From Dechloromonas sp. TW-R-39-2 (GTDB lineage Bacteria; Pseudomonadota; Gammaproteobacteria; Burkholderiales; Rhodocyclaceae), in contig NZ_CP045202.1 of the NCBI RefSeq assembly GCF_016864195.1, forward strand, positions 2,201,001 through 2,265,000: 64,000 nt of DNA, in the 5' to 3' direction. This document shows positions 1 to 64,000 of the stretch, piece by piece. Numbering within the stretch: the first letter of the stretch is position 1; each line of letters starts with the position of its first letter. The notes beneath the pieces were generated by a model, which saw only the letters and a program-made list of their open reading frames with translations, was not told the DNA's origin and searched no databases. The position numbers were made by a program, and so were the translations under genes.

Positions 1-835
1 TTAAGGCAACCGGGCTGCTCAGGCGATACAGATGGCGCTTGACCTTGCCCAGATATTGGGTCCGGGCAACGATCTCCTGCCCTGGGTAACAGCCCTTGTG
101 AAAACTGACTCCGCCGATTTTTTCGAAATCGGCCATTTGAGGAACAAATTCTTCCTTGGTGGCCAAGGTAACCAGCGGATAGCCGGCCTGGATATCCAGC
201 CAGCGCCAGGCTGGAATGCCTGCCGGTCGAGCCTTGGCTGAGAGTTTTGCCCACAGCGCAGCCGCAGCTGAATCAGGTGCTGCCACAAGGAAACGCTGGG
301 TATCGAGACGAATCACAGTGACACCATCGGTCTGCAAGCTGGTCATGGCTGCATCCGGACAAGGCAGCGCGGCATCTGCCAGCAGTTCGGCAGCAAGAGG
401 GCCGGCCAGGCCAAGCAGAATCGTGCTGTCGGTCAACGAGGCCAATTTGACCTTGGAACGGAGAATGAACATCTGCAGGCGCTTTTGCGCGGCTTCCTGC
501 AAATCGGCTGAAATGGCCAATTGATAGCGCTCTCCATCGCGCCAGGCCAGAAAGCTCGCCTGCATGCGGCCTTTGGCCGTACACCAGCCGCTGTGCTGAA
601 CCTGGCCCGCACCGAGATGGTTGATGTCGCTCGTGAACTGGCTGTGCAGGAAGGACTTGGCATCCTCACCGGAAACATCGAGCTGCCCAAGATGGGTGAG
701 CGGAACAAGAATGGTTTGTCCGTCTGCGGCCTGAAGCTCTCCGACGGCATCGCCAAAGCTCAGAAGAATAGGGGAGGACTCAGTGTCGAAAACGCCTGCG
801 GCGGTTTCCAGAAAGCTGCGCCAGGTGGGGTTCAT
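1..835 (-). CDS. ygfZ: YgfZ/GcvT-family folate-binding protein, C-terminus cut by window edge
   Basis: At least 278 codons are open from ATG at 835 to the window edge, so the C-terminus lies outside. The family signature K-G-C-Y-P-G-Q-E is present at about residue 245, followed by an arginine/glycine-rich stretch typical of YgfZ. YgfZ is a folate-binding, aminomethyltransferase-like protein that supports iron-sulfur cluster enzymes and tRNA modification in E. coli. A GGAG sits just upstream of the ATG. It diverges from mltG with about 90 bases between them. The start and family are well supported; only the end is missing. Confidence 0.88.
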   Translation of the reverse strand, partial: MNPTWRSFLETAAGVFDTESSPILLSFGDAVGELQAADGQTILVPLTHLGQLDVSGEDAKSFLHSQFTSDINHLGAGQVQHSGWCTAKGRMQASFLAWRDGERYQLAISADLQEAAQKRLQMFILRSKVKLASLTDSTILLGLAGPLAAELLADAALPCPDAAMTSLQTDGVTVIRLDTQRFLVAAPDSAAAALWAKLSAKARPAGIPAWRWLDIQAGYPLVTLATKEEFVPQMADFEKIGGVSFHKGCYPGQEIVARTQYLGKVKRHLYRLSSPVAL

Positions 836-926
836 GGGGGCTCCAGTGGGGGTTTGGGATATTATATCGCCCGATTAAGGTGCTCGTTCTACACGGGCAA
901 GACCAGCCTGCTGCAAACGAGTTCCC

Positions 927-1922
927 GTGCGACAACTATTTAGATCATTTTTGCTGCTTTTATTGCTGCTGGGCGCCCTGACCGGGGCTGGCTGGTGGTG
1001 GTCAAACCAAGCGCTGAGCCTGCGCTCATCGCCGCTCGATTTCCGTATTACCCCCGGCAGCAGCCTGCGTTCGGCAATCGGTCAGATGCACGAAGCCGGA
1101 GTCAGCGTCGAACCAACGCTGCTCGCCCTGCTGGCCCGGATCAACAAGCAGGAAACCGGCATCAAGGCTGGCAGCTACTCGATCAGCCAAGGCATAACGC
1201 CGATCCAATTACTCGGTAAACTGACACGCGGCGAGGTAACACAAGGCGAACTGACATTGGTTGAGGGCTGGACCTTCAAGCAGTGGCGCACCCGCCTCGA
1301 CAAGCACCCGGACCTCGATCACCAGACGCGTGGCCTGACTGAAAGCCAGATCATTGAACGCCTCGGCTTGACAACCACCCAACTCGAAGGCCGGCTGTTT
1401 CCCGATACTTATTTGTTCGACAAGCAATCCAGCGACCTGGAACTGATCGCCCGGGCAGCCCGGGCAATGCAACGCAAGCTTGATAGCGAATGGGCTGGGC
1501 GGACCTCTGGATTGCCTTACAAAAATGCCGACGAGGCACTCGTCATGGCCTCGATCGTCGAAAAGGAAACGGGCCGGGAAGCAGATCGCTCACTGGTCGC
1601 GGCGGTATTCGTCAATCGCCTGCGCAAGGGAATCTTGCTGCAAACAGACCCGACCGTCATCTACGGCATCGGCGAAGCGTTTGATGGCAATCTGCGCAAG
1701 CGCGATCTGCAAACGGATACACCGTACAATACCTACACGCGCGCCGGCTTGCCGCCTTCACCCATAGCCATGCCAGGCCTTGCTTCACTGCATGCAGCGC
1801 TGCATCCGGCGGCAAGCGACGCTGTTTACTTTGTTGCTCGCGGCGACGGCAGCAGCGAATTTTCACGGACGCTCGACGAACACAATCGGGCCGTCAATAA
1901 ATATCAGAGAGGTGGGAAGTGA
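927..1922 (+). CDS. mltG: Endolytic murein transglycosylase MltG
   Basis: This 331-residue protein starts at a GTG and has one N-terminal membrane segment (about residues 7-26), with the rest periplasmic. It carries the YceG/MltG domain, including the conserved stretch A-S-I-V-E-K-E-T-G with the catalytic glutamate, and T-D-P-T-V-I-Y-G. MltG cleaves nascent peptidoglycan strands inside the chain and helps set glycan length. Its stop overlaps the GTG start of tmk (GTGA), and the order mltG-tmk-holB-tatD matches the E. coli yceG-tmk-holB-ycfH cluster. Length is close to that of the E. coli protein. Confidence 0.93.
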
Positions 1923-2533
1923 AAGGTAAATTCATCACTTTCGAAGGCATCGATGGTGCCGGCAAAAGCAGTCATGTTGAATGGCTGGCCGACTGGCTGC
2001 GCACCCAAGGGAAAACGGTTCATGTCACCCGCGAGCCCGGCGGTACCGAACTCGGCGAAAAGCTGCGCACATTGCTGCTCAACGACCCGATGCACCTCGA
2101 AACAGAAACGCTATTAATGTTCGCCGCACGTCGCGAACATCTTGCACGCCTGATCGAACCTGCACTCGCGCGCGGCGAGTGGGTTGTCTGCGACCGTTTC
2201 AGCGATGCCACGTATGCCTACCAGGGCGGCGGCAGAGGACTGGATCGTGCCAAATTCCTGGCGCTGGAACACTGGGTTCACGAACATGTGCAACCTGACC
2301 TGACCTTGCTGTTCGATCTGCCGCTCGATGTTGCACGTGAACGCATTGCCCGGGCAAGTCGGGTACTCGATCGTTTCGAGCAGGAACGCGCCGATTTTCA
2401 CGAACGAGTCCGCCAGGCCTATCTCGAGAGGGCCAGCACAAACCCGCTCAGGATTCGCACCATTGACGCCAGCCACAGCCTTGAAGAAATTAAAGTAAAA
2501 ATTGAGAAAACAGTTCTAGAAGCCTGTTTATGA
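1919..2533 (+). CDS. tmk: Thymidylate kinase
   Basis: This 204-residue cytoplasmic enzyme phosphorylates dTMP to dTDP in the dTTP pathway. A P-loop is visible at the N-terminus ([11 protein letters not shown]), followed by T-R-E-P-G-G-T and the [15 protein letters not shown] lid region of bacterial Tmk. The GTG start overlaps the mltG stop by four bases and the stop overlaps the holB ATG, so translation is probably coupled. Length is typical. An ATG-less start is accepted because the P-loop needs this N-terminus. Confidence 0.96.
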
Positions 2534-3549
2534 ACATATTAAAACTTCACGAACAAGTCTGGAGCGATCTTCAGGGCAGGCGTCAAAAGCTTCCCCATGC
2601 ACTACTCCTTGTCGGTCAAAAAGGGATCGGCAAATTTGAACTCGCCAAGCTGTTTGCTGCCAGCCTGCTTTGCGAACAACCGCAGCACACAGGTATTCCG
2701 TGTGGCGCCTGTCTCGCGTGCAACTGGTACAGCCAAGGCAACCATCCTGATTTTCGCCTGCTGCAACCCGAAGCGCTCTCGGCGGACCTGGAAGCGGAAG
2801 AGGGTAAAAAGAAACCCAGCCAGCAGATCACCATCGACCAGGTTCGGGGCCTTGATGACTTCCTGATTGTCGGCACCCATCGGGCCGGATTGCGTATTGT
2901 CGTGGTCAACCCGACAGAAGCAATGAATCGAAACACCGCAAACGCACTTCTCAAAACACTCGAAGAACCTGCGCCAAATACATTGTTTTTATTGGTTTCA
3001 AGCGAACCGCTTCGCTTGTTACCAACCATCAGGAGCCGATGCCAGACAATGCCGGTCGCCCTTCCATCAAGCAAGGTTGCGGCACAAGTACTGGCCGACG
3101 ATGGCATTCCCGATGCAGCGCGCTGGCTGGCCCTGGCAGGAGGTTCGCCCAGCCTGGCAATTGAACTGGCAACATCAGGGCAAGGGGCATGGTTGGAACT
3201 GCTGGTCAAACGACTGTCCGCAGGTCGCCATGCTGATCCGTTGGCCATGGCGGCCGAACTGGAAAAAGCAGTCAAGGACAGCAAGGGCAAGCTGCTACTC
3301 AAAACCGTAGTTGAAGCACTGCAAAAGTGGCTGATCGATTTGAACCTGGCCAAAAACGGCATGCCGACTCGATATTTTCTACCTCAGCAGGCCACAATGA
3401 CCGGCTTGGCTGATATGATTCCTGCTGTGCGTTTATTACATTGTTACCGCCACATGATTTCACGCCGCCAGGAAGCCGAGCAGCCGCTGAACGCGCGTCT
3501 TTTTCTGGAAGGTATCTTTCTTGACTATCGAGCCCTGTTTGCCAATTGA
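2530..3549 (+). CDS. holB: DNA polymerase III delta-prime subunit
   Basis: This 339-residue clamp-loader subunit has an AAA+ fold: G-Q-K-G-I-G-K near residue 30 as P-loop-like motif, a four-cysteine zinc module ([17 protein letters not shown], residues about 49-65) and the sensor segment [10 protein letters not shown]. HolB forms part of the complex that loads the beta sliding clamp. The start overlaps the tmk stop (ATGA). The neighbouring pilZ-tatD arrangement is common in betaproteobacteria. Confidence 0.95.
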
Positions 3550-3555
3550 TCAACG

Positions 3556-3918
3556 ATGAGTGAAGTTAAATCCGCTCCGCAACGTCCGAGCGTTCTCTCG
3601 CTGAACATCAACTCGAAGTCTGCGCTCTACGCTGCCTACATGCCCCATTTGCGCTGCGGCGGGATTTTCATTCCAACAACGCGCGGTTACAACATTGGTG
3701 ACGAAGTTTTCATGCTGCTTTCGCTGATGGACGACCCGGCCAAACTGCCGATCGCCGGCACCGTCATCTGGATCACACCGGCAGGCGCCCAAAATGGGCG
3801 AGCACAGGGCATCGGCGTGCACTTCAATAATGACGAAAGCGGACAAGAAGCTCGCCGCAAAATTGAAGGCCTGCTCGGCGGCGTCATGCAGTCTGCCCGT
3901 CCGACGCACACGCTGTAA
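3556..3918 (+). CDS. pilZ: PilZ-domain protein of the type IV pilus kind
   Basis: This is a 120-residue single-domain protein. It shows the compact PilZ fold signature (R-C-G-G-I-F-I-P-T, then G-D-E-V-F-M-L-L and a G-I-G-V-H-F strand) but lacks the RxxxR/DxSxxG c-di-GMP motif, like the pilus-assembly PilZ of Pseudomonas and Xanthomonas. In that family PilZ acts with FimX and PilB rather than binding c-di-GMP itself. It lies six bases after holB and ten before tatD, which is the usual betaproteobacterial position. Function in twitching is inferred from the family. Confidence 0.85.
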   Translation: MSEVKSAPQRPSVLSLNINSKSALYAAYMPHLRCGGIFIPTTRGYNIGDEVFMLLSLMDDPAKLPIAGTVIWITPAGAQNGRAQGIGVHFNNDESGQEARRKIEGLLGGVMQSARPTHTL

Positions 3919-3927
3919 ACGACCCCG

Positions 3928-4710
3928 ATGCTGGTCGACTCCCACTGTCATCTCGATTTTCCCGACCTGGCCAGCCAAGTGTCGGACATCCTGCAGCGTA
4001 TGCAGGAAAATGCGGTCGGTTGCGCGGTCTGCATTGGCGTCAATCTTGAGGACTTTCCAAAGGTTCTCGCCCTGGCTGAAGCACATCATCAGTTGTACGC
4101 CACGGTTGGCGTCCATCCGGAATACACGGATGTCGAAGAACCCACCGAAGCAGGATTGCTCAAGCTGGCGGCACACCCCAAAGTGATCGGAATCGGTGAA
4201 ACGGGGCTGGATTACTACTGGCAAAAAGACAAACCGGAATGGCAGCGCGAACGTTTCCGTACGCACATCAGGGCTGCGAAGACCTGCGGCAAACCCCTGA
4301 TCATCCATACCCGTGAGTCTGCCGCCGACACGCTGCGCCTGATGCGGGAGGAGGGGGCCGATACGGTCGGCGGGGTCATGCATTGCTTTACCGAAAACTG
4401 GGATATCGCCCGCGACGCCCTGGATCTCGGATTTCATCTTTCATTTTCCGGGATCGTCACCTTCAAGAACGCCAACATCGTCAAGGAAGTGGCCCAAAAA
4501 TGCCCCCTTGACCGCATTCTGGTCGAAACCGATTCGCCTTATCTGGCGCCGGCTCCGTATCGCGGCAAGCAAAATCAGCCGGCCTACGTTCGCCACGTGG
4601 CAGAAGAAATAGCCCGCTTGCGTTCCATTTCTTCCGAAGCCGTCACCGAAGCAACCAGCAACAATTTCTTTACGCTGTTCAAACATGCCAGCCGGCCGTG
4701 GGAATCATGA
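3928..4710 (+). CDS. tatD: TatD-family metal-dependent hydrolase/DNase
   Basis: This 260-residue protein has the H-x-H metal pair at residues 6-8 (D-S-H-C-H-L-D), G-I-G-E-T-G-L-D-Y at the conserved glutamate, H-T-R-E-S with another metal ligand, and E-T-D-S-P-Y-L at the C-terminal aspartate. Family members (TatD, YcfH, YjjV) are 3'-5' DNases or deacylase-like TIM-barrel hydrolases. Position after holB corresponds to E. coli ycfH. The stop overlaps the start of the ankyrin gene (ATGA). Confidence 0.92.
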   Translation: MLVDSHCHLDFPDLASQVSDILQRMQENAVGCAVCIGVNLEDFPKVLALAEAHHQLYATVGVHPEYTDVEEPTEAGLLKLAAHPKVIGIGETGLDYYWQKDKPEWQRERFRTHIRAAKTCGKPLIIHTRESAADTLRLMREEGADTVGGVMHCFTENWDIARDALDLGFHLSFSGIVTFKNANIVKEVAQKCPLDRILVETDSPYLAPAPYRGKQNQPAYVRHVAEEIARLRSISSEAVTEATSNNFFTLFKHASRPWES

Positions 4711-5366
4711 AAAAACGACTGTTGACCGTAGTATTTGCCGCTTGTTTTCCACTCATCGCCAGTGCCGGCACCTATGATGACCTGATCAGTTCAGCCAAGC
4801 TGGGCGACACCAGGGATATCGCCGCACTCGTCAACAAAGGCGCTTCGGTAGACACCACGGATATCGACGGGAACACGCTGCTCATGCTTGCCGCCCGGGA
4901 TGGTCATAACGAATTGGTCGATTTTCTGATCAAGCAACGCGCCAAGGTCAATGCACGCAATGCTGCCGGTGATACCGCATTGCGCCTGGCAGCCTTTCGT
5001 GGACACCTGAAAGCGGCAGAGTTGCTGATTGCCGGCGGCGCGAACGTTAATATGCCGGGCTGGACACCGCTAGCCTACGCAGCTTTCAACGGCCAAACCG
5101 AGGTTGCCCGCCTGCTCATCAAGTCCGGCGCCAACATCAATGCCGCCAGCGAAAACGGAACAACGCCGTTGATTGCTGCTGCACGTGGTGGGCATATTGA
5201 AATCGTCAAACTCCTCCTGGCCAACAATGCCGAACCCAACAAAACCGTTGAGTCAGGGGAAACGGCGATCGATTTCGCGCTGAAAACCCAAAATACGGAT
5301 ATCGCTGAACTGCTGAGAGGAGTAGGGGGGCATTCCGGGCGCAGCGTAACTATTCAGGTCAAATAA
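4707..5366 (+). CDS. Secreted ankyrin-repeat protein
   Basis: The 219-residue protein begins with a clean Sec signal peptide (about residues 1-20, ending A-S-A-G) and then consists of about five ankyrin repeats, seen as repeated G-x-T-P/L-L-x-x-A-A and V-x-L-L-x-x-G-A patterns. An upstream in-frame GTG at 4698 is possible, but the ATG overlapping the tatD stop (ATGA) puts the signal peptide right at the N-terminus. It is probably a periplasmic protein-protein interaction module. Its partner is unknown, and there is no catalase neighbour as with AnkB. Confidence 0.85.
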   Translation: MKKRLLTVVFAACFPLIASAGTYDDLISSAKLGDTRDIAALVNKGASVDTTDIDGNTLLMLAARDGHNELVDFLIKQRAKVNARNAAGDTALRLAAFRGHLKAAELLIAGGANVNMPGWTPLAYAAFNGQTEVARLLIKSGANINAASENGTTPLIAAARGGHIEIVKLLLANNAEPNKTVESGETAIDFALKTQNTDIAELLRGVGGHSGRSVTIQVK

Positions 5367-5380
5367 GCAGATCTGTATCT

Positions 5381-6088
5381 TCAGCGCGTTGCTTTTTTCA
5401 CCGCGCCATCGCAGCTATTGGCCAGCCGCTCGTATTCTTCCGGCGTATCTATCAGCGCCTGTGCAGCATCGACTCGCTTGATCTCACGTTGGACATAGGG
5501 CACCCAACGCTCCTCCAACTCCTGTTGCAGACGCGTTCGTGCCAAGCCAACCGGACCGCGCCAAACATCACCCGTCGCAAACCGGCGGGTAAGCATCTCG
5601 CCGACATCCTTCTCAATAGCGGCAATATGGCTTTGGTAGGCCTTCACATGGCGTAATTCATGTTCATAAATTTCCTTGTAGGCACAACTACCTTCGGGAA
5701 ACTCACGCGCCACATAGACTGTCATGGGGCTGAATCCATAGGTCAGCGTAATTTGCGGGCTGATGCATTCCCAGCGCCCGCTTTGGTCGACATATCCCGG
5801 TGTCTGGCTTGAAAACTGAACACTGGCATTGCCACGAGTCAGCCCCAACACAAGACTGCCAGGCTTCATCGATCCCGCGCCAATATTGGTCAATGACCGG
5901 TAGCCATACTGGAAATTGAGCGATATTTTTTCTTCAAGACGTTTGATCACGACCGCCGGAGCCGGCAGTTTTTCACACTCATCAGCCAGCAATCCGGCTG
6001 GAGAAAATCCGATCGTGACAACAGCTATCCGAACCCATAATCCGGCAAGCGCAAGTAAGCGGATCAAGCGCAGCAGACCATTCAGCAT
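5381..6088 (-). CDS. Secreted HExxH protein, DUF922-like putative zinc protease
   Basis: The 235-residue protein has an N-terminal hydrophobic segment (about residues 7-33) that may be a signal peptide or anchor. The motif H-E-L-R-H-V-K-A-Y in mid-protein fits the HExxH zinc-binding signature and the surroundings of DUF922-type secreted proteases. It overlaps the upstream RNase H-like gene by seven bases, so the two are probably cotranscribed. The substrate is unknown. It converges with the ankyrin gene with a 14-base gap and no obvious terminator. Confidence 0.75.
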   Translation of the reverse strand: MLNGLLRLIRLLALAGLWVRIAVVTIGFSPAGLLADECEKLPAPAVVIKRLEEKISLNFQYGYRSLTNIGAGSMKPGSLVLGLTRGNASVQFSSQTPGYVDQSGRWECISPQITLTYGFSPMTVYVAREFPEGSCAYKEIYEHELRHVKAYQSHIAAIEKDVGEMLTRRFATGDVWRGPVGLARTRLQQELEERWVPYVQREIKRVDAAQALIDTPEEYERLANSCDGAVKKATR

Positions 6089-6573
6089 GCGGCATTTCCT
6101 GCGTGCAGATCAGCGAGCGTATTGCCTCGGCAATACGAATGGCCTTTGACCCAGCGGAACTCCGCACGACTCAACACCATCTCGATAATCGACAGAGAAA
6201 ACTCGGCAGGCAGCGCATCCAAGTTTTGAACGCCGTTGGTTTTTGCTTGTTTCAAGGCGTTGACCGCATCAAGGTTATCGCTGAACACCGTCAGCGGACT
6301 TTCCGGGCAATGGATCTCGGCCTGAAGCAAGCCGAACAGGACGGCATGCAACTCCAAGGTACTGCTTCCAAGAGCTGGAACCGTGCGAGTTTCGATAATT
6401 GGCTCAGCCTCCGGGCTGGAGAACAGTACGGCAGCCAGACCGCCGTGCCGTTGATGACTGGCATCGGTAAAAACAAGCAACTGTCCAGCGTAGAGATGAG
6501 CAATACGCTGCGGTAACGGGCCAGCCGACTGATAAATGACGCGTATTTTCTTCTTCGGTTTTCTGCGCGACAT
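6082..6573 (-). CDS. RNase H-fold protein
   Basis: The 163-residue protein carries an RNase HI-like domain with the expected acidic residues in order: T-D-A-S, L-E-L-H-A, S-D-N and A-D-L-H-A near the C-terminus, plus K-G-H-S at the flexible histidine loop. This suggests cleavage of RNA in RNA-DNA hybrids, although it is more divergent than housekeeping RnhA. The ATG at 6573 was chosen; the frame stays open to a TTG at 6642, giving 23 extra residues, and no strong Shine-Dalgarno site decides between them. Confidence 0.72.
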   Translation of the reverse strand: MSRRKPKKKIRVIYQSAGPLPQRIAHLYAGQLLVFTDASHQRHGGLAAVLFSSPEAEPIIETRTVPALGSSTLELHAVLFGLLQAEIHCPESPLTVFSDNLDAVNALKQAKTNGVQNLDALPAEFSLSIIEMVLSRAEFRWVKGHSYCRGNTLADLHAGNAAC

Positions 6574-6666
6574 TTCAGCCGGATGAAGGTGGATCACAAG
6601 ATGCCCGAATCTTAAACTGACTTCTTGTTTTGCCGCGTGCAAATCCTTTGGAAGCTTGTCTTTATA

Positions 6667-6694
6667 ACTTCGTATAATTTGTATTATGTAAAAT
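6667..6694 (+). other. dif: Candidate chromosomal dif site (XerC/XerD recombination site)
   Basis: The 28 bases read as an XerC arm ACTTCGTATAA, a six-base centre TTTGTA and an XerD arm TTATGTAAAAT. Aligned by hand to the E. coli dif site, 21 of 28 positions agree, including most of the XerD arm. The site lies in an AT-rich gap between the sox-side terminator and the RNase H-like gene, and outside any gene. The first 13 bases from 6664 also equal a loxP arm, which is expected for a related tyrosine-recombinase site. No search was run. Confidence 0.65.
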
Positions 6695-6697
6695 TAT

Positions 6698-6733
6698 TAA
6701 AACAAAAAGAAATCAAATTCGATCTTTGATTTC
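6698..6733 (-). terminator. Rho-independent terminator of the sox/rhodanese operon
   Basis: On the minus strand GAAATCAAA and TTTGATTTC form a perfect nine-base stem around a seven-base loop (6709-6733), followed by a T-rich run (6698-6708). It lies about 30 bases beyond the rhodanese stop codon. Confidence 0.85.
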
Positions 6734-6762
6734 CTCTTGAGCACACCAGTTTGCCATCCGGT

Positions 6763-7368
6763 CTATTTCGGAAAATACATTTTTGTCTTATCCAGCTTGT
6801 AGGACCACGGCAGATTGGTGTTCTTCCAGCCGTTGACCGTACGGCGGTTGGCGGATGGGCCTTCTTTGCCCATGTCGCCTTCAAATCCTTCGGCAATGCT
6901 GTAAACCGACGAGAAGCCGCTCATGGCCAACAAGTCAGATGCTTTGGCACTCCGATCACCGGAACGGCAGATCAGAATGATGCGCGATTGTTTGTTGAGT
7001 CCTTTATCTGTCAGACGACGTTCAACCTCTTTGGGAAAATCGACATTCGGTTCGAGCACATAAATATTCCGCTTGTCATCCCATTCACCCATGATTTCCT
7101 GATGCTCGACGTAAGGAACCAAGGCATCAACGGCGCTCGGCATACCAACATACATGGCTTCTGCACGCGTGCGTATATCCAGAAAAAGCGTGTTTTTTCC
7201 TTCCTTCTGAACCATTTCATAGGCTTGCTGCGGTGTCAGGTAAAGCCCCTGTCGGGATTGTTTGACGGTCGGCAGATTGGCCCAGTCGCTTGCGCCCTGC
7301 TTCCATTCCTGGGCGTGGGAAACCGTGGCCAGACAAGCCAGCGAAAGAATACAAAGCGTACGTTTCAT
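6763..7368 (-). CDS. Periplasmic rhodanese-domain protein of the sox operon
   Basis: The 201-residue protein has a Sec signal peptide (about 1-19, ending S-H-A-Q) and a single rhodanese domain with the active-site loop C-R-S-G-D-R-S. Rhodaneses move sulfane sulfur, so a periplasmic one downstream of soxB fits sulfur handling during thiosulfate or polysulfide oxidation. An AGGGA ribosome site precedes the ATG. It is the last gene before the terminator at 6698-6733 and most likely belongs to the sox transcript, though 83 bases separate it from soxB. Confidence 0.88.
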   Translation of the reverse strand: MKRTLCILSLACLATVSHAQEWKQGASDWANLPTVKQSRQGLYLTPQQAYEMVQKEGKNTLFLDIRTRAEAMYVGMPSAVDALVPYVEHQEIMGEWDDKRNIYVLEPNVDFPKEVERRLTDKGLNKQSRIILICRSGDRSAKASDLLAMSGFSSVYSIAEGFEGDMGKEGPSANRRTVNGWKNTNLPWSYKLDKTKMYFPK

Positions 7369-7451
7369 GAATGTCCCTGAAGATTAAAAGGCTGAGGCGA
7401 CATGCTAAACAGATGCCACCAGCAGCCGGTTGACTCAGATCAATCGCCCCA

Positions 7452-9173
7452 TCAGACCATTCCCGGATTGTTCACGACGCCTTTAAGTGACGGTAGATTC
7501 AAGTGCACTGGCTTGACGGTCTTGATGTCACGAAGATAGGTCGCCACCACATCCCAGATTGGTTCACCAGAATTTTTGGCCTCTTCCGAGACAGGTGCCC
7601 AGCCGGCAACTTTATAGATTTTGGCCGGATCTACCGGTTGACCGCGCAACATCATGTTCTGGATTCTGCTGCCCATTTTCCCGGTTGGATCACAGGTATA
7701 TTGCAGGCCGCCCACGCGAACCATGTCACCGCCCTGCTGGTAATAAGGATCGGGGTTGAACAAGTTGTCGCAAACATCTTCAAGCACGGTCTTGATCATC
7801 GCCCCGCTCATGTTGGTGACGGTTGTCCACGGGTAGGTAATTGCCGTCTGGTCCAGGACATGCTCCATCAGGATCGGTTGTCCCGGCAATAATGAGGTTC
7901 CCCAGCGAAAACCGGGAGAGAAGGCAATTTCAGCATCTTTTACCTTCATCAGCGCATCAAGAATCAGCTGGTCGAAAGTGCCGTTGAAATTCCCCCGGCG
8001 ATACAAAGTGCCTTCGGTAATCGCCAGTTTCTCACCCAGTTTAGAAAGATAAGGCGCCCTCGCCTTGTCGATCAGCGCCTGCATTTCCTTGTCCGCTGGC
8101 AGCAGATTGGCGAAGACGGGCAGCAATTTGTAACGGAAATCAGCAATTTTTCCGTTTTTGACATCGAAATCGAGCACACCAAGGTACTTCCCATTGGAGC
8201 CGGCATTGGTCACCAGCGTCTGGCCGCCGGGGTTCTTCACGACGACTGGCGCCGGCATGCCATCATGGGTGTGGCCGCCCATGATGGCGTCGATGCCGCG
8301 CACGCGCGAAGCCATCTTCAAATCGACGTCCATGCCGTTATGCGATAACACGACAACAACCTGGGCTCCGGCAGCACGAGCGGCATCAACCGTTTTCTGC
8401 ATGTTATCTTCCTGGATGCCGAAGCTCCAATTGGGCGTCTGCCAGCGCGGATTGGCGATCGGTGTATAGGGAAAAGCCTGGCCGATGATTGCCACCGGCA
8501 CGCCGTTCATGTTCTTCATCACGAATGGCTTGAAAACCGGATCTCCAAAATCAGTCGTTTTGACGTTCTGGGCAACGATATCAATTTGACCGGCGAAATC
8601 CTTTTCCTCGATTTCCTTGACCCGCTCCTCGCCATAGGTCGATTCCCAGTGCAGGGTCATCACGTTGACGCCCAACGCCTTGCAGGCATCGACCATGTCC
8701 TGGGCATTCGACCACAGGGCGGTGCCGGAACCTTGCCAGGTGTCACCACCATCAAGCAGCAGCGACCCAGGCCGGGTTGCCTTCATGCGCTTGACCAAGG
8801 TGGCGAGATGCGCAAAGCCGCCGACCTTGCCATAGGTCTGGGCGGCTTTTTCGAAATTCAGATAAGTGTAGGCATGCGCCTCGATGCTGTTCGGTTTAAA
8901 GCCGAAGTGCTTGAGCAAATGGTCCCCAACCAGATGCGGCACTTTGCCGAACTGATCGCCAAAGCCGAGATTGACGTTCGGCTCACGGAAATAGATCGGC
9001 AATAGCTGGGCGTGGCAGTCGGTAATGTGCAGCAGGCTGACGTTGCCAAATTTGGGCAGGTCGTACAACTTGGCCGCGCCCTTCTCGGCCAGGGCGAAAT
9101 CACTGTGCAGGCTCATGCCACCGGCCGCAGCGACGGCCATGACCTGCAGGAACTCCCGACGATTCATGCTCAT
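7452..9173 (-). CDS. soxB: Thiosulfohydrolase SoxB
   Basis: This 573-residue periplasmic enzyme has a twin-arginine signal (N-R-R-E-F-L-Q) and the 5'-nucleotidase/metallophosphatase fold with H-I-T-D-C-H-A-Q, L-L-D-G-G-D-T-W-Q-G and G-G-H-T-H-D-G metal motifs. SoxB holds a dinuclear manganese site and hydrolyses the terminal sulfonate from SoxY-bound S-thiosulfonate, releasing sulfate. Start is supported by AAGGA upstream. It follows soxX in the order CDYZAXB. Length is normal. Confidence 0.97.
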   Translation of the reverse strand: MSMNRREFLQVMAVAAAGGMSLHSDFALAEKGAAKLYDLPKFGNVSLLHITDCHAQLLPIYFREPNVNLGFGDQFGKVPHLVGDHLLKHFGFKPNSIEAHAYTYLNFEKAAQTYGKVGGFAHLATLVKRMKATRPGSLLLDGGDTWQGSGTALWSNAQDMVDACKALGVNVMTLHWESTYGEERVKEIEEKDFAGQIDIVAQNVKTTDFGDPVFKPFVMKNMNGVPVAIIGQAFPYTPIANPRWQTPNWSFGIQEDNMQKTVDAARAAGAQVVVVLSHNGMDVDLKMASRVRGIDAIMGGHTHDGMPAPVVVKNPGGQTLVTNAGSNGKYLGVLDFDVKNGKIADFRYKLLPVFANLLPADKEMQALIDKARAPYLSKLGEKLAITEGTLYRRGNFNGTFDQLILDALMKVKDAEIAFSPGFRWGTSLLPGQPILMEHVLDQTAITYPWTTVTNMSGAMIKTVLEDVCDNLFNPDPYYQQGGDMVRVGGLQYTCDPTGKMGSRIQNMMLRGQPVDPAKIYKVAGWAPVSEEAKNSGEPIWDVVATYLRDIKTVKPVHLNLPSLKGVVNNPGMV

Positions 9174-9230
9174 TTTCTTATCCTTGAAAAACGCCCGGCC
9201 GAAGTACCGGCCAGGCTAACGACACAAGTC

Positions 9231-9875
9231 TCAGTCTTTATTGACCGGCGATTCCGGATCAACCAGGAAAGCCACGAGGTGAGTGATCTGCTCCGGTGTC
9301 AGCCAGCTGTGCAGGCCGAAACGGGGCATGTTGGTACAAGCCGTGAACGAGTTCGAGTTGTATATTTTGTCGTAGGCGTATTTGACGATTTCGTCGGAGG
9401 TGCCGCGCAGTTTGCTGAAATGGTGCAGGCTCGGGCCTATCGTCCCGTAGGCCACTTCTTTCTTGGCCAACGCATGGCAAGCGTAGCAATTCCCGCCTCG
9501 CACACGGTCAGCAGGATCAGGCTGGATAAAACCAATGTGCCCGCCGGTACCGACGGCTGCCAGCTTTTCGCCCTCTTTCCAGTCGCCAATCAACTTGCCA
9601 TCGACCGGGTAGCGAATTGTGGCTTTGTTGAGTTTCTCAAGCTTCTCGCCGATTTTTCGAGGCGGATTATCGCGATACTCACCACAGGTTTTCATCGTTT
9701 CATCCTGCACCAGGCGCGTCATCCAGTATTTTGGATTGTCGGCCCGGAACGAACCCAGGAACATCCGCTCAGCCTCCCCGGCATGCTTGCCCCCAGGAGC
9801 ATCCGCTGGACTGCCAGCAAAAACGGGGGTGACTGCTGCGGTCAACAAGGAAAAAATGGCAATTTTCAATTTCAT
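9231..9875 (-). CDS. soxX: Cytochrome SoxX
   Basis: This is a 214-residue protein with a Sec signal peptide ending V-F-A-G and one haem motif C-Y-A-C-H. With SoxA it forms the SoxXA cytochrome that couples thiosulfate to the cysteine of SoxY. The ATG at 9875 is preferred because the AGGGAG site sits the right distance upstream; the TTG at 9893 and ATG at 9881 overlap or abut that site. It begins 15 bases after the soxA stop. It is longer than the shortest SoxX forms because of an extra segment between signal and haem. Confidence 0.94.
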   Translation of the reverse strand: MKLKIAIFSLLTAAVTPVFAGSPADAPGGKHAGEAERMFLGSFRADNPKYWMTRLVQDETMKTCGEYRDNPPRKIGEKLEKLNKATIRYPVDGKLIGDWKEGEKLAAVGTGGHIGFIQPDPADRVRGGNCYACHALAKKEVAYGTIGPSLHHFSKLRGTSDEIVKYAYDKIYNSNSFTACTNMPRFGLHSWLTPEQITHLVAFLVDPESPVNKD

Positions 9876-9889
9876 GGTCATCTCCCTTT

Positions 9890-10702
9890 TCAACGCTTGA
9901 TGCCCGGCGTTTCCATGACCGTGCCAGTCGCCGTTTTTTGCAGATAGGTTTCCAGGGCGATGACCGAATCAGCCAGATAATTGGGCTCCGGCCAGCGAGC
10001 CTGACGCATGCAGTCGATCAGCCGACGCTGCATGGTCCACACCGCCCCCTGGGAGACGCGATAGGATGGCCATGTCTTCATTGCCGTGCCGGCGCCTTCC
10101 TGGGTGGTCAGGTTGCCGAGTTCCTGCAATCGAATACGCTTGCCTTCCTGACCATGGCAGATTGCGCAGGAAAAATCCTGCGGCCCGGCGCGACGGTAAA
10201 AAATATACTCGCCCATCTTGGCCATCTTTGCTTCAGCGGGATGCATGGCAGGGGCATTGATCGGCTTGCCATTCGATTTTGCCCCGATGAAAGTCACTAG
10301 CGCCTCGATATCCGACTCAGTCCCCGGCTTTGAATACCAGTTTCTTGTCACCTCCTCCTGCTTGAATCCTTGCAAGGTGACCATGCAATGCACCAGACGG
10401 GATTCGACGTCCATCACCTTGTTGGTATCCTTGAAATACTTGGGCAACTGGGCATAAGCACCATCCAGCTTGCCTGGACCAAGGCCCATGTCGCATTGTT
10501 CGAGCGAAGCATTCCTTGGCCCGCGCTTTTCGGACCACAAGCCCTCGCCTTTCACTTCGAGCAAATCAGCCGGATTGCCATCGGCCAGCGCTTCACGATA
10601 TTTGGCCAGTTCATCGGCAACTCTGTCCTGGGCCATCAGCGGCCCCGAAAAACAGGCAGAAAGTGCCACTCCAACCGAATAAGCAAGTAATCGACGGATC
10701 AT
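9890..10702 (-). CDS. soxA: Cytochrome SoxA, monohaem form
   Basis: The 270-residue protein has a signal peptide (about 1-24). Only one CxxCH is present, C179-A-I-C-H183, and the distal cysteine ligand is likely C231 in R-R-L-I-D-C-M-R. The N-terminal haem site of dihaem SoxA is replaced by C70-D-M-G-L-G, and C70 could pair with C106 as a disulfide, as in monohaem SoxA of Starkeya. With SoxX it catalyses oxidative conjugation of thiosulfate to SoxYZ. The ATG at 10702 has a strong GGAGGAG; the longer frame upstream is rejected. Confidence 0.95.
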   Translation of the reverse strand: MIRRLLAYSVGVALSACFSGPLMAQDRVADELAKYREALADGNPADLLEVKGEGLWSEKRGPRNASLEQCDMGLGPGKLDGAYAQLPKYFKDTNKVMDVESRLVHCMVTLQGFKQEEVTRNWYSKPGTESDIEALVTFIGAKSNGKPINAPAMHPAEAKMAKMGEYIFYRRAGPQDFSCAICHGQEGKRIRLQELGNLTTQEGAGTAMKTWPSYRVSQGAVWTMQRRLIDCMRQARWPEPNYLADSVIALETYLQKTATGTVMETPGIKR

Positions 10703-10771
10703 TTTCACTCCTCCGTGGGGATAAAACGGGCAGCTACGGTCTACGCCGTTTAGCTGCCATTTTTGCTGCAA

Positions 10772-11083
10772 TCAGTTGATCGCTGCCTCATCTGTCCGGC
10801 TATCGCCCTTGTTGTCCTTCCAGGAAACAACAATCTTGTCGCCCTTGGCGCCGCCCTTGAACTTGAATGCCATGTACGGATTTTTGGATACGGATGGGCC
10901 AAACTCACTGGACAGCACGACCTTGTCGTTATGCTTGGCCGTCAGTTCGGTAATGAACCAGGCCGGCACAATGGCCCCGGCGGCATCCTTGCGCTGGCCG
11001 GTTTCCATTTCGTGGCTGATCAGTACCTTGACTTCGGTCACGCCATCCTTGTTGGCGGCGCGGATTTTCATTGGATTTGCCAT
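10772..11083 (-). CDS. soxZ: Sulfur carrier subunit SoxZ
   Basis: The 103-residue protein has no signal peptide and matches SoxZ throughout (M-K-I-R-A at the start, L-I-S-H-E-M-E-T-G, and the E-F-G-P-S-V-S-K-N-P-Y strand). SoxZ partners SoxY and is exported with it by the Tat route of SoxY. AGGAG precedes the ATG. It sits directly after soxY, as in nearly all sox operons. Confidence 0.96.
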   Translation of the reverse strand: MANPMKIRAANKDGVTEVKVLISHEMETGQRKDAAGAIVPAWFITELTAKHNDKVVLSSEFGPSVSKNPYMAFKFKGGAKGDKIVVSWKDNKGDSRTDEAAIN

Positions 11084-11117
11084 ATCGATCTCCTAAATTT
11101 TTAAATGTCGTTACCGA

Positions 11118-11585
11118 TCAGCCGCCGCAGCCGCCCAGGGTGACCTTGATTTCCTTGGTCGCCATGAAGAACTTGCCATCCGATTTGACCAGGGCATAGA
11201 TGTTCGACGTCTGGCCCATCTTGACGCGGGTCTGGACATTGGCTTCGGTGCCTTCCGGCAGATTGAAGCTGGCGGCCAGCGCATTCGGGTTCTTTTCGAT
11301 CAGGATGGCAACCATGGTCACGTTGGGCAGCGTGGACGCCACGCCAACCGGTACGACAGCACCGTTTTCGGCAATATCCGGGCCGGTCACCTGGACATCC
11401 TTGCTATCGGCCGGCGCACCGGCACCCAGCGCCTTCAGCGTATCGGCCATGCTCTTGGCGTCAAAAGCCGCCTTGTTCCAGTCAGCCAGAGCCATGCCCG
11501 GAGTGATGATGCCTGCGGCGGCGAGAATGCTCATCAGGGCAGCGCCCGAACCAGCCTTCAATACATTGCGACGTTGCTTGTTCAT
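11118..11585 (-). CDS. soxY: Sulfur carrier subunit SoxY
   Basis: The 155-residue protein has a Tat-type leader (Q-R-R-N-V-L-K-A-G) and the diagnostic C-terminal G-G-C-G-G swinging arm with C153, which covalently carries the sulfur substrate through the Sox cycle. The ATG at 11585 is preceded by GAGAGGAG and places the twin arginines near the N-terminus; the frame is open further upstream but would bury the leader. The gene starts 24 bases after the soxD stop. Confidence 0.97.
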   Translation of the reverse strand: MNKQRRNVLKAGSGAALMSILAAAGIITPGMALADWNKAAFDAKSMADTLKALGAGAPADSKDVQVTGPDIAENGAVVPVGVASTLPNVTMVAILIEKNPNALAASFNLPEGTEANVQTRVKMGQTSNIYALVKSDGKFFMATKEIKVTLGGCGG

Positions 11586-11608
11586 AACTTCTCCTCTCAG
11601 AAATTGAT

Positions 11609-12658
11609 TTACTTCGCGCCGGACAGAATCCACTTGACCAGTGTCTTCAAGTCCTCATCCTTCAGGTGCCCATTCGGCGGCATCGGGACCGCCCCCCAGA
11701 CGCCCTGCCCGCCAGCCTTGACCTTGGCCACCAGGCGATCCTCTGCATCGGGCTGGTCCTTGTAGCGGGCCAGCACTTCGTTGTAGCCAGGACCAACGAT
11801 CTTGTTATTGACGCCATGGCAGGCCATGCAGCCGTTCTTGGTCGCTATTTCCATCGCCGGATTGGCCGCCGGTTTGGTTGTCGCTGCCGGCGAACCAAGC
11901 GTGCGGGTGCCACGCACCGGGCCGAAGGAGCGGTATTGATCGGCCAGTTCGCCGTGGGCTGTGCGGGCATAATCCGGCAAGGTGGAACCGATCAGCACGT
12001 CGCTCTTGCAGTTCTTCATGCAGGCCGTGTTCTTGACGTCCGGCGTGCCGCCGTTGCCGATACCGCCTTTTTGGGCCGAAGCACCCGGCCACATGCCGTG
12101 GTCGGTCGTCATGCCGTTACGGTTGGGCAGCAGCTTTTGCACATCGCCCATATTCTTGTCGGACAACTCGAAATCGCCGGGGACGATTTCCTGCAAATTC
12201 AGCAAGTAAGCCAGGATGGCGTAGACATCGTCCGGTTTCAGCGACTTCGGTGCCGTCCAGGGCATGGCGCGCTGGATATAGTCGAAAACGGTTGAAATGG
12301 TAGCCACCTTGGTAAACGTCGTACGCTGCGGCAACTCACCGGAAGACAGCCCCTTGACCCGGCCGGTCTTGATATCGTCCTTGGTCGTGCCGCCGGCCAG
12401 CGGCGTGAATACCTCGTTCGACTCACCGAACGAACCATGGCACGAAGCACATTTTTCTTCGAAAACCTCCTGGCCGCGCTCGACATTACCCTTGCCCTTC
12501 GGCAAGCCCTTGAAGTCTGGGCGTACGTCGATGTCCCAAGCCTTGACTTCAGCCGGCGTCGCCTGGCGCCCGACTCCCTTGAAGTTATCGAAAGGCAATG
12601 CTGCGGTCGACACCCCGAAAATGGCTAAAACGAGAACCGATTTAGAGAACCTGGACAT
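11609..12658 (-). CDS. soxD: Dihaem cytochrome SoxD, sulfane dehydrogenase subunit
   Basis: The 349-residue protein has a signal peptide and two haem motifs, C-A-S-C-H and C-M-A-C-H, in separate cytochrome c domains. SoxD accepts electrons from the molybdoprotein SoxC during oxidation of sulfane sulfur on SoxY. GGGGAGG precedes the ATG at 12658, whose first 17 bases overlap the end of soxC, suggesting translational coupling. A longer open frame (to 12814) lies entirely inside soxC in another frame and is rejected. Confidence 0.95.
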   Translation of the reverse strand: MSRFSKSVLVLAIFGVSTAALPFDNFKGVGRQATPAEVKAWDIDVRPDFKGLPKGKGNVERGQEVFEEKCASCHGSFGESNEVFTPLAGGTTKDDIKTGRVKGLSSGELPQRTTFTKVATISTVFDYIQRAMPWTAPKSLKPDDVYAILAYLLNLQEIVPGDFELSDKNMGDVQKLLPNRNGMTTDHGMWPGASAQKGGIGNGGTPDVKNTACMKNCKSDVLIGSTLPDYARTAHGELADQYRSFGPVRGTRTLGSPAATTKPAANPAMEIATKNGCMACHGVNNKIVGPGYNEVLARYKDQPDAEDRLVAKVKAGGQGVWGAVPMPPNGHLKDEDLKTLVKWILSGAK

Positions 12659-13991
12659 TGGTGACCTCCCCGCTTTCAATGACTTTCCAGGACTGGATGG
12701 CGTTGTTGTGATAAATCGACTTGGTCCCGCGTACCTTGCGAAGCTGGCCATAACTCGGCTGGACATAGCCGGTTTCATCGATTGCCCGCGACTGCAAGAT
12801 CGCCGGTTTACCATCCCACACCCAGTTGATGTTGAAGCGGGTCAGCGCCTTGTTTTGCACCGGACCTTCGATCCGTGCGGTCTGCCAGTTGATGCCGCCA
12901 TCGAAAGAAACATCAACCTGCTTGATGCGACCGCGGCCCGACCAGGCCAGACCGGTGACGTTGTAGAACCCCTTGTCGAGCAGCGTCTGACCGCCCGATG
13001 GCGAGGTAATCACCGACTTGGCTTCCTGGATGGAACTGTACTGACGATGCAGGCCATTCGGCTGCAGGTCGATGTAATGCACAGCTTCATCCTTGGTCGC
13101 ATACGGCTTGTCACCGACTTCGATGCGACGCAGCCATTTGACCCAGGAAACCCCCTGAACGCCAGGCACGATGAGGCGCAGCGGATAACCGTTTTCCGGC
13201 CGCAGCATTTCACCATTCTGACCATAAGCAACGAAAACCTCACCGGACTCGACCATTTCCATCGGAATGGTCCGCGTCATCGACGAGCCATCGGCGCCTT
13301 CGGCCAGCACATAGCGGGCTTTCTTGTAATCGACGCCACAGTCTTCGAGCAGCAGTTTGAGCGGCACCCCGGTAAACTCTGAACAGGACAGCATGCCATG
13401 GGTGTATTGCACGGTCGGAACGGCAACATTGCCCCACTCCAACCCGGTATTCGCGCCGCATTCGATAAAGTGAATGCGCGATACCGAAGGCAGGCGCATC
13501 AGTTCATCCATCGTGTAAACCTTGGGCTTTTTCAGCAGCGAATCATCAGAACCATTGATCATCAGGCGATGCCGGGCCGGATCGACATCCTGCCAGCCCT
13601 GGTGATGGCGCTCAAAATGCAGTCCAGACGGTGTAATGATGCCAAACAGCCCTTGTAGCGGTGCAAATGAAACCGAAGCACCGCCCACTCGTGCCAATCC
13701 GGGAGACTCACGACGCAGAAGCTGGCTTTCAAATTTCGACGGCATGCCATAAGGATTGGTTGCTACCGGTTTGCCAAGAGTCGTGGACCATTCCGGCAGC
13801 TCCAGGATATTGCGATCCCCTTCGCTGGCCGCACGCGCCGCCAGCGGCATGGCCAGGGTTGCCCCTGCAGCCATAAAACTTTTGCGCAGAAAATCACGTC
13901 GCCCCGCAGCCACAGCCTTGACCTGCGCCTCCGACAGAAAGTTTTCCGGGGCATGCTTCAGGCGCCCAGGTTGTTTCACTATATCGACCAT
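12642..13991 (-). CDS. soxC: Molybdopterin sulfane dehydrogenase SoxC
   Basis: The 449-residue member of the sulfite oxidase family has a Tat leader (G-R-R-D-F-L-R-K-S-F at about residue 30). The molybdenum-ligating cysteine sits in F-I-E-C-G-A-N-T-G, and a Mo-co dimerisation domain fills the C-terminal third. With SoxD it removes six electrons from the sulfane sulfur on SoxY, giving complete oxidation without sulfur globules. It is the first structural gene, 33 bases after the regulator, so soxR and the structural genes are probably one transcript. Confidence 0.96.
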   Translation of the reverse strand: MVDIVKQPGRLKHAPENFLSEAQVKAVAAGRRDFLRKSFMAAGATLAMPLAARAASEGDRNILELPEWSTTLGKPVATNPYGMPSKFESQLLRRESPGLARVGGASVSFAPLQGLFGIITPSGLHFERHHQGWQDVDPARHRLMINGSDDSLLKKPKVYTMDELMRLPSVSRIHFIECGANTGLEWGNVAVPTVQYTHGMLSCSEFTGVPLKLLLEDCGVDYKKARYVLAEGADGSSMTRTIPMEMVESGEVFVAYGQNGEMLRPENGYPLRLIVPGVQGVSWVKWLRRIEVGDKPYATKDEAVHYIDLQPNGLHRQYSSIQEAKSVITSPSGGQTLLDKGFYNVTGLAWSGRGRIKQVDVSFDGGINWQTARIEGPVQNKALTRFNINWVWDGKPAILQSRAIDETGYVQPSYGQLRKVRGTKSIYHNNAIQSWKVIESGEVTNVQVL

Positions 13992-14024
13992 AGAGTTGAT
14001 CCCCCTCCGTTTATTGAATTTGAA

Positions 14025-14357
14025 TTACCGCTTGTTGCGGCTGCTCAATCCCATCTGTTCGCCCAGGTCCCGACTTGCCACCGTGATGCTGACCGTCCGG
14101 CAAATATCAACAAAATTTGGATCGATCACGCGGTACAGAACTGAACTTCCTTCCCGCCGCCGTTCAACCACGCCGGCGCGATAAAGAATGTTCAGGTGGC
14201 GAGAAATGTTGGCTTGCGTCAGACCGATTTTTTCAACGACTTCGTGAACCGGCCGCTCCTCCATGCAAAGACAGGAAAGGATGCGCAGACGCGTCGGATC
14301 GGCCAGCAATCCAAAGTAATGCGCCACCTGTTCGTAGACCTGAAGAGCTTCGTCCAT
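14025..14357 (-). CDS. soxR: ArsR-family repressor of the sox operon
   Basis: The 110-residue winged-helix protein is of the ArsR/SmtB type: L-A-D-P-T-R-L-R-I-L-S-C-L, C-M-E-E-R-P-V-H-E-V and L-T-Q-A-N-I-S-R-H-L-N-I-L form the DNA-binding region. Sox-linked ArsR repressors sense sulfur compounds through cysteines, and C-L-C-M-E offers two close cysteines here. ATG at 14357 was chosen; a TTG at 14387 would add ten residues. It heads the soxCDYZAXB operon and diverges from the cytochrome/flavoprotein pair. The name follows sox usage, not the MerR-type SoxR of E. coli. Confidence 0.88.
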   Translation of the reverse strand: MDEALQVYEQVAHYFGLLADPTRLRILSCLCMEERPVHEVVEKIGLTQANISRHLNILYRAGVVERRREGSSVLYRVIDPNFVDICRTVSITVASRDLGEQMGLSSRNKR

Positions 14358-14539
14358 GCCGTTTTTTTGATTTAGATTAACAATCAATGTATAACTGCAT
14401 ACTTATATAGTCAACTACTAATATGTTGCGATGTAGCATGCAATTTGGGCTAAAGGGCTTTACCCTTGAGCCTGTGCTGATCCAGAAAAACAAAAATCGG
14501 CTATAAACCCTGTCACCATCACTCAGAGGAGATGTCTCG
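14358..14539. promoter_or_regulatory. Divergent sox control region
   Basis: This AT-rich gap between soxR and the cytochrome gene must hold promoters for both directions. It contains the near-palindrome TAGTCAACTA (14408-14417, 8 of 10 positions symmetric), a GTAT/ATAC pair close to the soxR side, and a nine-base hairpin (14449-14471, one mismatch, loop CTTTA) in the leader of the cytochrome gene. Any of these could be the SoxR operator; nothing seen decides between them. Confidence 0.5.
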
Positions 14540-14845
14540 ATGAAACTGCTATCTACCGCCGCTGCGGTGTGCCTGATTGCCACAAGTAGCGTGGCATACG
14601 CTGCTGATCCCAACCTTGGTCGCAATCTGGCTGCCACCTGTGCAAATTGTCATGGCACCAACGGCAACGCAGTCAAGGGCGCCGGACTGGATTCTCTGGC
14701 CGGCATCCCCAAAGACAAGACTCTCCAGAAACTGGCTGATTTCAAGAATGGCGACAAACCCGCATCGATCATGCACCAGATTTCCAAGGGTTACACCGAC
14801 GAGCAACTGGACCTGATTGCCACCTATTTCGCCGCACAAAAATAA
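14540..14845 (+). CDS. Monohaem c-type cytochrome paired with FccB-like flavoprotein
   Basis: The 101-residue protein has a signal peptide (ending A-Y-A-A) and one haem motif C-A-N-C-H, resembling cytochrome c553 and the small subunit of flavocytochrome c sulfide dehydrogenase (FccA/SoxE). A GAGGAG-like site precedes the ATG. It sits 12 bases before the flavoprotein gene, so the two likely form an electron-transfer complex in the periplasm. The usual methionine ligand lies in the C-terminal part (S-I-M-H-Q-I-S-K-G). Confidence 0.88.
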   Translation: MKLLSTAAAVCLIATSSVAYAADPNLGRNLAATCANCHGTNGNAVKGAGLDSLAGIPKDKTLQKLADFKNGDKPASIMHQISKGYTDEQLDLIATYFAAQK

Positions 14846-14857
14846 GGGGAGAACAAA

Positions 14858-16138
14858 ATGATGCTGATGAAACGACGTGATTTCCTGAAAATGGGGGCAG
14901 CAGCCAGCGCGATGGCCTCGATGTACGGCTGCGGCGCCATGGGTGGCAAGGCAAACGGTCATGTAGTCGTGGTAGGTGGGGGCTATGGCGGTGCAACTGT
15001 CGCCAAGTATCTGCGCATGTGGAGCGAGGGCGGCGTGCACGTCACGCTGATCGAACGTAATCCGACGTTTATTTCATGCCCGATTTCCAATCTGGTCATC
15101 GGTGGCACAAAAACGATGGAAGACATCACCGTCAGTTACGAAAACCTCAAAAGCAAATGGGGCGTACGTGTCGTCCAGGATGAGGTTCTCGCGGTCGACG
15201 CGGCAAAACGCACGGTTTCGCTCAAATCCGGCGCCTCCCTGAATTACGATCGCCTCGTACTCTCACCGGGGGTCGATTTCATGTGTGATGAAATCCCCGG
15301 CCTCAAAGGCGCGGATGCTCAAGCCCAAATTCTGCATGCCTGGAAAGCTGGCCCGCAGACAGTTGCCCTGCGCAAACAGCTGGAATCGATGAAAGATGGC
15401 GGCACCTACGCCATCTCCATTCCCAAAGCACCCTACCGTTGCCCGCCCGGCCCCTACGAGCGCGCTTGCCTGGTTGCCGATTATTTCAAAAAGAACAAAC
15501 CCAAATCAAAGGTTGTCATTCTTGACGCCAATGAGGACGTCATGTCCAAAAAGGCCCTGTTCACCAAGGCCTGGGGCGATCTCTACAAAGGCATGATCGA
15601 GTATCGCAACAACAGTGAGGTGAAAGACGTTGAAGTGGCCAGCAACACCGCAATCCTTGAATTCGACAAGTTCAAGGCGGATGTGCTGAACGTCATCCCA
15701 CCGCACCGTGCTGGCGATATCGCCCACAAATCAGGCATCAAGCTGATCAACAATCGCTGGGTCGATATCAACTGGCTGAGCATGGAGTCCACCAGTACGC
15801 CAGGAATTCATGTCCTGGGTGATGCCATCTTCCCTGCCCCAACGATGCCGAAATCCGGCCACATGGCAAATCAACACGGCAAGCTGGCTGCTGCAGCCAT
15901 CCTTAACCTGATGGCCGGGTTGGAACCTAATCCGGCCCCCGTGGTGATGAATACCTGCTACAGCTTCGTCGATGCCAAAAACGTGATTCACGTTGCATCC
16001 GTGCACCAGTACGACGCTGCGACCAAGACCGTGCAACCAGTCAAGGGAGCCGGTGGAGTCTCTGCGGCACGCAACGAACTGGAAGGCAAGGTTGCCATGG
16101 GTTGGGCAAAAAATATCTGGGCTGACATGCTGACCTGA
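14858..16138 (+). CDS. fccB: Flavocytochrome c sulfide dehydrogenase flavoprotein (FccB/SoxF)
   Basis: The 426-residue protein has a Tat leader (K-R-R-D-F-L-K-M), an FAD-binding G-G-G-Y-G-G-A-T and the two redox cysteines typical of FccB/SQR-like enzymes, in F-I-S-C-P-I-S-N and in Y-R-C-P-P-G-P-Y-E-R. FccB oxidises sulfide to sulfane sulfur and passes electrons to its cytochrome subunit; the sox-linked version SoxF can reactivate the Sox system. AAGGGGAG precedes the ATG. A strong terminator follows. Whether it should be called fccB or soxF cannot be told from sequence alone. Confidence 0.92.
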   Translation: MMLMKRRDFLKMGAAASAMASMYGCGAMGGKANGHVVVVGGGYGGATVAKYLRMWSEGGVHVTLIERNPTFISCPISNLVIGGTKTMEDITVSYENLKSKWGVRVVQDEVLAVDAAKRTVSLKSGASLNYDRLVLSPGVDFMCDEIPGLKGADAQAQILHAWKAGPQTVALRKQLESMKDGGTYAISIPKAPYRCPPGPYERACLVADYFKKNKPKSKVVILDANEDVMSKKALFTKAWGDLYKGMIEYRNNSEVKDVEVASNTAILEFDKFKADVLNVIPPHRAGDIAHKSGIKLINNRWVDINWLSMESTSTPGIHVLGDAIFPAPTMPKSGHMANQHGKLAAAAILNLMAGLEPNPAPVVMNTCYSFVDAKNVIHVASVHQYDAATKTVQPVKGAGGVSAARNELEGKVAMGWAKNIWADMLT

Positions 16139-16157
16139 ACGCGGGTCGCAGCCATTG

Positions 16158-16184
16158 AAAAAGGCCGCAAATGCGGCCTTTTTT
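16158..16184. terminator. Bidirectional terminator between fccB and cytochrome c4
   Basis: AAGGCCGCA (16161-16169) pairs with TGCGGCCTT (16172-16180), with an A-run before and a T-run after, so it can stop transcripts from both convergent genes. Confidence 0.88.
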
Positions 16185-16201
16185 GTCGACTGTCTTGAAT
16201 C

Positions 16202-16819
16202 TCAATCCAGCGTTGCGATGTACTCGGCAACAGCATGCGTTTCGAGTTCCGAGAGTTTGGATGCAATGGTGTGCATCACCGCATTGTCGTTGGTGCGTTC
16301 CCGCTTGTTGAACTGCTTCAACTGGTCTTCGATGTAACGTGGGTGCTGCCCAGCCAGGCGTGGCAACAGCGGCGTACCGTAGCCCTTGGCACCATGGCAA
16401 CTGGCGCAGGAAGGCAGACCGGAAAACTGGTTGCCGCGGGTAAAGATGAATTTTCCGACGGCAAGCAATTCGGCATCCTTACCTTGCCTGGGCTTGGCTG
16501 TCTTGCCTTCAAAAAAAGCACCGAGTGACTTCATTTCCTCCGGCGTCAGTTCGTCAGCCTGCGGCTTCATCGTGTCGCTCTTGCGCTTGCCGGACTTGAA
16601 GTCGCCCAATTGCTTCGCAATGTACTCGGAGTGCTGTCCGGCCAGTCTCGGGAAAACCGCGCTGGCAGACTCACCTTCGAGTCCGTGACAAAGAAAACAG
16701 CGCCCGGAAACGATCTCCGTAGCCCTTGCCTGGTCCGCCTTTGCATCAGCAAAAACAGGGGCATTCAGTACGGAGAGCAAGGCCCCTGCACATAACAGAA
16801 GAGTTTTTTTATTTCCCAT
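16202..16819 (-). CDS. Dihaem cytochrome c4
   Basis: The 205-residue protein has a signal peptide (ending V-F-A-D) and two similar cytochrome c halves, each with a haem motif (C-F-L-C-H and C-A-S-C-H) and a P-R-L-A-G-Q-H segment after it, which is the hallmark of the c4 family. Cytochrome c4 carries electrons between bc1 complex, Sox enzymes and terminal oxidases. It converges with fccB and diverges from the SoxH-like gene across an AT-rich promoter region. Confidence 0.93.
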   Translation of the reverse strand: MGNKKTLLLCAGALLSVLNAPVFADAKADQARATEIVSGRCFLCHGLEGESASAVFPRLAGQHSEYIAKQLGDFKSGKRKSDTMKPQADELTPEEMKSLGAFFEGKTAKPRQGKDAELLAVGKFIFTRGNQFSGLPSCASCHGAKGYGTPLLPRLAGQHPRYIEDQLKQFNKRERTNDNAVMHTIASKLSELETHAVAEYIATLD

Positions 16820-16850
16820 GCAGCCACCCCATTGATTAAATATTAGTTGT

Positions 16851-16867
16851 TTATTATTAAATAATAA
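16851..16867. promoter_or_regulatory. AT-rich perfect palindrome in divergent promoter
   Basis: TTATTATT and AATAATAA flank a single A, giving a 17-base perfect inverted repeat in the gap between cytochrome c4 and the SoxH-like gene. It could be an operator, although low-complexity AT sequence makes chance palindromes more likely. Confidence 0.4.
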
Positions 16868-16978
16868 TTCGCTTACACTTAGCTTTCAATCGAATACGGA
16901 AAAAGCTTCCGCTACCAGCAAAAATACCATTCAGACAATCAAGTACGAATTTTACGCTGCGATTGCCAGGAGACATTG

Positions 16979-17989
16979 ATGAACCGCCGTCGTTTTCTTC
17001 AAAGTACAGCTGCTTTTTCAACCCTCTCAACGATTGAATTCACGCCTTGGCAAACAATCAGTGCATTTGCCAGGGAGGTTGATGATTTTGTCCGCGGTCC
17101 GGTCGTGAAAGACCATCCGCTCGTGCAAGTCTCGAAACATGTCTGGATGATCCACTCACCCGATGGTTTCCCTACCCCGGAAAACCAGGGGATGATGTGC
17201 AACATCACTTTTGTGAATACCGCCAAAGGGTTGATCGTCGTGGACTCCGGGGCCTCGGTACAAATCGGCGAGATGGCCATCAGGCAAGCTCGGCAGGCCT
17301 TCAAGAAGCCTGTCGTGGCAATCATCAACACCCATTACCACGGCGATCATTGGCTCGGCAATCACGCTTACGTTGAAACTTACGGTGAAAGCCTCCCGAT
17401 CTACGCCCATCCAGGAACAATCAAGGCGGTACAAGGGGTTCAAGGCAACATGTGGCGAACTTTGATGGAGCAATGGACGAACCAGGCCACCTTGGGTACA
17501 CGCGTGGTGCCACCAACTCATCCTCTGGAACATGGCAGCGAATTGAAATACGGTGACGTAACGCTGCGCATGCATCACTTCGGAACCGTGCACACCCCCT
17601 ATGATCTGTGTGTCGAGGTGCTGGAGGACAAACTGGTACTGGTGGGTGATGTCGCAATGGACCGGCGAATTGCCAACATGGACGATGGCTCTTATCTCGG
17701 TACGCTGAAAGCCTACGAAGGACTGGAAAAGACAGGCGCCAATCTCTGGCTTCCCGGGCATGGAAAAGCCAGCGCCCAGGTTCTGCAATGGAATCGCGAA
17801 TTATTCGAGGGCATTTATCGTCCGTGCGAGCAAGCCATCAAGGATGGCCTGGGACTTGAAGAAGCCAAGAAACTGGTTCTCAAGGATTCGCGTGTTGCCA
17901 GCCGCTCGCTCGACACCAAAGGTTTTGACAGCAACATCGGAAAATATGTGAGCCTGGCCTACCTTGAAGCAGAAGCTGCCGGATTTTGA
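16979..17989 (+). CDS. Tat-exported metallo-beta-lactamase-fold hydrolase (SoxH-like)
   Basis: The 336-residue protein has a twin-arginine leader (N-R-R-R-F-L-Q-S) and the MBL metal motif H-Y-H-G-D-H-W, a later H-x-G-x-x-H-T histidine, V-G-D-V-A as aspartate ligand and L-P-G-H-G. Similar proteins are encoded in sox clusters as SoxH, whose exact reaction is unsettled; others belong to quinoprotein relay systems. The ATG at 16979 has AGGAG six bases upstream, and the TTG just before it is rejected. It runs codirectionally with the next two small genes. Confidence 0.85.
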   Translation: MNRRRFLQSTAAFSTLSTIEFTPWQTISAFAREVDDFVRGPVVKDHPLVQVSKHVWMIHSPDGFPTPENQGMMCNITFVNTAKGLIVVDSGASVQIGEMAIRQARQAFKKPVVAIINTHYHGDHWLGNHAYVETYGESLPIYAHPGTIKAVQGVQGNMWRTLMEQWTNQATLGTRVVPPTHPLEHGSELKYGDVTLRMHHFGTVHTPYDLCVEVLEDKLVLVGDVAMDRRIANMDDGSYLGTLKAYEGLEKTGANLWLPGHGKASAQVLQWNRELFEGIYRPCEQAIKDGLGLEEAKKLVLKDSRVASRSLDTKGFDSNIGKYVSLAYLEAEAAGF

Positions 17990-18022
17990 CCCTTCCCTTA
18001 TTCATCCTCAAAGAGAAAACAC

Positions 18023-18322
18023 ATGCGATTGATAACCTTGCTGATCGCCTTGATGACCACCTTCGGCGCACAGGCCGAAACCCCGAAACTACAGGCTGCC
18101 AAACTACTTCATGACAAATCCTGTACCAGTTGCCACATCCGCATGTATGGTCAGGATGGCAGCAAGATGTACACCCGTGACGGTCGTCTGCTCTCCAATA
18201 AACTGGAGATACAACAACGGGTTGCTTCATGCAATGCCACGGTCAACGCCGGCTGGTTCCCGGAAGAGGAAGAAAGCGTCGCAGACTGGTTAAACAAGCA
18301 CTACTACCGGTTCGACAACTGA
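18023..18322 (+). CDS. Small monohaem cytochrome c
   Basis: The 99-residue protein has a signal peptide ending A-Q-A-E and one haem motif C-T-S-C-H. No clear C-terminal methionine loop of class I cytochromes is seen, and the tail (W-L-N-K-H-Y-Y-R-F) is unlike that of the neighbouring c553. It lies 33 bases after the MBL gene and one base before the thioredoxin-like gene, so a three-gene transcript is likely. The role as electron acceptor in periplasmic sulfur chemistry is inferred from context. Confidence 0.82.
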   Translation: MRLITLLIALMTTFGAQAETPKLQAAKLLHDKSCTSCHIRMYGQDGSKMYTRDGRLLSNKLEIQQRVASCNATVNAGWFPEEEESVADWLNKHYYRFDN

Positions 18323-18323
18323 A

Positions 18324-18851
18324 ATGCTGCAAAAGCCCTGCAAGCCTCGGCACTTCCTGATCTGTTCTTTGTTGTTCTGTTGCCTGACAGCCGGCCTCTG
18401 CTCGGCTTTTGCGCAGGTAACTCAAATCGACAAAGCACATGATCTGCAAAGTGAATCTCGCCTTGCCTACCAAAAAAGAGGGCCACTCATCATTCTGTTC
18501 AGTCGCCAGGACTGCAAGTTTTGCGAGATTGTCAGGCGAGATCACTTGAAACCACTGTTGCAGGACCCCCGTTATAAAAACAGGATTGTCATCCGGCAAA
18601 TAGACCAGGGCAGCGGGATGCCACTGACGGATTTCAACGGTCGATCATCGACTCACGCCACATTTACCCGCCAGGAAAAAATAGGTTTTGTCCCGGTGGT
18701 GGCTTTTTATGGCCCCGGTGGCGAGCCGCTTGCTACACCGATCGTCGGATTGCGTTTGCCCGATTTTTATCAAGGCTATCTTGAAGATGCGATCGACAAA
18801 TCAGCAGACATGCTTGGCGCCATCAGTCGGGATCTGTCCCGAAGCCGCTGA
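18324..18851 (+). CDS. Periplasmic thioredoxin-fold protein (SoxW-like)
   Basis: The 175-residue protein has an N-terminal signal segment (about 10-32, ending A-F-A-Q) and a thioredoxin fold with the redox pair C-K-F-C in S-R-Q-D-C-K-F-C-E-I. A cis-proline candidate is in G-F-V-P-V-V-A-F-Y-G. SoxW and similar proteins keep SoxY or other thiols reduced in the periplasm. One base separates it from the cytochrome gene. The CxxC middle residues differ from the usual G-P or P-H of thioredoxin/DsbA, so its redox direction cannot be assigned. Confidence 0.82.
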   Translation: MLQKPCKPRHFLICSLLFCCLTAGLCSAFAQVTQIDKAHDLQSESRLAYQKRGPLIILFSRQDCKFCEIVRRDHLKPLLQDPRYKNRIVIRQIDQGSGMPLTDFNGRSSTHATFTRQEKIGFVPVVAFYGPGGEPLATPIVGLRLPDFYQGYLEDAIDKSADMLGAISRDLSRSR

Positions 18852-18866
18852 ACAACAGCGCTTTTA
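18843..18866 (+). terminator. Possible short terminator overlapping gene end
   Basis: AGCCGCTG and CAGCGCT form an imperfect stem around AACAA, followed by TTTT. The left arm overlaps the stop codon of the thioredoxin-like gene and the end of the convergent gene. Confidence 0.45.
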
Positions 18867-19715
18867 CCCTCCAAAAGCCCGAACGAGCTTCATCGTCTTC
18901 CTCAATTCATCGTAGTCGCTATCGTTGCTTGGCAAAAAACCATTGCGGTCAATGTATTCCAAGGCTGCTCCTTTCATCGAAAAAAGGGTAGACCGCAATG
19001 CCTTGACGACCTCGCGATCCAGCTCCCCCCGTGCAACCCAGGCCTGGGTTGGCGATGGAAAGCGGACGAGTTCGCGCAATCCCTTGTCGACCGCATATTT
19101 TTGAAAGGTTCGCTCATTGGTTGCACCAGCATCGAACGCACCCGCTGCAACGGCAAAAACCACTTTGTCGTGACGCCCCAAATAATCATGGGAGGCCAGA
19201 TCACGAATGGTCAAGCCCGCCTTGACCAGTTCGGCCTGAGGTAAATAACGCCCAGTCGTTGATGTTGGATCGCCAAAAGCAAATTTTTTGCCTCGCAAAT
19301 CGGCAATCGAATGAATGTTTGAAGTATTCGACACAACGATGACACCAGAAAACGCTTTGTCTCCGCCATGGCCTTCGCATGCCAACAAGATCAGTTTTGG
19401 CGCTTTCTGTTTTGCCAGGACGTAATTGACCGGCCCCAGACGGGAAAAATCAACCTCGCCCAGATGCAGGGCCTGAATCGCCTCATCGTACGTCGGGTAA
19501 ATCCGTACTTCGACCTTCGCAGTCACGCCCCTCTCCCGCAAGCCACGCTCGACCTCCTTCTGGAACGGCTCCATTTTGCGCAACTCCTCCGACGGACGCT
19601 CCGTAGCGTAGCTGGCAAAACGCAGCACAAATTCAGCTGCAGTTGCAGGCACTGCCGTCAGGCAAAAAAGTAAGGCCAGGACTGCATCAATTCGTCGGAA
19701 AGCCTGGGTGATCAT
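18864..19715 (-). CDS. Orphan PhnD-like periplasmic binding protein
   Basis: The 283-residue protein has a signal peptide (about 1-27) and the phosphate/phosphite/phosphonate binding fold: F-G-D-P-T-S-T-T-G-R-Y-L-P and G-A-F-D-A-G-A-T-N are close to the PhnD substrate loop. No ABC permease or ATPase gene lies nearby. Its start overlaps the stop of the upstream gene (ATGA), so the two are translationally coupled. Such orphan PhnD-like proteins often feed signals to histidine kinases or bind oxyanions; the ligand here is unknown. A longer open frame to 19850 is rejected because it hides the signal peptide. Confidence 0.82.
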   Translation of the reverse strand: MITQAFRRIDAVLALLFCLTAVPATAAEFVLRFASYATERPSEELRKMEPFQKEVERGLRERGVTAKVEVRIYPTYDEAIQALHLGEVDFSRLGPVNYVLAKQKAPKLILLACEGHGGDKAFSGVIVVSNTSNIHSIADLRGKKFAFGDPTSTTGRYLPQAELVKAGLTIRDLASHDYLGRHDKVVFAVAAGAFDAGATNERTFQKYAVDKGLRELVRFPSPTQAWVARGELDREVVKALRSTLFSMKGAALEYIDRNGFLPSNDSDYDELRKTMKLVRAFGG

Positions 19716-20566
19716 GCTTCGACCAGCATGATGGGCCGTGATGAAACCGGATCGTCGTAGAAAAATATCGGCGGCACAGCTTGGAAAATGCCGGACTGTT
19801 GCAGTGCGAGATAAAGCGTAGAAGCCTGCTTGAGAAGCTTGTAATCCCAATTACCCTGCATTGTTTTTTCGACCTTGAAGGATAGTTCCGACTCCAGTAA
19901 CTTGCTGCTGTTGTGTTGCCAGCGATTAACCAGCATCCAGGAGGTCAGATCCGCACCGCCCCACGCTGTACGCATGTCATCAAAGACAAACTCATCCCAA
20001 TGGGAAACTTCTTCGAGTTTGGTTTGTGGCGAGGCTATCTGAGCAAGTGCTGGAAAATAATCGGCAAAGAACCCCATTTTTTTGACGTTCGTCTGACGTC
20101 CTTTAAGAAACAGCGAGCCGGATGCACAGTATTTCAGGTTGCTGAAATGCAGATCCTGCTCAAGCTTGAATTTTGTCGCGTGCTTTTTGTATTGGGCAGC
20201 CGCCACAAGGTTCGGAAAGCAGGCGGAATGCTTGGGCTTGTCGAATAACAGCTCAGGGACAAATTGATGTTGCTTGCACTTGAGCTTGGTCTGTTGGTCA
20301 GTCGCTTCAATGGCCAGCGTCAGATTCTGCTGCTTAAATGCTTTCCCTGCCGTATCGAAACGGATACCCTCGCGCAGCCAGGAAGTTTCATTGAACGCCA
20401 GGGTGGTTTCCCCTCCCCTCGCCAGGCGAAGTACACACTCGGCAATCACCTGAGTCACCCGCATGAATATTTCACGATCCGTCACACCGGGAACACCCTC
20501 TGTCCCAGACCACAGAACCTTCAATTGAAATTCTTTACTTTCCTGCAAAGCAAGCTTGTCGGCCAT
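19712..20566 (-). CDS. Unrecognised cytoplasmic protein coupled to PhnD-like gene
   Basis: The 284-residue protein has no signal peptide or membrane segment. I do not recognise it with certainty. The N-terminal E-F-Q-L-K, then R-F-D-T-A-G-K-A-F and alternating strands ending T-K-L-K-C-K-Q recall the start of CYTH triphosphate tunnel enzymes, whose ExExK would here be ExQxK. This is only a resemblance. Several cysteines are scattered. Its stop overlaps the ATG of the PhnD-like gene. ATG at 20566 was chosen over a TTG six bases earlier. Confidence 0.75.
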   Translation of the reverse strand: MADKLALQESKEFQLKVLWSGTEGVPGVTDREIFMRVTQVIAECVLRLARGGETTLAFNETSWLREGIRFDTAGKAFKQQNLTLAIEATDQQTKLKCKQHQFVPELLFDKPKHSACFPNLVAAAQYKKHATKFKLEQDLHFSNLKYCASGSLFLKGRQTNVKKMGFFADYFPALAQIASPQTKLEEVSHWDEFVFDDMRTAWGGADLTSWMLVNRWQHNSSKLLESELSFKVEKTMQGNWDYKLLKQASTLYLALQQSGIFQAVPPIFFYDDPVSSRPIMLVEA

Positions 20567-20639
20567 GAGCAACTCGATTTGATAAATGCATAAGTGCTTC
20601 CACGTTAGACAAACAGGCTGGCATGGTCAAGATCGATTT

Positions 20640-20777
20640 ATGAAATCGTCAAATGAAAGACACCGTCGTTTGAACATCGACAGCACCGACTTGGCGGTCG
20701 ATCGGATGCACGCTCTTTTGCACTGGATGGTGAACGGCAATCCATTGGAAGCCAGTCAAACGCGGCCCCTTGCATGA
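20640..20777 (+). CDS. Possible 45-residue protein coupled to the GIY-YIG gene
   Basis: The frame from ATG 20640 ends in a TGA that overlaps the ATG of the next gene (ATGA), the usual sign of coupling. The product is basic at the N-terminus and contains a short hydrophobic stretch (H-A-L-L-H-W-M-V). No family is recognised and the ribosome site is weak, so it may be chance. Confidence 0.4.
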   Translation: MKSSNERHRRLNIDSTDLAVDRMHALLHWMVNGNPLEASQTRPLA

Positions 20778-21046
20778 AAGCTGCCAAGCCCTGGTTTCTC
20801 TACTTGATCGAATGTGTCGATGGCAGTATCTACACGGGAATTACCGTTGATATTGCTGCACGGTACGCTGCGCATGCACAAGGAAAAGGGGCTCGCTATA
20901 CACGTGCGCACCCGCCGCTCAGACTCCTCGGCTACGAATCACACCCGGACCGCTCATCCGCATCGAAAGCGGAATACCGGATCAAGAAACTCTCGGCGAC
21001 AGAGAAGCGTAAATACGCAGATCGACTGACGTTGCCAGCCGATTGA
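20774..21046 (+). CDS. GIY-YIG nuclease-domain protein (UPF0213/YhbQ-like)
   Basis: The 90-residue protein consists of a single GIY-YIG domain: L-I-E-C-V-D-G-S-I-Y-T-G-I-T, with the conserved arginine in A-A-R-Y-A-A-H, and K-A-E-Y-R-I-K-K-L with the catalytic glutamate. YhbQ-like proteins are small DNA nucleases of uncertain role in repair. Length is typical. It overlaps the preceding small frame by four bases. Confidence 0.88.
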   Translation: MKAAKPWFLYLIECVDGSIYTGITVDIAARYAAHAQGKGARYTRAHPPLRLLGYESHPDRSSASKAEYRIKKLSATEKRKYADRLTLPAD

Positions 21047-21090
21047 TTTTCCCTTCTACGGGAAGTTGACCGCAGCAAAGCCTGTGCGGC

Positions 21091-21549
21091 TCAGTTCAAG
21101 TCCTCATCCTTGACGGTCGGCAAGCGAAGCACCGGAATTCCCTCATCACGCAAAGCTTCGCACTCATCCTCGGTAGCCTGACCGCGAATTGCACGTTCAG
21201 GAGCTTCGTTGTAATGGATTTTTCGCGCCTCTTCAGCAAAAGCCGTCCCGACATTCTCGCTCTCGGCAGCCATGGCTTGAACAAGTTGCTGATACAAGGC
21301 CATGGCCTGCGCACCGGCAGGCATCATCGCGGAGCTTGGCGCACTCTTGGGCGAAGAAACAGGTGCTTCGACCGGCGTGGAACGATGCGTCGCTATTGCA
21401 ACAGCCGATGGCAGGCGGCGTACATCGTGGCTATCGCAGCAAGGACAGGTCACCAGTCGGCGATTTTGTTGCGAAACAAAATCATCGGCACTTTGAAACC
21501 ACCCCTCGAAACGATGGTCGTTGGAACAGCTCAAATCGTAAATAATCAT
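21091..21549 (-). CDS. DUF1178 family protein
   Basis: The 152-residue protein starts with the typical M-I-I-Y-D-L-S-C and H-R-F-E-G-W-F of DUF1178 and has a C-P-C-C zinc-ribbon-like pair around residue 36, so an N-terminal metal-binding knuckle is likely. The middle (T-P-V-E-A-P-V-S-S-P) is a low-complexity linker. The function of the family is unknown. It stands alone between the GIY-YIG gene and dgt. Confidence 0.85.
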   Translation of the reverse strand: MIIYDLSCSNDHRFEGWFQSADDFVSQQNRRLVTCPCCDSHDVRRLPSAVAIATHRSTPVEAPVSSPKSAPSSAMMPAGAQAMALYQQLVQAMAAESENVGTAFAEEARKIHYNEAPERAIRGQATEDECEALRDEGIPVLRLPTVKDEDLN

Positions 21550-21610
21550 GTGGTCGGCAGTTAAATCGGGAGTTCAGGCGCTCTCCGGGGCAAACATCAT
21601 GCACCGCAAA

Positions 21611-21636
21611 GGCCCCCACCTTCAGGCGGGGGGCGC
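21611..21636 (-). terminator. Likely terminator of dgt
   Basis: A GC-rich hairpin with a TTCA loop (CCCCC paired with GGGGG, one internal mismatch) lies 26 bases beyond the dgt stop. On the minus strand it is followed by CCTTT, a weak T-run. Confidence 0.5.
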
Positions 21637-21661
21637 GATCATAGCACTCATGCTCCGAGAT

Positions 21662-23005
21662 TCAGCTGGGCAGCGCAAAGCCCTTCAATTTCCGGTACAT
21701 GTCGACCGCATACGAATCGGTCATGCCGGCCACAAAATCGGCAACTTGCAGCAGACGGACATACGGGTCTGCATCCGGCTCGCCACCGTGCCCCAGGAAC
21801 TGGGCCGGCAGGAGTTTAAGAAGCATTCGTTCGCGCGTGGTAAATCGGGCATGCCCGGCCTTCGCCTCTACCGCATTGCTGAACAAGCCAAGCAAGGCAC
21901 CCAGCACTTCAAAACCAGCCGTTTCAATTTCCAGCGCAGGTCGCGCGGTATAAATGGTTTCCTTGGCCAGCTTCAGCACGGCCTGAAGCGGAATGGCGAT
22001 CGGGGATTGCTCAAGCAATTCATCATCAAACCGACCATTCAGGATAGCCTCCTCATTTTCAAGGAACACAGCGGCCGCACTGTCGAGCAAGCGACCAATC
22101 GCCTTGGCACGCAAATACTCAAGCCTTTCTTTCGGGTCATGCAAGCGATCCATCCGGCCACCGCTGACCGAGTTACCTGCCAGATCGGCCAGCAAGCACT
22201 CGGCATCGCGATAAGGCACGAAACCAAGCTTGGCAGCATCCTCAAGATCGACAATCAGGTAACAGGTATCGTCAGCCACTTCGACAAGGAAAGCCAGGGG
22301 ATGGCGCCGCCAGGCTTGTCCTGGAATTCGCTCAACCAGCCCCGTCGACCGCGCAACGCCTTCAAAAGCAGCCGCATCCTGTTGGAAAAAGCCGAATTTC
22401 TTGCTGCTTTTCCCATCCAGCGATGTTTCAAGATGTGATGGCCGTGGATATTTGGTAAATGTCGCCAGAACCGCACTCGTCAACTGCAACCCCGGGTTCG
22501 CCGGGTTCTGAAGACGGGTCACGATCCGGAACCCCTGCGCATTACCTTCATAAAGCTCGAAATCAGCGCGCTGGGCAGGCGTAAAAGGATGGCGCTCAAG
22601 CAACCCGGAGGTTCGAAACCACTCGCGGATGGCGTCTTCGCCGGCATGGCCAAAAGGCGGATTACCAATATCGTGCGCCAGACAAGCGGCGGCAACAATC
22701 GCCCCGAAGTCGCCTGATTCGACATGCTGCAGGCCATGCCGGGCGATGATCTCGCGACCAACCACAGCCCCCAGCGAACGCCCGACACAACTGGCTTCAA
22801 GGCTGTGCGTCAGCCGGGTCCGGACATAATCGCTCTTGGACAGCGGAAAAACCTGCGTCTTGTCCTTCATGCGCCGGAAGGCCGAGGTAAAGACGATGCG
22901 ATCATAATCCTGCTGAAACGGGGTACGCTCAGGCGTTCCAGGTGCTTTTCCAGCCCCTGGACGATCAGCAGACAAAAGTTTTTCCCAGATTTTTCTTTGG
23001 CTCAT
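21662..23005 (-). CDS. dgt: Deoxyguanosinetriphosphate triphosphohydrolase-like protein
   Basis: The 447-residue HD-domain protein has T-R-L-T-H-S-L-E and A-H-D-I-G-N-P-P-F-G-H-A-G-E as the metal-binding HD motifs. Dgt hydrolyses dGTP to deoxyguanosine and tripolyphosphate and tunes dNTP pools. The length and motifs fit the type 2 dGTPase-like subgroup. The adjacent thioesterase gene lies 21 bases upstream in the same direction, so they may share a transcript. Confidence 0.92.
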   Translation of the reverse strand: MSQRKIWEKLLSADRPGAGKAPGTPERTPFQQDYDRIVFTSAFRRMKDKTQVFPLSKSDYVRTRLTHSLEASCVGRSLGAVVGREIIARHGLQHVESGDFGAIVAAACLAHDIGNPPFGHAGEDAIREWFRTSGLLERHPFTPAQRADFELYEGNAQGFRIVTRLQNPANPGLQLTSAVLATFTKYPRPSHLETSLDGKSSKKFGFFQQDAAAFEGVARSTGLVERIPGQAWRRHPLAFLVEVADDTCYLIVDLEDAAKLGFVPYRDAECLLADLAGNSVSGGRMDRLHDPKERLEYLRAKAIGRLLDSAAAVFLENEEAILNGRFDDELLEQSPIAIPLQAVLKLAKETIYTARPALEIETAGFEVLGALLGLFSNAVEAKAGHARFTTRERMLLKLLPAQFLGHGGEPDADPYVRLLQVADFVAGMTDSYAVDMYRKLKGFALPS

Positions 23006-23026
23006 GAGCGCCAGTTTACCTGAGCT

Positions 23027-23437
23027 TCAGGCTGCTTCGATCACCGCTCTGACATGATCCGGAATCGGCGCCGATTTGCCGGTTTGCGTATCCATCCAGA
23101 CGACCTTGGCAGCCCCTTCGGCATACAGGGTTTCATTGCCTTCGAGTCGCATCTCGACATAAGTCTGGACGCTGGATCGCCCCGGTACGCCAACAAAGGT
23201 ACGAACCTCGACCATGCCCGGATAATTCAGCGGCACAAGGAAGGTACAGCTGGCATTGATAATGACTGGCCCCAACCCACCTGGACGTACTTCGACCTTC
23301 AAATCTTCCAGCCACTCGACCCGGGCTTGCTCCATGTAACGAAAATAGACCGTGTTGTTAACGTGCCCGTAAGCATCCATGTCGCCCCAGCGAATTGGCA
23401 TTTTCGTGACGTGAATAAGTTTCTTGCTGTGTTCCAT
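23027..23437 (-). CDS. Acyl-CoA thioesterase of the 4HBT hot-dog family
   Basis: The 136-residue single hot-dog domain protein has the 4HBT signature R-W-G-D-M-D-A-Y-G-H-V-N-N-T-V-Y-F-R-Y, where the aspartate is catalytic. Such proteins (YbgC, FadM-like) hydrolyse acyl-CoA thioesters. It diverges from the ETF-QO gene, which also belongs to acyl-CoA oxidation, suggesting a common setting in fatty-acid turnover. Confidence 0.88.
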   Translation of the reverse strand: MEHSKKLIHVTKMPIRWGDMDAYGHVNNTVYFRYMEQARVEWLEDLKVEVRPGGLGPVIINASCTFLVPLNYPGMVEVRTFVGVPGRSSVQTYVEMRLEGNETLYAEGAAKVVWMDTQTGKSAPIPDHVRAVIEAA

Positions 23438-23475
23438 ATCCTTGATAATTCGAAGGGGTTGATCTAAGTTATTCC

Positions 23476-23489
23476 ATACTGTACCGTAT
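23476..23489. promoter_or_regulatory. Near-palindromic candidate operator
   Basis: ATACTGTACCGTAT is symmetric at 12 of 14 positions and lies between the divergent thioesterase and ETF-QO genes. Its position would suit a regulator of fatty-acid oxidation genes, but it does not match any operator I can name. Confidence 0.4.
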
Positions 23490-23526
23490 TGTTTACAACG
23501 TCACAATATAAAACCAAGGAGACATC

Positions 23527-25173
23527 ATGGAACGCGAAGCCATGGAATTTGACGCCGTCGTCGTTGGCGGCGGCCCGGCCGGGCTGGCCTCGGCCATTCG
23601 ACTCAAACAGCTTGCCGCCGAAAAAGGACAGGAAATTTCGGTCTGCCTGATCGAGAAAGGCGCAGAAATTGGCGCCCACATTCTCTCCGGCGCTGTCATG
23701 GATCCCCGGGCACTGACCGAACTATTTCCCAACTGGAAAGAAGATGGTGCGCCCCTCAATGCCCCCGTCAGCGAAGACCGTTTCTTCATTCTTTCAGAAA
23801 CAGGCTCAACCAAGGTTCCGAACAGTCTATTGCCCAAATGTTTCCACAACGAAGGCAATTACGTCATTTCACTGGGCAACGTCTGTCGGTGGCTAGGCGA
23901 GCAGGCAGAAGCACTGGGTGTCGAAATCTATCCGGGGTTTGCCGGTTCGGAAGTCCTGTTCAACGATGATGGCTCGGTCAAGGGCGTGGCGACAGGCGAC
24001 ATGGGCCGTTTGCACGATGGCTCCGAAGGCCCCAATTTTCAGATGGGTATGGAGCTCCACGGCAAATACACCTTTTTTGCCGAAGGCTGCCGCGGCCACC
24101 TGGGTAAACAACTCGAAGAAAAATTCAATCTGCGCGATGGCGTAGATCCACAAACCTACGGCATCGGTCTCAAAGAACTCTGGGAAATCAAGCCCGAGCA
24201 ACACCAACTCGGCCTGGTCGTCCATAGCGGAGGCTGGCCGATGCAGCCTGATACCTACGGTGGCGGTTTTCTTTATCACCTTGAAGGCAACCAGGTTGCC
24301 GTGGGCTTTGTCGTCGGCCTGGGCTACAGCAATCCGCATCTTTCACCCTACGAAGAATTCCAGCGCTTCAAGACACACCCTGAGATCCGCAAGTTTCTTG
24401 AGGGAGGCAAACGCGTCGCCTATGGCGCACGGGCGCTTACCGCTGGTGGCATCCAGTCTCTGCCCAAGCTTGCCTTCCCGGGCGGCGTCCTGGTTGGCGA
24501 TGATGCAGGCTTCCTCAATGCAGCACGCATCAAGGGCTCGCACTGCGCCATCAAGTCCGGCATGCTCGCAGCCGAAGCCTGCTTCGAAGCGCTGAGCACC
24601 GAGCGGCAACACGATGAACTGGCGGCCTATCCAAGCGCCTTCAAGAACAGCTGGCTGCACGAAGAATTGCATCAGGCCCGCAATTTCAAGCCATGGATGA
24701 GCAAGGGCCTGAAACTGGGTTCAATCATGTTCGGCATCGACCAATTGATTCTCGGCGGCAAGGCACCATGGACGCTGCGCAACACGACACCTGATCACGC
24801 CAAACTCAAGCCAGCGTCTGAATGCGAGCCGATCAGCTATCCGAAACCGGATGGCGTACTGACCTTCGATCGCCTGTCCTCGGTTTTCCTGTCGAGCACG
24901 AATCACGAGGAAGACCAGCCTTGCCACTTGCAGCTCAAGGATGCCAGTGTGCCGATTAGCATTAACCTGGCGCGCTATGACGCCCCGGAACAGCGTTTCT
25001 GTCCGGCAGGCGTTTATGAAATCCTGCGTGACGAGTCGGGTAACAACGCGCGATTGCAGATTAATGCCCAAAATTGTGTGCATTGCAAAACCTGCGACAT
25101 CAAGGATCCGACACAAAATATTAACTGGGTGGTGCCACAAGGTGGCGAAGGACCAACCTATCCGAACATGTGA
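23527..25173 (+). CDS. Electron transfer flavoprotein-ubiquinone oxidoreductase
   Basis: The 548-residue protein has an N-terminal FAD site (V-V-V-G-G-G-P-A-G-L-A), a membrane-associating quinone-binding middle region and a C-terminal 4Fe-4S ferredoxin-like domain (C-P-A-G-V-Y-E and C-V-H-C-K-T-C-D-I-K-D). ETF-QO passes electrons from reduced ETF, produced in beta-oxidation and amino-acid breakdown, to ubiquinone at the inner membrane. AAGGAG lies five bases before the ATG. All four cluster cysteines are present. Confidence 0.96.
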   Translation: MEREAMEFDAVVVGGGPAGLASAIRLKQLAAEKGQEISVCLIEKGAEIGAHILSGAVMDPRALTELFPNWKEDGAPLNAPVSEDRFFILSETGSTKVPNSLLPKCFHNEGNYVISLGNVCRWLGEQAEALGVEIYPGFAGSEVLFNDDGSVKGVATGDMGRLHDGSEGPNFQMGMELHGKYTFFAEGCRGHLGKQLEEKFNLRDGVDPQTYGIGLKELWEIKPEQHQLGLVVHSGGWPMQPDTYGGGFLYHLEGNQVAVGFVVGLGYSNPHLSPYEEFQRFKTHPEIRKFLEGGKRVAYGARALTAGGIQSLPKLAFPGGVLVGDDAGFLNAARIKGSHCAIKSGMLAAEACFEALSTERQHDELAAYPSAFKNSWLHEELHQARNFKPWMSKGLKLGSIMFGIDQLILGGKAPWTLRNTTPDHAKLKPASECEPISYPKPDGVLTFDRLSSVFLSSTNHEEDQPCHLQLKDASVPISINLARYDAPEQRFCPAGVYEILRDESGNNARLQINAQNCVHCKTCDIKDPTQNINWVVPQGGEGPTYPNM

Positions 25174-25178
25174 TGCTT

Positions 25179-25184
25179 TATAAT
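25179..25184 (+). promoter_or_regulatory. Possible -10 box of fabI
   Basis: TATAAT lies 33 bases before the fabI start, just after the ETF-QO stop. No good -35 hexamer is seen 16-18 bases upstream. Confidence 0.35.
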
Positions 25185-25216
25185 CCTGAGGCTAAACCCC
25201 TTAGGGAGAACAATAT

Positions 25217-26014
25217 ATGGGCTTTCTCGCCGACAAAAAAATTCTGATCACCGGTCTGCTTTCCAAGCACTCCATTGCCTACGGCATTGCCAAGGCCTGC
25301 CATCGTGAAGGCGCTCAACTTGCCTTCACGTACCAGAACGAGCGTTTTGAAGACCGCATCAAAAAATTTGCTGCCGAATTCGGTAGCGACATCACCATTC
25401 CGGTCGACGTCAGCAGCGATGAGCAGATCAACAATCTGTTCACCGAACTGGCCAAACGCTGGGATGGTCTGGATGGCCTGGTTCACTCCATCGCCTACGC
25501 ACCGACTGAAGCCATTGAAGGTGACTTCCTTGAGGGCATCACACGTGACGCCTTCCGTATCGCCCACGAAATTTCTTCGTACAGCTATCCGGCCTTGGTC
25601 AAGGCAGCACGTCCGATGATGCAAGGTCGCAAGAGCGCCGCGCTGGCCCTCTCCTACCTTGGCGCCGAACGCACCATGCCGAACTACAACACCATGGGTC
25701 TGGCCAAGGCCAGCCTGGAAGCTGCAACACGCTACCTGGCTTTCTGCCTCGGCCCTGAAGGCATTCGTGCCAACGCCATTTCGGCCGGCCCGATCAAGAC
25801 CCTGGCTGCCTCCGGCATTGGTAACTTTGGTAAGCTGCTGGCTTACAACTCCCACAATGCCCCGTTGCGCCGCAACGTGACCATCGAGGAAGTTGGCAAC
25901 GCCGCCGCCTTCATGCTGTCCGATCTGGCCAGCGGTGTTACCGGTGAAATCATGTACGTCGATGGCGGCATGAATACGGTTGCCCTCGGCAACGCCGACC
26001 CCTTGCCCGCCTAA
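25217..26014 (+). CDS. fabI: Enoyl-ACP reductase (NADH) FabI
   Basis: The 265-residue short-chain dehydrogenase has the divergent FabI nucleotide site ([15 protein letters not shown]) and the catalytic Y-x6-K in [10 protein letters not shown]. FabI reduces enoyl-ACP in the last step of each fatty-acid elongation cycle and is the target of triclosan. AGGGAG precedes the ATG. Two stem-loops follow the gene. Confidence 0.97.
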
Positions 26015-26033
26015 GCTTTCGATACCGAGAGAT

Positions 26034-26083
26034 TTCGCGGTCTACGCGAAAAAGCCGACCAAAACAACGGGTCGGCTTTTTTT
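26034..26083 (+). terminator. Tandem stem-loop terminator after fabI
   Basis: TTCGCG/CGCGAA (26034-26050) is followed immediately by AAAGCCGACC paired with GGTCGGCTTT (26051-26079) and a T-run. The second hairpin is a canonical rho-independent terminator; it may also serve the convergent exporter gene. Confidence 0.88.
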
Positions 26084-26102
26084 CATCCTGCTTTTCTGTC
26101 AC

Positions 26103-26876
26103 TCAGAACTGTGGAACATGACGTACAACCAAGAGTACCCCGCCCAGCAAGAGCAGAAAGTTCAACACTAGCCCGAGCCCCTCGCGCGATAGCCGAAGGT
26201 CGATGTGTCGACCGAGAACACCACCAAGTAATGCGGCCGGCAACATCAGCAGCGCCATCAGGAAGAGCTTGCCGTTTAGCAATCCGCCCACAGCGCAAAG
26301 CCCCAGACGCCAGGCGGTTGATAACCCGATCATCACCGCCTGAGTCGCACGAAATGCCGAACGACTTTCCAGCTTGCTTTGCAGATAACTGGCATAGATA
26401 AAACCGCCACTGCCAAAAGCACCACCCAGGAGGCCGCCAAAAATACCGTGCTGAATGGCATGCATTGCCCTGACAGGACGCTGAACAGGTTTCCAGCTCA
26501 ACAGAAGATTGCGCACACCGTAGCCAATCACAAAACAGCCCAGCAACACGCCCATGATCGCTGCAGGAAGCATGGCCAGGATACTCACACCCAGCACCTG
26601 CCCGATCAGCATTCCCGGCACCAGAAGATAAAGTTCGGAGATTGCAACCTCTCGCCGCGAATTCCACGCACGAACAATTGAACCTCCGCAATCAAGCAAT
26701 GCGAGCAAGGGAATCACGCTGGCCACCGGCATTATTTGCGCCAATGGCGGACTGGCCAGCAATGCTGAGCCAAAGCCGACCAGCGTAAATAAGGTATAGG
26801 CGACGATAACGGCAAGCCCAGCCAGTCCAATGGCAAGCAGCGGGTCAACATCAGGATTGATGGGTAAAAATGGCAT
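26103..26876 (-). CDS. TauE/SafE-family sulfite/organosulfonate exporter
   Basis: The 257-residue integral membrane protein has about eight hydrophobic segments in two similar halves, as in the TSUP family (G-F-G-S-A-L-L-A-S-P-P-L-A near residue 32; G-G-L-L-G-G-A-F-G-S-G-G in the second half). Members move sulfite, sulfoacetate or similar anions across the inner membrane. It diverges from a LysR regulator. Given the Sox cluster 10 kb away, sulfite export is attractive but unproven. Confidence 0.85.
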   Translation of the reverse strand: MPFLPINPDVDPLLAIGLAGLAVIVAYTLFTLVGFGSALLASPPLAQIMPVASVIPLLALLDCGGSIVRAWNSRREVAISELYLLVPGMLIGQVLGVSILAMLPAAIMGVLLGCFVIGYGVRNLLLSWKPVQRPVRAMHAIQHGIFGGLLGGAFGSGGFIYASYLQSKLESRSAFRATQAVMIGLSTAWRLGLCAVGGLLNGKLFLMALLMLPAALLGGVLGRHIDLRLSREGLGLVLNFLLLLGGVLLVVRHVPQF

Positions 26877-26968
26877 GTCACGATCTCATCGAAGTAAGGC
26901 GATGATTGTGATTTGGCGTAAGCTATACAACAAATATCAAATTAATTAACTTACCATACATAAAAAGC

Positions 26969-27868
26969 ATGCCAAGCCAACGCCAGATTCGCTACTTCCT
27001 GACTGTCGCCGAACTCGGCAGTTTCACGTCAGCCGCAAACACCCTATTTGTTGCCCAGCCGGCACTCAGCCGCCAAATTGCCCTGCTTGAAGAAACTGTC
27101 GGCTTCCTGCTCTTCAAGCGAGAACCGCGTGGTGTCAGCCTGACGCCCTCCGGCGCCCTGCTTTACGAACGCTTTTCCAGTCTCGAAAAAACCATCGCCT
27201 CAGCCATAGAAGAAGGCAAGCAACTCGACCAGGGACAATCCGGTGTTCTGCGTCTCCTTCACTCAAGCTCAATCCCCATGGATTCATTACTCCCGATAAT
27301 TCACCAATTTACCGGGGAAGCAGCACAAGCACGAATCGATCTGGATCGAATTTCATCCGAGTTGCAAATCAGCGAAATTGCGCAGGGCAAAGCCGATGCC
27401 GGTGTGATTCGCTTACCGGTGCTACGGCGTGATCCCGATGTCCGAATCATTCCATTGCCACCTGAACGCCTCTGGGTTGCGGTGCCTGAAAACCATCAGT
27501 TGGCCGGAAGTGAAACCACGACCTTGCAGCAGCTCGCTGATTTTCGCTTTGTATCAGCCGTCCACCGCGAACGTGGAGGCTTGGCGCGGCGAGTCACCGA
27601 TCTCTGCCTGGCCCGCGGATTTGTTCCGCAGCTAGCCGCCGTTATTTCAAGAAAAACCTCGATGCTTGCATTGGTTGCGGCAGGCTTTGGGATTGCGGTC
27701 ATCCCCGAAGGAATAGCACGCCAAAAAATCCCCGGCCTGACCTGTATTCAACTCACCGACGAAGATGCTGATGCGGCCAGCGCCCTGGTGACCGCCCGCA
27801 CGCCAACTCCCCTGGCACAACGCTTCATCGATCTCGCCCTAAATTACTGGAAACCGGAAACAAAATAA
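26969..27868 (+). CDS. LysR-family transcriptional regulator
   Basis: The 299-residue protein has an N-terminal winged helix-turn-helix (F-L-T-V-A-E-L-G-S-F-T-S-A-A and Q-P-A-L-S-R-Q-I) and a periplasmic-binding-protein-like effector domain. It diverges from the TauE/SafE gene across an AT-rich 92-base gap, the classic arrangement in which a LysR protein controls its neighbour. The effector is unknown. The C-terminus ends at a hairpin. Confidence 0.9.
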   Translation: MPSQRQIRYFLTVAELGSFTSAANTLFVAQPALSRQIALLEETVGFLLFKREPRGVSLTPSGALLYERFSSLEKTIASAIEEGKQLDQGQSGVLRLLHSSSIPMDSLLPIIHQFTGEAAQARIDLDRISSELQISEIAQGKADAGVIRLPVLRRDPDVRIIPLPPERLWVAVPENHQLAGSETTTLQQLADFRFVSAVHRERGGLARRVTDLCLARGFVPQLAAVISRKTSMLALVAAGFGIAVIPEGIARQKIPGLTCIQLTDEDADAASALVTARTPTPLAQRFIDLALNYWKPETK

Positions 27869-27892
27869 AAACGGGCCACCCGGGCCCGTTTA
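27868..27892. terminator. Bidirectional terminator between LysR gene and tpx
   Basis: AACGGGCC (27870-27877) pairs with GGCCCGTT (27883-27890) around ACCCG. The longer T-run is on the minus strand, so it serves mainly tpx. Confidence 0.85.
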
Positions 27893-27911
27893 TCCAGAGC
27901 ACAGCCCTCAA

Positions 27912-28415
27912 TCAGGCAAGCGCATTCAATGCAGCGGCGTAATCCGGCTCACTCTTGATTTCACCGACCAGCTCGCTGTGCAAAACATGGTTGTTTTCAT
28001 CGAGAACAACGACGGCACGCGCAGCCAGGCCAGCTAACGGCCCGGTTGCGATTGCTACGCCGTAGGCTTGTAAAAAATCGGCGCCGCGCATGGTTGACAG
28101 CGTCTGGACATTGGCCAACCCCTCGGCACCACAAAACCGGCTCTGGGCAAATGGCAGATCGGCAGAAATACAAAGGACGACAGTATTCGCCAGATTGCTG
28201 GCCGACTGGTTGAATTTCCGCACCGACGTTGCACAGGTCGGCGTGTCAACACTCGGAAAAATATTCAGTATTTTGCGTTTGCCGGCCAGGGCAGCCAGGC
28301 TCAGATCCGACAAATCCTTGGCAACAAGAGAGAAAGCTGGAGCCTGCTCACCCTTTGCAGGAAAAGAGCCGGTCACTTCAATCGGATTGCCGCCAAGCGT
28401 TACGGTATTTGACAT
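27912..28415 (-). CDS. tpx: Thiol peroxidase Tpx
   Basis: The 167-residue atypical 2-Cys peroxiredoxin has the peroxidatic cysteine in [12 protein letters not shown] and the resolving cysteine in R-F-C-G-A-E-G. Tpx reduces hydrogen and alkyl peroxides with thioredoxin. AAGGA precedes the ATG at 28415. A longer open frame to 28496 adds a stretch unlike Tpx and is rejected. Confidence 0.95.
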
Positions 28416-28506
28416 CAGGATTCCTTTATCTCGGTTGAAAAACATGATCGCCGGTTTCAGACCGGGGTGCGCACAATAAATTCCAGAGATTACCAATCAA
28501 GGCAAA

Positions 28507-28530
28507 AAAAACGGGCCAAAGGCCCGTTTC
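28507..28530 (-). terminator. Terminator of ppiD
   Basis: AAACGGGCC (28509-28517) and GGCCCGTTT (28521-28529) flank AAA, followed on the minus strand by a run of seven Ts. The stem shares AACGGGCC with the hairpin beyond tpx. Confidence 0.9.
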
Positions 28531-28546
28531 TGTAGAGTGTTTGCTC

Positions 28547-30433
28547 TTATTTCTCTTTTGCTTCCAGTACGGACTGGTTGATTTCAACCTTGTAGCGAGT
28601 CCGCAATGCGGCAAGAAACACCTGAACATCTTCCTGCGAATGAAGATTGTCGAGCTGACGTACCAGCGCCTGCTTGCGTGCCTCATCGAGCTTGTCGCCG
28701 GCATCCAGCTTGGTCAGCTTGTACAAGGCATAACCCACACCCGGCAAATCAACGCCGGTATAAGCCGGCAGCTTGCTGGTATCAATCTTGAAAATAGCGG
28801 GCGCAGCAACCGGCGGAACAAGTCGTGCATCCATGCGCGAAACCGATTTCGCAGCCCCCCAGCTCAGCTTGTCCTCGCCCTTCTTCAGCGCAGCAAGACG
28901 CTCCTCGCCATCCTTGCGTGCCAGAGTCTGAGCCTCCTGACGCTTGAGCAAGCTCTCGATATTGCTCTTGACGCTATCGAAAGGTTGCAGGGCAGAGGGT
29001 TTGTAATCAACGATACGTGCGGCAACAAGCGTATTGGCTGCCGTTTCGACAGTTTCCGTATTGCGCTTGTTTTTCACTGAATCATCGGAGAACAAAGCGG
29101 CCAGCAATTTTTCATTACCGAGCGGGCCATTGGCCGGGTTGGCCTGGCGACCAATCCAGTCGGATTGCTTGATGCTTAGCTTGAATTTCTCGGCAACCGG
29201 TTTCAGGCTGTCCGACTGCTCATAAACCGTATTGCTGAATGCTTCGGCCGCTTCGGCGAACTTCCGCGAGGCTGCCGTTTTCTTCAATTCACCTTCGATC
29301 TCGGCGCGAACATCGGCCAGCGGTTTTTCCTTGGCGGCGTGAATACCGGTCACCTTGATGATGTGAAAGCCAAAATCGGACTCAACCACACCGGAAATAT
29401 CGCCTTCTTTCTGGCTGAAAGCGGCATCCTCAAAAGGCTTGACCATCATGCCACGCCCGAAAAATCCGAGATCGCCGCCCTTGCTGGCAGAACCCGGATC
29501 ATCCGAGTTCTTTTTGGCCAGATCAGCGAATGCGGCAGGGTTTTTCTGGATTTCCTTGAGCAGTTCTTCAGCCTTGGACTTGGCCTTGTCTTTACCGTGT
29601 TTGTCGCTTGCCAACAGGATATGGCTGGCACGACGCTCTTCGGCCTGCAGGAAACGATCCTTGTGGCCATCGTACCAAGCCTTGATTTCGGCATCCGTCA
29701 CAACAAGCTGGCTGCCAATCGTATCCATCGACAGGACAACGAATTCGGCCTTGGCTTGTTCCGGCATCTGGAACTGACGTGCATTCTCGTCATAGAACTT
29801 CTTGACGGCATCGTCGCTCAGTTTGACCTTGGACAGATAGGCATCCAGGGCAAAACGATATTCCATGACTTCACGCTTTTCCGTCTGCAAAGCCAGAATG
29901 CGATCCGTAAGGCTGTGCGGCCTCACACCGGACTGGGCAACAGCCCCGGCCAGTTGTTGCAGCGTCAGGTCCTGGCGCAACTGGGCCTCGAAACTGGCCG
30001 GCGTCATCCCCTGTCCGCGCAAGACGGCTTCATAGCGTTCGCTCGAAAACTTGCCATCGACCTTGAAGGCATCGATTCCGCCGACCGTGCGGCGAATGGC
30101 CTCGTCGCTGACGAACATGCGCTTTTTATTGGCTTCCAGCATCAGCAGGCGCTGATCCACCAGATCATCGATAATGGCTTTGCGAGCCTGCGGGTTGTCG
30201 AGCATCTTGGGATCGACCTGCCCGCCCATTTGGGCACGCAGACGCTCTTGCTGATCGCGCAGGGCTTGCTGGAAATGCTGCTGGGTAATCGCGCTATCGC
30301 CAACCTTGGCAACATCGTCCCCTGCGCCAACACTGCGCACATAGGATTCGACGCCAAAAAAGGCAAATGGCAGCGTAATCAGAGCCAGAAATATCTGGAC
30401 GATCTTCTTGTTATTCCGGACTGCGTCAAACAT
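28547..30433 (-). CDS. ppiD: Periplasmic folding chaperone/isomerase PpiD
   Basis: The 628-residue protein has one N-terminal membrane anchor (about residues 12-31), a SurA-like chaperone region and a parvulin domain in the middle (A-S-H-I-L-L-A, G-G-D-L-G-F-F-G-R-G-M-M-V-K-P-F and F-G-F-H-I-I-K-V). PpiD sits at the periplasmic face of the Sec translocon and helps newly exported proteins fold. Length is close to E. coli PpiD. It is followed by its own terminator. Confidence 0.93.
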   Translation of the reverse strand: MFDAVRNNKKIVQIFLALITLPFAFFGVESYVRSVGAGDDVAKVGDSAITQQHFQQALRDQQERLRAQMGGQVDPKMLDNPQARKAIIDDLVDQRLLMLEANKKRMFVSDEAIRRTVGGIDAFKVDGKFSSERYEAVLRGQGMTPASFEAQLRQDLTLQQLAGAVAQSGVRPHSLTDRILALQTEKREVMEYRFALDAYLSKVKLSDDAVKKFYDENARQFQMPEQAKAEFVVLSMDTIGSQLVVTDAEIKAWYDGHKDRFLQAEERRASHILLASDKHGKDKAKSKAEELLKEIQKNPAAFADLAKKNSDDPGSASKGGDLGFFGRGMMVKPFEDAAFSQKEGDISGVVESDFGFHIIKVTGIHAAKEKPLADVRAEIEGELKKTAASRKFAEAAEAFSNTVYEQSDSLKPVAEKFKLSIKQSDWIGRQANPANGPLGNEKLLAALFSDDSVKNKRNTETVETAANTLVAARIVDYKPSALQPFDSVKSNIESLLKRQEAQTLARKDGEERLAALKKGEDKLSWGAAKSVSRMDARLVPPVAAPAIFKIDTSKLPAYTGVDLPGVGYALYKLTKLDAGDKLDEARKQALVRQLDNLHSQEDVQVFLAALRTRYKVEINQSVLEAKEK

Positions 30434-30558
30434 GAGAGGAAAAACCCTTCGGATACGATTTAGGAAGCGAACACCTGTCGGCCTGCAACTGACAATGCCG
30501 GCCAGTCTTAGCCAAACGCCAATGATACCGTAGTTTCCACCGGCTCAATTTGATGTAA

Positions 30559-31983
30559 TCAAGGCTTTGTCATCAAGGCACCCAGACGACGAACCGCATC
30601 GTCGATTTCAGGGGTATGCGGGTTGCCGCAATTGAGCCGCAAACAGTTGCGATACATGCCGCTGGCCGAGAACAGCTCCCCCGGCACGTAGACCAGATTG
30701 TCCCGGATCGCCCGTTCGTACACTTCGCTGGTGTCGATCTCCTCAGGCAATTCGACCCACAGCACAAAAGCCCCCTGCGGCTGTGAAATCCGCGTTTCTG
30801 CCGGAAAATAGCGACTGACTGCCGCGCGCATGCTCTCCACCTGCCGCTCATAAATACGCCGCAAATTACGCAAATGACGTTCGTAAGAACCTGATTCAAG
30901 ATACTCGGCCAGCACGTTCTGGGTAATCGGGTTGGTTCCGCCGCTGGTAATTGCCTTTTGCAGGGCAATCGCCGCTCGATAACGTCCGGCGGCAACGAAA
31001 CCGATACGCAAGGCAGGTGAAAGACATTTGGAGAATGACGAGCAAAGCATCACGTTGCCAGTCTTGTCGAATGCCTTGATCGGCCAGGGACGCTGCTTGC
31101 CAAAATACAGGTCACCATAAATATCGTCCTCGATCACCGCAATGCCGCGTGCCGCGGTCAACGTTGCCAATTGACGCTTTTTCTCGTCGGGCATCATGCT
31201 GCCCAGCGGATTGCTGGCATTCGGCACCAGCAGGCAAGCTGCAATCTGCCCATTGCGTGAGGCCATGTCGAGCGCTTCAACCGACATGCCATCGCGCGGA
31301 TCGGTCGGAATTTCCAATGCCTTCAAGCCCAAGGTTTCGATCAGTTGCAGCATCAGGTAATAAGCCGGTGATTCGACGGCGACCGTATCGCCCGGCTTGG
31401 TAACTGCGCGCAAGCACAAGCCAAGCGCCTCGGTACACGAATTGGTAATGACGATTTCCTCGGCCGCCAGCGGCCCGCCCCAGGCCAGCGAGCGGCGAAC
31501 CAGCTGGCGGACCAGCGCCGGCTCGTTCATGTTGAAATGGCTTCCGCCTTCAAGCAATTTGGGGTGGCGCCGCGCCACTCCGGCATAAAGTCGCTGCAAT
31601 GCGGCCACCGGCAATAGCTCGGCAGCCGGCAAAGCGGCTGAAAACGGCGTCATGCCGGGCTTCATCGCGTCGTTCAAGACGCTGACCAGACGTTGCGAGA
31701 CATCGACCGGTACCGCCTCGTCCGGCGTGGCGCGGGGCAATGGCTCAGAACGAAGCACCATCGATCGACGTACGAAATACCCCGACTGCGGCCGAGCCTC
31801 GACCAATCCGCGATCTTCAAGCTGCCGGAATGCCTGTACCACGGTCGACACCGAAAGACGGCGCTCTTTGGCAAGACAGCGCACCGAAGGCAAGCGCTCC
31901 CCCTGGCGCAGCACGCCGCCAGCGATCATGCCACCCAGTTCGGCGGCGAGTTTTTCGTAAAGCAAAGGTTCGGTATTCAGCAT
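30559..31983 (-). CDS. MocR-type regulator: GntR winged helix fused to aminotransferase-like domain
   Basis: The 474-residue protein has a GntR helix-turn-helix in the first 75 residues (G-E-R-L-P-S-V-R-C-L-A and V-S-T-V-V-Q-A-F) and a fold type I PLP domain after it, with S-S-F-S-K-C-L-S-P as the lysine site. MocR proteins usually control a divergent gene in response to PLP or an amino compound; here the divergent genes are DUF2917 and phzF. ATG at 31983 was chosen over a TTG six bases upstream. Confidence 0.9.
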   Translation of the reverse strand: MLNTEPLLYEKLAAELGGMIAGGVLRQGERLPSVRCLAKERRLSVSTVVQAFRQLEDRGLVEARPQSGYFVRRSMVLRSEPLPRATPDEAVPVDVSQRLVSVLNDAMKPGMTPFSAALPAAELLPVAALQRLYAGVARRHPKLLEGGSHFNMNEPALVRQLVRRSLAWGGPLAAEEIVITNSCTEALGLCLRAVTKPGDTVAVESPAYYLMLQLIETLGLKALEIPTDPRDGMSVEALDMASRNGQIAACLLVPNASNPLGSMMPDEKKRQLATLTAARGIAVIEDDIYGDLYFGKQRPWPIKAFDKTGNVMLCSSFSKCLSPALRIGFVAAGRYRAAIALQKAITSGGTNPITQNVLAEYLESGSYERHLRNLRRIYERQVESMRAAVSRYFPAETRISQPQGAFVLWVELPEEIDTSEVYERAIRDNLVYVPGELFSASGMYRNCLRLNCGNPHTPEIDDAVRRLGALMTKP

Positions 31984-31988
31984 GAGCA

Positions 31989-32072
31989 ATACAGTTGTCG
32001 TGATCGAAGGCCAGCACAGTTATCAAAATCAAACACTGTATTGGTCACAATTTCAGTTTATTGGAACTGTAT
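31989..32072. promoter_or_regulatory. Repeated ACTGTAT boxes, candidate MocR operator
   Basis: ACTGTAT occurs directly repeated at 32035-32041 and 32066-32072, 31 bases (about three helical turns) apart, and its inverse ATACAGT is at 31989-31995. This layout in the divergent gap fits the direct-repeat sites bound by MocR regulators such as PdxR and GabR. Confidence 0.55.
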
Positions 32073-32124
32073 CACTCAACAGCAGGGAACTACACTTTCC
32101 GTCACGGTCAACACGGAGAAAACC

Positions 32125-32448
32125 ATGAAAATCAATTTCTGCTCAGGCGAACTTTATCTCGCCGACAACAAACCAATACGCCTTGAAGAGGCCCGTGGCC
32201 TGACCATCCTGTGCACTGCCGGCATTATCTGGATAACCGTCGATGGTGAAGCCGGAGACACTTTCCTGCGCCCCAGTCAAAAGCACACCATCGCAGCGAA
32301 CGGCCTGGCACTGATTGAAAGCATCGGCGACGGAAAAATAATGATCGCGCCTCCCCGTAAATTCACTTGGCCCAGATGGATTGCCGCCAGCTTTGACCGT
32401 CGTGGCGAAACAGCCCGACCGGTCAGCCTCCAACTATCCAGAAGCTGA
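32125..32448 (+). CDS. DUF2917 family protein
   Basis: The 107-residue soluble protein has the DUF2917 pattern, a short beta-rich domain (G-L-T-I-L-C-T-A-G-I-I-W-I-T-V-D-G-E and D-T-F-L-R-P-S-Q). The function of the family is unknown; its cupin-like pattern suggests a small barrel. GGAG lies before the ATG at 32125. An open frame extends upstream into the MocR gene and is rejected. The phzF gene follows after 16 bases. Confidence 0.75.
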   Translation: MKINFCSGELYLADNKPIRLEEARGLTILCTAGIIWITVDGEAGDTFLRPSQKHTIAANGLALIESIGDGKIMIAPPRKFTWPRWIAASFDRRGETARPVSLQLSRS

Positions 32449-32464
32449 AAGACAGGACTGATCG

Positions 32465-33250
32465 ATGAAAATCCGCCAATTTCAGGTAGACGCCTTCGCC
32501 TGCCGTCGTTTTGAAGGCAACCCGGCTGCGGTCTGCCCACTCGACAGCTGGCTCGACGATAGCTTGATGCAGGCCATCGCCGCAGAAAACAACCTTTCGG
32601 AAACGGCTTTCTTTGTACCGACCGGTGATCGTTTTGCCCTGCGCTGGTTTACCCCGCTCGCCGAGGTCGATCTTTGCGGCCACGCAACGCTGGCTGCCGC
32701 CCATGTGCTGTTCGAACACCTCGGTTACGACAAACCGGCCATCACTTTTGAAACACGCAGCGGGCGACTCGGTGTCGAACGGAAAAATAATCAGCTACAG
32801 ATGAACTTCCCGGCTATCAAAGCCCTTCCCTGCACCGTTCCGGCCTTGCTGCAACAGGCGATCGGCTTACCGATAGAGACATTGCTGGTTGCCGACGATT
32901 ACCTGGTCGTACTCGACAGCGAAGCCGATCTCCGCCGCCTGCAGCCCGATCAAAATCTGCTCGGCCAACTCGACAAGCGCGGCATCATTGTGACCGCCCG
33001 CAGTGAAGAACATGATTTTGTCAGTCGCTTTTTTGCGCCGAAACTGGGCATTCCGGAAGACCCGGTCACCGGCTCGGCACACTGCACCCTGGCCCCCTAC
33101 TGGGCGGAAAAGCTCAATAAAACCAGGCTGCGCGCCCGACAACTGTCGCAGCGAGGGGGTGATATCGACTGCGAAATCGTTGTAGACCGCGTCATCCTGG
33201 CCGGATCGGCCGTAACTTTCATGACCGGTGAAATTTCACTGGATATTTGA
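32465..33250 (+). CDS. PhzF-family isomerase
   Basis: The 261-residue protein has the PhzF/diaminopimelate-epimerase-like fold with the catalytic glutamate in N-N-L-S-E-T-A-F-F, L-R-W-F-T-P-L-A-E-V-D-L-C-G-H-A-T, and D-P-V-T-G-S-A-H at the C-terminal site. True PhzF isomerises a phenazine precursor, but most homologues in bacteria without other phz genes have unknown substrates, and none of those genes is here. It probably shares a transcript with DUF2917 under MocR control. Confidence 0.88.
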   Translation: MKIRQFQVDAFACRRFEGNPAAVCPLDSWLDDSLMQAIAAENNLSETAFFVPTGDRFALRWFTPLAEVDLCGHATLAAAHVLFEHLGYDKPAITFETRSGRLGVERKNNQLQMNFPAIKALPCTVPALLQQAIGLPIETLLVADDYLVVLDSEADLRRLQPDQNLLGQLDKRGIIVTARSEEHDFVSRFFAPKLGIPEDPVTGSAHCTLAPYWAEKLNKTRLRARQLSQRGGDIDCEIVVDRVILAGSAVTFMTGEISLDI

Positions 33251-33273
33251 GCCAAGCCAATCTTCAGGCAATA

Positions 33274-33301
33274 AAAAAGGAACGCCGCGGCGTTCCTTTT
33301 T
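33274..33301. terminator. Bidirectional terminator between phzF and purL
   Basis: AAAAAGGAACGCC and GGCGTTCCTTTTT form a 13-base perfect stem with a very short loop, symmetrical enough to stop both convergent genes. Confidence 0.9.
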
Positions 33302-33320
33302 CGTTTCAGGCCCGAATGAC

Positions 33321-36300
33321 TTAACCGACCCAGCGCCGCGCGTTGCGGAACATGCGCAGCCACGGCGAATCCCCTTCACCTTCAAGCCAGTTTTCCGGGT
33401 GCCAGGACATCTGCACCGTGCGGAAAACGCGTTCCGGGTGCGGCATCATGATCGTGAAACGGCCATCGGCCGTGGTCACCGCGGTCAAACCGTTCGGCGA
33501 GCCGTTCGGGTTGTACGGATAGACTTCGGTCGGCTCGCCCTTGTTGTCGACGTAGCGCACGGCGGAAAGCACCTTGCTCTGGTCGTCGGCATTGTCGAAG
33601 ACAGCGCGGCCTTCGCCGTGCGAGACGACGATGGGTACTTGCGAGCCTTCCATGCCGGCAAAGAAGATCGACGGCGAATCGAGGATTTCGGTCATCACGA
33701 AACGCGCTTCGAACTGCTCGACCTTGTTGCGGCGGAAAGCCGGCCAGTGTTCGGCACCCGGGATGATGGACTTGAGCGCGCTCATCATCTGGCAACCGTT
33801 GCAGACGCCGAGAGCAAAGGTGTCCTTGCGGCTGAAGAAAGCGGCGAACTCGTCGCGGCAACCATCGTGCATCAGGATGGTCCGCGCCCAGCCGAGACCA
33901 GCACCGAGCACGTCACCGTACGAGAAACCGCCGCAGGCGACGAGGCCCTTGAAGTCCTTGAGGCTGACGCGGCCGGCCAAAATGTCGCTCATATGCACGT
34001 CGACCGAGGCGAAACCGGCACGGTCGAAAGCGGCGGCCATTTCGTAATGGCTGTTGACGCCCTGCTCGCGCAGGATGGCGACGCGCGGGCGGCCGCTGAC
34101 GTCCTGATAAACCTTGGTGAAATCGTCCTGCGGATCAAAGGTCAGCTTCGGCGTCAGGCCGGGATCGGCGACGTCGAGGATGCGATCGAATTCCTGCTGC
34201 GCGCAGCTCGGGTTGTCGCGCATGGCCTGCATCTGGTAGCTGGTCTCGGACCAGGCACGCTGCAGGTCGACACGCTTCTCGCGCAGCACGCGCTTGGCGT
34301 TGCGGGTGACGCGGATTTCGTCCCACTCGTTCATCGTGCCGACGAAGTGGTAGGGCACACCACAGGCGCGCAGAATCGGCGTGACCTTTTCGCGGTCGGC
34401 GCGGCGAATCTGGATCAGGGCGCCGAGTTCTTCGTTGAACAGCGCGCGCACGATGTTCTCGAAATCACGGCCGGCCAGCAGGTTGGTCAGCTTTTCCGAA
34501 CCATCGACATCGCCGGCACCGGCGTCGTAGCAGATGCCGTCGAGATCGAGCGACACGCCGCGGCGCGTGGCGAATGCCATTTCGCAGGCAGCGACGAACA
34601 GGCCGCCGTCCGAACGGTCGTGGTAGGCGAGCAGCAGGCCGTCGCGATTGAGTTTTTGCACGGCATCGAACAGGCCCTTGAGCTTGGCCGGCTCGTCGAC
34701 ATCCGGCGCATCGCTGCCGGTGGCGTTGTACACCTGCGCCAGGCAGGAGCCGCCGAGGCGGTTCTGGCCGAGATCGAGCAGCAGCAGTTCGGTTTCGCCC
34801 TGATCGACGGCCAGTTGCGGCGTTTTCGTCTTGCGCACGTCGTCGACCGCGGCGAAAGAGGTCACCACCAGCGACAGCGGCGAGACGACCTGTTTCTTGA
34901 CGCCCTGATCTTCCCAGGCGGTGCGCATCGACAGCGAATCCTTGCCGACCGGGATCGACACACCAATCGCCTTGCACAGGTCGGACACGGCCTCGACGGT
35001 GTCGAACAGGCGGGCATCCTCACCGGCGACGCCGCACGGCGCCATCCAGTTGGCCGACAGCTTGACCTTGGCCAGGGCGCCGACATCGGCGGCGGCCAGG
35101 TTGGTCAGCGCCTCGCCGATCGCCATGCGGCCGGAAGCCGGCGCATCGAACACGGCGAGCGGCGTGCGCTCGCCCATCGCGAAGGCTTCGCCGAGGTAAC
35201 CCTGGTAACCCATGGTGGTGACAGCAACGTCAGCCACCGGCACCTGCCACGGGCCGACCATCTGGTCGCGCGCCGTCATGCCGCCAACGGAGCGGTCGCC
35301 GATCGAGATCAGGAAGGTCTTGTCGGCGATGGTCGGCAGACGCATCAGGCGATAGGCGGCGTCCTTGAGTTCGATGGAGGCGGCGTCGAAGGAGACGAAA
35401 GTTTCCGGCTGGTGCGTCACGTCGCGCGTCATGCGCGGCGGCTTGCCCAAAAGGGCTTCCATTTCCATGTCGACCGGATTGACGCCGAAATGGGCATCGG
35501 TCACCGTCAGGTGGCCGTCGCCGGTCGCTTCGCCGACCACGGCAAACGGGCAGCGCTCACGCTCGCACATGGCCTGGAATTCGGCGATGCGGTTCGGCGG
35601 AATGGCCAGCACGTAACGCTCCTGCGATTCGTTGGACCAGATTTCGGCCGGCGACATGCCCGGCTCTTCGGTCGGCACCTTGCGCAGATCGAAAATGGCG
35701 CCGACGCCGCCCGAATGGGCCAGTTCCGGCAGGGCGTTGGAGACGCCACCGGCACCGACGTCATGCACCGACAGAATCGGATTGTTCTTGCCCATCTGCC
35801 AGCAGCGGTCGATGACTTCCTGCGCACGGCGCTGGATTTCCGGGTTGCCACGCTGCACCGAGGCGAAATCGAGATCTTCGGCATTGGCACCGGCCGTCAT
35901 CGACGAGGCGGCGCCGCCGCCCAGACCGATCAGCATGCCGGGGCCGCCGAGCTGGATGAACTTGGTGCCGACCGGGAAGGTTTCTTCCTTGAACGACTGC
36001 TCGGCCTGGATGGAACCCAGACCGCCGGCGATCATGATCGGCTTGTGGTAACCGCGCACCGTGCCGGCGACGTCCTGCTCGTAGGTGCGGAAATAGCCGG
36101 TCAGGTTCGGGCGGCCGAATTCGTTGTTGAAGGCGGCGGCACCGATCGGGCCTTCGAGCATGATGTCGAGGGCCGAAGCGATGCGCGACGGGCGGCCGTA
36201 GGCGTGTTCCCAGGGCTGCGGCGCATCCGGCAGATTCAGGTTGGAAACCGAGAAACCGCAGAGGCCGGCCTTCGGCTTGGAACCCTTGCCGGTGGCGCCT

Positions 36301-37259
36301 TCGTCGCGGATTTCGCCGCCGGAACCGGTCGATGCACCCGGGAACGGCGAAATAGCCGTCGGGTGGTTGTGCGTCTCGACCTTGGTCAGGATGTGGGTCA
36401 GCTCTTCCTTGTAGGAATAGCCGCGGTCGGCATCCGGGTAGAAGCGCTGGATGGTGGCGCCTTCAATGATCGAGGCGTTGTCGGCGTAGGCCATGATCGT
36501 GCCTTGCGGGGCGGCGGCATGCGTTTCGCGGATCATGCCGAACAGCGTCTTGTCCTTCTTCTCGCCGTCGATCACCCACGACGCGTTGAAAATCTTGTGG
36601 CGGCAGTGTTCGGAATTGGCCTGGGCGAACATCATCAGTTCGACGTCGGTCGGATTGCGGCCGGCCTTGGTGAACACGTCGAGCAGGTAATCGACTTCGT
36701 CGTCGGACAGCGCCAGGCCGAGCGAGCCGTTGGCTTCAACCAGCGCGGTTTTGCCGCCCTGGAGCACGTCGACCGTATTCAGCGGCTTCGGCTCGAAATG
36801 GCGGAACAATTCGCCGGCGGCGTCGAAGCCGGGCAGCACCGATTCGGTCATGCGGTCATGCAGCAGACCGGCGACGGTTTTCTTCTCTGCGGCGGTCAAC
36901 ACCCGGTTTTTCTGCAAAACCACATGGAAAGCAACGACGCGCTCGATGCGCTCGATGGCGTCCAGATCGCAGTTCCAGGCGATGTCGGTCGCCTTCGACG
37001 ACCACGGCGAAATGGTGCCGATGCGCGGCGCGACCAGGAACAGTTCCCCCGCCTCGGCACCGGCAGCCTTTTCTTCCAGCAGCGTCGCCAGCTTGGCGCG
37101 CTCTTCCGCGGTCAACGTCCGCTTCAGCGCGGAAACGTGCCAGTAATCGGCGACCACCGATTCGATGTCCGACACGGCCGCGACCAGGCGGGCTTGCAGG
37201 CGTTGCAGACGGAAGGCGGAAAAGGCGGCGTCGCCCTTGAGGCAAAGAATGTCGGCCAT
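33321..37259 (-). CDS. purL: Phosphoribosylformylglycinamidine synthase PurL, single-chain form
   Basis: The 1312-residue protein is the large proteobacterial form that joins synthetase and glutaminase. The first two thirds contain the duplicated AIR-synthase-like halves ([13 protein letters not shown] near residue 300). The C-terminal class I glutaminase has the nucleophile in G-V-C-N-G-C-Q-M and P-H-P-E-R-V-F-R as the His/Glu pair. It makes FGAM from FGAR, glutamine and ATP in purine synthesis. The gene is strikingly GC-rich, which leaves a long open frame on the opposite strand. Confidence 0.97.
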
Positions 37260-37442
37260 TGAGAGTGATTTCAGTGTTAGGCGGGAAGGCCGGCATTATA
37301 CCTGAGGCTGGAGTAGCCGCGCTTCGGCTGGCAAGCACGAACCGGTTTTGTCACGCGATCCGAGCAATATTTTCGATTATTTACCTTGAACCACCAATTT
37401 CCCGGTGCATCAGCCCGCCCTGCTGCGCTTAAAATCCCGCCG

Positions 37443-38273
37443 ATGCCGATTTCCGATACATCACCCGAACAGCGCGCCCTGCACCGGGCATTTGCCGTTT
37501 CCCTGGTGATTCACTTGCTGCTTTTGTTCGCAGTCCACACCGCCCCGCCCAGCAGTCCGGCCGGCGCATTGCGTCTGGAAGCCAGCCTGGCGCCGCCAGC
37601 CCAACCGACCGCCAGCGAAACAAGTGCCGCACCTCCTGAAAAGAAAGCGGCAACACCGGCCAAAAACAGCAAAAACACGCCACGCCCCCGTGTCCTGAGC
37701 ACAAACAAGCCCGGCAACACCGCAACACCGACCTGGACCGCCGCCCAAAAAGCGGAGATGGACAGCTTTCTCAACGAAATCGACCAGCAAGCCAGAGCCG
37801 CCCCAAAACCCACGCTAGCACAGCGCTCGCTGGCCATGGCCCGTGAGCAGGCTCGCCAACTGGCGGCGCAGGATGAGGCCGGCGAAGCCATGCTGGAACG
37901 TCGACCGAACGGTCCGCCGGCCGATCCTTTCAGCCTGGAAATGTATATGGATGGCCTGGTGCGACGTCTCAACCGCAGCGCCGCCTATGTCCGCAACGAT
38001 CCGCGCAGCAAGGGCATACGCCCGGCCTCGGTGCAATTCAGGCTCAATCCGGACGGCTCGCTGAAATCCTTCGTCGTACTCAATGCCGGCGACCAAGCCG
38101 ATGAAATTGCCTACATCAAGTCGGTCATCGAGCGCTCGGTGCCGTTTTCGCCCTTCCCGCCGGACATCGACAAAGCCGCCCGTTCGCTCGGCGTCACCAT
38201 CTGCATTCAGCCCGGCAGCAGCGACAGCAGCGGCCTCGGATTCAGCCGGATGCACGGCGGGCGCTGCCGCTAA
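37443..38273 (+). CDS. TonB-like energy-transducing protein
   Basis: The 276-residue protein has one N-terminal membrane segment (about residues 18-37), a proline/alanine-rich periplasmic stretch (T-P-A-K-N-S-K-N-T-P-R-P-R) and a C-terminal domain resembling TonB (V-Q-F-R-L-N-P-D-G-S-L-K-S-F-V-V). It lacks nearby exbB/exbD. ATG at 37443 was chosen over an upstream TTG because the membrane segment then lies near the N-terminus. It could also be a TolA-like envelope protein. Confidence 0.72.
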   Translation: MPISDTSPEQRALHRAFAVSLVIHLLLLFAVHTAPPSSPAGALRLEASLAPPAQPTASETSAAPPEKKAATPAKNSKNTPRPRVLSTNKPGNTATPTWTAAQKAEMDSFLNEIDQQARAAPKPTLAQRSLAMAREQARQLAAQDEAGEAMLERRPNGPPADPFSLEMYMDGLVRRLNRSAAYVRNDPRSKGIRPASVQFRLNPDGSLKSFVVLNAGDQADEIAYIKSVIERSVPFSPFPPDIDKAARSLGVTICIQPGSSDSSGLGFSRMHGGRCR

Positions 38274-38393
38274 AACCTGCACCAGCGCGGATTTCCGGAA
38301 CCATCGCCGGTGGCGTCAGTCGAATCCGACGCCCATCGGCTGCCCGCACTCCGGCTGGCGCCGCATGCCCGGCCAGCCCAGCCCCGAAAAAAC

Positions 38394-39890
38394 ATGTCCA
38401 TCCACAACGCCCCCGGCAGCCCCACCCTGTTCGATTTCGACAACAGCTACGCCCGTCAGCTCGACGGCTTTTATCGTCGCTGCCTCCCGGAAACAGCCCC
38501 CAAGCCGCAACTGATACGCCTCAATCGGCAACTGGCCGAAGAGTTACGCGCCGATGCCGATCAACTGGCCAGCCCACAAGGCATCGCCGTGCTGGCCGGC
38601 AACCTGCTGCCCATCGGGGCAGATCCCTTGGCGCAGGCTTATGCCGGCCACCAGTTCGGCGGTTTTTCACCCCGCCTCGGCGACGGTCGAGCCTTGCTGC
38701 TCGGAGAGGTGATCGACTGCCATGGCAAGCGCCGCGACATTGCCTTCAAGGGATCGGGCCGCACCCCGTTTTCGCGCAACGGCGACGGCAAATGCGCGCT
38801 CGGACCGGCACTGCGGGAATACATCGTCGGCGAAGCAATGGCGAGCCTGGGTATCCCGACTACGCGGGCGCTGGCCGTCGTTGCCACAGGCGACATGGTG
38901 CGCCGCGAACGCGCCCTGCCCGGCGCACTGCTCACCCGTATCGCCGCCAGCCATGTGCGGGTTGGCACCTTCGAATTCTTCGCCGCTCACCACGGCCCTG
39001 AAAAAGTCCGGCAATTGGCCGACTATGTCATCGAGCGCCACGACCCGCAGCTGACCGGCACCGAGCGCCCCTATCTCGGGCTGCTCGAAGCAGTCGCCGA
39101 ACGCCAGGCCGAACTGGTTGCCCGCTGGCTCGGCGTCGGCTTCATTCATGGCGTGATGAATACCGACAACATGACTCTCTCCGGGGAAACCATCGACTAC
39201 GGCCCCTGCGCTTTCATGGAAGCCTACGACCCGGCCACCGTATTCAGCTCGATCGATCGCCATGGCCGCTACGCCTACGACCAGCAAGCCGACATCGCCC
39301 AGTGGAACCTCGCCCGGCTGGCCGAATGCCTGCTGCCACTGATCGACCCGAATGAAGAACAAGCCATGCGCCTGGCCGTGGCAGAAATCGAAGCCTTCCC
39401 CGAGCGGCACGCCCGACATTGGCTCAAGGTCATGCGCGACAAGCTCGGTCTCGACACTGAAGGCGATGCCACGGTCGACCGTGCGCTGGCAAGCGATTTC
39501 CTCGAACTGCTGCAACAACAGCAAGCCGATTTCACCAACGCTTTCCGCGCCCTGTTCAACGCCGCCAACGGCAGCGATGCAGCGATCAGGCAACTGCTCG
39601 GCCAGAACAGCCGCTACGCTGAATGGCAAACCCGCTGGCTGACCCGCCAACCACAGCGCAGCCCGGCCCAACTCGCAACCCTGAAGCAGGCCAATCCCTG
39701 CTACATCGCCCGCAACCACCTGGTTGAAAATGCCCTCGAAGCAGCCGTCGACCGCGGCGACCTCACCCCTTTCGAACGCCTGCTCGGCGTACTGGCCGAA
39801 CCATTCGACGAACACCCGGCCGACGCGCTCTATGCCGAACCGGCGCCGGCCGAAGTCACCGCCGGTTATCAGACTTTTTGCGGGACTTGA
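38394..39890 (+). CDS. selO: Protein adenylyltransferase SelO (YdiU)
   Basis: The 498-residue pseudokinase-fold enzyme has F-K-G-S-G-R-T-P-F-S-R, G-D-G-K-C-A-L-G-P-A-L-R-E-Y, G-V-M-N-T-D-N-M as the inverted active site and I-D-Y-G-P-C-A-F-M. SelO AMPylates serine, threonine and tyrosine of redox proteins. It ends in T-F-C-G-T, the position of a conserved cysteine or selenocysteine. The ATG at 38394 gives the normal length; an open frame 28 codons longer is rejected. No strong ribosome site is visible. Confidence 0.93.
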   Translation: MSIHNAPGSPTLFDFDNSYARQLDGFYRRCLPETAPKPQLIRLNRQLAEELRADADQLASPQGIAVLAGNLLPIGADPLAQAYAGHQFGGFSPRLGDGRALLLGEVIDCHGKRRDIAFKGSGRTPFSRNGDGKCALGPALREYIVGEAMASLGIPTTRALAVVATGDMVRRERALPGALLTRIAASHVRVGTFEFFAAHHGPEKVRQLADYVIERHDPQLTGTERPYLGLLEAVAERQAELVARWLGVGFIHGVMNTDNMTLSGETIDYGPCAFMEAYDPATVFSSIDRHGRYAYDQQADIAQWNLARLAECLLPLIDPNEEQAMRLAVAEIEAFPERHARHWLKVMRDKLGLDTEGDATVDRALASDFLELLQQQQADFTNAFRALFNAANGSDAAIRQLLGQNSRYAEWQTRWLTRQPQRSPAQLATLKQANPCYIARNHLVENALEAAVDRGDLTPFERLLGVLAEPFDEHPADALYAEPAPAEVTAGYQTFCGT

Positions 39891-40000
39891 GTCCCCGTTG
39901 GCGAAAATGCTTTTCAAATAACAACAGACGCATAAAATGACCGGCGATATGCGGCCTGCACGCATCATCACCCTCACATTCAAAGTTAAAAGGCCACTCC

Positions 40001-40315
40001 ATGATCGTCACCAATATCGAAACCGTTCCCGGCAAAAACATCATCAAGCACCTCGGCATGGTCAGCGGCAACACCGTTCGCTCGAAACACGCCGGACGCG
40101 ACCTGATGGCTGGCCTGAAAAACATTTTCGGCGGCGAATTGAAGGGCTACACCGAACTGCTCACCGAATCGCGCGAAGAAGCCGTTGAGCGCATGCTGGC
40201 CCAAGCCACGGCCATCGGTGCCAATGCCGTGGTCAATGTCCGCTTTTCAACCTCGTCCGTTGCCGTCGGTGCGGCCGAATTGTTCGCCTACGGCACGGCC
40301 GTTGTAGTGGATTAA
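40001..40315 (+). CDS. YbjQ/UPF0145 family protein
   Basis: The 104-residue protein matches the YbjQ family along its whole length: V-P-G-K-N-I, V-S-G-N-T-V-R-S-K-H, a G-Y-T-E-L-L-x-E-S-R-E-E-A-V-E-R-M segment and A-N-A-V-V-N-V-R-F. Members form beta-rich pentamers of unknown role. It is followed three bases later by a second family member, so the pair looks like a tandem duplication with divergence. Confidence 0.9.
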   Translation: MIVTNIETVPGKNIIKHLGMVSGNTVRSKHAGRDLMAGLKNIFGGELKGYTELLTESREEAVERMLAQATAIGANAVVNVRFSTSSVAVGAAELFAYGTAVVVD

Positions 40316-40318
40316 GCG

Positions 40319-40762
40319 ATGTACGATCTGATTTTATTTGGCGTCATGCTGCTGCTCGGTTTCATCTTCGGGCAGATCGCCGAAAAACGGCACTTTCGCA
40401 GCATCATTCAGCGTGAGCAGGAGCTGCGCGACATTCTCTGCTTCAGCGAGAGAAAAATTCCTGAGCAAGGGCCGATCGATGCCGCTCTGGTTTCTGGCAG
40501 CGTCGTCATCTCGGTCGATTTTTTCAAACGTTTCGTCGCCAACCTGCGTAATTTCATCGGCGGCCGGGTCAGTGCTTACGAGTCCTTGCTCGAACGGGCC
40601 CGACGGGAAGCCATCCTGCGCATGAAAGCCGAAGCCCGGGCGCGCGGTGCAACCAGCGTCTGGAACATTCGTCTTGAAACCGCATCGATCAGCAAAAATG
40701 CGGCACAGGGGATAGGTGCGGTCGAGGTCGTCGCCTACGGCACGGCAGTGACCCCGCGCTAA
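40319..40762 (+). CDS. Membrane-anchored YbjQ-like paralogue
   Basis: The 147-residue protein adds an N-terminal membrane segment (about residues 4-20) to a YbjQ-like domain that resembles the preceding gene (F-I-G-G-R-V-S-A-Y-E-S-L-L-E-R-A-R-R-E-A and G-A-T-S-V-W-N-I-R). The anchor would place the domain at the inner membrane. It lies between the soluble paralogue and a membrane M48 protease, which suggests these three act together. Function unknown. Confidence 0.85.
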   Translation: MYDLILFGVMLLLGFIFGQIAEKRHFRSIIQREQELRDILCFSERKIPEQGPIDAALVSGSVVISVDFFKRFVANLRNFIGGRVSAYESLLERARREAILRMKAEARARGATSVWNIRLETASISKNAAQGIGAVEVVAYGTAVTPR

Positions 40763-40766
40763 ATCC

Positions 40767-41621
40767 ATGGCCGATTACGAGAATCGCCCCGTCCCGGAAG
40801 GGATCAACGTTTCACCCAGCCACCCCTTGCGAGAGTTTGCGCTGCTGGTCGCCGGCATATCGGGGCTGATTCTCGTCGTCACACTGGTCGTCTCGCTGCT
40901 GGCCGGCCAATTTGCCCGCCATATTCCGTTCCCCCAGGAAAAAGCATTGGCCGAAAGCCTGGCCACCCGCTGGCCGACAACTGCCGGCAACCAGCTTGAC
41001 CAGCAACGGCAAGCCTATCTGCAAAACCTGGCCGACCGCCTTGGTGCAGTCATGAAGCTGCCGCCCGGCATGAGCATCACGGTGCATTACGCCTCATCCG
41101 ACACAGTCAATGCAATGGCGACACTGGGCGGCCACATCATCGTGTTTCAGGGGCTGATCGACAGCCTGCCGGATGAAAATGCGCTAGCCATGGTCGTTGC
41201 CCACGAAATTGCCCATGTCCGCAACCGCCACCCGATTGTCGCCATCGGCCGCGGCTTCGCCGTCGCGCTGACCCTGAGCAGTCTCTCCGGGCTGGGTGAC
41301 GGCCTGATGGAGCAATGGGTCGGCGGCCTCGGCATGTTGCCGGTTCTCTCCTTCAGTCGCGGCCAGGAAGAAGAAGCCGATGCCGACGCACTTGAAGCGC
41401 TCTATCGGCTTTACGGCCACGTCGAGGGTGCGACGGGTTTCTTCGAACAAGTCGCCAGACAAGAATCGAGCGCCAGCAGCCCCGCCCTGTTCAACACCCA
41501 TCCCGGTACCGAAGCCCGCATCGAACGCATCCGGCAATTTGCCAAAACCCATCCGGCGCAAGAAAAGGTCGTTCTGGTCGATTTGCCCGACGGAATAAAA
41601 GCCGGGGCAAAATCACCTTGA
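40767..41621 (+). CDS. M48-family membrane zinc metalloprotease
   Basis: The 284-residue protein has one N-terminal membrane segment (about residues 25-50) and a peptidase M48 domain with H-E-I-A-H at about residues 145-149 and the third zinc ligand in E-E-E-A-D-A-D. Small M48 proteases (HtpX, Oma1, LoiP relatives) trim damaged membrane or periplasmic proteins. It lies five bases after the anchored YbjQ-like gene, forming a three-gene unit. Confidence 0.9.
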   Translation: MADYENRPVPEGINVSPSHPLREFALLVAGISGLILVVTLVVSLLAGQFARHIPFPQEKALAESLATRWPTTAGNQLDQQRQAYLQNLADRLGAVMKLPPGMSITVHYASSDTVNAMATLGGHIIVFQGLIDSLPDENALAMVVAHEIAHVRNRHPIVAIGRGFAVALTLSSLSGLGDGLMEQWVGGLGMLPVLSFSRGQEEEADADALEALYRLYGHVEGATGFFEQVARQESSASSPALFNTHPGTEARIERIRQFAKTHPAQEKVVLVDLPDGIKAGAKSP

Positions 41622-41754
41622 TACCAAGCGCAAGCATTACCGCTGGAAGCGAACTACTTCGCCAAGGTGTTGGGTGTGCTTACGCTATTCGAGCGAAAGC
41701 AAAAACCTCCACTGCCTCGACATCTCTCCGATACACGTCAGATCATTGGCGCTG

Positions 41755-42234
41755 ATGAACATGAAACAAGCTCAAATGAAAATAAGAAATACTACAACTG
41801 CGCCATCACGCTGGCCGATCGGGGCGTTTTTGCTGGCCTGCCTGCTGGGAACTGGGAGCGTGATTGCCGATAGCGGCAAGCTGCTCGTCGAGCTTGAGAA
41901 TGTGCGTGATGACAGCGGCCAGATTCGCGCTTCGATCTACAGCGACCCGGAGAGCTTCAGGAAAGAAGAGAAGGCATTAAAAGTCGTATCCCTGCCGGCC
42001 CGTGCAGGAAACATCACGCTCAGCCTCGATGGCCTGGCCCCAGGCCGCTATGCAGTGATGGTTTATCACGACGCCAACAATGACCAAAAACTCAATCTTC
42101 GCTTCGGCATGTTTCCCACAGAGGGTTACGGCTTGTCGAACAATCCGGTCGTCATGGGACCGCCTAAATTCTCGGAGAGCGCGTTCGATCTCAAGCCGGG
42201 GGAAAATCGGATTACGATCAAAATCGCCTACTAA
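41755..42234 (+). CDS. DUF2141 secreted protein
   Basis: The product is up to 159 residues, with a signal segment (hydrophobic G-A-F-L-L-A-C-L-L-G-T-G) followed by the DUF2141 beta-sandwich pattern (L-L-V-E-L-E-N-V-R-D-D-S-G-Q-I-R, then A-P-G-R-Y-A-V-M-V-Y-H-D-A-N-N-D and a C-terminal strand). The function of the family is unknown. Three ATGs (41755, 41761, 41776) could start it, none with a clear ribosome site; the last gives the most usual signal peptide. It ends where GC content falls toward the TIR gene. Confidence 0.75.
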   Translation: MNMKQAQMKIRNTTTAPSRWPIGAFLLACLLGTGSVIADSGKLLVELENVRDDSGQIRASIYSDPESFRKEEKALKVVSLPARAGNITLSLDGLAPGRYAVMVYHDANNDQKLNLRFGMFPTEGYGLSNNPVVMGPPKFSESAFDLKPGENRITIKIAY

Positions 42235-42824
42235 GGCAACACGCTTTGCAGCAACAGGCGTAGTTCGCCATGCCGCAGTAAGTCATCAGCTGATTAGTCA
42301 AAATCACCAGATCGCAAAATCGCCTCAGGCCGTTCCAGTTCCCTCAGCGAGAGTTTTTAACCTGCTCAACGTGACCTGAAGACCTGAGTTCAACTGCCTG
42401 AAGAGTCTTCCGGGCTTGCGGCCAATAATTCGAACCGCTTAGTTACTTCCCTCAAGCCAGTGGATTATCGAACAAGCATGAGCCAGTTACAGAGAGCTAA
42501 ACGGTGAAGCAAGTACATAGCCATGGCTAGTGCGCTTGAAGAAATGACTAGGTGACTTCTTTCTGTAGCAAACGAAGGATAGGAAGTACCCCTGGAAGAT
42601 TGGGTGACGCTTACATCACCTGCTCGCAGAGTCATGCTGAATTGACCACTAAACCGCTCGATCTCACCGGACAAAATTGGCAACTTGACCAGCCAAAGCA
42701 GAACAGCAGCAGTGTGCCCTTTGCGGACATAGGCCCGTTTGGAAAGCCGACGCTCAGGAACGCGGAGCTAACCGACCTGCGCTGCTTTTCGCGCAGGTCC
42801 AGTTGAGCAAAGGGTTATACCTTT
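42235..42824. other. 590-base stretch without a convincing gene, next to the TIR gene
   Basis: No frame here has a recognisable product; the longest (up to 84 codons) overlap on both strands. The sequence is less GC-rich than the flanking housekeeping genes. Its only clear structure is a perfect nine-base hairpin GACCTGCGC/GCGCAGGTC (42774-42799, loop of eight) just beyond the TIR gene's stop. It lacks a T-run. It may be a decayed insertion remnant or carry a small RNA. Confidence 0.5.
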
Positions 42825-43832
42825 TCATAGCACCAGACGCTCAAGGTTTCGCAGAATTATTCTAGGTAGCTCTATGAAGATGATGAACTCATCCTTGTCC
42901 TCGGCCAAGAACTCCTCAACGAATTGATTGCGCGTGCTGACCATTAGCAGTTCCTCAAATTCGTGTAGAACTCGTTTAGTGGTTGACGGAGTTTTCGATG
43001 CTTCCAACCGGTTAAGCAACGCGATCCCTTCGTCGTAGACCCATGGCATCTTTTCTCGATAAAGACTGAGAGCAAACTTCAATCCGATCTTAGGGTTCTT
43101 CGAGAAATGCATCATTTCGTCCAGCATTCCCGGGGGAAGTCGCCGCTTTCTTCTTCTCCCTTCTGGCGGATTTGCGCGCTCAATCCTAGAGGGCAAATCT
43201 TGGAACATGATCTTTATTTCTTCGAACAATTTGGCAGATGAGTTCTCAATCTCCTTCACGTGTGCCGTGGACTTCTTGCCGCTTTCAGATGCCCCTGACC
43301 CGTCTAGTTTCTTGAGAATTTCTCCGGCCGCCTGCTTAAACTTCCCGACCTGAAACTTGATTGTGTCCTTATCTGGCTCAGAGTTTGGAATTCGATTTAC
43401 CAGTTGAAAGACGAGTTTTGTTAGGGAATCCTCGTCATCGCTGCAATTCTGAAACTGCGCGAATGGCCCGGAGGATGCTTCTTTTAGTTCAATTCCTAAC
43501 GCCACACCAAGGATAGGCGTGTCTAGCTTTCCCTTGGCCATACCAGCCTCGAAAAGTATCCATGGTCGATCAACGCTTCGCTTGGTCAAAAGACACACGA
43601 CGTCGGAGGCGCCCTGAATATTCTTGATGATCTCCGGATACCACTCGACGCCGTACTCAATCCCTTGATTTCCACGTCGATCGGACGTTCGGAATGACTT
43701 CAAGACACCTGCACTGACACTCTTCAAGAGATTGCTGAATGCCTCGGCCAGTTCCGCGTCTCGCGTATCGTGACTGATGAAAACGAGAGGGTTAGATGAC
43801 TTTGCGATGGGTTCAATCTGATCGTCGGCCAT
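42825..43832 (-). CDS. TIR-domain protein, candidate anti-phage NADase
   Basis: The 335-residue protein starts with a TIR domain (residues about 15-150): V-F-I-S-H-D-T-R-D as strand A and box 1, and W-I-L-F-E at residues 91-95, a WxxxE in which E95 is the likely catalytic glutamate of TIR NADases. The remaining 185 residues are charged and helical, with a basic patch (R-R-R-K-R-R) and no family I recognise. Two sampled 60-base lines give 29 and 28 GC, against 44 in sbcD, pointing to horizontal transfer. It stands alone. Bacterial TIR proteins deplete NAD on phage infection; that role here is inference. Confidence 0.82.
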   Translation of the reverse strand: MADDQIEPIAKSSNPLVFISHDTRDAELAEAFSNLLKSVSAGVLKSFRTSDRRGNQGIEYGVEWYPEIIKNIQGASDVVCLLTKRSVDRPWILFEAGMAKGKLDTPILGVALGIELKEASSGPFAQFQNCSDDEDSLTKLVFQLVNRIPNSEPDKDTIKFQVGKFKQAAGEILKKLDGSGASESGKKSTAHVKEIENSSAKLFEEIKIMFQDLPSRIERANPPEGRRRKRRLPPGMLDEMMHFSKNPKIGLKFALSLYREKMPWVYDEGIALLNRLEASKTPSTTKRVLHEFEELLMVSTRNQFVEEFLAEDKDEFIIFIELPRIILRNLERLVL

Positions 43833-44139
43833 TTGGGATCCTTAGATATCACGACGCTGTAGAAAACTAGTAGTTATGCCCGCATCGTGCCGTGAACTAT
43901 ATGAAATATCAATGCAGCCAGTGTTTGTCAGTAGTGACTGCGAGTGTCTCCGTTTGGGCAATTTCTTGAAAGACCGCTCTTGGCCGAATCGAGCCAGATC
44001 ACTTACCAATCGGGTGATAGCTGATAGAAACTCACTTGAAAATTTGCAGGCTGCTTGACTTCAAGTTCGACAATCCCGCCCCAACAGCCTCTCCCCGGAA
44101 GATAATGGCGGCCCGCGTTTGCACTGTTGAATCTCCCGA
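43833..44139. other. 307-base promoter-side stretch upstream of the TIR gene
   Basis: It holds the TIR gene's promoter on one side and that of the SpoU methyltransferase on the other. A 60-codon frame (43876-44058) has no recognisable product and unlikely codon use. No inverted repeats or attachment-like duplications were spotted by eye. Confidence 0.45.
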
Positions 44140-44628
44140 ATGAAGACCACCCTCACCCGCAACCAGGCTATCAAGGATTACACCGGCTATGCCTGTCTTG
44201 GCTTATACAACCCGAAAGGCCCGGAAAACGTCGGGGCGATCATGCGGGCGGCGGGGTGTTACGGTGTGAATTCGGTGTTCTACACTGGCAAACGCTACGA
44301 GCGAGCAGCGGAATTTCGGACCGATACCAAGCAGGTTCATCTGCAATTGCCGCTGATCGGCGTTGATGATTTGCAGGGGGTGATTCCCTTTGGCTGCACG
44401 CCGGTGGCGATCGAGATTCACCCCGATGCCAAACCGCTGACTGAATACCGCCATCCGGAGCGGGCTTTTTATATTTTTGGGCCGGAAGACGGCAGCCTGA
44501 AAAAAAGCGTTACCGACTGGTGCCAGGACATCATTTATATCCCGACGCACGGTTGTATGAACCTCGCAGCGACGGTGAATGTAGTGCTCTATGACCGGAT
44601 GCTCAAGGCGATCCGCACCAGCGCTTAA
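44140..44628 (+). CDS. SpoU-family RNA methyltransferase
   Basis: The 162-residue protein is a knotted SPOUT methyltransferase: N-P-K-G-P-E-N-V-G-A-I-M-R-A-A (motif 1), F-Y-I-F-G-P-E-D-G-S-L (motif 2) and I-P-T-H-G-C-M-N-L-A-A-T-V-N-V-V-L-Y (motif 3). Such proteins 2'-O-methylate tRNA or rRNA ribose; the small size resembles TrmL-like enzymes, but the target is not certain. It borders the TIR island and the sbcDC operon. Confidence 0.88.
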   Translation: MKTTLTRNQAIKDYTGYACLGLYNPKGPENVGAIMRAAGCYGVNSVFYTGKRYERAAEFRTDTKQVHLQLPLIGVDDLQGVIPFGCTPVAIEIHPDAKPLTEYRHPERAFYIFGPEDGSLKKSVTDWCQDIIYIPTHGCMNLAATVNVVLYDRMLKAIRTSA

Positions 44629-44660
44629 AATCCATCCTCTTCCGGTTTTCAATTCCCGAC

Positions 44661-45881
44661 ATGCGCATTCTCCACACCTCCGACTGGCACCTCGGCCAGC
44701 ACTTCATGGGCAAGAGCCGGCAGGCCGAGCATCAGGCGCTGATCGACTGGCTGCTGACCCAGGTTGAGGAACAGGCGGTCGATGCCGTGCTGATTGCCGG
44801 CGACATTTTCGATACCGGTACGCCGCCAAGCTATGCCCGCGAGTTGTACAGCCAGTTGGTTGTCCGGTTGCACACGGCCGGCGTGCCGCTGGTGCTGCTC
44901 GGTGGTAACCATGATTCGGCGGCGACACTGGGCGAAAGCAGCGCCCTGCTCACGCGGCTCGGCGCGACCGTGATCCCGACGATCAGCGACGATCCGGCCG
45001 AACAGGTTTTGCTGCTGAACCAACGCAACGGCGAGCCGGGCTGCCTGCTCTGTGCGATTCCCTTCATTCGCCCGCGTGACCTGCTTAAAAGCCAGGCCGG
45101 GCAAAGTGCCGAGGAAAAACAGTTGTCGCTGCAACTGGCCATCCAGCAGCACTATGCTGCGGTCTACGCGGCTGCGCAGGCAAAAATGGACGCTCTGGCG
45201 ATCTGCTTGCCGATCATCGCCAGCGGCCACCTGACGACCGTCGGTGCCAGCACCAGCGAATCGGTCCGCGAAATTTACGTCGGTGCGCTCGAAGCCTTCC
45301 CGACCAGCGCCTTTCCGCCGGTCGACTACATTGCCCTAGGCCATATTCACCGGCCGCAGAAAGTCGGCGGACTGGAACATATCCGCTACAGTGGTTCGCC
45401 CATTCCGCTCAGTTTCGATGAGGCCAAACAGCAGAAGGAAATGCTGCTCGTCGAACTCGATGCAAGCGGTCTGCAATCGGTCAGCGCCCTGCTCGCGCCG
45501 CGCTTCCAGGGGTTGGTTGCAGTCAGCGGTAGCCTCGCCACGCTGTCCGGCCCGATTGGTGCGGCAGCAGCAGAAGGCACGCGCGAACGCCCGACCTGGC
45601 TGGAAGTCACCGTTGCCGAAGACGATTACCTGGCCGACCTGCCGGCGCGCATCGAAGCACTGACCGAAGGCTGGCCGGTCGAGGTGCTGCGCATCCGCCG
45701 CCAGCGCGGCAACGCCACCGCAAGACTGGTGGCCGCAGCAAGCGAAAGGCTGGACGAACTCAGCCCGGACGATGTGTTTGCCCGACGTCTGGCCCAGGAA
45801 GAACTGAGCGACGAGATGCAGCAATCGCTCAACGAGCGTTACCGCAGCGTGGTCGCGGCTCTGCAGGAGCCGGGCCTATGA
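44661..45881 (+). CDS. sbcD: Exonuclease SbcCD subunit D
   Basis: The 406-residue protein is the Mre11-like nuclease: D-W-H-L-G-Q, G-D-I-F-D-T-G, G-G-N-H-D-S and G-H-I-H-R-P-Q are the metal-phosphoesterase motifs. SbcCD cleaves DNA hairpins and protein-blocked ends. The stop overlaps the ATG of sbcC. Length is close to E. coli SbcD. Confidence 0.95.
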
Positions 45882-48800
45882 AAATCCTCACCCTGCGCCT
45901 GAAGAACCTCAATTCGCTGAAGGGTGAATGGCGCATCGATTTCACCCGCCCGCCCTTCACCGATAACGGTTTATTTGCCATCACCGGCCCAACCGGCGCT
46001 GGTAAATCGACGCTGCTCGACGCCATCTGTCTGGCGCTTTATCACCAGACGCCGCGGCTCGACAAAATTTCGGCCAGCGATAACGACCTGATGACAAGGC
46101 ATACCGCCGATTGTCTGGCCGAGGTCGAATTCGAGGTCAAAGGCACGGTCTACCGCGCCTTCTGGAGCCAGCGCCGTTCGCGCGACAGGCTCGATGGCGC
46201 GCTGCAAGCGCCCAAGGTCGAACTGGCCAGAATCGAAGCGAATGGCGAAGGCAGCATCCTCAGTACGCAGACCAACGACAAGCTGAAGCGCATCGCCGAC
46301 ATCACTGGCCTCGATTTCCCTCGCTTCACCAAGTCGATGCTGCTCGCCCAAGGCGGTTTTGCCGCCTTCCTCAATGCCAGCGCCAACGACCGGGCGGAAC
46401 TGCTCGAAGAACTCACCGGCAGCGAAATCTATGGCGATATTTCGAAGCGCGTTTTCGAGCAGGCGCGCGATGCGCGGGCCGAGCTCGATCAACTGAAAGC
46501 GCGGGCCGAGGGCATGGCGCTGCTGAGCGACGAGGAACGCAACAGCAAGCAACTCGACATCATCAGCCTCGACGCCCGACAAAGCGCCCTACAACAACAG
46601 CATCAGCTCGTCCGCCAGCAGCACCAGTGGCGTCTTGATCTCGCCCTGAATGCACAGGAAATGCTGAGCGCCGAAGAAAAACTGCGCGCGGCCGGCAACG
46701 CACTGGAGGCTGCCGCGCCGGAACTCCGCCGCTTGAGCGACAGCGAGCCAGCCGAAGCAATCAAGCCACTGCATCTGCACTGGCAACAAAGTGCCCGGCA
46801 ATGCGCTGAAAGTGAAACATCGCTCAAGACGCTGGGCGAACAGCAGCAGCAATTGCAGAGCGCCCTGCAAACCCGCCATCACAGCGCCTGCGCCGTAGCT
46901 GGACGGTTGGCCGAGCGCGCTGCCACGCAGCTCAACATGTTGCAAACGGAAAGCCGGCAACTGGCCGAATTCAGCGCCCGCCACCCGCAACGCGCCCGGC
47001 TGGGCGAACAACTGGCTGTCTGGCGCAGCCAGTTCGAGCAACGCCAGACACTGCTCAACAACGTGCTGAGCGCACAAAAAATGCAGCAGCAACTGGCCGG
47101 TGAGCAGCTTGAGCATGAGCGCCAACTGGCCGCCCGGCTTGTCGCGGTCAACGATGCAAATCAGGCCAAAACCAAGGCCGAGACTGCGGCACAAAAAGCG
47201 CGTGACGAGCAGAACAAGCTGCTCGCCGGGCGTCATTTCGGCGAACTGCGCCAGCAATGGCAGATCGCGCAAAACCATCTCGGCAGTTGGCGGCAGCTCG
47301 AACAACTCGCCGGCCAGCGCCGCGACCTGGCAAGCCAGCTCACCCGCCATAAGACGCAATCGGTGCAACAGACCCTGAAAATCGAGGCGCAGGACAAAGC
47401 CTTGCTGGCGCTGCGCGAACAACACAAATCGCTCAAATCACAACTCGACGACAAACAGAAACTGCTGGAGCAGGAACGTCGCATCCGCGATCTGGAAGCC
47501 CATCGCCAGCATCTGCAGCCCGGCCAGCCCTGCCCGCTGTGCGGCTCGGCCGAGCATCCGGCCATTACGGCGTATCAATCGCTCGATGTCTCGGCCACCG
47601 AACGCGCCGTGAAGGACATCGAAGCGGCGCTTGAAGCCAATACGCAAACCGGCCAAAAAGCACGTGATGCGCTGATCGCCAGCCAGACCGAGCAGAAGGA
47701 AGGTGAAGCGCAACGCCTCAAGCTCGAACAGCAAAGTGCCGGGCAACTCAGCGACTGGACCAGACACTGCACCGCGCTGGCCGGCACTGCACCGGGCATC
47801 GATGATTGGCAGGATGCCAGTTTGCTGGCCGCACGCCTGCTCGCTGCCGAGCAACTTGTCGCAGCACTGAGTCAGTCACTGCAAGCCGCCGAGCATTGCG
47901 AACAAGCCGTCAAACTGGCCGAAAAACAGCTGACCGAGTGCGCCCAGGCTGCGCAAACGGCGCTCAACCAGCATGCCCTGCAACATCAAGCTCTCAACAA
48001 TGGCCTGACAAGGCAGGCTGAAAACCAGAAAACGCTGGCCAGCCAGCAGCAGGAACTGGATGAACTCGACCAAGGCTTGAACAGCGCCTTCAAGCTCGCC
48101 GGCTACGACCGGCCCGATCAACCGGCGATCTGGCTGCAAATGCGTGAAAGCGAGTGGCAGGAATGGCAGAAAAATGAGCGCCGCCGTCAGGAACTGGCCG
48201 AAACCATCAGCCGGCAGCAAAGCCGCAGCGAAGCGGCACAGGCTCAGGCTGAACAGTGGCTCAACCGACGCGATGCGCTCGCCATTGTCGATGGCCAGGC
48301 AGCGACGGGCGTGGAAATCCCCGGCACTTCAGACGACGATGAACTGATCAGCCGACTCGAGCAAGACAGCCAGTCCATCGAACAACTCAGCCAGCAACTG
48401 GCCGCACTGGCCGGACGCCAGACGCAGTTGGACAGCGACCGGAGCCGCCAGCAGACGACCTTGCGCGAAGCCACGCAAAACTGGCAGAACGCACTGGCAG
48501 CCAGCCCCTTTGTCGATCTCGCGACTTTCTCCGCCGCCTTGCTGGCCGCGGATGAAAAACAAAGGCTGACGCAACTCAAGGAAACCTGCCTGCAGGCCAA
48601 ACAAAAGGCCGAAGCCTTGCGCGACGCAGCGCGTGACAAGCTGGCCCGCCTGCAGGCGGCACCACCGCAGAGTGCCACGGTCGACGGTCAAAATCAGCCC
48701 ATTTCCGAATTGCCGGTGCTTGAACAGCAACTGGCGGCCGGCGAAACCGATTTACGTAGTCTGAGCGAACAGCTGGGCGCCGTGCGTGCCCTGCTCGCCC

Positions 48801-49369
48801 GCGACGAACAGGCCCGCCAGAGCCAGCAGGCGCTATTCGCCCAAATTGCCGCGCAAACGACCGAAAGCGATATCTGGCAACGGCTCGACAGCCTGATCGG
48901 CTCGGCCAGCGGCAGCAAGTTCCGTAAATTCGCCCAGGGCCTGACGCTCGACCATCTGCTGCACCTCGCCAACCATCACCTTGCCCGGCTGCACGGCCGC
49001 TACCTGCTGCGCCGAAAATCGACCGGCGAACTGGAACTGGACATCGTCGACAGCTGGCAAGGCGAGGTCGCCCGCGATACGCGCACGCTGTCCGGCGGCG
49101 AAAGCTTCCTGGTCAGCCTGGCGCTGGCTTTGGCGCTCTCCGACCTGGTCAGCCACAAAACCTCGATCGACTCGCTATTCCTCGACGAAGGCTTCGGCAC
49201 GCTCGATGCCGACACGCTGGAAGTGGCGCTCAACGCACTCGACACCCTGAACGCCAGCGGCAAGATGATCGGCGTGATCAGTCACGTCGAGGGGCTTAAA
49301 GAGCGCATTCCAGCCCAGATCAAGGTAGACAAGGGCGGCGGCATCGGCCATTCGCGGATCAGCATCTAG
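45878..49369 (+). CDS. sbcC: Exonuclease SbcCD subunit C
   Basis: The 1163-residue SMC-like ATPase has a Walker A (G-P-T-G-A-G-K-S-T) at about residue 37, two long glutamine-rich coiled coils and a zinc hook C-P-L-C at about residue 552, then the ABC signature [12 protein letters not shown] and Walker [11 protein letters not shown]. It moves DNA for the SbcD nuclease. It converges with the msrAB fusion. Confidence 0.95.
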
Positions 49370-49384
49370 CGGCCGGATAACGCC

Positions 49385-50725
49385 CTATTTATCGCTGTCC
49401 GGCACGAACTTCAGCACATTGCCATTGATGCAGTAACGCTTGTAGGTCGGCGCCGGGCCGTCATCGAACACATGGCCGAGATGAATACCGGAGCTGGCGC
49501 TGCGCACTTCGACCCGGCGCATGCCGTGGCTGGCATCGACATGTTCGGAGATAGCGCCGGGCAACGGGTTGAAGAAGCTCGGCCAGCCAGTGCCGCTTTC
49601 AAACTTGGTATCGCTGCGGAACAAGGCGACGCCGCTGACCGGATCGACAAAGGTACCGGGTCGCTTTTCATCGAGGTTGGAGCCGGTAAATGGGCGTTCC
49701 GTCCCCTGTTCGAAAGCGATGCGACGCTGCTCCGGCGTCAGCAGGCGCTGTCCCAGCCATTGCCAGAAGCGTGCGGTTTCCCCATTGAAGCCGGTATAGC
49801 GGGAAACTTCCTTGCCGTTTTCGAACAGCACCATGGTCGGCGTGGCAAACAAGGCTTTCTCCAGCGACCAGCCGCTCGGCGCTTCGGGGCTGAGCGTGCG
49901 CACAACGGCCACCGGCGACTTCCAGTGATCCAGCACATCGGCCTTGAACTGGCGGCAGAAGGCACAATCCTCGGCTTCGAAAACGACCAGCTGGCGCTCG
50001 AAATTGAGTTTTTTGCCATCCAGCGGCGGGGTCTTGGCAGCGACCGACTGGATTTTCGAGCCGTCGACCGCGGCAACCGGATACTTGACGCCGGTCCCAC
50101 CCAATCCGCAATAGCCGTTCGGATTTTTCTGCAGGTAATCCTGGTGATATTCCTCGGCAGTGAAATACGCTTTCAGCGGCGCGATTTCGGTCGTGATGGC
50201 ACCCAGCTTCGCGGCACTGAGGGCCGACTGATAGGCGTCGCGCGTCTTCAGTGCAACAAGGCGTTGATTCTCGTCGTGAGTATAGATGGCACTGCGGTAA
50301 TTGGTCCCGACATCATTGCCCTGGCGGTCGCCCTGCGTCGGGTTATGGCTTTCCCAGAACTGGATCAACACCCGTTCCAGATCGACCCTGGCCGGATCGA
50401 AAGTCACCTTGACCACTTCGGCGTGATTGCGCTGCGTGCTTTTGCCCCACTGCAGCAGTCGCTCGTGGGCCAGCACGGCATCGTAGGTGCCTGCCACGTC
50501 GCCATTGGCATAACCACTTTCGACATCGAGTACGCCGGGAATGGCCGCCATGCGCTTTTCAGCACCCCAGAAACAGCCCATGCCGAGAACAATCGAATCG
50601 ACCTGACCGCTGGCCGGCTGAACCTTGGCGGTCGTCGCCTGGACTTTGTCATCGGCACAGCCGCCGATCAGAAAACTGGTAGAGAGAGCCAAGATCATTC
50701 CTTGAAAAAAACGACGCGAAAACAT
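49385..50725 (-). CDS. msrAB: Lipoprotein MsrA-thioredoxin-MsrB fusion
   Basis: The 446-residue protein has a lipobox with C23 (I-G-G-C-A), an MsrA domain with G-C-F-W-G (C51), a thioredoxin-like segment with C254-A-F-C257 and an MsrB domain with R-Y-C-I-N (C432). MsrA and MsrB reduce the S and R forms of methionine sulfoxide; the middle domain could regenerate them in the periplasm. PilB of Neisseria has the thioredoxin-like domain first, so the order here differs. The MsrB part lacks the zinc cysteines of the metal-bound type. The ATG at 50725 follows an AAGG site. Confidence 0.9.
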
Positions 50726-50881
50726 GATTTGCCTTTCGATGGCTTCGGACACGCAAAGAGTGCCTTGCCTGCTGCGGGTGGACGATGCAAAAAGCGGGAG
50801 GTTCCATCGATTAGTCGTTATCCGCGGCGAATCCTTACATGCAGGCAAAAAAATCTTCCCGCTCGTGCGAAAATCCGGGAC

Positions 50882-51739
50882 ATGCGCCCTTTAGCCTTCG
50901 TCGACCTGGAAACCACCGGCGCCACCGCCGCCACTGACCGTATCACCGAAATCGGCATTGTTGAAGTCGATCCCGATGGTACCGTGCGCGAATGGCAGCA
51001 ACTGGTCAATCCGGGCATTTCCATTTCTCCCTTCATCGAGCAGTTGACCGGGATCAGCAACGCCATGGTGGCCGATGCCCCGGCCTTTGCCGATGTCGCT
51101 TGCGAAACCCTGCGCCGCCTTGAAGGCCGCCTGTTCATCGCACACAACGCGCGCTTCGACTACGGTTTTCTGAAAAGCGAATTCAAGCGCCTCGACGTCA
51201 CTTTTCGCGCCAGCTCGGTATGCACCGTCAAGCTATCGCGCGACCTTTACCCGGAACACAAGCGCCACAATCTCGACAGCCTGATCGAACGCCACAACCT
51301 GGTGGCGGCCGCCCGTCACCGGGCACTGGCCGATGCCCAGCTGATTCACCAGTTCTGGCACAAAATCCATGTCGACCGCGACACCGCCGCCATCGCCGCA
51401 GCGCTCGACCTGCAGCACGCCACACCGGCGCTGCCGGCCGAAATCGATCCGGGCATTCTCGACGAACTGCCTGAATCGCCCGGCATCTACCTGTTTTACG
51501 GCGAGCATCTCGGAAAACCTGAAACGCCGCTCTACGTCGGTCGCTGCCGCGACATTCGCCAGCACATCCTCGGCCATTTCGTGGCCAATCCGTCGAGCGA
51601 GCGCAAGGCGCGTCTGGCTCGCTCGGTGCGGCGCATCGAGTGGCACGAAATCGCCGACAATACCCAGGCGCAACTGCGCGAAAACAGCCTGATCCGCCAA
51701 TTGCTCCCGGCCTACAACCGCAAGCCCAGCCGTTCCTGA
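50882..51739 (+). CDS. DnaQ-type exonuclease fused to a GIY-YIG domain
   Basis: The 285-residue protein has a DEDDh exonuclease domain (D8 and E10 in V-D-L-E-T-T, D93 in N-A-R-F-D-Y, H146 and D151 in R-H-R-A-L-A-D) and a C-terminal GIY-YIG domain (P-G-I-Y-L-F-Y at 200-206, L-Y-V-G-R-C at 217-222, and R-E-N-S-L-I-R). It joins a proofreading-type 3'-5' exonuclease to a UvrC-like endonuclease in one short chain. The open frame continues 470 codons upstream through the reverse of msrAB, which is not coding; the ATG at 50882 is where the fold begins. Confidence 0.85.
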
Positions 51740-51747
51740 GGAATGCC

Positions 51748-52206
51748 ATGAAATCACGCATCGCCCTGCTCGCCGCACTCTTTGCCGCCCTGCCCGTGAT
51801 GGCAGAGGAAGTCGGCTGCGTCACCACTGCCTGGAAACTGATCGGGGCCAACCATCGTGTCTGCGTCTATGCCTTCGACGATCCTAAAATCCCCGGCGTC
51901 ACCTGTCACTTCAGCCAGGCCAAGACCGGCGGCGTCAAAGGCACTTTCGGTCTGGCCGAAGACCCATCGCAGTTCTCGCTGGCCTGCCGCCAGATCGGCC
52001 CGATCAGCTTGCCGGCCAAACTGAGCAAGGACGAAATTGTGTTCAGCGAAGACACTTCGCTGATGTTCAAGGAAACGTCGATTCACCGTTCCTTCGATGA
52101 AAAACGCAACGTGCTGATCTATCTGGCGATCAGCCGGAAGATCATCGAAGGGGCGCCGGCCAATGCCATTTCAACCGTTCCGGTACAACCGTGGGGGACT
52201 CGTTGA
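51748..52206 (+). CDS. creA: CreA-family periplasmic protein
   Basis: The 152-residue protein has a signal peptide (ending V-M-A-E) and the CreA pattern: K-L-I-G-A-N-H-R-V-C-V-Y-A-F-D-D, V-T-C-H-F-S and the C-terminal conserved F-D-E-K-R-N-V-L-I-Y. The role of CreA is unknown in any organism. The gene starts eight bases after the DnaQ-GIY-YIG gene; the open frame upstream is rejected as it lies inside that gene. Confidence 0.85.
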   Translation: MKSRIALLAALFAALPVMAEEVGCVTTAWKLIGANHRVCVYAFDDPKIPGVTCHFSQAKTGGVKGTFGLAEDPSQFSLACRQIGPISLPAKLSKDEIVFSEDTSLMFKETSIHRSFDEKRNVLIYLAISRKIIEGAPANAISTVPVQPWGTR

Positions 52207-52256
52207 AATTTGCCTTGTTGCGCGGTCGACCGCAAAACAAGGCATTTTCCTGACGT

Positions 52257-53624
52257 TTACACTGAGGTTCCCGGCAGGGTCACGCGGAACGCAGCGCCGC
52301 CCAGGCCTGCAGACTTTGCCGCAACGACACTGCCACTGTGCTGCCGGGCAATTTCCCGGACAATCGCCAGCCCCAGGCCACAACCATCGCGCTGGCTGCC
52401 CGACGGCTGATAAAAACGTTCGAAAACCCGCTCCAGCTCTTCCTCGGCAATGCCCTTGCCGCTGTCTTCGACGAGTAACCAGGCCTCGTTGCCGGACTGT
52501 CCGCAACTGACCGTCACCGTGCCGCCCTCCGGGGCGTAGCGCAAAGCATTGTCGACCAGGTTGCCGAGCAATTCCTGCAGCAGCAAGGCATTGCCCCGGA
52601 CAAAAGCCGGCGCCAGCTCGAAGCCGAGGTCGATACGCCGACGTATCGCTTGCGGCAGCCAGGTTTCCCCAACCTGCAGCACGACCTCTTCAAGCGGCAC
52701 TTCGGTCTGAGTCTCGGCAAGCGAGGGTTCGGCCCGGGCCAGTGCCAGCAACTGGTCGACCAGATGCGAAAGCCGCCGGGCGGCACTGAGCACGCCATCG
52801 AGCTTGTGCGTTCCGGCCGGCGCAAGATCACTCAAGGCGGCCTCGACCTGCGCCTGCAAGGCCGCAATCGGCGTACGCAACTGATGGGCCGCATCCGAGA
52901 CGAAATTACGCTGGCTGGTCAGCGAATGTTCGAGCTGCTTCAGAAGCGCGTTGATTTCGCGCACCACCGGCTGGATTTCTTCGGGCACATCGACGCGAAC
53001 GGGACGCAAGTCGGCTTGCGAGCGGCCGGCCAACTCCTGCTGCAAGGCTGACAGCGGATGCAATCCGGAACGCACGCCAAACCAGACGACGCTGATACTG
53101 ACCAAGGTGAGCAAAAGCTCCGGCAACAACATGCCGAGAATGATTTCCCGGATCAGCGCGTTGCGTTTGACCAGTGTTTCACCAGCCAGCACCGTCACGC
53201 TCTGCCCGGACATTTCCGTTTTGAGTGCTGCAACACGAATCGGCATGCCCTTGAACAGGCCATCGAAGTAATAGCGCTCCTGGTTTTCCGCCACGTCATA
53301 ACTTCTTTGTGGCGGCATCGGCAAACCCGCGTCGCCATCCATCAGGCGGGAGTCAGGGCCGCGCACCGCGTAGAAAATTCGGTCGTATTTGTCGGTCAGC
53401 AAGATGGCGCTGGCCTGCGCCGTCAGGGAAAGCTGCGGCTTGCCATCGACAACCTGGAGCTGCTGGGCAATAGCCAGCGCGGTGTCAAACAAGGCCCGGT
53501 CGTAAGCCTTGGTTGCACTGCGCCAGGCAACCCAGTAAGCCGTCGCCGCCCCGGCCAGCAGAAGCGCCAGCATGGCTGGCAGCAAACGGCGCAGGAGCTG
53601 GAAGCGCAGGCTACCCTGCTTCAT
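52257..53624 (-). CDS. Sensor histidine kinase, TctE/QseC-like
   Basis: The 455-residue membrane kinase has two membrane segments (about 13-35 and 165-190) around a periplasmic 2CSK_N-type sensor domain (Y-D-R-A-L-F-D-T-A-L near residue 37). The H-box is D-A-A-H-Q-L-R-T-P, followed by an N-box (L-V-D-N-A-L-R-Y-A) and G-boxes (G-K-G-I-A and G-L-G-L-A-I-V). Its start overlaps the regulator's stop region by 14 bases. It diverges from czcCBA and probably senses metal or envelope stress. Confidence 0.93.
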   Translation of the reverse strand: MKQGSLRFQLLRRLLPAMLALLLAGAATAYWVAWRSATKAYDRALFDTALAIAQQLQVVDGKPQLSLTAQASAILLTDKYDRIFYAVRGPDSRLMDGDAGLPMPPQRSYDVAENQERYYFDGLFKGMPIRVAALKTEMSGQSVTVLAGETLVKRNALIREIILGMLLPELLLTLVSISVVWFGVRSGLHPLSALQQELAGRSQADLRPVRVDVPEEIQPVVREINALLKQLEHSLTSQRNFVSDAAHQLRTPIAALQAQVEAALSDLAPAGTHKLDGVLSAARRLSHLVDQLLALARAEPSLAETQTEVPLEEVVLQVGETWLPQAIRRRIDLGFELAPAFVRGNALLLQELLGNLVDNALRYAPEGGTVTVSCGQSGNEAWLLVEDSGKGIAEEELERVFERFYQPSGSQRDGCGLGLAIVREIARQHSGSVVAAKSAGLGGAAFRVTLPGTSV

Positions 53625-54297
53625 GGGTATCTTCAGGTTTTTCGAGGAAGTAGCCCAGGCCGCGCACGGTTCGGATGTTCACGCCAGCCGGTTCCAGCTT
53701 GGTACGCAGGCGGGAAATGAATTTTTCGATGGCGTTGGGCGTGATTTCCTCCTCCCAACTATAAAGCGCCTGGGTAATCTGTTCCTTGTTCACGATGCGA
53801 TTTACCCGGCTGGCCAAAAACTCAAGGGCAGCCCATTCCCGTGCCGCCAGTTCGAGGGCGTTACCTTCAAGCCAGGCCCGCTTGCCTACGGTATCGAGTT
53901 GCAGGCGGCCCAGGGTAATCAAGGGTTCCGGCGCACCCTGCCCTCGCCGGATCAGCGCCCGGACACGCGCCTCAAGTTCGACCAGGGCAACCGGCTTGAC
54001 CATGTAATCGTCAGCCCCGAGATCGAGCAGTCGAACCCGCTCTTCAAGCGCCATCCGGGCAGAAAGAATCAAGACGGGAGTACGTTGCTTGCGCAGGCGC
54101 AGGCGCTGCAAGACTGTGGTGCCATCCAGTTCGGGCAAGCCAAGGTCGAGGATGGCGAGATCGAAGGTTTCTGTTTCAAGCCAGCGATCCGCAGTTTTTC
54201 CATCGCCGGCAACCTCGACCAGATAGCCTGACTTCCGTAATGAACGTGCAAAACCATCGGCCAGCAGGGGATCGTCCTCGACGAGAAGAATGCGCAT
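53611..54297 (-). CDS. OmpR-family response regulator
   Basis: The 228-residue protein has a receiver domain with the phosphorylated aspartate in L-A-I-L-D-L-G-L-P-E and a winged-helix DNA-binding C-terminus (L-R-T-K-L-E-P-A-G-V-N-I-R-T-V-R-G). It is transcribed before its kinase and diverges from the metal-efflux operon with only 64 bases between them, so it probably controls czcCBA and itself from that gap. Confidence 0.94.
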   Translation of the reverse strand: MRILLVEDDPLLADGFARSLRKSGYLVEVAGDGKTADRWLETETFDLAILDLGLPELDGTTVLQRLRLRKQRTPVLILSARMALEERVRLLDLGADDYMVKPVALVELEARVRALIRRGQGAPEPLITLGRLQLDTVGKRAWLEGNALELAAREWAALEFLASRVNRIVNKEQITQALYSWEEEITPNAIEKFISRLRTKLEPAGVNIRTVRGLGYFLEKPEDTHEAG

Positions 54298-54361
54298 ATC
54301 TATGTCAGTAATTGGTCAGGCTAGCCTCATACGATACCATTCCTACTTGAGTGGTTCACCG

Positions 54362-55597
54362 ATGCGCAGCTTACTTTTATCGCTACTTCTGTTTCCTGCG
54401 CTGGCCATGGCGCAAAACGAAGCGCCCTTGTCACTCGATCAAGCCGAAAAACTCTGGCAGGCGCACAGCCGGGAAATCAGCCTGGCCAGAACTGCGGTCG
54501 GCGGCGCGGCAGCCGATCTCAAGACAGCCGGTCAGATTCCAAATCCCGACGTTTCGCTGAATACCCTCTCAATCAGCCCATGGTCCGGTTACGGCAGCGG
54601 TGGCTGGAAAGACAAGAAGATGGATACCCAGTTGCGGCTCGATCAAACCATCGAGCGTGGCGGCAAACGGGAACTCCGGGTCAAGGGAGCGGAAGCACGG
54701 CTCGAAGCAGCACGCTTCGATCTTGACGACACGGCACGCCAGCAACGAGGCGCCTTGCGCTACGCCTATTACAACCTGCGGCTGGCCCAGGAAAAACTGC
54801 TGCTCGCCAAAGAAACGGCCGAGCTTTATGGCAAAAGCAGCGATGCCGGCCGTCTGCGCCTGAAGGCTGGCGACATCGCCCCGATCGATCTTTCCCGCTT
54901 GCAAATTGATAAAAGCCGCGCCGATAGCGAGGCGCGCCAGGCACAGGCTGAACTGGAGCAGGCCCAACTGGAGCTGGCCTACCTGATCGGGCGTGATCCT
55001 GAAACGCTCTATGCGGCAGATCCCTGGCCCGCGCTTGAAGAACAGGCACTGACCCAAACCCCGCTCGACCAGCGCCCGGATCTTGAAGCGGCACGCAAAC
55101 GGGTGGCGGCAGCCGAGACGGATCGCGACCTGGCCCGCGCCCTGAAAAAACGCAATGTCACGCTGGGCGTTCAGTACGAACACAATTTGCAGAATGCGCC
55201 GACCAACAGCTACGGCATTGGCTTCAGCGTTCCGCTCTTCGCCTGGCATGAGTACGAAGGTGAAATTGCGCGTGCCGAAGCCGACTACGACAATGCCCGC
55301 CAGCAGTTCGAACGCCAGCAGGCACAAGCGACGGGACAAGTGGCGCAAGCACGGAGCACCCTGCTTTCTGCCCAGGCGCGTTACAAACGCCTGGAGGGCG
55401 GGCTGCTGGCCGATGCCGAGCGAGTCGCCAAGGCCGCCGAATTCGCTTACTCCAAAGGCGCCATGGGTCTGATGGACCTGCTCGATGCACGGCGGACCTT
55501 GCGACAAATCCAGATGGAGGCGGCCAGTGCGCGCGCCGACTACGCCAAGGCTTTATCGGACTGGCAGATTCAGGCCGAGTTCAGGAAAAACAAATGA
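54362..55597 (+). CDS. czcC: Outer-membrane efflux protein CzcC-like
   Basis: The 411-residue protein has a signal peptide (ending A-M-A-Q) and the TolC-like outer-membrane factor pattern of two repeats of long coiled coils (about residues 100-200 and 290-390). It forms the channel of a CzcCBA tripartite pump. The ATG at 54362 gives the signal peptide; a frame 24 codons longer lies in the promoter gap. Its stop overlaps the next gene's ATG. Confidence 0.88.
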   Translation: MRSLLLSLLLFPALAMAQNEAPLSLDQAEKLWQAHSREISLARTAVGGAAADLKTAGQIPNPDVSLNTLSISPWSGYGSGGWKDKKMDTQLRLDQTIERGGKRELRVKGAEARLEAARFDLDDTARQQRGALRYAYYNLRLAQEKLLLAKETAELYGKSSDAGRLRLKAGDIAPIDLSRLQIDKSRADSEARQAQAELEQAQLELAYLIGRDPETLYAADPWPALEEQALTQTPLDQRPDLEAARKRVAAAETDRDLARALKKRNVTLGVQYEHNLQNAPTNSYGIGFSVPLFAWHEYEGEIARAEADYDNARQQFERQQAQATGQVAQARSTLLSAQARYKRLEGGLLADAERVAKAAEFAYSKGAMGLMDLLDARRTLRQIQMEAASARADYAKALSDWQIQAEFRKNK

Positions 55598-56721
55598 AGC
55601 ACAATCTTATTCTTTCAGCCATCCTGCTTGCCCTGAGCGCATGTTCCGGCGAGCCTGAAGCCATCAAGACAGCCCCCGTCAAGATCGAGGGAGAACGCCT
55701 TGTCTTGAGTGAACCTGAAAAATCGAGTTTTCTCAAAACTGCGACGGTAGACCGCGACAAAGGCAGCACCCTGCGCCTGCCCGGTCGACTGGTCTGGAAT
55801 GAGGAAAAAACCGTGCGTATTTTCCCCCAGTTGGGCGGACGGGTGCAGAGTATTGCGGTCGACGTCGGTGCCACGGTCAAAACCGGACAGGCGCTCGCCA
55901 CGCTGAGTTCTCCCGATTACGGGCAAGCGCAGGCTGATGCACGCAAGGCTCAGGCTGATGCCCAACTGGCAACTCAAGCCTTGGAGCGCAACCGGGTTCT
56001 GCGTGAAGCCGGCGTCATCGCGGAGAAAGACTGGCAGCAAGCCCAGAATGATACGGTCCGGGCGCAAGCCGAAGCCGAACGGGCCAATCAGCGGTTGGCC
56101 GGCCTCGGCGGGGGCGGCAATGGTGCCTATACCCTGCGTAGCCCGCTGTCCGGCGTCGTCGTTGAACGCAATCTCAATCCAGGCATGGAATTCAGGCCGG
56201 ATCAAAGTGCCGCACCGCTTTTCGTCGTAACCGACCCGGCCAGTTTGTGGATTCAGCTCGATGCGGGTGAAGCGGACCTGGCCAATCTGAAAAAGGGTGA
56301 GCCGCTGCATATCGAAAGCAAGCAATATCCGGGAGAGCGCTTCCAGGGAACCATCCGCCACGTGGCCGACTTTGTCGACCCGACGACCCGGACAATCAAG
56401 GTTCGGGGAGAAATTGCCAATGCCGACCGACGCCTGAAAGGCGAGATGTTCGTCAATGCCCTGATCGAACTGGCGGCGACCCAAACCCTGCGCGTTCCGG
56501 CCAGTGCCGTGTTCCTCGTTGGCGACAAACGCCATGTATTCATTGAAGAAGGCCAGGGCCGCTACCTGCGCCAGCAAGTTGAGGCCGGGGCCGAAAGAGA
56601 TGGCTGGGTCGACATCCTGAACGGGGTGAAACTCGGTGACAAGGTCGTTACCGAAGGCAACCTGCATTTGCAAAAATACTTCAAGCCGGCCAGCAATGTG
56701 CCCAAACAGGCAGCCCAATGA
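55594..56721 (+). CDS. czcB: CzcB-like periplasmic adaptor (membrane fusion protein)
   Basis: The 375-residue protein has a lipobox (L-S-A-C-S, C16) so it is anchored to the inner membrane, a barrel-sandwich lipoyl-like domain split by a coiled-coil hairpin (residues about 105-175) and a beta-barrel domain. It links CzcA and CzcC in heavy-metal efflux. Start and stop overlap its neighbours by four bases each. No histidine-rich metal-binding N-terminus is present. Confidence 0.91.
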   Translation: MKHNLILSAILLALSACSGEPEAIKTAPVKIEGERLVLSEPEKSSFLKTATVDRDKGSTLRLPGRLVWNEEKTVRIFPQLGGRVQSIAVDVGATVKTGQALATLSSPDYGQAQADARKAQADAQLATQALERNRVLREAGVIAEKDWQQAQNDTVRAQAEAERANQRLAGLGGGGNGAYTLRSPLSGVVVERNLNPGMEFRPDQSAAPLFVVTDPASLWIQLDAGEADLANLKKGEPLHIESKQYPGERFQGTIRHVADFVDPTTRTIKVRGEIANADRRLKGEMFVNALIELAATQTLRVPASAVFLVGDKRHVFIEEGQGRYLRQQVEAGAERDGWVDILNGVKLGDKVVTEGNLHLQKYFKPASNVPKQAAQ

Positions 56722-59700
56722 TCAAGCGCATCGTTCACTTTGCACTGAATCAGCCCCTGTTCATCATTCTCGGGCTGGTGCTGTTCATCGGCCTGGGCAT
56801 TTCTGCTTTCCGTTCGTTGCCGATCGAAGCTTTCCCGGACGTTACCGACACCCAGGTCACCATCATTTCACTCTACCCCGGCCGGGCGCCGGAAGAAGTC
56901 GAAAAGCAGGTCACCATTCCGCTTGAAATTGCCCTGGCCGGTGTCCCCAACTCGATCCGCATGTTCTCCCACACGCAGTTCGGGCTCTCGTTCATCGTCG
57001 TCACTTTCGACGAGAAACCGAGTCTTTTCATGGCCCGCCAGTTGATCCAGGAACGCCTGCGCGGACTGGACCTGCCGGCCGGAGTCGAGCCTGAACTGGC
57101 ACCACCGGCCACGGCAACCGGTGAAATTTTCCGTTATCGCCTCGAAGCCCCGGGCCTCAAGGCCAGTGAAATCCGTGCCATTCAGGATTGGACGGTGGCC
57201 CGCCATATCAAGCAAGTGCCGGGTATTGCCGATGTCGTCTCCTTTGGCGGCCCGATTCGGCAATACGAGGTTCGCCCCAATCTGGACAAGCTGCGCGATT
57301 ACAAGCTGACCATCGGCCAGCTTTTCTCTGCCTTGCAGCGCGCCAATGCCAATGCCGGCGGCGGCTCCGTGGCGCAGGGACGGCAGCAGTTCCTGATTCG
57401 TTCGCTTGGCCTGCTTCACTCTTCAGCCGACATCGGCCAGGTCGTGATTGCCGAAAACAAAGGCACGCCGATTTTTGTCCGTGACGTTGCCGAGGTGGTC
57501 GAGTCGCGCGTTCCCGAGCAAGGCATTGTCGGTGTCAGCGATGCACAGGGCGATCAGGATGACGTGGTTTCAGGCATTGTCCTGCTGCGCAAGGATGAAA
57601 ATCCGTCGATGGTGCTCGATGCCTTGAAAGCCAAGGTCGATACCCTGAACAGCAGTGTCCTGCCAAGCGGCGTCAAGCTGATTCCGTTTTACGATCGTTC
57701 ATGGCTGATCAGCAAGACGCTGAAGACGGTTTTCATGAACTTGCTGGAAGGCGCCCTGCTCGTCACCCTGGTGCTTTATCTCTTCCTCGCCGATTTGCGT
57801 GCTGCCGGGATTGTCGCCTCGATCATCCCGCTCGCCCTGCTTGGCACCTTCATGGGGCTGTCGGCCGTCGGCATTCCGGCCAATCTGCTGTCGCTGGGCG
57901 CAATGGACTTCGGGATCATCGTCGATGGTGCGGTGATCGTCATTGAAAACATTTTCCGGCGCCTGGGTGAAGCCCACCGCGACGATGATCACCGGCCGCA
58001 GTCGCGGACCATTCAGGAAGCCGTCATCGAGATCGGCCGGCCCACCGTGTTTTCAATGATCATCATCATCGTTGCCCATCTGCCGATTTTCACGATGCAG
58101 CGCCACGAAGGCAAAATCTTTGCTCCCATGGCCTATTCCGTCGTGGCTGCACTGATCACCTCGCTGATCCTTTCCCTGACGCTGGTTCCCTTCCTGTCGA
58201 AAATAGCTTTCAAGAACCACGTGCCGCATGAGGAAACCAAACTCATGCACTGGTTCATGAATCGCTACGAACCGGCTCTCAAATGGGTGTTGGCCAATAC
58301 CAAACGGGTTTTGCTGATTGCGCTCGGTGCACTGGCGTTTACTGCGGCCATGGTGCCGCAACTGGGTACCGAGTTTTTGCCCGAGCTGAATGAAGGATCG
58401 ATCTGGATCAATATCACCCTGCCGACCTCGGTCTCGGTTGATGAAGCCAAGAAGGAACTGCGCACCCTGCGCCGGGTGATCGCCGACTTCCCGGAGGTGA
58501 ATGCGGTCATTTCGAAGGGCGGACGCCCCGAGGATGGCACCGATCCCAAGAATATCAACATGACTGAAATGCTGGTCGACCTCAAGCCGGAATCGGAATG
58601 GCGCAAAGGGATGTCGAAGGATGCACTGGTCCGCGAAATGGAAGACAAGCTCAACGACCGTCCAGGAATCGAGCCAACCTTCAGTCAGCCGGTACGCGAC
58701 CAGATTCTCGAATCCATTTCGCAAATCGACGGCCAGATCGTCATCAAGCTTTTTGGTGACGACCTGACTGTCCTGAAAGCCAATGCCAATCAGTTGCTCG
58801 ACAAGATCGGCAACGTGCCGGGCGTCGTCAAGGCATTCATCGACCGTGACGGCGACCTGCCTCAATATCGACTGGAAATCGATCGGGCAGCCGCGGCCCG
58901 CTACGGACTCAATGTGATGGATGTCCAGGATGTCGTCGAGACCGCACTGGCCGGCAAGGCAGCCACTGAACTGTGGGAAGGCGACCGTCATTTCAGCGTA
59001 GTTCTCCGTCTTGACGAAAAGGCCCGCCAACTCGATCAGCTCAAGGATGTGCTAGTCCCGACGCCTTCCGGGGCGCAAATACCGCTCGCCAGCCTGGTCG
59101 ATTTCAAGCTGGGTAGCGGCGCCATGAACATTGCCCGCGAATCGGGACAACGCGTTGTGGCCATCGGTGTGTTCATCCGCGATCGCGACATGGGCAGCGT
59201 GGTCGCTGACATGCAGGTACACGCCCGCGACATCAAGCTGCCACAGGGCAATTCGATCACCTGGTCTGGCGAGTTCGAGAATCAGGAGCGTGCGATGAAA
59301 CGCCTGATGCTGGTCGTTCCACTCTCCATCCTGTTCATCTTCCTGCTGCTGTTCGATGCCTTCGAATCGTTCCGCGATGCACTGATCATCATCTGCAACA
59401 TTCCGTTTGCCCTGATCGGCGGCATTTTCGCCCTGCTGCTCACCGGTATTCCCCTGTCCGTCTCGGCAGCCATCGGCTTCATTGCCCTGTTTGGCCAGGC
59501 GGTCCTGAACGGAGTGGTCATGGTCAGTTATATCAACCAATTGAAAAAAGAAGGCCTGGACGATTACCAGGCAATTTTCCAGGGAGCAATGTCACGACTG
59601 CGCACCGTGCTGATGACCGCACTGCTCGCCATGCTCGGCCTGCTGCCGATGGCGCTGTCGCACGGCATCGGTTCGGAAACCCAGCGTCCGCTGGCACTGG

Positions 59701-59807
59701 TCGTGATTGGCGGCTTGATTACAGCAACCATCCTGACCTTGTTTGTGCTGCCAACGCTGTATTACTTCGTCTCGACTCACCCACGTTTTGCCAAGGCACT
59801 GCATTGA
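56718..59807 (+). CDS. czcA: CzcA-like heavy-metal RND efflux pump
   Basis: The 1029-residue proton antiporter has the HME-type motif D-F-G-I-I-V-D-G-A-V-I-V-I-E-N in the fourth membrane segment (about residues 398-412), which fits divalent cation pumps for cobalt, zinc and cadmium. About twelve membrane segments with two large periplasmic loops are seen. It exports metal from periplasm or cytoplasm with CzcB and CzcC. Whether it moves zinc, cobalt or cadmium cannot be told from sequence. Confidence 0.94.
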   Translation: MIKRIVHFALNQPLFIILGLVLFIGLGISAFRSLPIEAFPDVTDTQVTIISLYPGRAPEEVEKQVTIPLEIALAGVPNSIRMFSHTQFGLSFIVVTFDEKPSLFMARQLIQERLRGLDLPAGVEPELAPPATATGEIFRYRLEAPGLKASEIRAIQDWTVARHIKQVPGIADVVSFGGPIRQYEVRPNLDKLRDYKLTIGQLFSALQRANANAGGGSVAQGRQQFLIRSLGLLHSSADIGQVVIAENKGTPIFVRDVAEVVESRVPEQGIVGVSDAQGDQDDVVSGIVLLRKDENPSMVLDALKAKVDTLNSSVLPSGVKLIPFYDRSWLISKTLKTVFMNLLEGALLVTLVLYLFLADLRAAGIVASIIPLALLGTFMGLSAVGIPANLLSLGAMDFGIIVDGAVIVIENIFRRLGEAHRDDDHRPQSRTIQEAVIEIGRPTVFSMIIIIVAHLPIFTMQRHEGKIFAPMAYSVVAALITSLILSLTLVPFLSKIAFKNHVPHEETKLMHWFMNRYEPALKWVLANTKRVLLIALGALAFTAAMVPQLGTEFLPELNEGSIWINITLPTSVSVDEAKKELRTLRRVIADFPEVNAVISKGGRPEDGTDPKNINMTEMLVDLKPESEWRKGMSKDALVREMEDKLNDRPGIEPTFSQPVRDQILESISQIDGQIVIKLFGDDLTVLKANANQLLDKIGNVPGVVKAFIDRDGDLPQYRLEIDRAAAARYGLNVMDVQDVVETALAGKAATELWEGDRHFSVVLRLDEKARQLDQLKDVLVPTPSGAQIPLASLVDFKLGSGAMNIARESGQRVVAIGVFIRDRDMGSVVADMQVHARDIKLPQGNSITWSGEFENQERAMKRLMLVVPLSILFIFLLLFDAFESFRDALIIICNIPFALIGGIFALLLTGIPLSVSAAIGFIALFGQAVLNGVVMVSYINQLKKEGLDDYQAIFQGAMSRLRTVLMTALLAMLGLLPMALSHGIGSETQRPLALVVIGGLITATILTLFVLPTLYYFVSTHPRFAKALH

Positions 59808-59817
59808 GCCATCCACG

Positions 59818-60384
59818 GTGAAACACTTCCTCGCGCTCTGCGGACTGATCCTGGTATCGGCGTTACATGCCGCTCCAGGACAGGACGTACTGCGCCAGGA
59901 AGATATCGCGGTCGACTATCGAAACGGGCACTATTACGCGACCCTGAGTCTGCAGACTGCCGCCCAGCCCAACGTGGCACAGCAAGTACTGACAGATTTC
60001 GATCACATGTCGGAATTTGTGCCCAATCTGACCCACAGCCGGATCATTTCGCATGCCGGCAACGTATTCATGATCGAGCAGCAGGGACGTGCCGGCTTCG
60101 GGCCGTTCAGTATCCGCTTTGCCTCCCAGCGACGGGTCGAACTGCTACCGGGAGGAAAGCTGGTTTCCCAGGCAGTTGCCGGCACAGCCAGGTCGATGCA
60201 CAGCGAATTGCATATCCAGGCCAGCGGGAACGGAACCCGGATCGACTACCATCTCGACATGGAACCTGAGCACTGGATACCGTCAGGTGTTGGAATCAGC
60301 ATCATGCGTCACGAACTTCATGAGCAGTTCACCGCACTTGCCCACGAAATCGAGCGCCGGCAGCAACTCTCCGCCCACCGCTAA
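59818..60384 (+). CDS. Secreted START/SRPBCC-like protein after czcA
   Basis: The 188-residue protein begins at GTG 59818 with a short signal peptide (ending A-L-H-A-A) and continues as a SRPBCC helix-grip fold, as in polyketide-cyclase/RatA-like proteins (V-L-T-D-F-D-H-M-S-E-F-V-P-N-L and L-H-I-Q-A-S-G-N-G-T-R-I-D-Y). Such folds bind hydrophobic ligands. It lies 11 bases after czcA, so it probably belongs to the efflux operon. The start is not certain because the ribosome site is weak and the frame is open further up inside czcA. Confidence 0.78.
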   Translation: MKHFLALCGLILVSALHAAPGQDVLRQEDIAVDYRNGHYYATLSLQTAAQPNVAQQVLTDFDHMSEFVPNLTHSRIISHAGNVFMIEQQGRAGFGPFSIRFASQRRVELLPGGKLVSQAVAGTARSMHSELHIQASGNGTRIDYHLDMEPEHWIPSGVGISIMRHELHEQFTALAHEIERRQQLSAHR

Positions 60385-60412
60385 AAAAAAGCCCGTTACG
60401 AGAACGGGCCAA
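60385..60412. terminator. Terminator shared by the czc operon and YecA gene
   Basis: GCCCGTT (60391-60397) pairs with AACGGGC (60403-60409) around ACGAG. The T-run is on the minus strand, so it mainly stops the YecA-like gene; the plus-strand run is weak. Confidence 0.8.
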
Positions 60413-60513
60413 GTCTTTCTAGGAGGAGTTACGCGGCTATCTTGCCGAGTTCTCCTGACCGCTAGCTGACCAGTACCGGCCGGAAAAAAACTGCCGCTGG
60501 AAAAGCGCTGGAA

Positions 60514-61209
60514 TCAGTTCAATTTATCCGGTCGACCGCAGCATTGCTTGAATTTCCGGCCACTGCCGCAGGGGCAAGGATCGTTCCGGCCAGATTTCGG
60601 TTCTTCGTTTCTGACCGTGCCGCCCGAACGTTTGTTGCGCCAGAAGTTGTAAAGCGCCTGGACGATGACCGGCAGATTTTCCTGGATATCATCGATCAGG
60701 CGAGCCTCTTCCGCCGGCGAGAACCAGCGATCGCCACTTTTCTCGACGTCTTCTTTGAGCATGCCGTTGAGCAGGAACATCGGCTCCAGCAATTCCGAAA
60801 GATCTTCGGCATGCTTGCCGGCCAGTTCGTACCAATCGCCGGCCAGGCCCGCACCATAGACGTAGGAATCAGCCCAGGCAGCGTAATCGTAGTTCTCGCA
60901 GCTTTCATCAATCGGATAAAGCACCGGCGAAACGGTCTCGTCAGCCAGCAGGGCCGCTGCAATATCGTTGTTCAGGCGCATCAGCAATTCGAGGGCCTCG
61001 GCCACTTGCGGATCGTCCGTCTTTTCGGCGCCCTTGCCGAGCACATCCGGCAACCAGACCGCAGGAGCAACCGGAATCGGGCCGCTGACAATGGCGCAAA
61101 GAATCGCCTGGATTTCGTCCAGGCGCATCGCATCGCCCTGAAATACGTCGGCTTCAAGTACCTGTTCAAGCCGGTCGAGATCGCTGTCGTTGAGTGGAGC
61201 TAGGTTCAT
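60514..61209 (-). CDS. YecA/UPF0149 family protein with SEC-C zinc tail
   Basis: The 231-residue soluble protein has an N-terminal helical YecA domain ([15 protein letters not shown]) and a SEC-C motif at the C-terminus ([18 protein letters not shown]), which binds zinc and resembles the tail of SecA. YecA relatives bind ribosomes in E. coli; here the function is not known. ATG at 61209 has AGGA upstream, and an earlier in-frame ATG at 61230 adds seven residues. Confidence 0.85.
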
Positions 61210-61277
61210 GTTGTTTTTCCTGTCGGACATTTTGGTTCAAAGCCAAGTATAGGTGGCCGGGACGAGTGCGCCAACCG

Positions 61278-62069
61278 TCAGATGGCACTTTGCAGAAAAG
61301 AGCTGGGCGGCACACCGAAGGCCCGCTTGAACATCGCCGAAAAAGCGGCAGGACTGGCATAGCCAAGCGCATGCGCTACTTCGCCAAGTGGCCAGCCGCG
61401 GCCAATCAGATCAAGCGCCCGGGCCAGCCGGACTTGCTGCCGCCAGGCAGCGAAATGAGTGCCCAGATCGCTCTTGAACAAGCGCGCCAGGGTCCGCTCG
61501 CTGGCCCCGACCCGTTCGGCCCACTGCGTCAGACTGAGCGGCGAGCCGGGGTCGTCCATCAACGCACTGCACAAGGCCTGCAGGCGACGATCTTTCGGCA
61601 GGGGAAATCCCAGCGAGAGCGGTGGAGCGCGGCGCATTTCTTCGAGCAACAAGGCAATCATCAAGCGGCGTCTTTCGCGGTCGACTGCCCGATCGGGCTC
61701 AATTTCACTCAATGCCTCGATCAAGGATCGCATCAGGTCGGAAACCTCGACAACAGCACAGGCATCAAGCGGCAACGGAACCACTTCGGCCGCCACGTAC
61801 ACCGTCCGCAACTCAACCTTGCCCAGCATCACGACATCATGTTCGATACCCGGCGGAATCCAGACGGCACGCAAGGCCGGAACCAGCCAGGCCATCCCGG
61901 CGGCTGAAATGCGGATGCTGCCGCGCAAGGGATAAGCCAGTTGCGCCCAATCGTGGCGGTGTGAAGGGACGTGCACATCGGCGGGTGGCGACCGCAGATT
62001 GACCGTTACCGGCTCATCGACTGTCGGCGCTCGACGCGGGACAGGATCAAAAGGCAGATGTGTCAGCAT
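61278..62069 (-). CDS. AraC-family transcriptional regulator
   Basis: The 263-residue protein has an N-terminal cupin-like sensing domain (H-R-H-D-W-A-Q-L-A-Y near residue 36) and a C-terminal AraC domain with two helix-turn-helix motifs (S-L-T-Q-W-A-E-R-V-G and G-E-V-A-H-A-L-G-Y-A-S-P-A-A-F-S). It diverges from the MFS transporter, which it probably controls. Confidence 0.9.
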   Translation of the reverse strand: MLTHLPFDPVPRRAPTVDEPVTVNLRSPPADVHVPSHRHDWAQLAYPLRGSIRISAAGMAWLVPALRAVWIPPGIEHDVVMLGKVELRTVYVAAEVVPLPLDACAVVEVSDLMRSLIEALSEIEPDRAVDRERRRLMIALLLEEMRRAPPLSLGFPLPKDRRLQALCSALMDDPGSPLSLTQWAERVGASERTLARLFKSDLGTHFAAWRQQVRLARALDLIGRGWPLGEVAHALGYASPAAFSAMFKRAFGVPPSSFLQSAI

Positions 62070-62152
62070 CGCAATAGTTTTTGTCTCATTACTGAAAATA
62101 GGTCAGCACGAAGCATTCTAGACTAAGGCTCTCGTTTTCTGATCTTTCAGCC

Positions 62153-63361
62153 ATGCCTTCATCTCATACCTCGCCGGATGCACGCCGCGATCTCGAAACC
62201 ATTTCGCTGATCGGTTTCGTACATGGCGTATCGCACTTCTTTCATTTGCTGCTTCCACCGCTCTTTCCATGGTTAATGGCGGAATTCGGGCTGAGCTTCA
62301 CGGCCATCGGCGTCACGATGACCGTGTTCTTTGTCATTTCCGGGATAGGCCAGGCGGCAGCCGGTTTTCTGGTCGACCGCTTTGGTGCGGCGCGCATACT
62401 GGCAATCGGCATTGGCTGCTTTGCCTTGTCAGGTGTCGTCCTTTATTTTGCCAACGGCTACGCCATGCTGATTGCCGTCGCAGCGATTGCCGGCCTGGGC
62501 AACAGCGTTTTTCACCCGGCTGATTTCACCGTACTCAACCGCCATGTCTCGCAACCGCGACTGGGCCACGCATTCTCGATTCATGGCTTGTCCGGCAATA
62601 TCGGCTGGGGTCTGGCGCCCATTTTCATGACCAGCATTGCCGCTTACGCAGGCTGGCGCTACGCCGCCCTCGGCGCCTCGCTGCTGGCCCTGAGCGCACT
62701 GGCTCTGCTGCTCTGGCGACGTTCAGCACTGGCCAGCCCACTCATTGAGGAAGCCGACAAAACAGTATCGAGCAATGCTTCGATTTTCGATTTCCTGACG
62801 GTCCGTGCCGTCTGGCTCTGCTTTCTGTTTTTCTTGCTGATCACTTCGGCATTCGGCGCCATTCAGAACTTTGCCAGCCCTATCCTGCAGGCTCTTTACG
62901 GACTGACCATCACCAGTGCTGCCAGCGCTTTATCGGCTTATCTTTTTGGGGGGGCTGGCGGCATTCTGCTCGGCGGCTTCCTGGCCAGGAAAGGCGAACA
63001 GGAACGCCTGATTACCGCAGCACTGGGCACCGCTGCCGCCCTGGCCATACTGCTCGCAATCGGCATTCTGCCTGGCTGGAGCATCCTGCCACTGATGGCG
63101 GCCATCGGTTTCTGCACCGGCATCGCCGGTCCATCGCGCGACTTGCTGGTTCGGCGGGCAGCGACCGCTCGTTTCGGCCAGGCGGCCTTCGGCCGGATTT
63201 ACGGTTTTGTCTATTCCGGACTCGATGTCGGGCTGGCGCTAGCCCCTGCCGTTTTCGGCCAGTTGATGGATGGCGGACGTTACAGCGATGTCCTGATCGG
63301 CATCGCCGTCTTGCAGACACTGGCGATCTTTACCGCTTTGCGTGTCAGCAAGACCATCTGA
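62153..63361 (+). CDS. Major facilitator superfamily transporter, Fsr-like
   Basis: The 402-residue protein has about twelve membrane segments and an H-G-V-S-H-F-F segment after the first, with G-F-L-V-D-R-F-G between segments 2 and 3, resembling fosmidomycin-resistance (Fsr) type exporters. The substrate is unknown. It diverges from the AraC regulator with 83 bases between them, and a small hypothetical gene converges behind it. Confidence 0.85.
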   Translation: MPSSHTSPDARRDLETISLIGFVHGVSHFFHLLLPPLFPWLMAEFGLSFTAIGVTMTVFFVISGIGQAAAGFLVDRFGAARILAIGIGCFALSGVVLYFANGYAMLIAVAAIAGLGNSVFHPADFTVLNRHVSQPRLGHAFSIHGLSGNIGWGLAPIFMTSIAAYAGWRYAALGASLLALSALALLLWRRSALASPLIEEADKTVSSNASIFDFLTVRAVWLCFLFFLLITSAFGAIQNFASPILQALYGLTITSAASALSAYLFGGAGGILLGGFLARKGEQERLITAALGTAAALAILLAIGILPGWSILPLMAAIGFCTGIAGPSRDLLVRRAATARFGQAAFGRIYGFVYSGLDVGLALAPAVFGQLMDGGRYSDVLIGIAVLQTLAIFTALRVSKTI

Positions 63362-63378
63362 TCTGTCGGTTGCCCGGG

Positions 63379-63588
63379 TCAGAACACCGGCCCGGCAAAC
63401 ACTTCCTTGAAATAGGCATCGACATCGTTTTCAACCATCCGCATGCCCGGCAGGTAAGGCGTTGTTTTCCCGATCGAGACGACGGGGGCGCCCGCATCGG
63501 CTTCAAAAACATCGGCATAACTCATCACTTCGGCCTGTTTGGCCGACTTGAAACGATTTAACTGAGCAAAGATTTCGGTCAGCGACAT
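63379..63588 (-). CDS. Hypothetical 69-residue protein
   Basis: The frame has a good AAGGAA site before ATG 63588 and a soluble product (F-A-Q-L-N-R-F-K-S-A-K-Q-A-E-V-M-S-Y) without cysteines or membrane segments. I do not recognise a family. The open frame extends 40 codons upstream into the gap, which is unlikely. It diverges from a LysR gene, which often controls such a neighbour. Confidence 0.6.
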   Translation of the reverse strand: MSLTEIFAQLNRFKSAKQAEVMSYADVFEADAGAPVVSIGKTTPYLPGMRMVENDVDAYFKEVFAGPVF

Positions 63589-63713
63589 GGTGATTTCCTT
63601 ACATGAAACAAAGTTGATGGCTGCAATATAGGTTTTATGTTGCAGCGCAGCAAACAATGATTTATTGTGGTCAGCATTAGTTTTACTTAACCCGCTGACC
63701 CGAATCATTTCTC

Positions 63714-64000
63714 TTGCCCTACCGCCTTCCTCCCCTTTCCACCCTGCGTACTTTCGACGCAGCTGCCCGCCACCTCAGTTTCAAGCGAGCGGCTGAAGAG
63801 TTGTGCGTTACGCCGGCCGCGGTTAGTCAGCAAGTCAAGACACTGGAAACCCATCTCGGGGTTGCTCTCTTTCTACGCCACCAAAAGGGCCTGCAGCTGA
63901 CCGAAGCCGGTCTGGCCATGCACCCGAAAATACGGGAAGGCCTGGACTGCTTTTCAGCCGGCATTGAAGCGACGCGGCTCGATGGTCAGCTTGCGCTGAA
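63714..64000 (+). CDS. GcvA-like LysR regulator, N-terminal part
   Basis: The first 95 residues are visible before the window ends. They begin L-P-Y-R-L-P-P-L-S-T-L-R-T-F-D-A-A-A and contain the helix-turn-helix (F-K-R-A-A-E-E-L-C-V-T-P-A-A-V-S-Q-Q-V), as in GcvA and related LysR proteins. The start is a TTG; an in-frame TGA lies 16 bases before it, so no earlier ATG is possible. It diverges from the 69-residue gene. Confidence 0.85.
   Translation, partial: MPYRLPPLSTLRTFDAAARHLSFKRAAEELCVTPAAVSQQVKTLETHLGVALFLRHQKGLQLTEAGLAMHPKIREGLDCFSAGIEATRLDGQLAL

Follow-up and report, generated by a model that had tools for sequence, protein, structure and literature searches.

What is the 28-bp AT-rich sequence at positions 6667–6694 of a 64,000-nucleotide stretch of the Dechloromonas sp. 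TW-R-39-2 chromosome (the window; genome positions 2,201,001–2,265,000), and does it mark the end of chromosome replication, of chromosome segregation, or of both? On the evidence below, this sequence is almost certainly the single chromosomal dif of the organism. The first-pass annotation had read it as the marker of the chromosome terminus; that description holds for the segregation terminus as defined by KOPS orientation, whereas the replication terminus, judged by strand composition, lies about 34 kb to its left. The site, its parts and its two flanking genes are as follows.

6667..6694, plus strand: dif site, 28 bp (XerC arm, central hexamer and XerD arm), identified by identity to E. coli dif, genome uniqueness and the KOPS switch
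6667..6677, plus strand: XerC-binding arm ACTTCGTATAA, assigned through alignment to E. coli dif
6678..6683, plus strand: central hexamer TTTGTA, also found in 17 of 30 tabulated dif sequences
6684..6694, plus strand: XerD-binding arm TTATGTAAAAT; its TTATGT occurs in 30 of 30 tabulated sequences, which is partly built in because these were chosen with a similar pattern
6082..6642, minus strand: RNase H-fold protein (PF00075), start uncertain (open reading frame and family scan)
6763..7368, minus strand: rhodanese-domain protein (PF00581) (open reading frame and family scan)

The letters of the site read ACTTCGTATAATTTGTATTATGTAAAAT, at genome position 2,207,667. They agree with E. coli dif at 21 of 28 bases and differ at positions 1, 2, 4, 7, 13, 15, and 24; the 11+6+11 layout and the convergence of GGGNAGGG octamers on the site are also common to both. 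The sequence, its coordinates and the 21/28 count had been given exactly in the first-pass annotation, which had also correctly placed it in a small AT-rich gap free of genes: The site is noncoding (17.9% G+C) and lies in a 120-bp intergenic gap (30.8% G+C) between the open reading frames at 6082–6642 and 6763–7368.

No rival copy was found elsewhere in the genome. Scoring identity to E. coli dif over 800 kb sampled on both strands (~23% of the genome) returned one score of 21, one of 19, and four of 18. Across the whole genome—3,462,267 bp assembled as one contig, completeness 99.99—the site was the sole match to two degenerate patterns, one of 26 bases and one confined to a 22-base core, each allowed up to three mismatches; both were built from the site itself, and an E. 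coli-type dif would fall within two mismatches of the first. Backwards control patterns gave 0 and 1 matches genome-wide. The closer match elsewhere that could have displaced this locus is thus absent under both patterns. Two features of a chromosomal dif, a 28-bp sequence with two 11-bp arms around a 6-bp center and a single copy per chromosome, are both found here.

The dif pattern recurs, at up to three mismatches, in 37 of 59 relatives (38/60 with the own genome) spread over 16 of 25 genera, many of these genomes being drafts. Among 30 tabulated sequences, which represent 30 of 41 places (fetched as loci) and include the window's own, the centers were TTTGTA in 17, TGTATA in 8, TTTATA in 2, TTTGCA in 2, and TGTGTG in 1. 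A scan of named genomes with TNCGNATAATTTGTATTATGTNAAAT returned 72 stretches, the titles of which include Herbaspirillum, Collimonas, Azonexus, Dechloromonas, Accumulibacter, and Nitrosomonas and a few other names. The recurrence of the pattern in relatives bears on the least credible of the readings that we weighed, in which the 28 bases would be no more than a promoter-like stretch of an intergenic gap or an AT-rich palindrome arisen by chance. The gap is indeed AT-rich and also carries a terminator-like hairpin, but the degenerate pattern (up to three mismatches) matched in 0 of 100 window shuffles, positions 6400–7000 hold no sigma-70-like site, the KOPS orientation switches at the matching site in the three relatives checked, and uniqueness together with the KOPS switch in the genome itself contradicts a chance origin.

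Two published dif sequences resemble the site. The available part of the tabulation by Carnoy and Roten (2009, PMC2731167), from which the arm names XerC and XerD are taken, gives AACGCGCATAATTTGCATTATGTTAAAT for Dechloromonas aromatica RCB, which has 22/28 bases and the TTTG center in common with our site and differs at six bases (2, 3, 4, 7, 16, and 24); both sites lie near the cumulative GC skew maximum, the offset being 6,365 bp in D. aromatica and ~26 kb (raw) here (PMC2731167). The Methylobacillus flagellatus KT dif, ACTTCGCATAATGTATATTATGTAAAAT, is closer still: 25/28 bases are common and the XerD arm is identical, with differences at positions 7, 13, and 15 that give GCATAA for GTATAA and a TGTATA center for TTTGTA (PMC2731167). 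As far as the available part of that tabulation goes, the site described here is a previously uncatalogued addition to the family.

The orientation of KOPS octamers ties the site to chromosome segregation. Within the window these form one set:

11703..53943, minus strand: 11 KOPS octamers GGGNAGGG, pointing to dif

Their starts are 11703, 15832, 17170, 17990, 20411, 32823, 38151, 38914, 47528, 51788, and 53936. The seven positions listed previously all recur in this set, although four octamers (11703, 15832, 17170, and 38151) had been missed; the accompanying statement that none has the opposite orientation stands, with 0 plus and 11 minus, all right of dif. Their number is at chance level (shuffle mean 8.5), and the signal is in the orientation. 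Because the window holds no KOPS left of dif, convergence could not be judged from it alone and required the flanking genome. Over 200 kb on each side (n = 63), GGGNAGGG occurred as 30 plus and 0 minus on the left and as 2 plus and 31 minus on the right, far from the equal orientations that would have spoken against the site; the two right-hand exceptions point away from dif. The best single split fits 61/63 octamers, and its interval, 2,200,925–2,212,703 (11.8 kb), holds dif. In 20 distant sampled stretches, 34 KOPS pointed toward dif and 8 of 42 away.

Such polarity is exceptional among octamers. When octamer families with one free inner position were counted along the leading strand, with dif as the boundary, GGGNAGGG ranked first of 29,211 families near dif and third of 39,176 in an 800-kb pool by strand fraction (at least 30 occurrences), and second of 36,373 and ninth of 43,345 by a z-like score (at least 20 occurrences). 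Other G-rich octamers are also polarized, less strongly, as in GGGANGGG (15:2 left, 2:14 right). The E. coli KOPS word is thus among the most strand-polarized octamers in this genome.

Relatives repeat the arrangement. In the near relative G030, 27/28 bases of the 28-mer are kept and the bases just upstream have diverged; KOPS counts around its dif (plus:minus) are 12:1 on the left and 0:18 on the right, with 30/31 fitting a split that holds dif. The corresponding counts are 11:2 and 0:17 in G020 (28/30 fit) and 10:1 and 0:7 in G042 (17/18 fit), and the split again holds dif in both.

An alternative origin for the site is an Xer attachment sequence that an Xer-exploiting phage or island left behind, the working dif lying elsewhere. 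Elements of this kind seemingly occur in the genus: G011 carries a pair of dif-like sites, equally oriented and separated by ~11.6 kb, that flank phage-type genes. At the present locus, by contrast, the genome holds one copy at up to three mismatches, and none of 10 neighbor proteins scanned (6085–14387) is phage-like, these comprising the RNase H-fold protein, rhodanese, a sox cluster, and an ArsR-type regulator. The two left-hand neighbors of dif that were scanned for families gave no telling match. Around the site, 20 kb align with G030 in two blocks at 94–95% (95% over 17 kb), and the KOPS orientation switches at the site. IMEX attachment sites are dif-like 28-mers, as is ours, and, in the available part of their description, paired dif-like sites bound the mobile element (PMC5357621); here there is a single site with no second copy in the genome and no mobile genes among the 10 neighbors scanned beside it. 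We therefore regard a phage or island remnant as very improbable and retain the chromosomal dif reading.

In the G011 element, which spans C32:203748–215349 (3748–15349 of locus L156), 10 open reading frames were scanned. Two could be assigned a function, as a phage lysozyme and a P2 gpA-type replication protein (PF05840, phrog_91); a third matches a PHROG whose function is unknown, a fourth gives only a weak match (E 0.006), and the other 6 match nothing. A homology search with a 320-aa protein of the element found one close copy and no function. Over the 139 kb read, KOPS in G011 pass from plus to minus between 212,614 and 216,727, with exceptions at 137,537 (minus) and 235,221 (plus). The segment looks like an Xer-exploiting element at dif. 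Drafts G017 (contigs C132 and C241) and G053 (C5 and C11, at contig ends) also have two dif-like sites each, on different contigs; these pairs may be either further Xer-integrated elements or the two ends of one assembly break. Elsewhere in the chromosome studied here (C1), a 10-kb stretch at 2317001–2327000 (locus L018) has 39.7% G+C and a skew of −0.216 and lies ~8 kb after a tyrosine-recombinase-like open reading frame at 2,308,130; it is perhaps a genomic island.

Between dif and the rhodanese gene lies one further element:

6703..6739, minus strand: terminator-like hairpin, 15 pairs, with a T-rich tail, 8 bp from dif

Read from 6739 to 6703, the hairpin has a folding energy of −15.1 kcal/mol (z −4.9) and was equaled in 0/200 shuffles; the pattern scan on its own is weak (1 found vs. 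0.7 expected). G030 keeps 14/15 of these pairs and differs at the outermost one, in both of its bases. Such a structure would keep transcripts of the rhodanese gene from running into dif, as if the site were shielded from transcription. That gene is part of a leftward sox cluster adjoining dif (6763–14387), which includes the rhodanese, SoxB, cytochromes c, a SoxA-type protein, SoxZ, and SoxY, and further a molybdopterin oxidoreductase, which we take to be SoxC, and an ArsR-type regulator.

Gene direction around the site had been cited as suited to converging replichores. This is borne out close by: A codon-usage gene caller places 7 plus and 1 minus genes left of dif in the window, one of the 7 probably being a shadow of the minus-strand RNase H-fold open reading frame, and 8 plus and 19 minus genes in the 30 kb to the right. 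Over 200 kb, however, the bias is weak (102/86 plus/minus on the left, 75/85 on the right), and we therefore give it little weight as support. A plain count of open reading frames (87/77 and 80/75; nearest 50 kb, 14/28) was set aside since long shadow frames were counted as genes; the frame opposite the gene at 3928–4710 is an example.

The genome encodes the partners that a working dif would need. XerD lies at C1:964,974–965,837 (368.3 bits, cutoff 329.6) and XerC at about C1:641,000 (343.5 bits, cutoff 335.15), downstream of a DapF-like open reading frame and a second one; from familiar gene order, we presume these to be DapF and DUF484. An FtsK gamma domain is found at C1:2,559,202 in a 793-aa open frame (94.4 bits, cutoff 30.6), of which a 444-aa piece scores 675 bits against a full-length FtsK model with a cutoff of 1566. 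The XerD search returned 9 matches in the genome, only one above cutoff; the others are XerC, an integron integrase (two of the 9), and weaker recombinase-like open reading frames. The integron integrase (TIGR02249, 483.8 bits, cutoff 265) is at C1:2550084–2550959 (locus L078), ~8 kb from ftsK.

What is observed here is the site, its single occurrence in the genome, the convergence of KOPS on it, and the genes of XerC, XerD, and FtsK. The reaction itself would follow the E. coli scheme: Once two sister chromosomes have become joined as a dimer, septal FtsK would load on KOPS and move along each arm toward dif, where its gamma domain would activate XerD on the TTATGTAAAAT arm; XerD and XerC would then exchange strands around the 6-bp center, yielding two monomers. 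XerCD binding, cleavage, and recombination at this site are inferred from these components.

We then compared the position of dif with that of the strand-composition switch. At long range the two agree, with GC skew positive in 10/10 sampled stretches from dnaA to dif and negative in the other 10/10, so that dif is a fitting boundary in all 20 distant stretches. At short range they are near but not coincident. The site had been expected at the skew turn; within ±200 kb, the raw cumulative GC skew maximum is at 2,181,455, 26 kb left of dif (0.8% of the genome), and no turn occurs inside the window, where skew is negative in all but one of the 4-kb segments. The antipode of dnaA (370,505) lies 106 kb (3.1%) left of dif, and the switch described below 34 kb left. 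In the last 30 kb left of dif, raw skew per 10 kb is −0.014, −0.001, and −0.031, and the three KOPS there are all plus.

Because gene direction can shift raw skew, third-codon-position skew was measured per gene strand, using codon-usage gene calls (348 genes in 400 kb, coding fraction 0.86). Beyond 34 kb to the left of dif, this skew is higher in plus genes, as on the leading strand. In the 20 kb adjoining dif on the left it is −0.204 in plus and −0.020 in minus genes, like the right side of dif (−0.258 and +0.040). A one-step model places the switch at 2,173,643, 34.0 kb left of dif. All of 300 gene bootstraps put it left of dif (2.5 and 97.5 percentiles, −62.7 and −31.3 kb), a range that we trust more than the narrower likelihood range of −34.9 to −33.2 kb. 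Between −80 and −40 kb the strand difference is partly reduced, and a gradual switch zone there rather than a sharp step is possible. Gene direction as the cause of the offset is rejected by these per-strand values, both in the present genome and in G030.

The 34-kb stretch between switch and site nevertheless carries segregation signals directed at dif: Eight dif-polarized words run 28:5 toward it and KOPS 3:0. The eight words were picked with dif as the boundary, which makes their count slightly circular; KOPS were picked otherwise. Had the stretch been inverted long ago, its KOPS would be flipped too, which is not seen, though there are only three. Since the skew switches ~34 kb left while words still point to dif, forks probably end replication, on average, to the left of dif, where segregation ends. 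A fork that had already passed dif would copy the 34-kb stretch, and, the left arm being the longer, the meeting point of equal-speed forks would lie 106 kb left of dif. From composition, we lean modestly toward a genome in which segregation and replication end apart, with the skew switching ~34 kb left and KOPS-like words in the 34 kb selected toward dif.

Other genomes set this offset in context. G030 gives a third-position switch at −34.0 kb (−65 to −31), with the antipode ~61 kb left (dnaA at 13); as a near relative, it is not independent support. In G020 the best cut is at −9 kb (bootstrap −77 to +9) and the antipode ~50 kb right of dif, and in G042 the cut is at −27 kb (−86 to +47) and the antipode ~92 kb right. 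These two cuts, neither of which shows a rightward shift, do not establish displacement toward the antipode as a general rule. Published distances from dif to the skew maximum vary, examples being 6,365 bp in D. aromatica and 77,935 bp in Desulfotalea psychrophila (PMC2731167), so the size of the offset here is not unusual.

In a parallel case, a Pseudomonas aeruginosa strain with unequal arms completes segregation at dif but replication elsewhere (PMC6199493). There, as here, segregation signals end at dif and replication apparently ends toward the origin antipode; in P. aeruginosa, however, GC skew switches at dif and not opposite oriC, whereas third-position skew here switches ~34 kb away, on the antipode side (PMC6199493). 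The separate ends were established by experiment in P. aeruginosa and are inferred from composition here, on the available part of that report (PMC6199493).

The segregation terminus of this genome is now fixed to 28 bp. If the separation holds, the genome would distinguish replication from segregation signals that are usually confounded. That replication generally ends at dif was proposed by Hendrickson and Lawrence and disputed by Kono and colleagues (PMC3025954, PMC3317982, as available in part); the offset between word polarity and third-position skew in Dechloromonas sp. TW-R-39-2 would offer a natural case for that debate.
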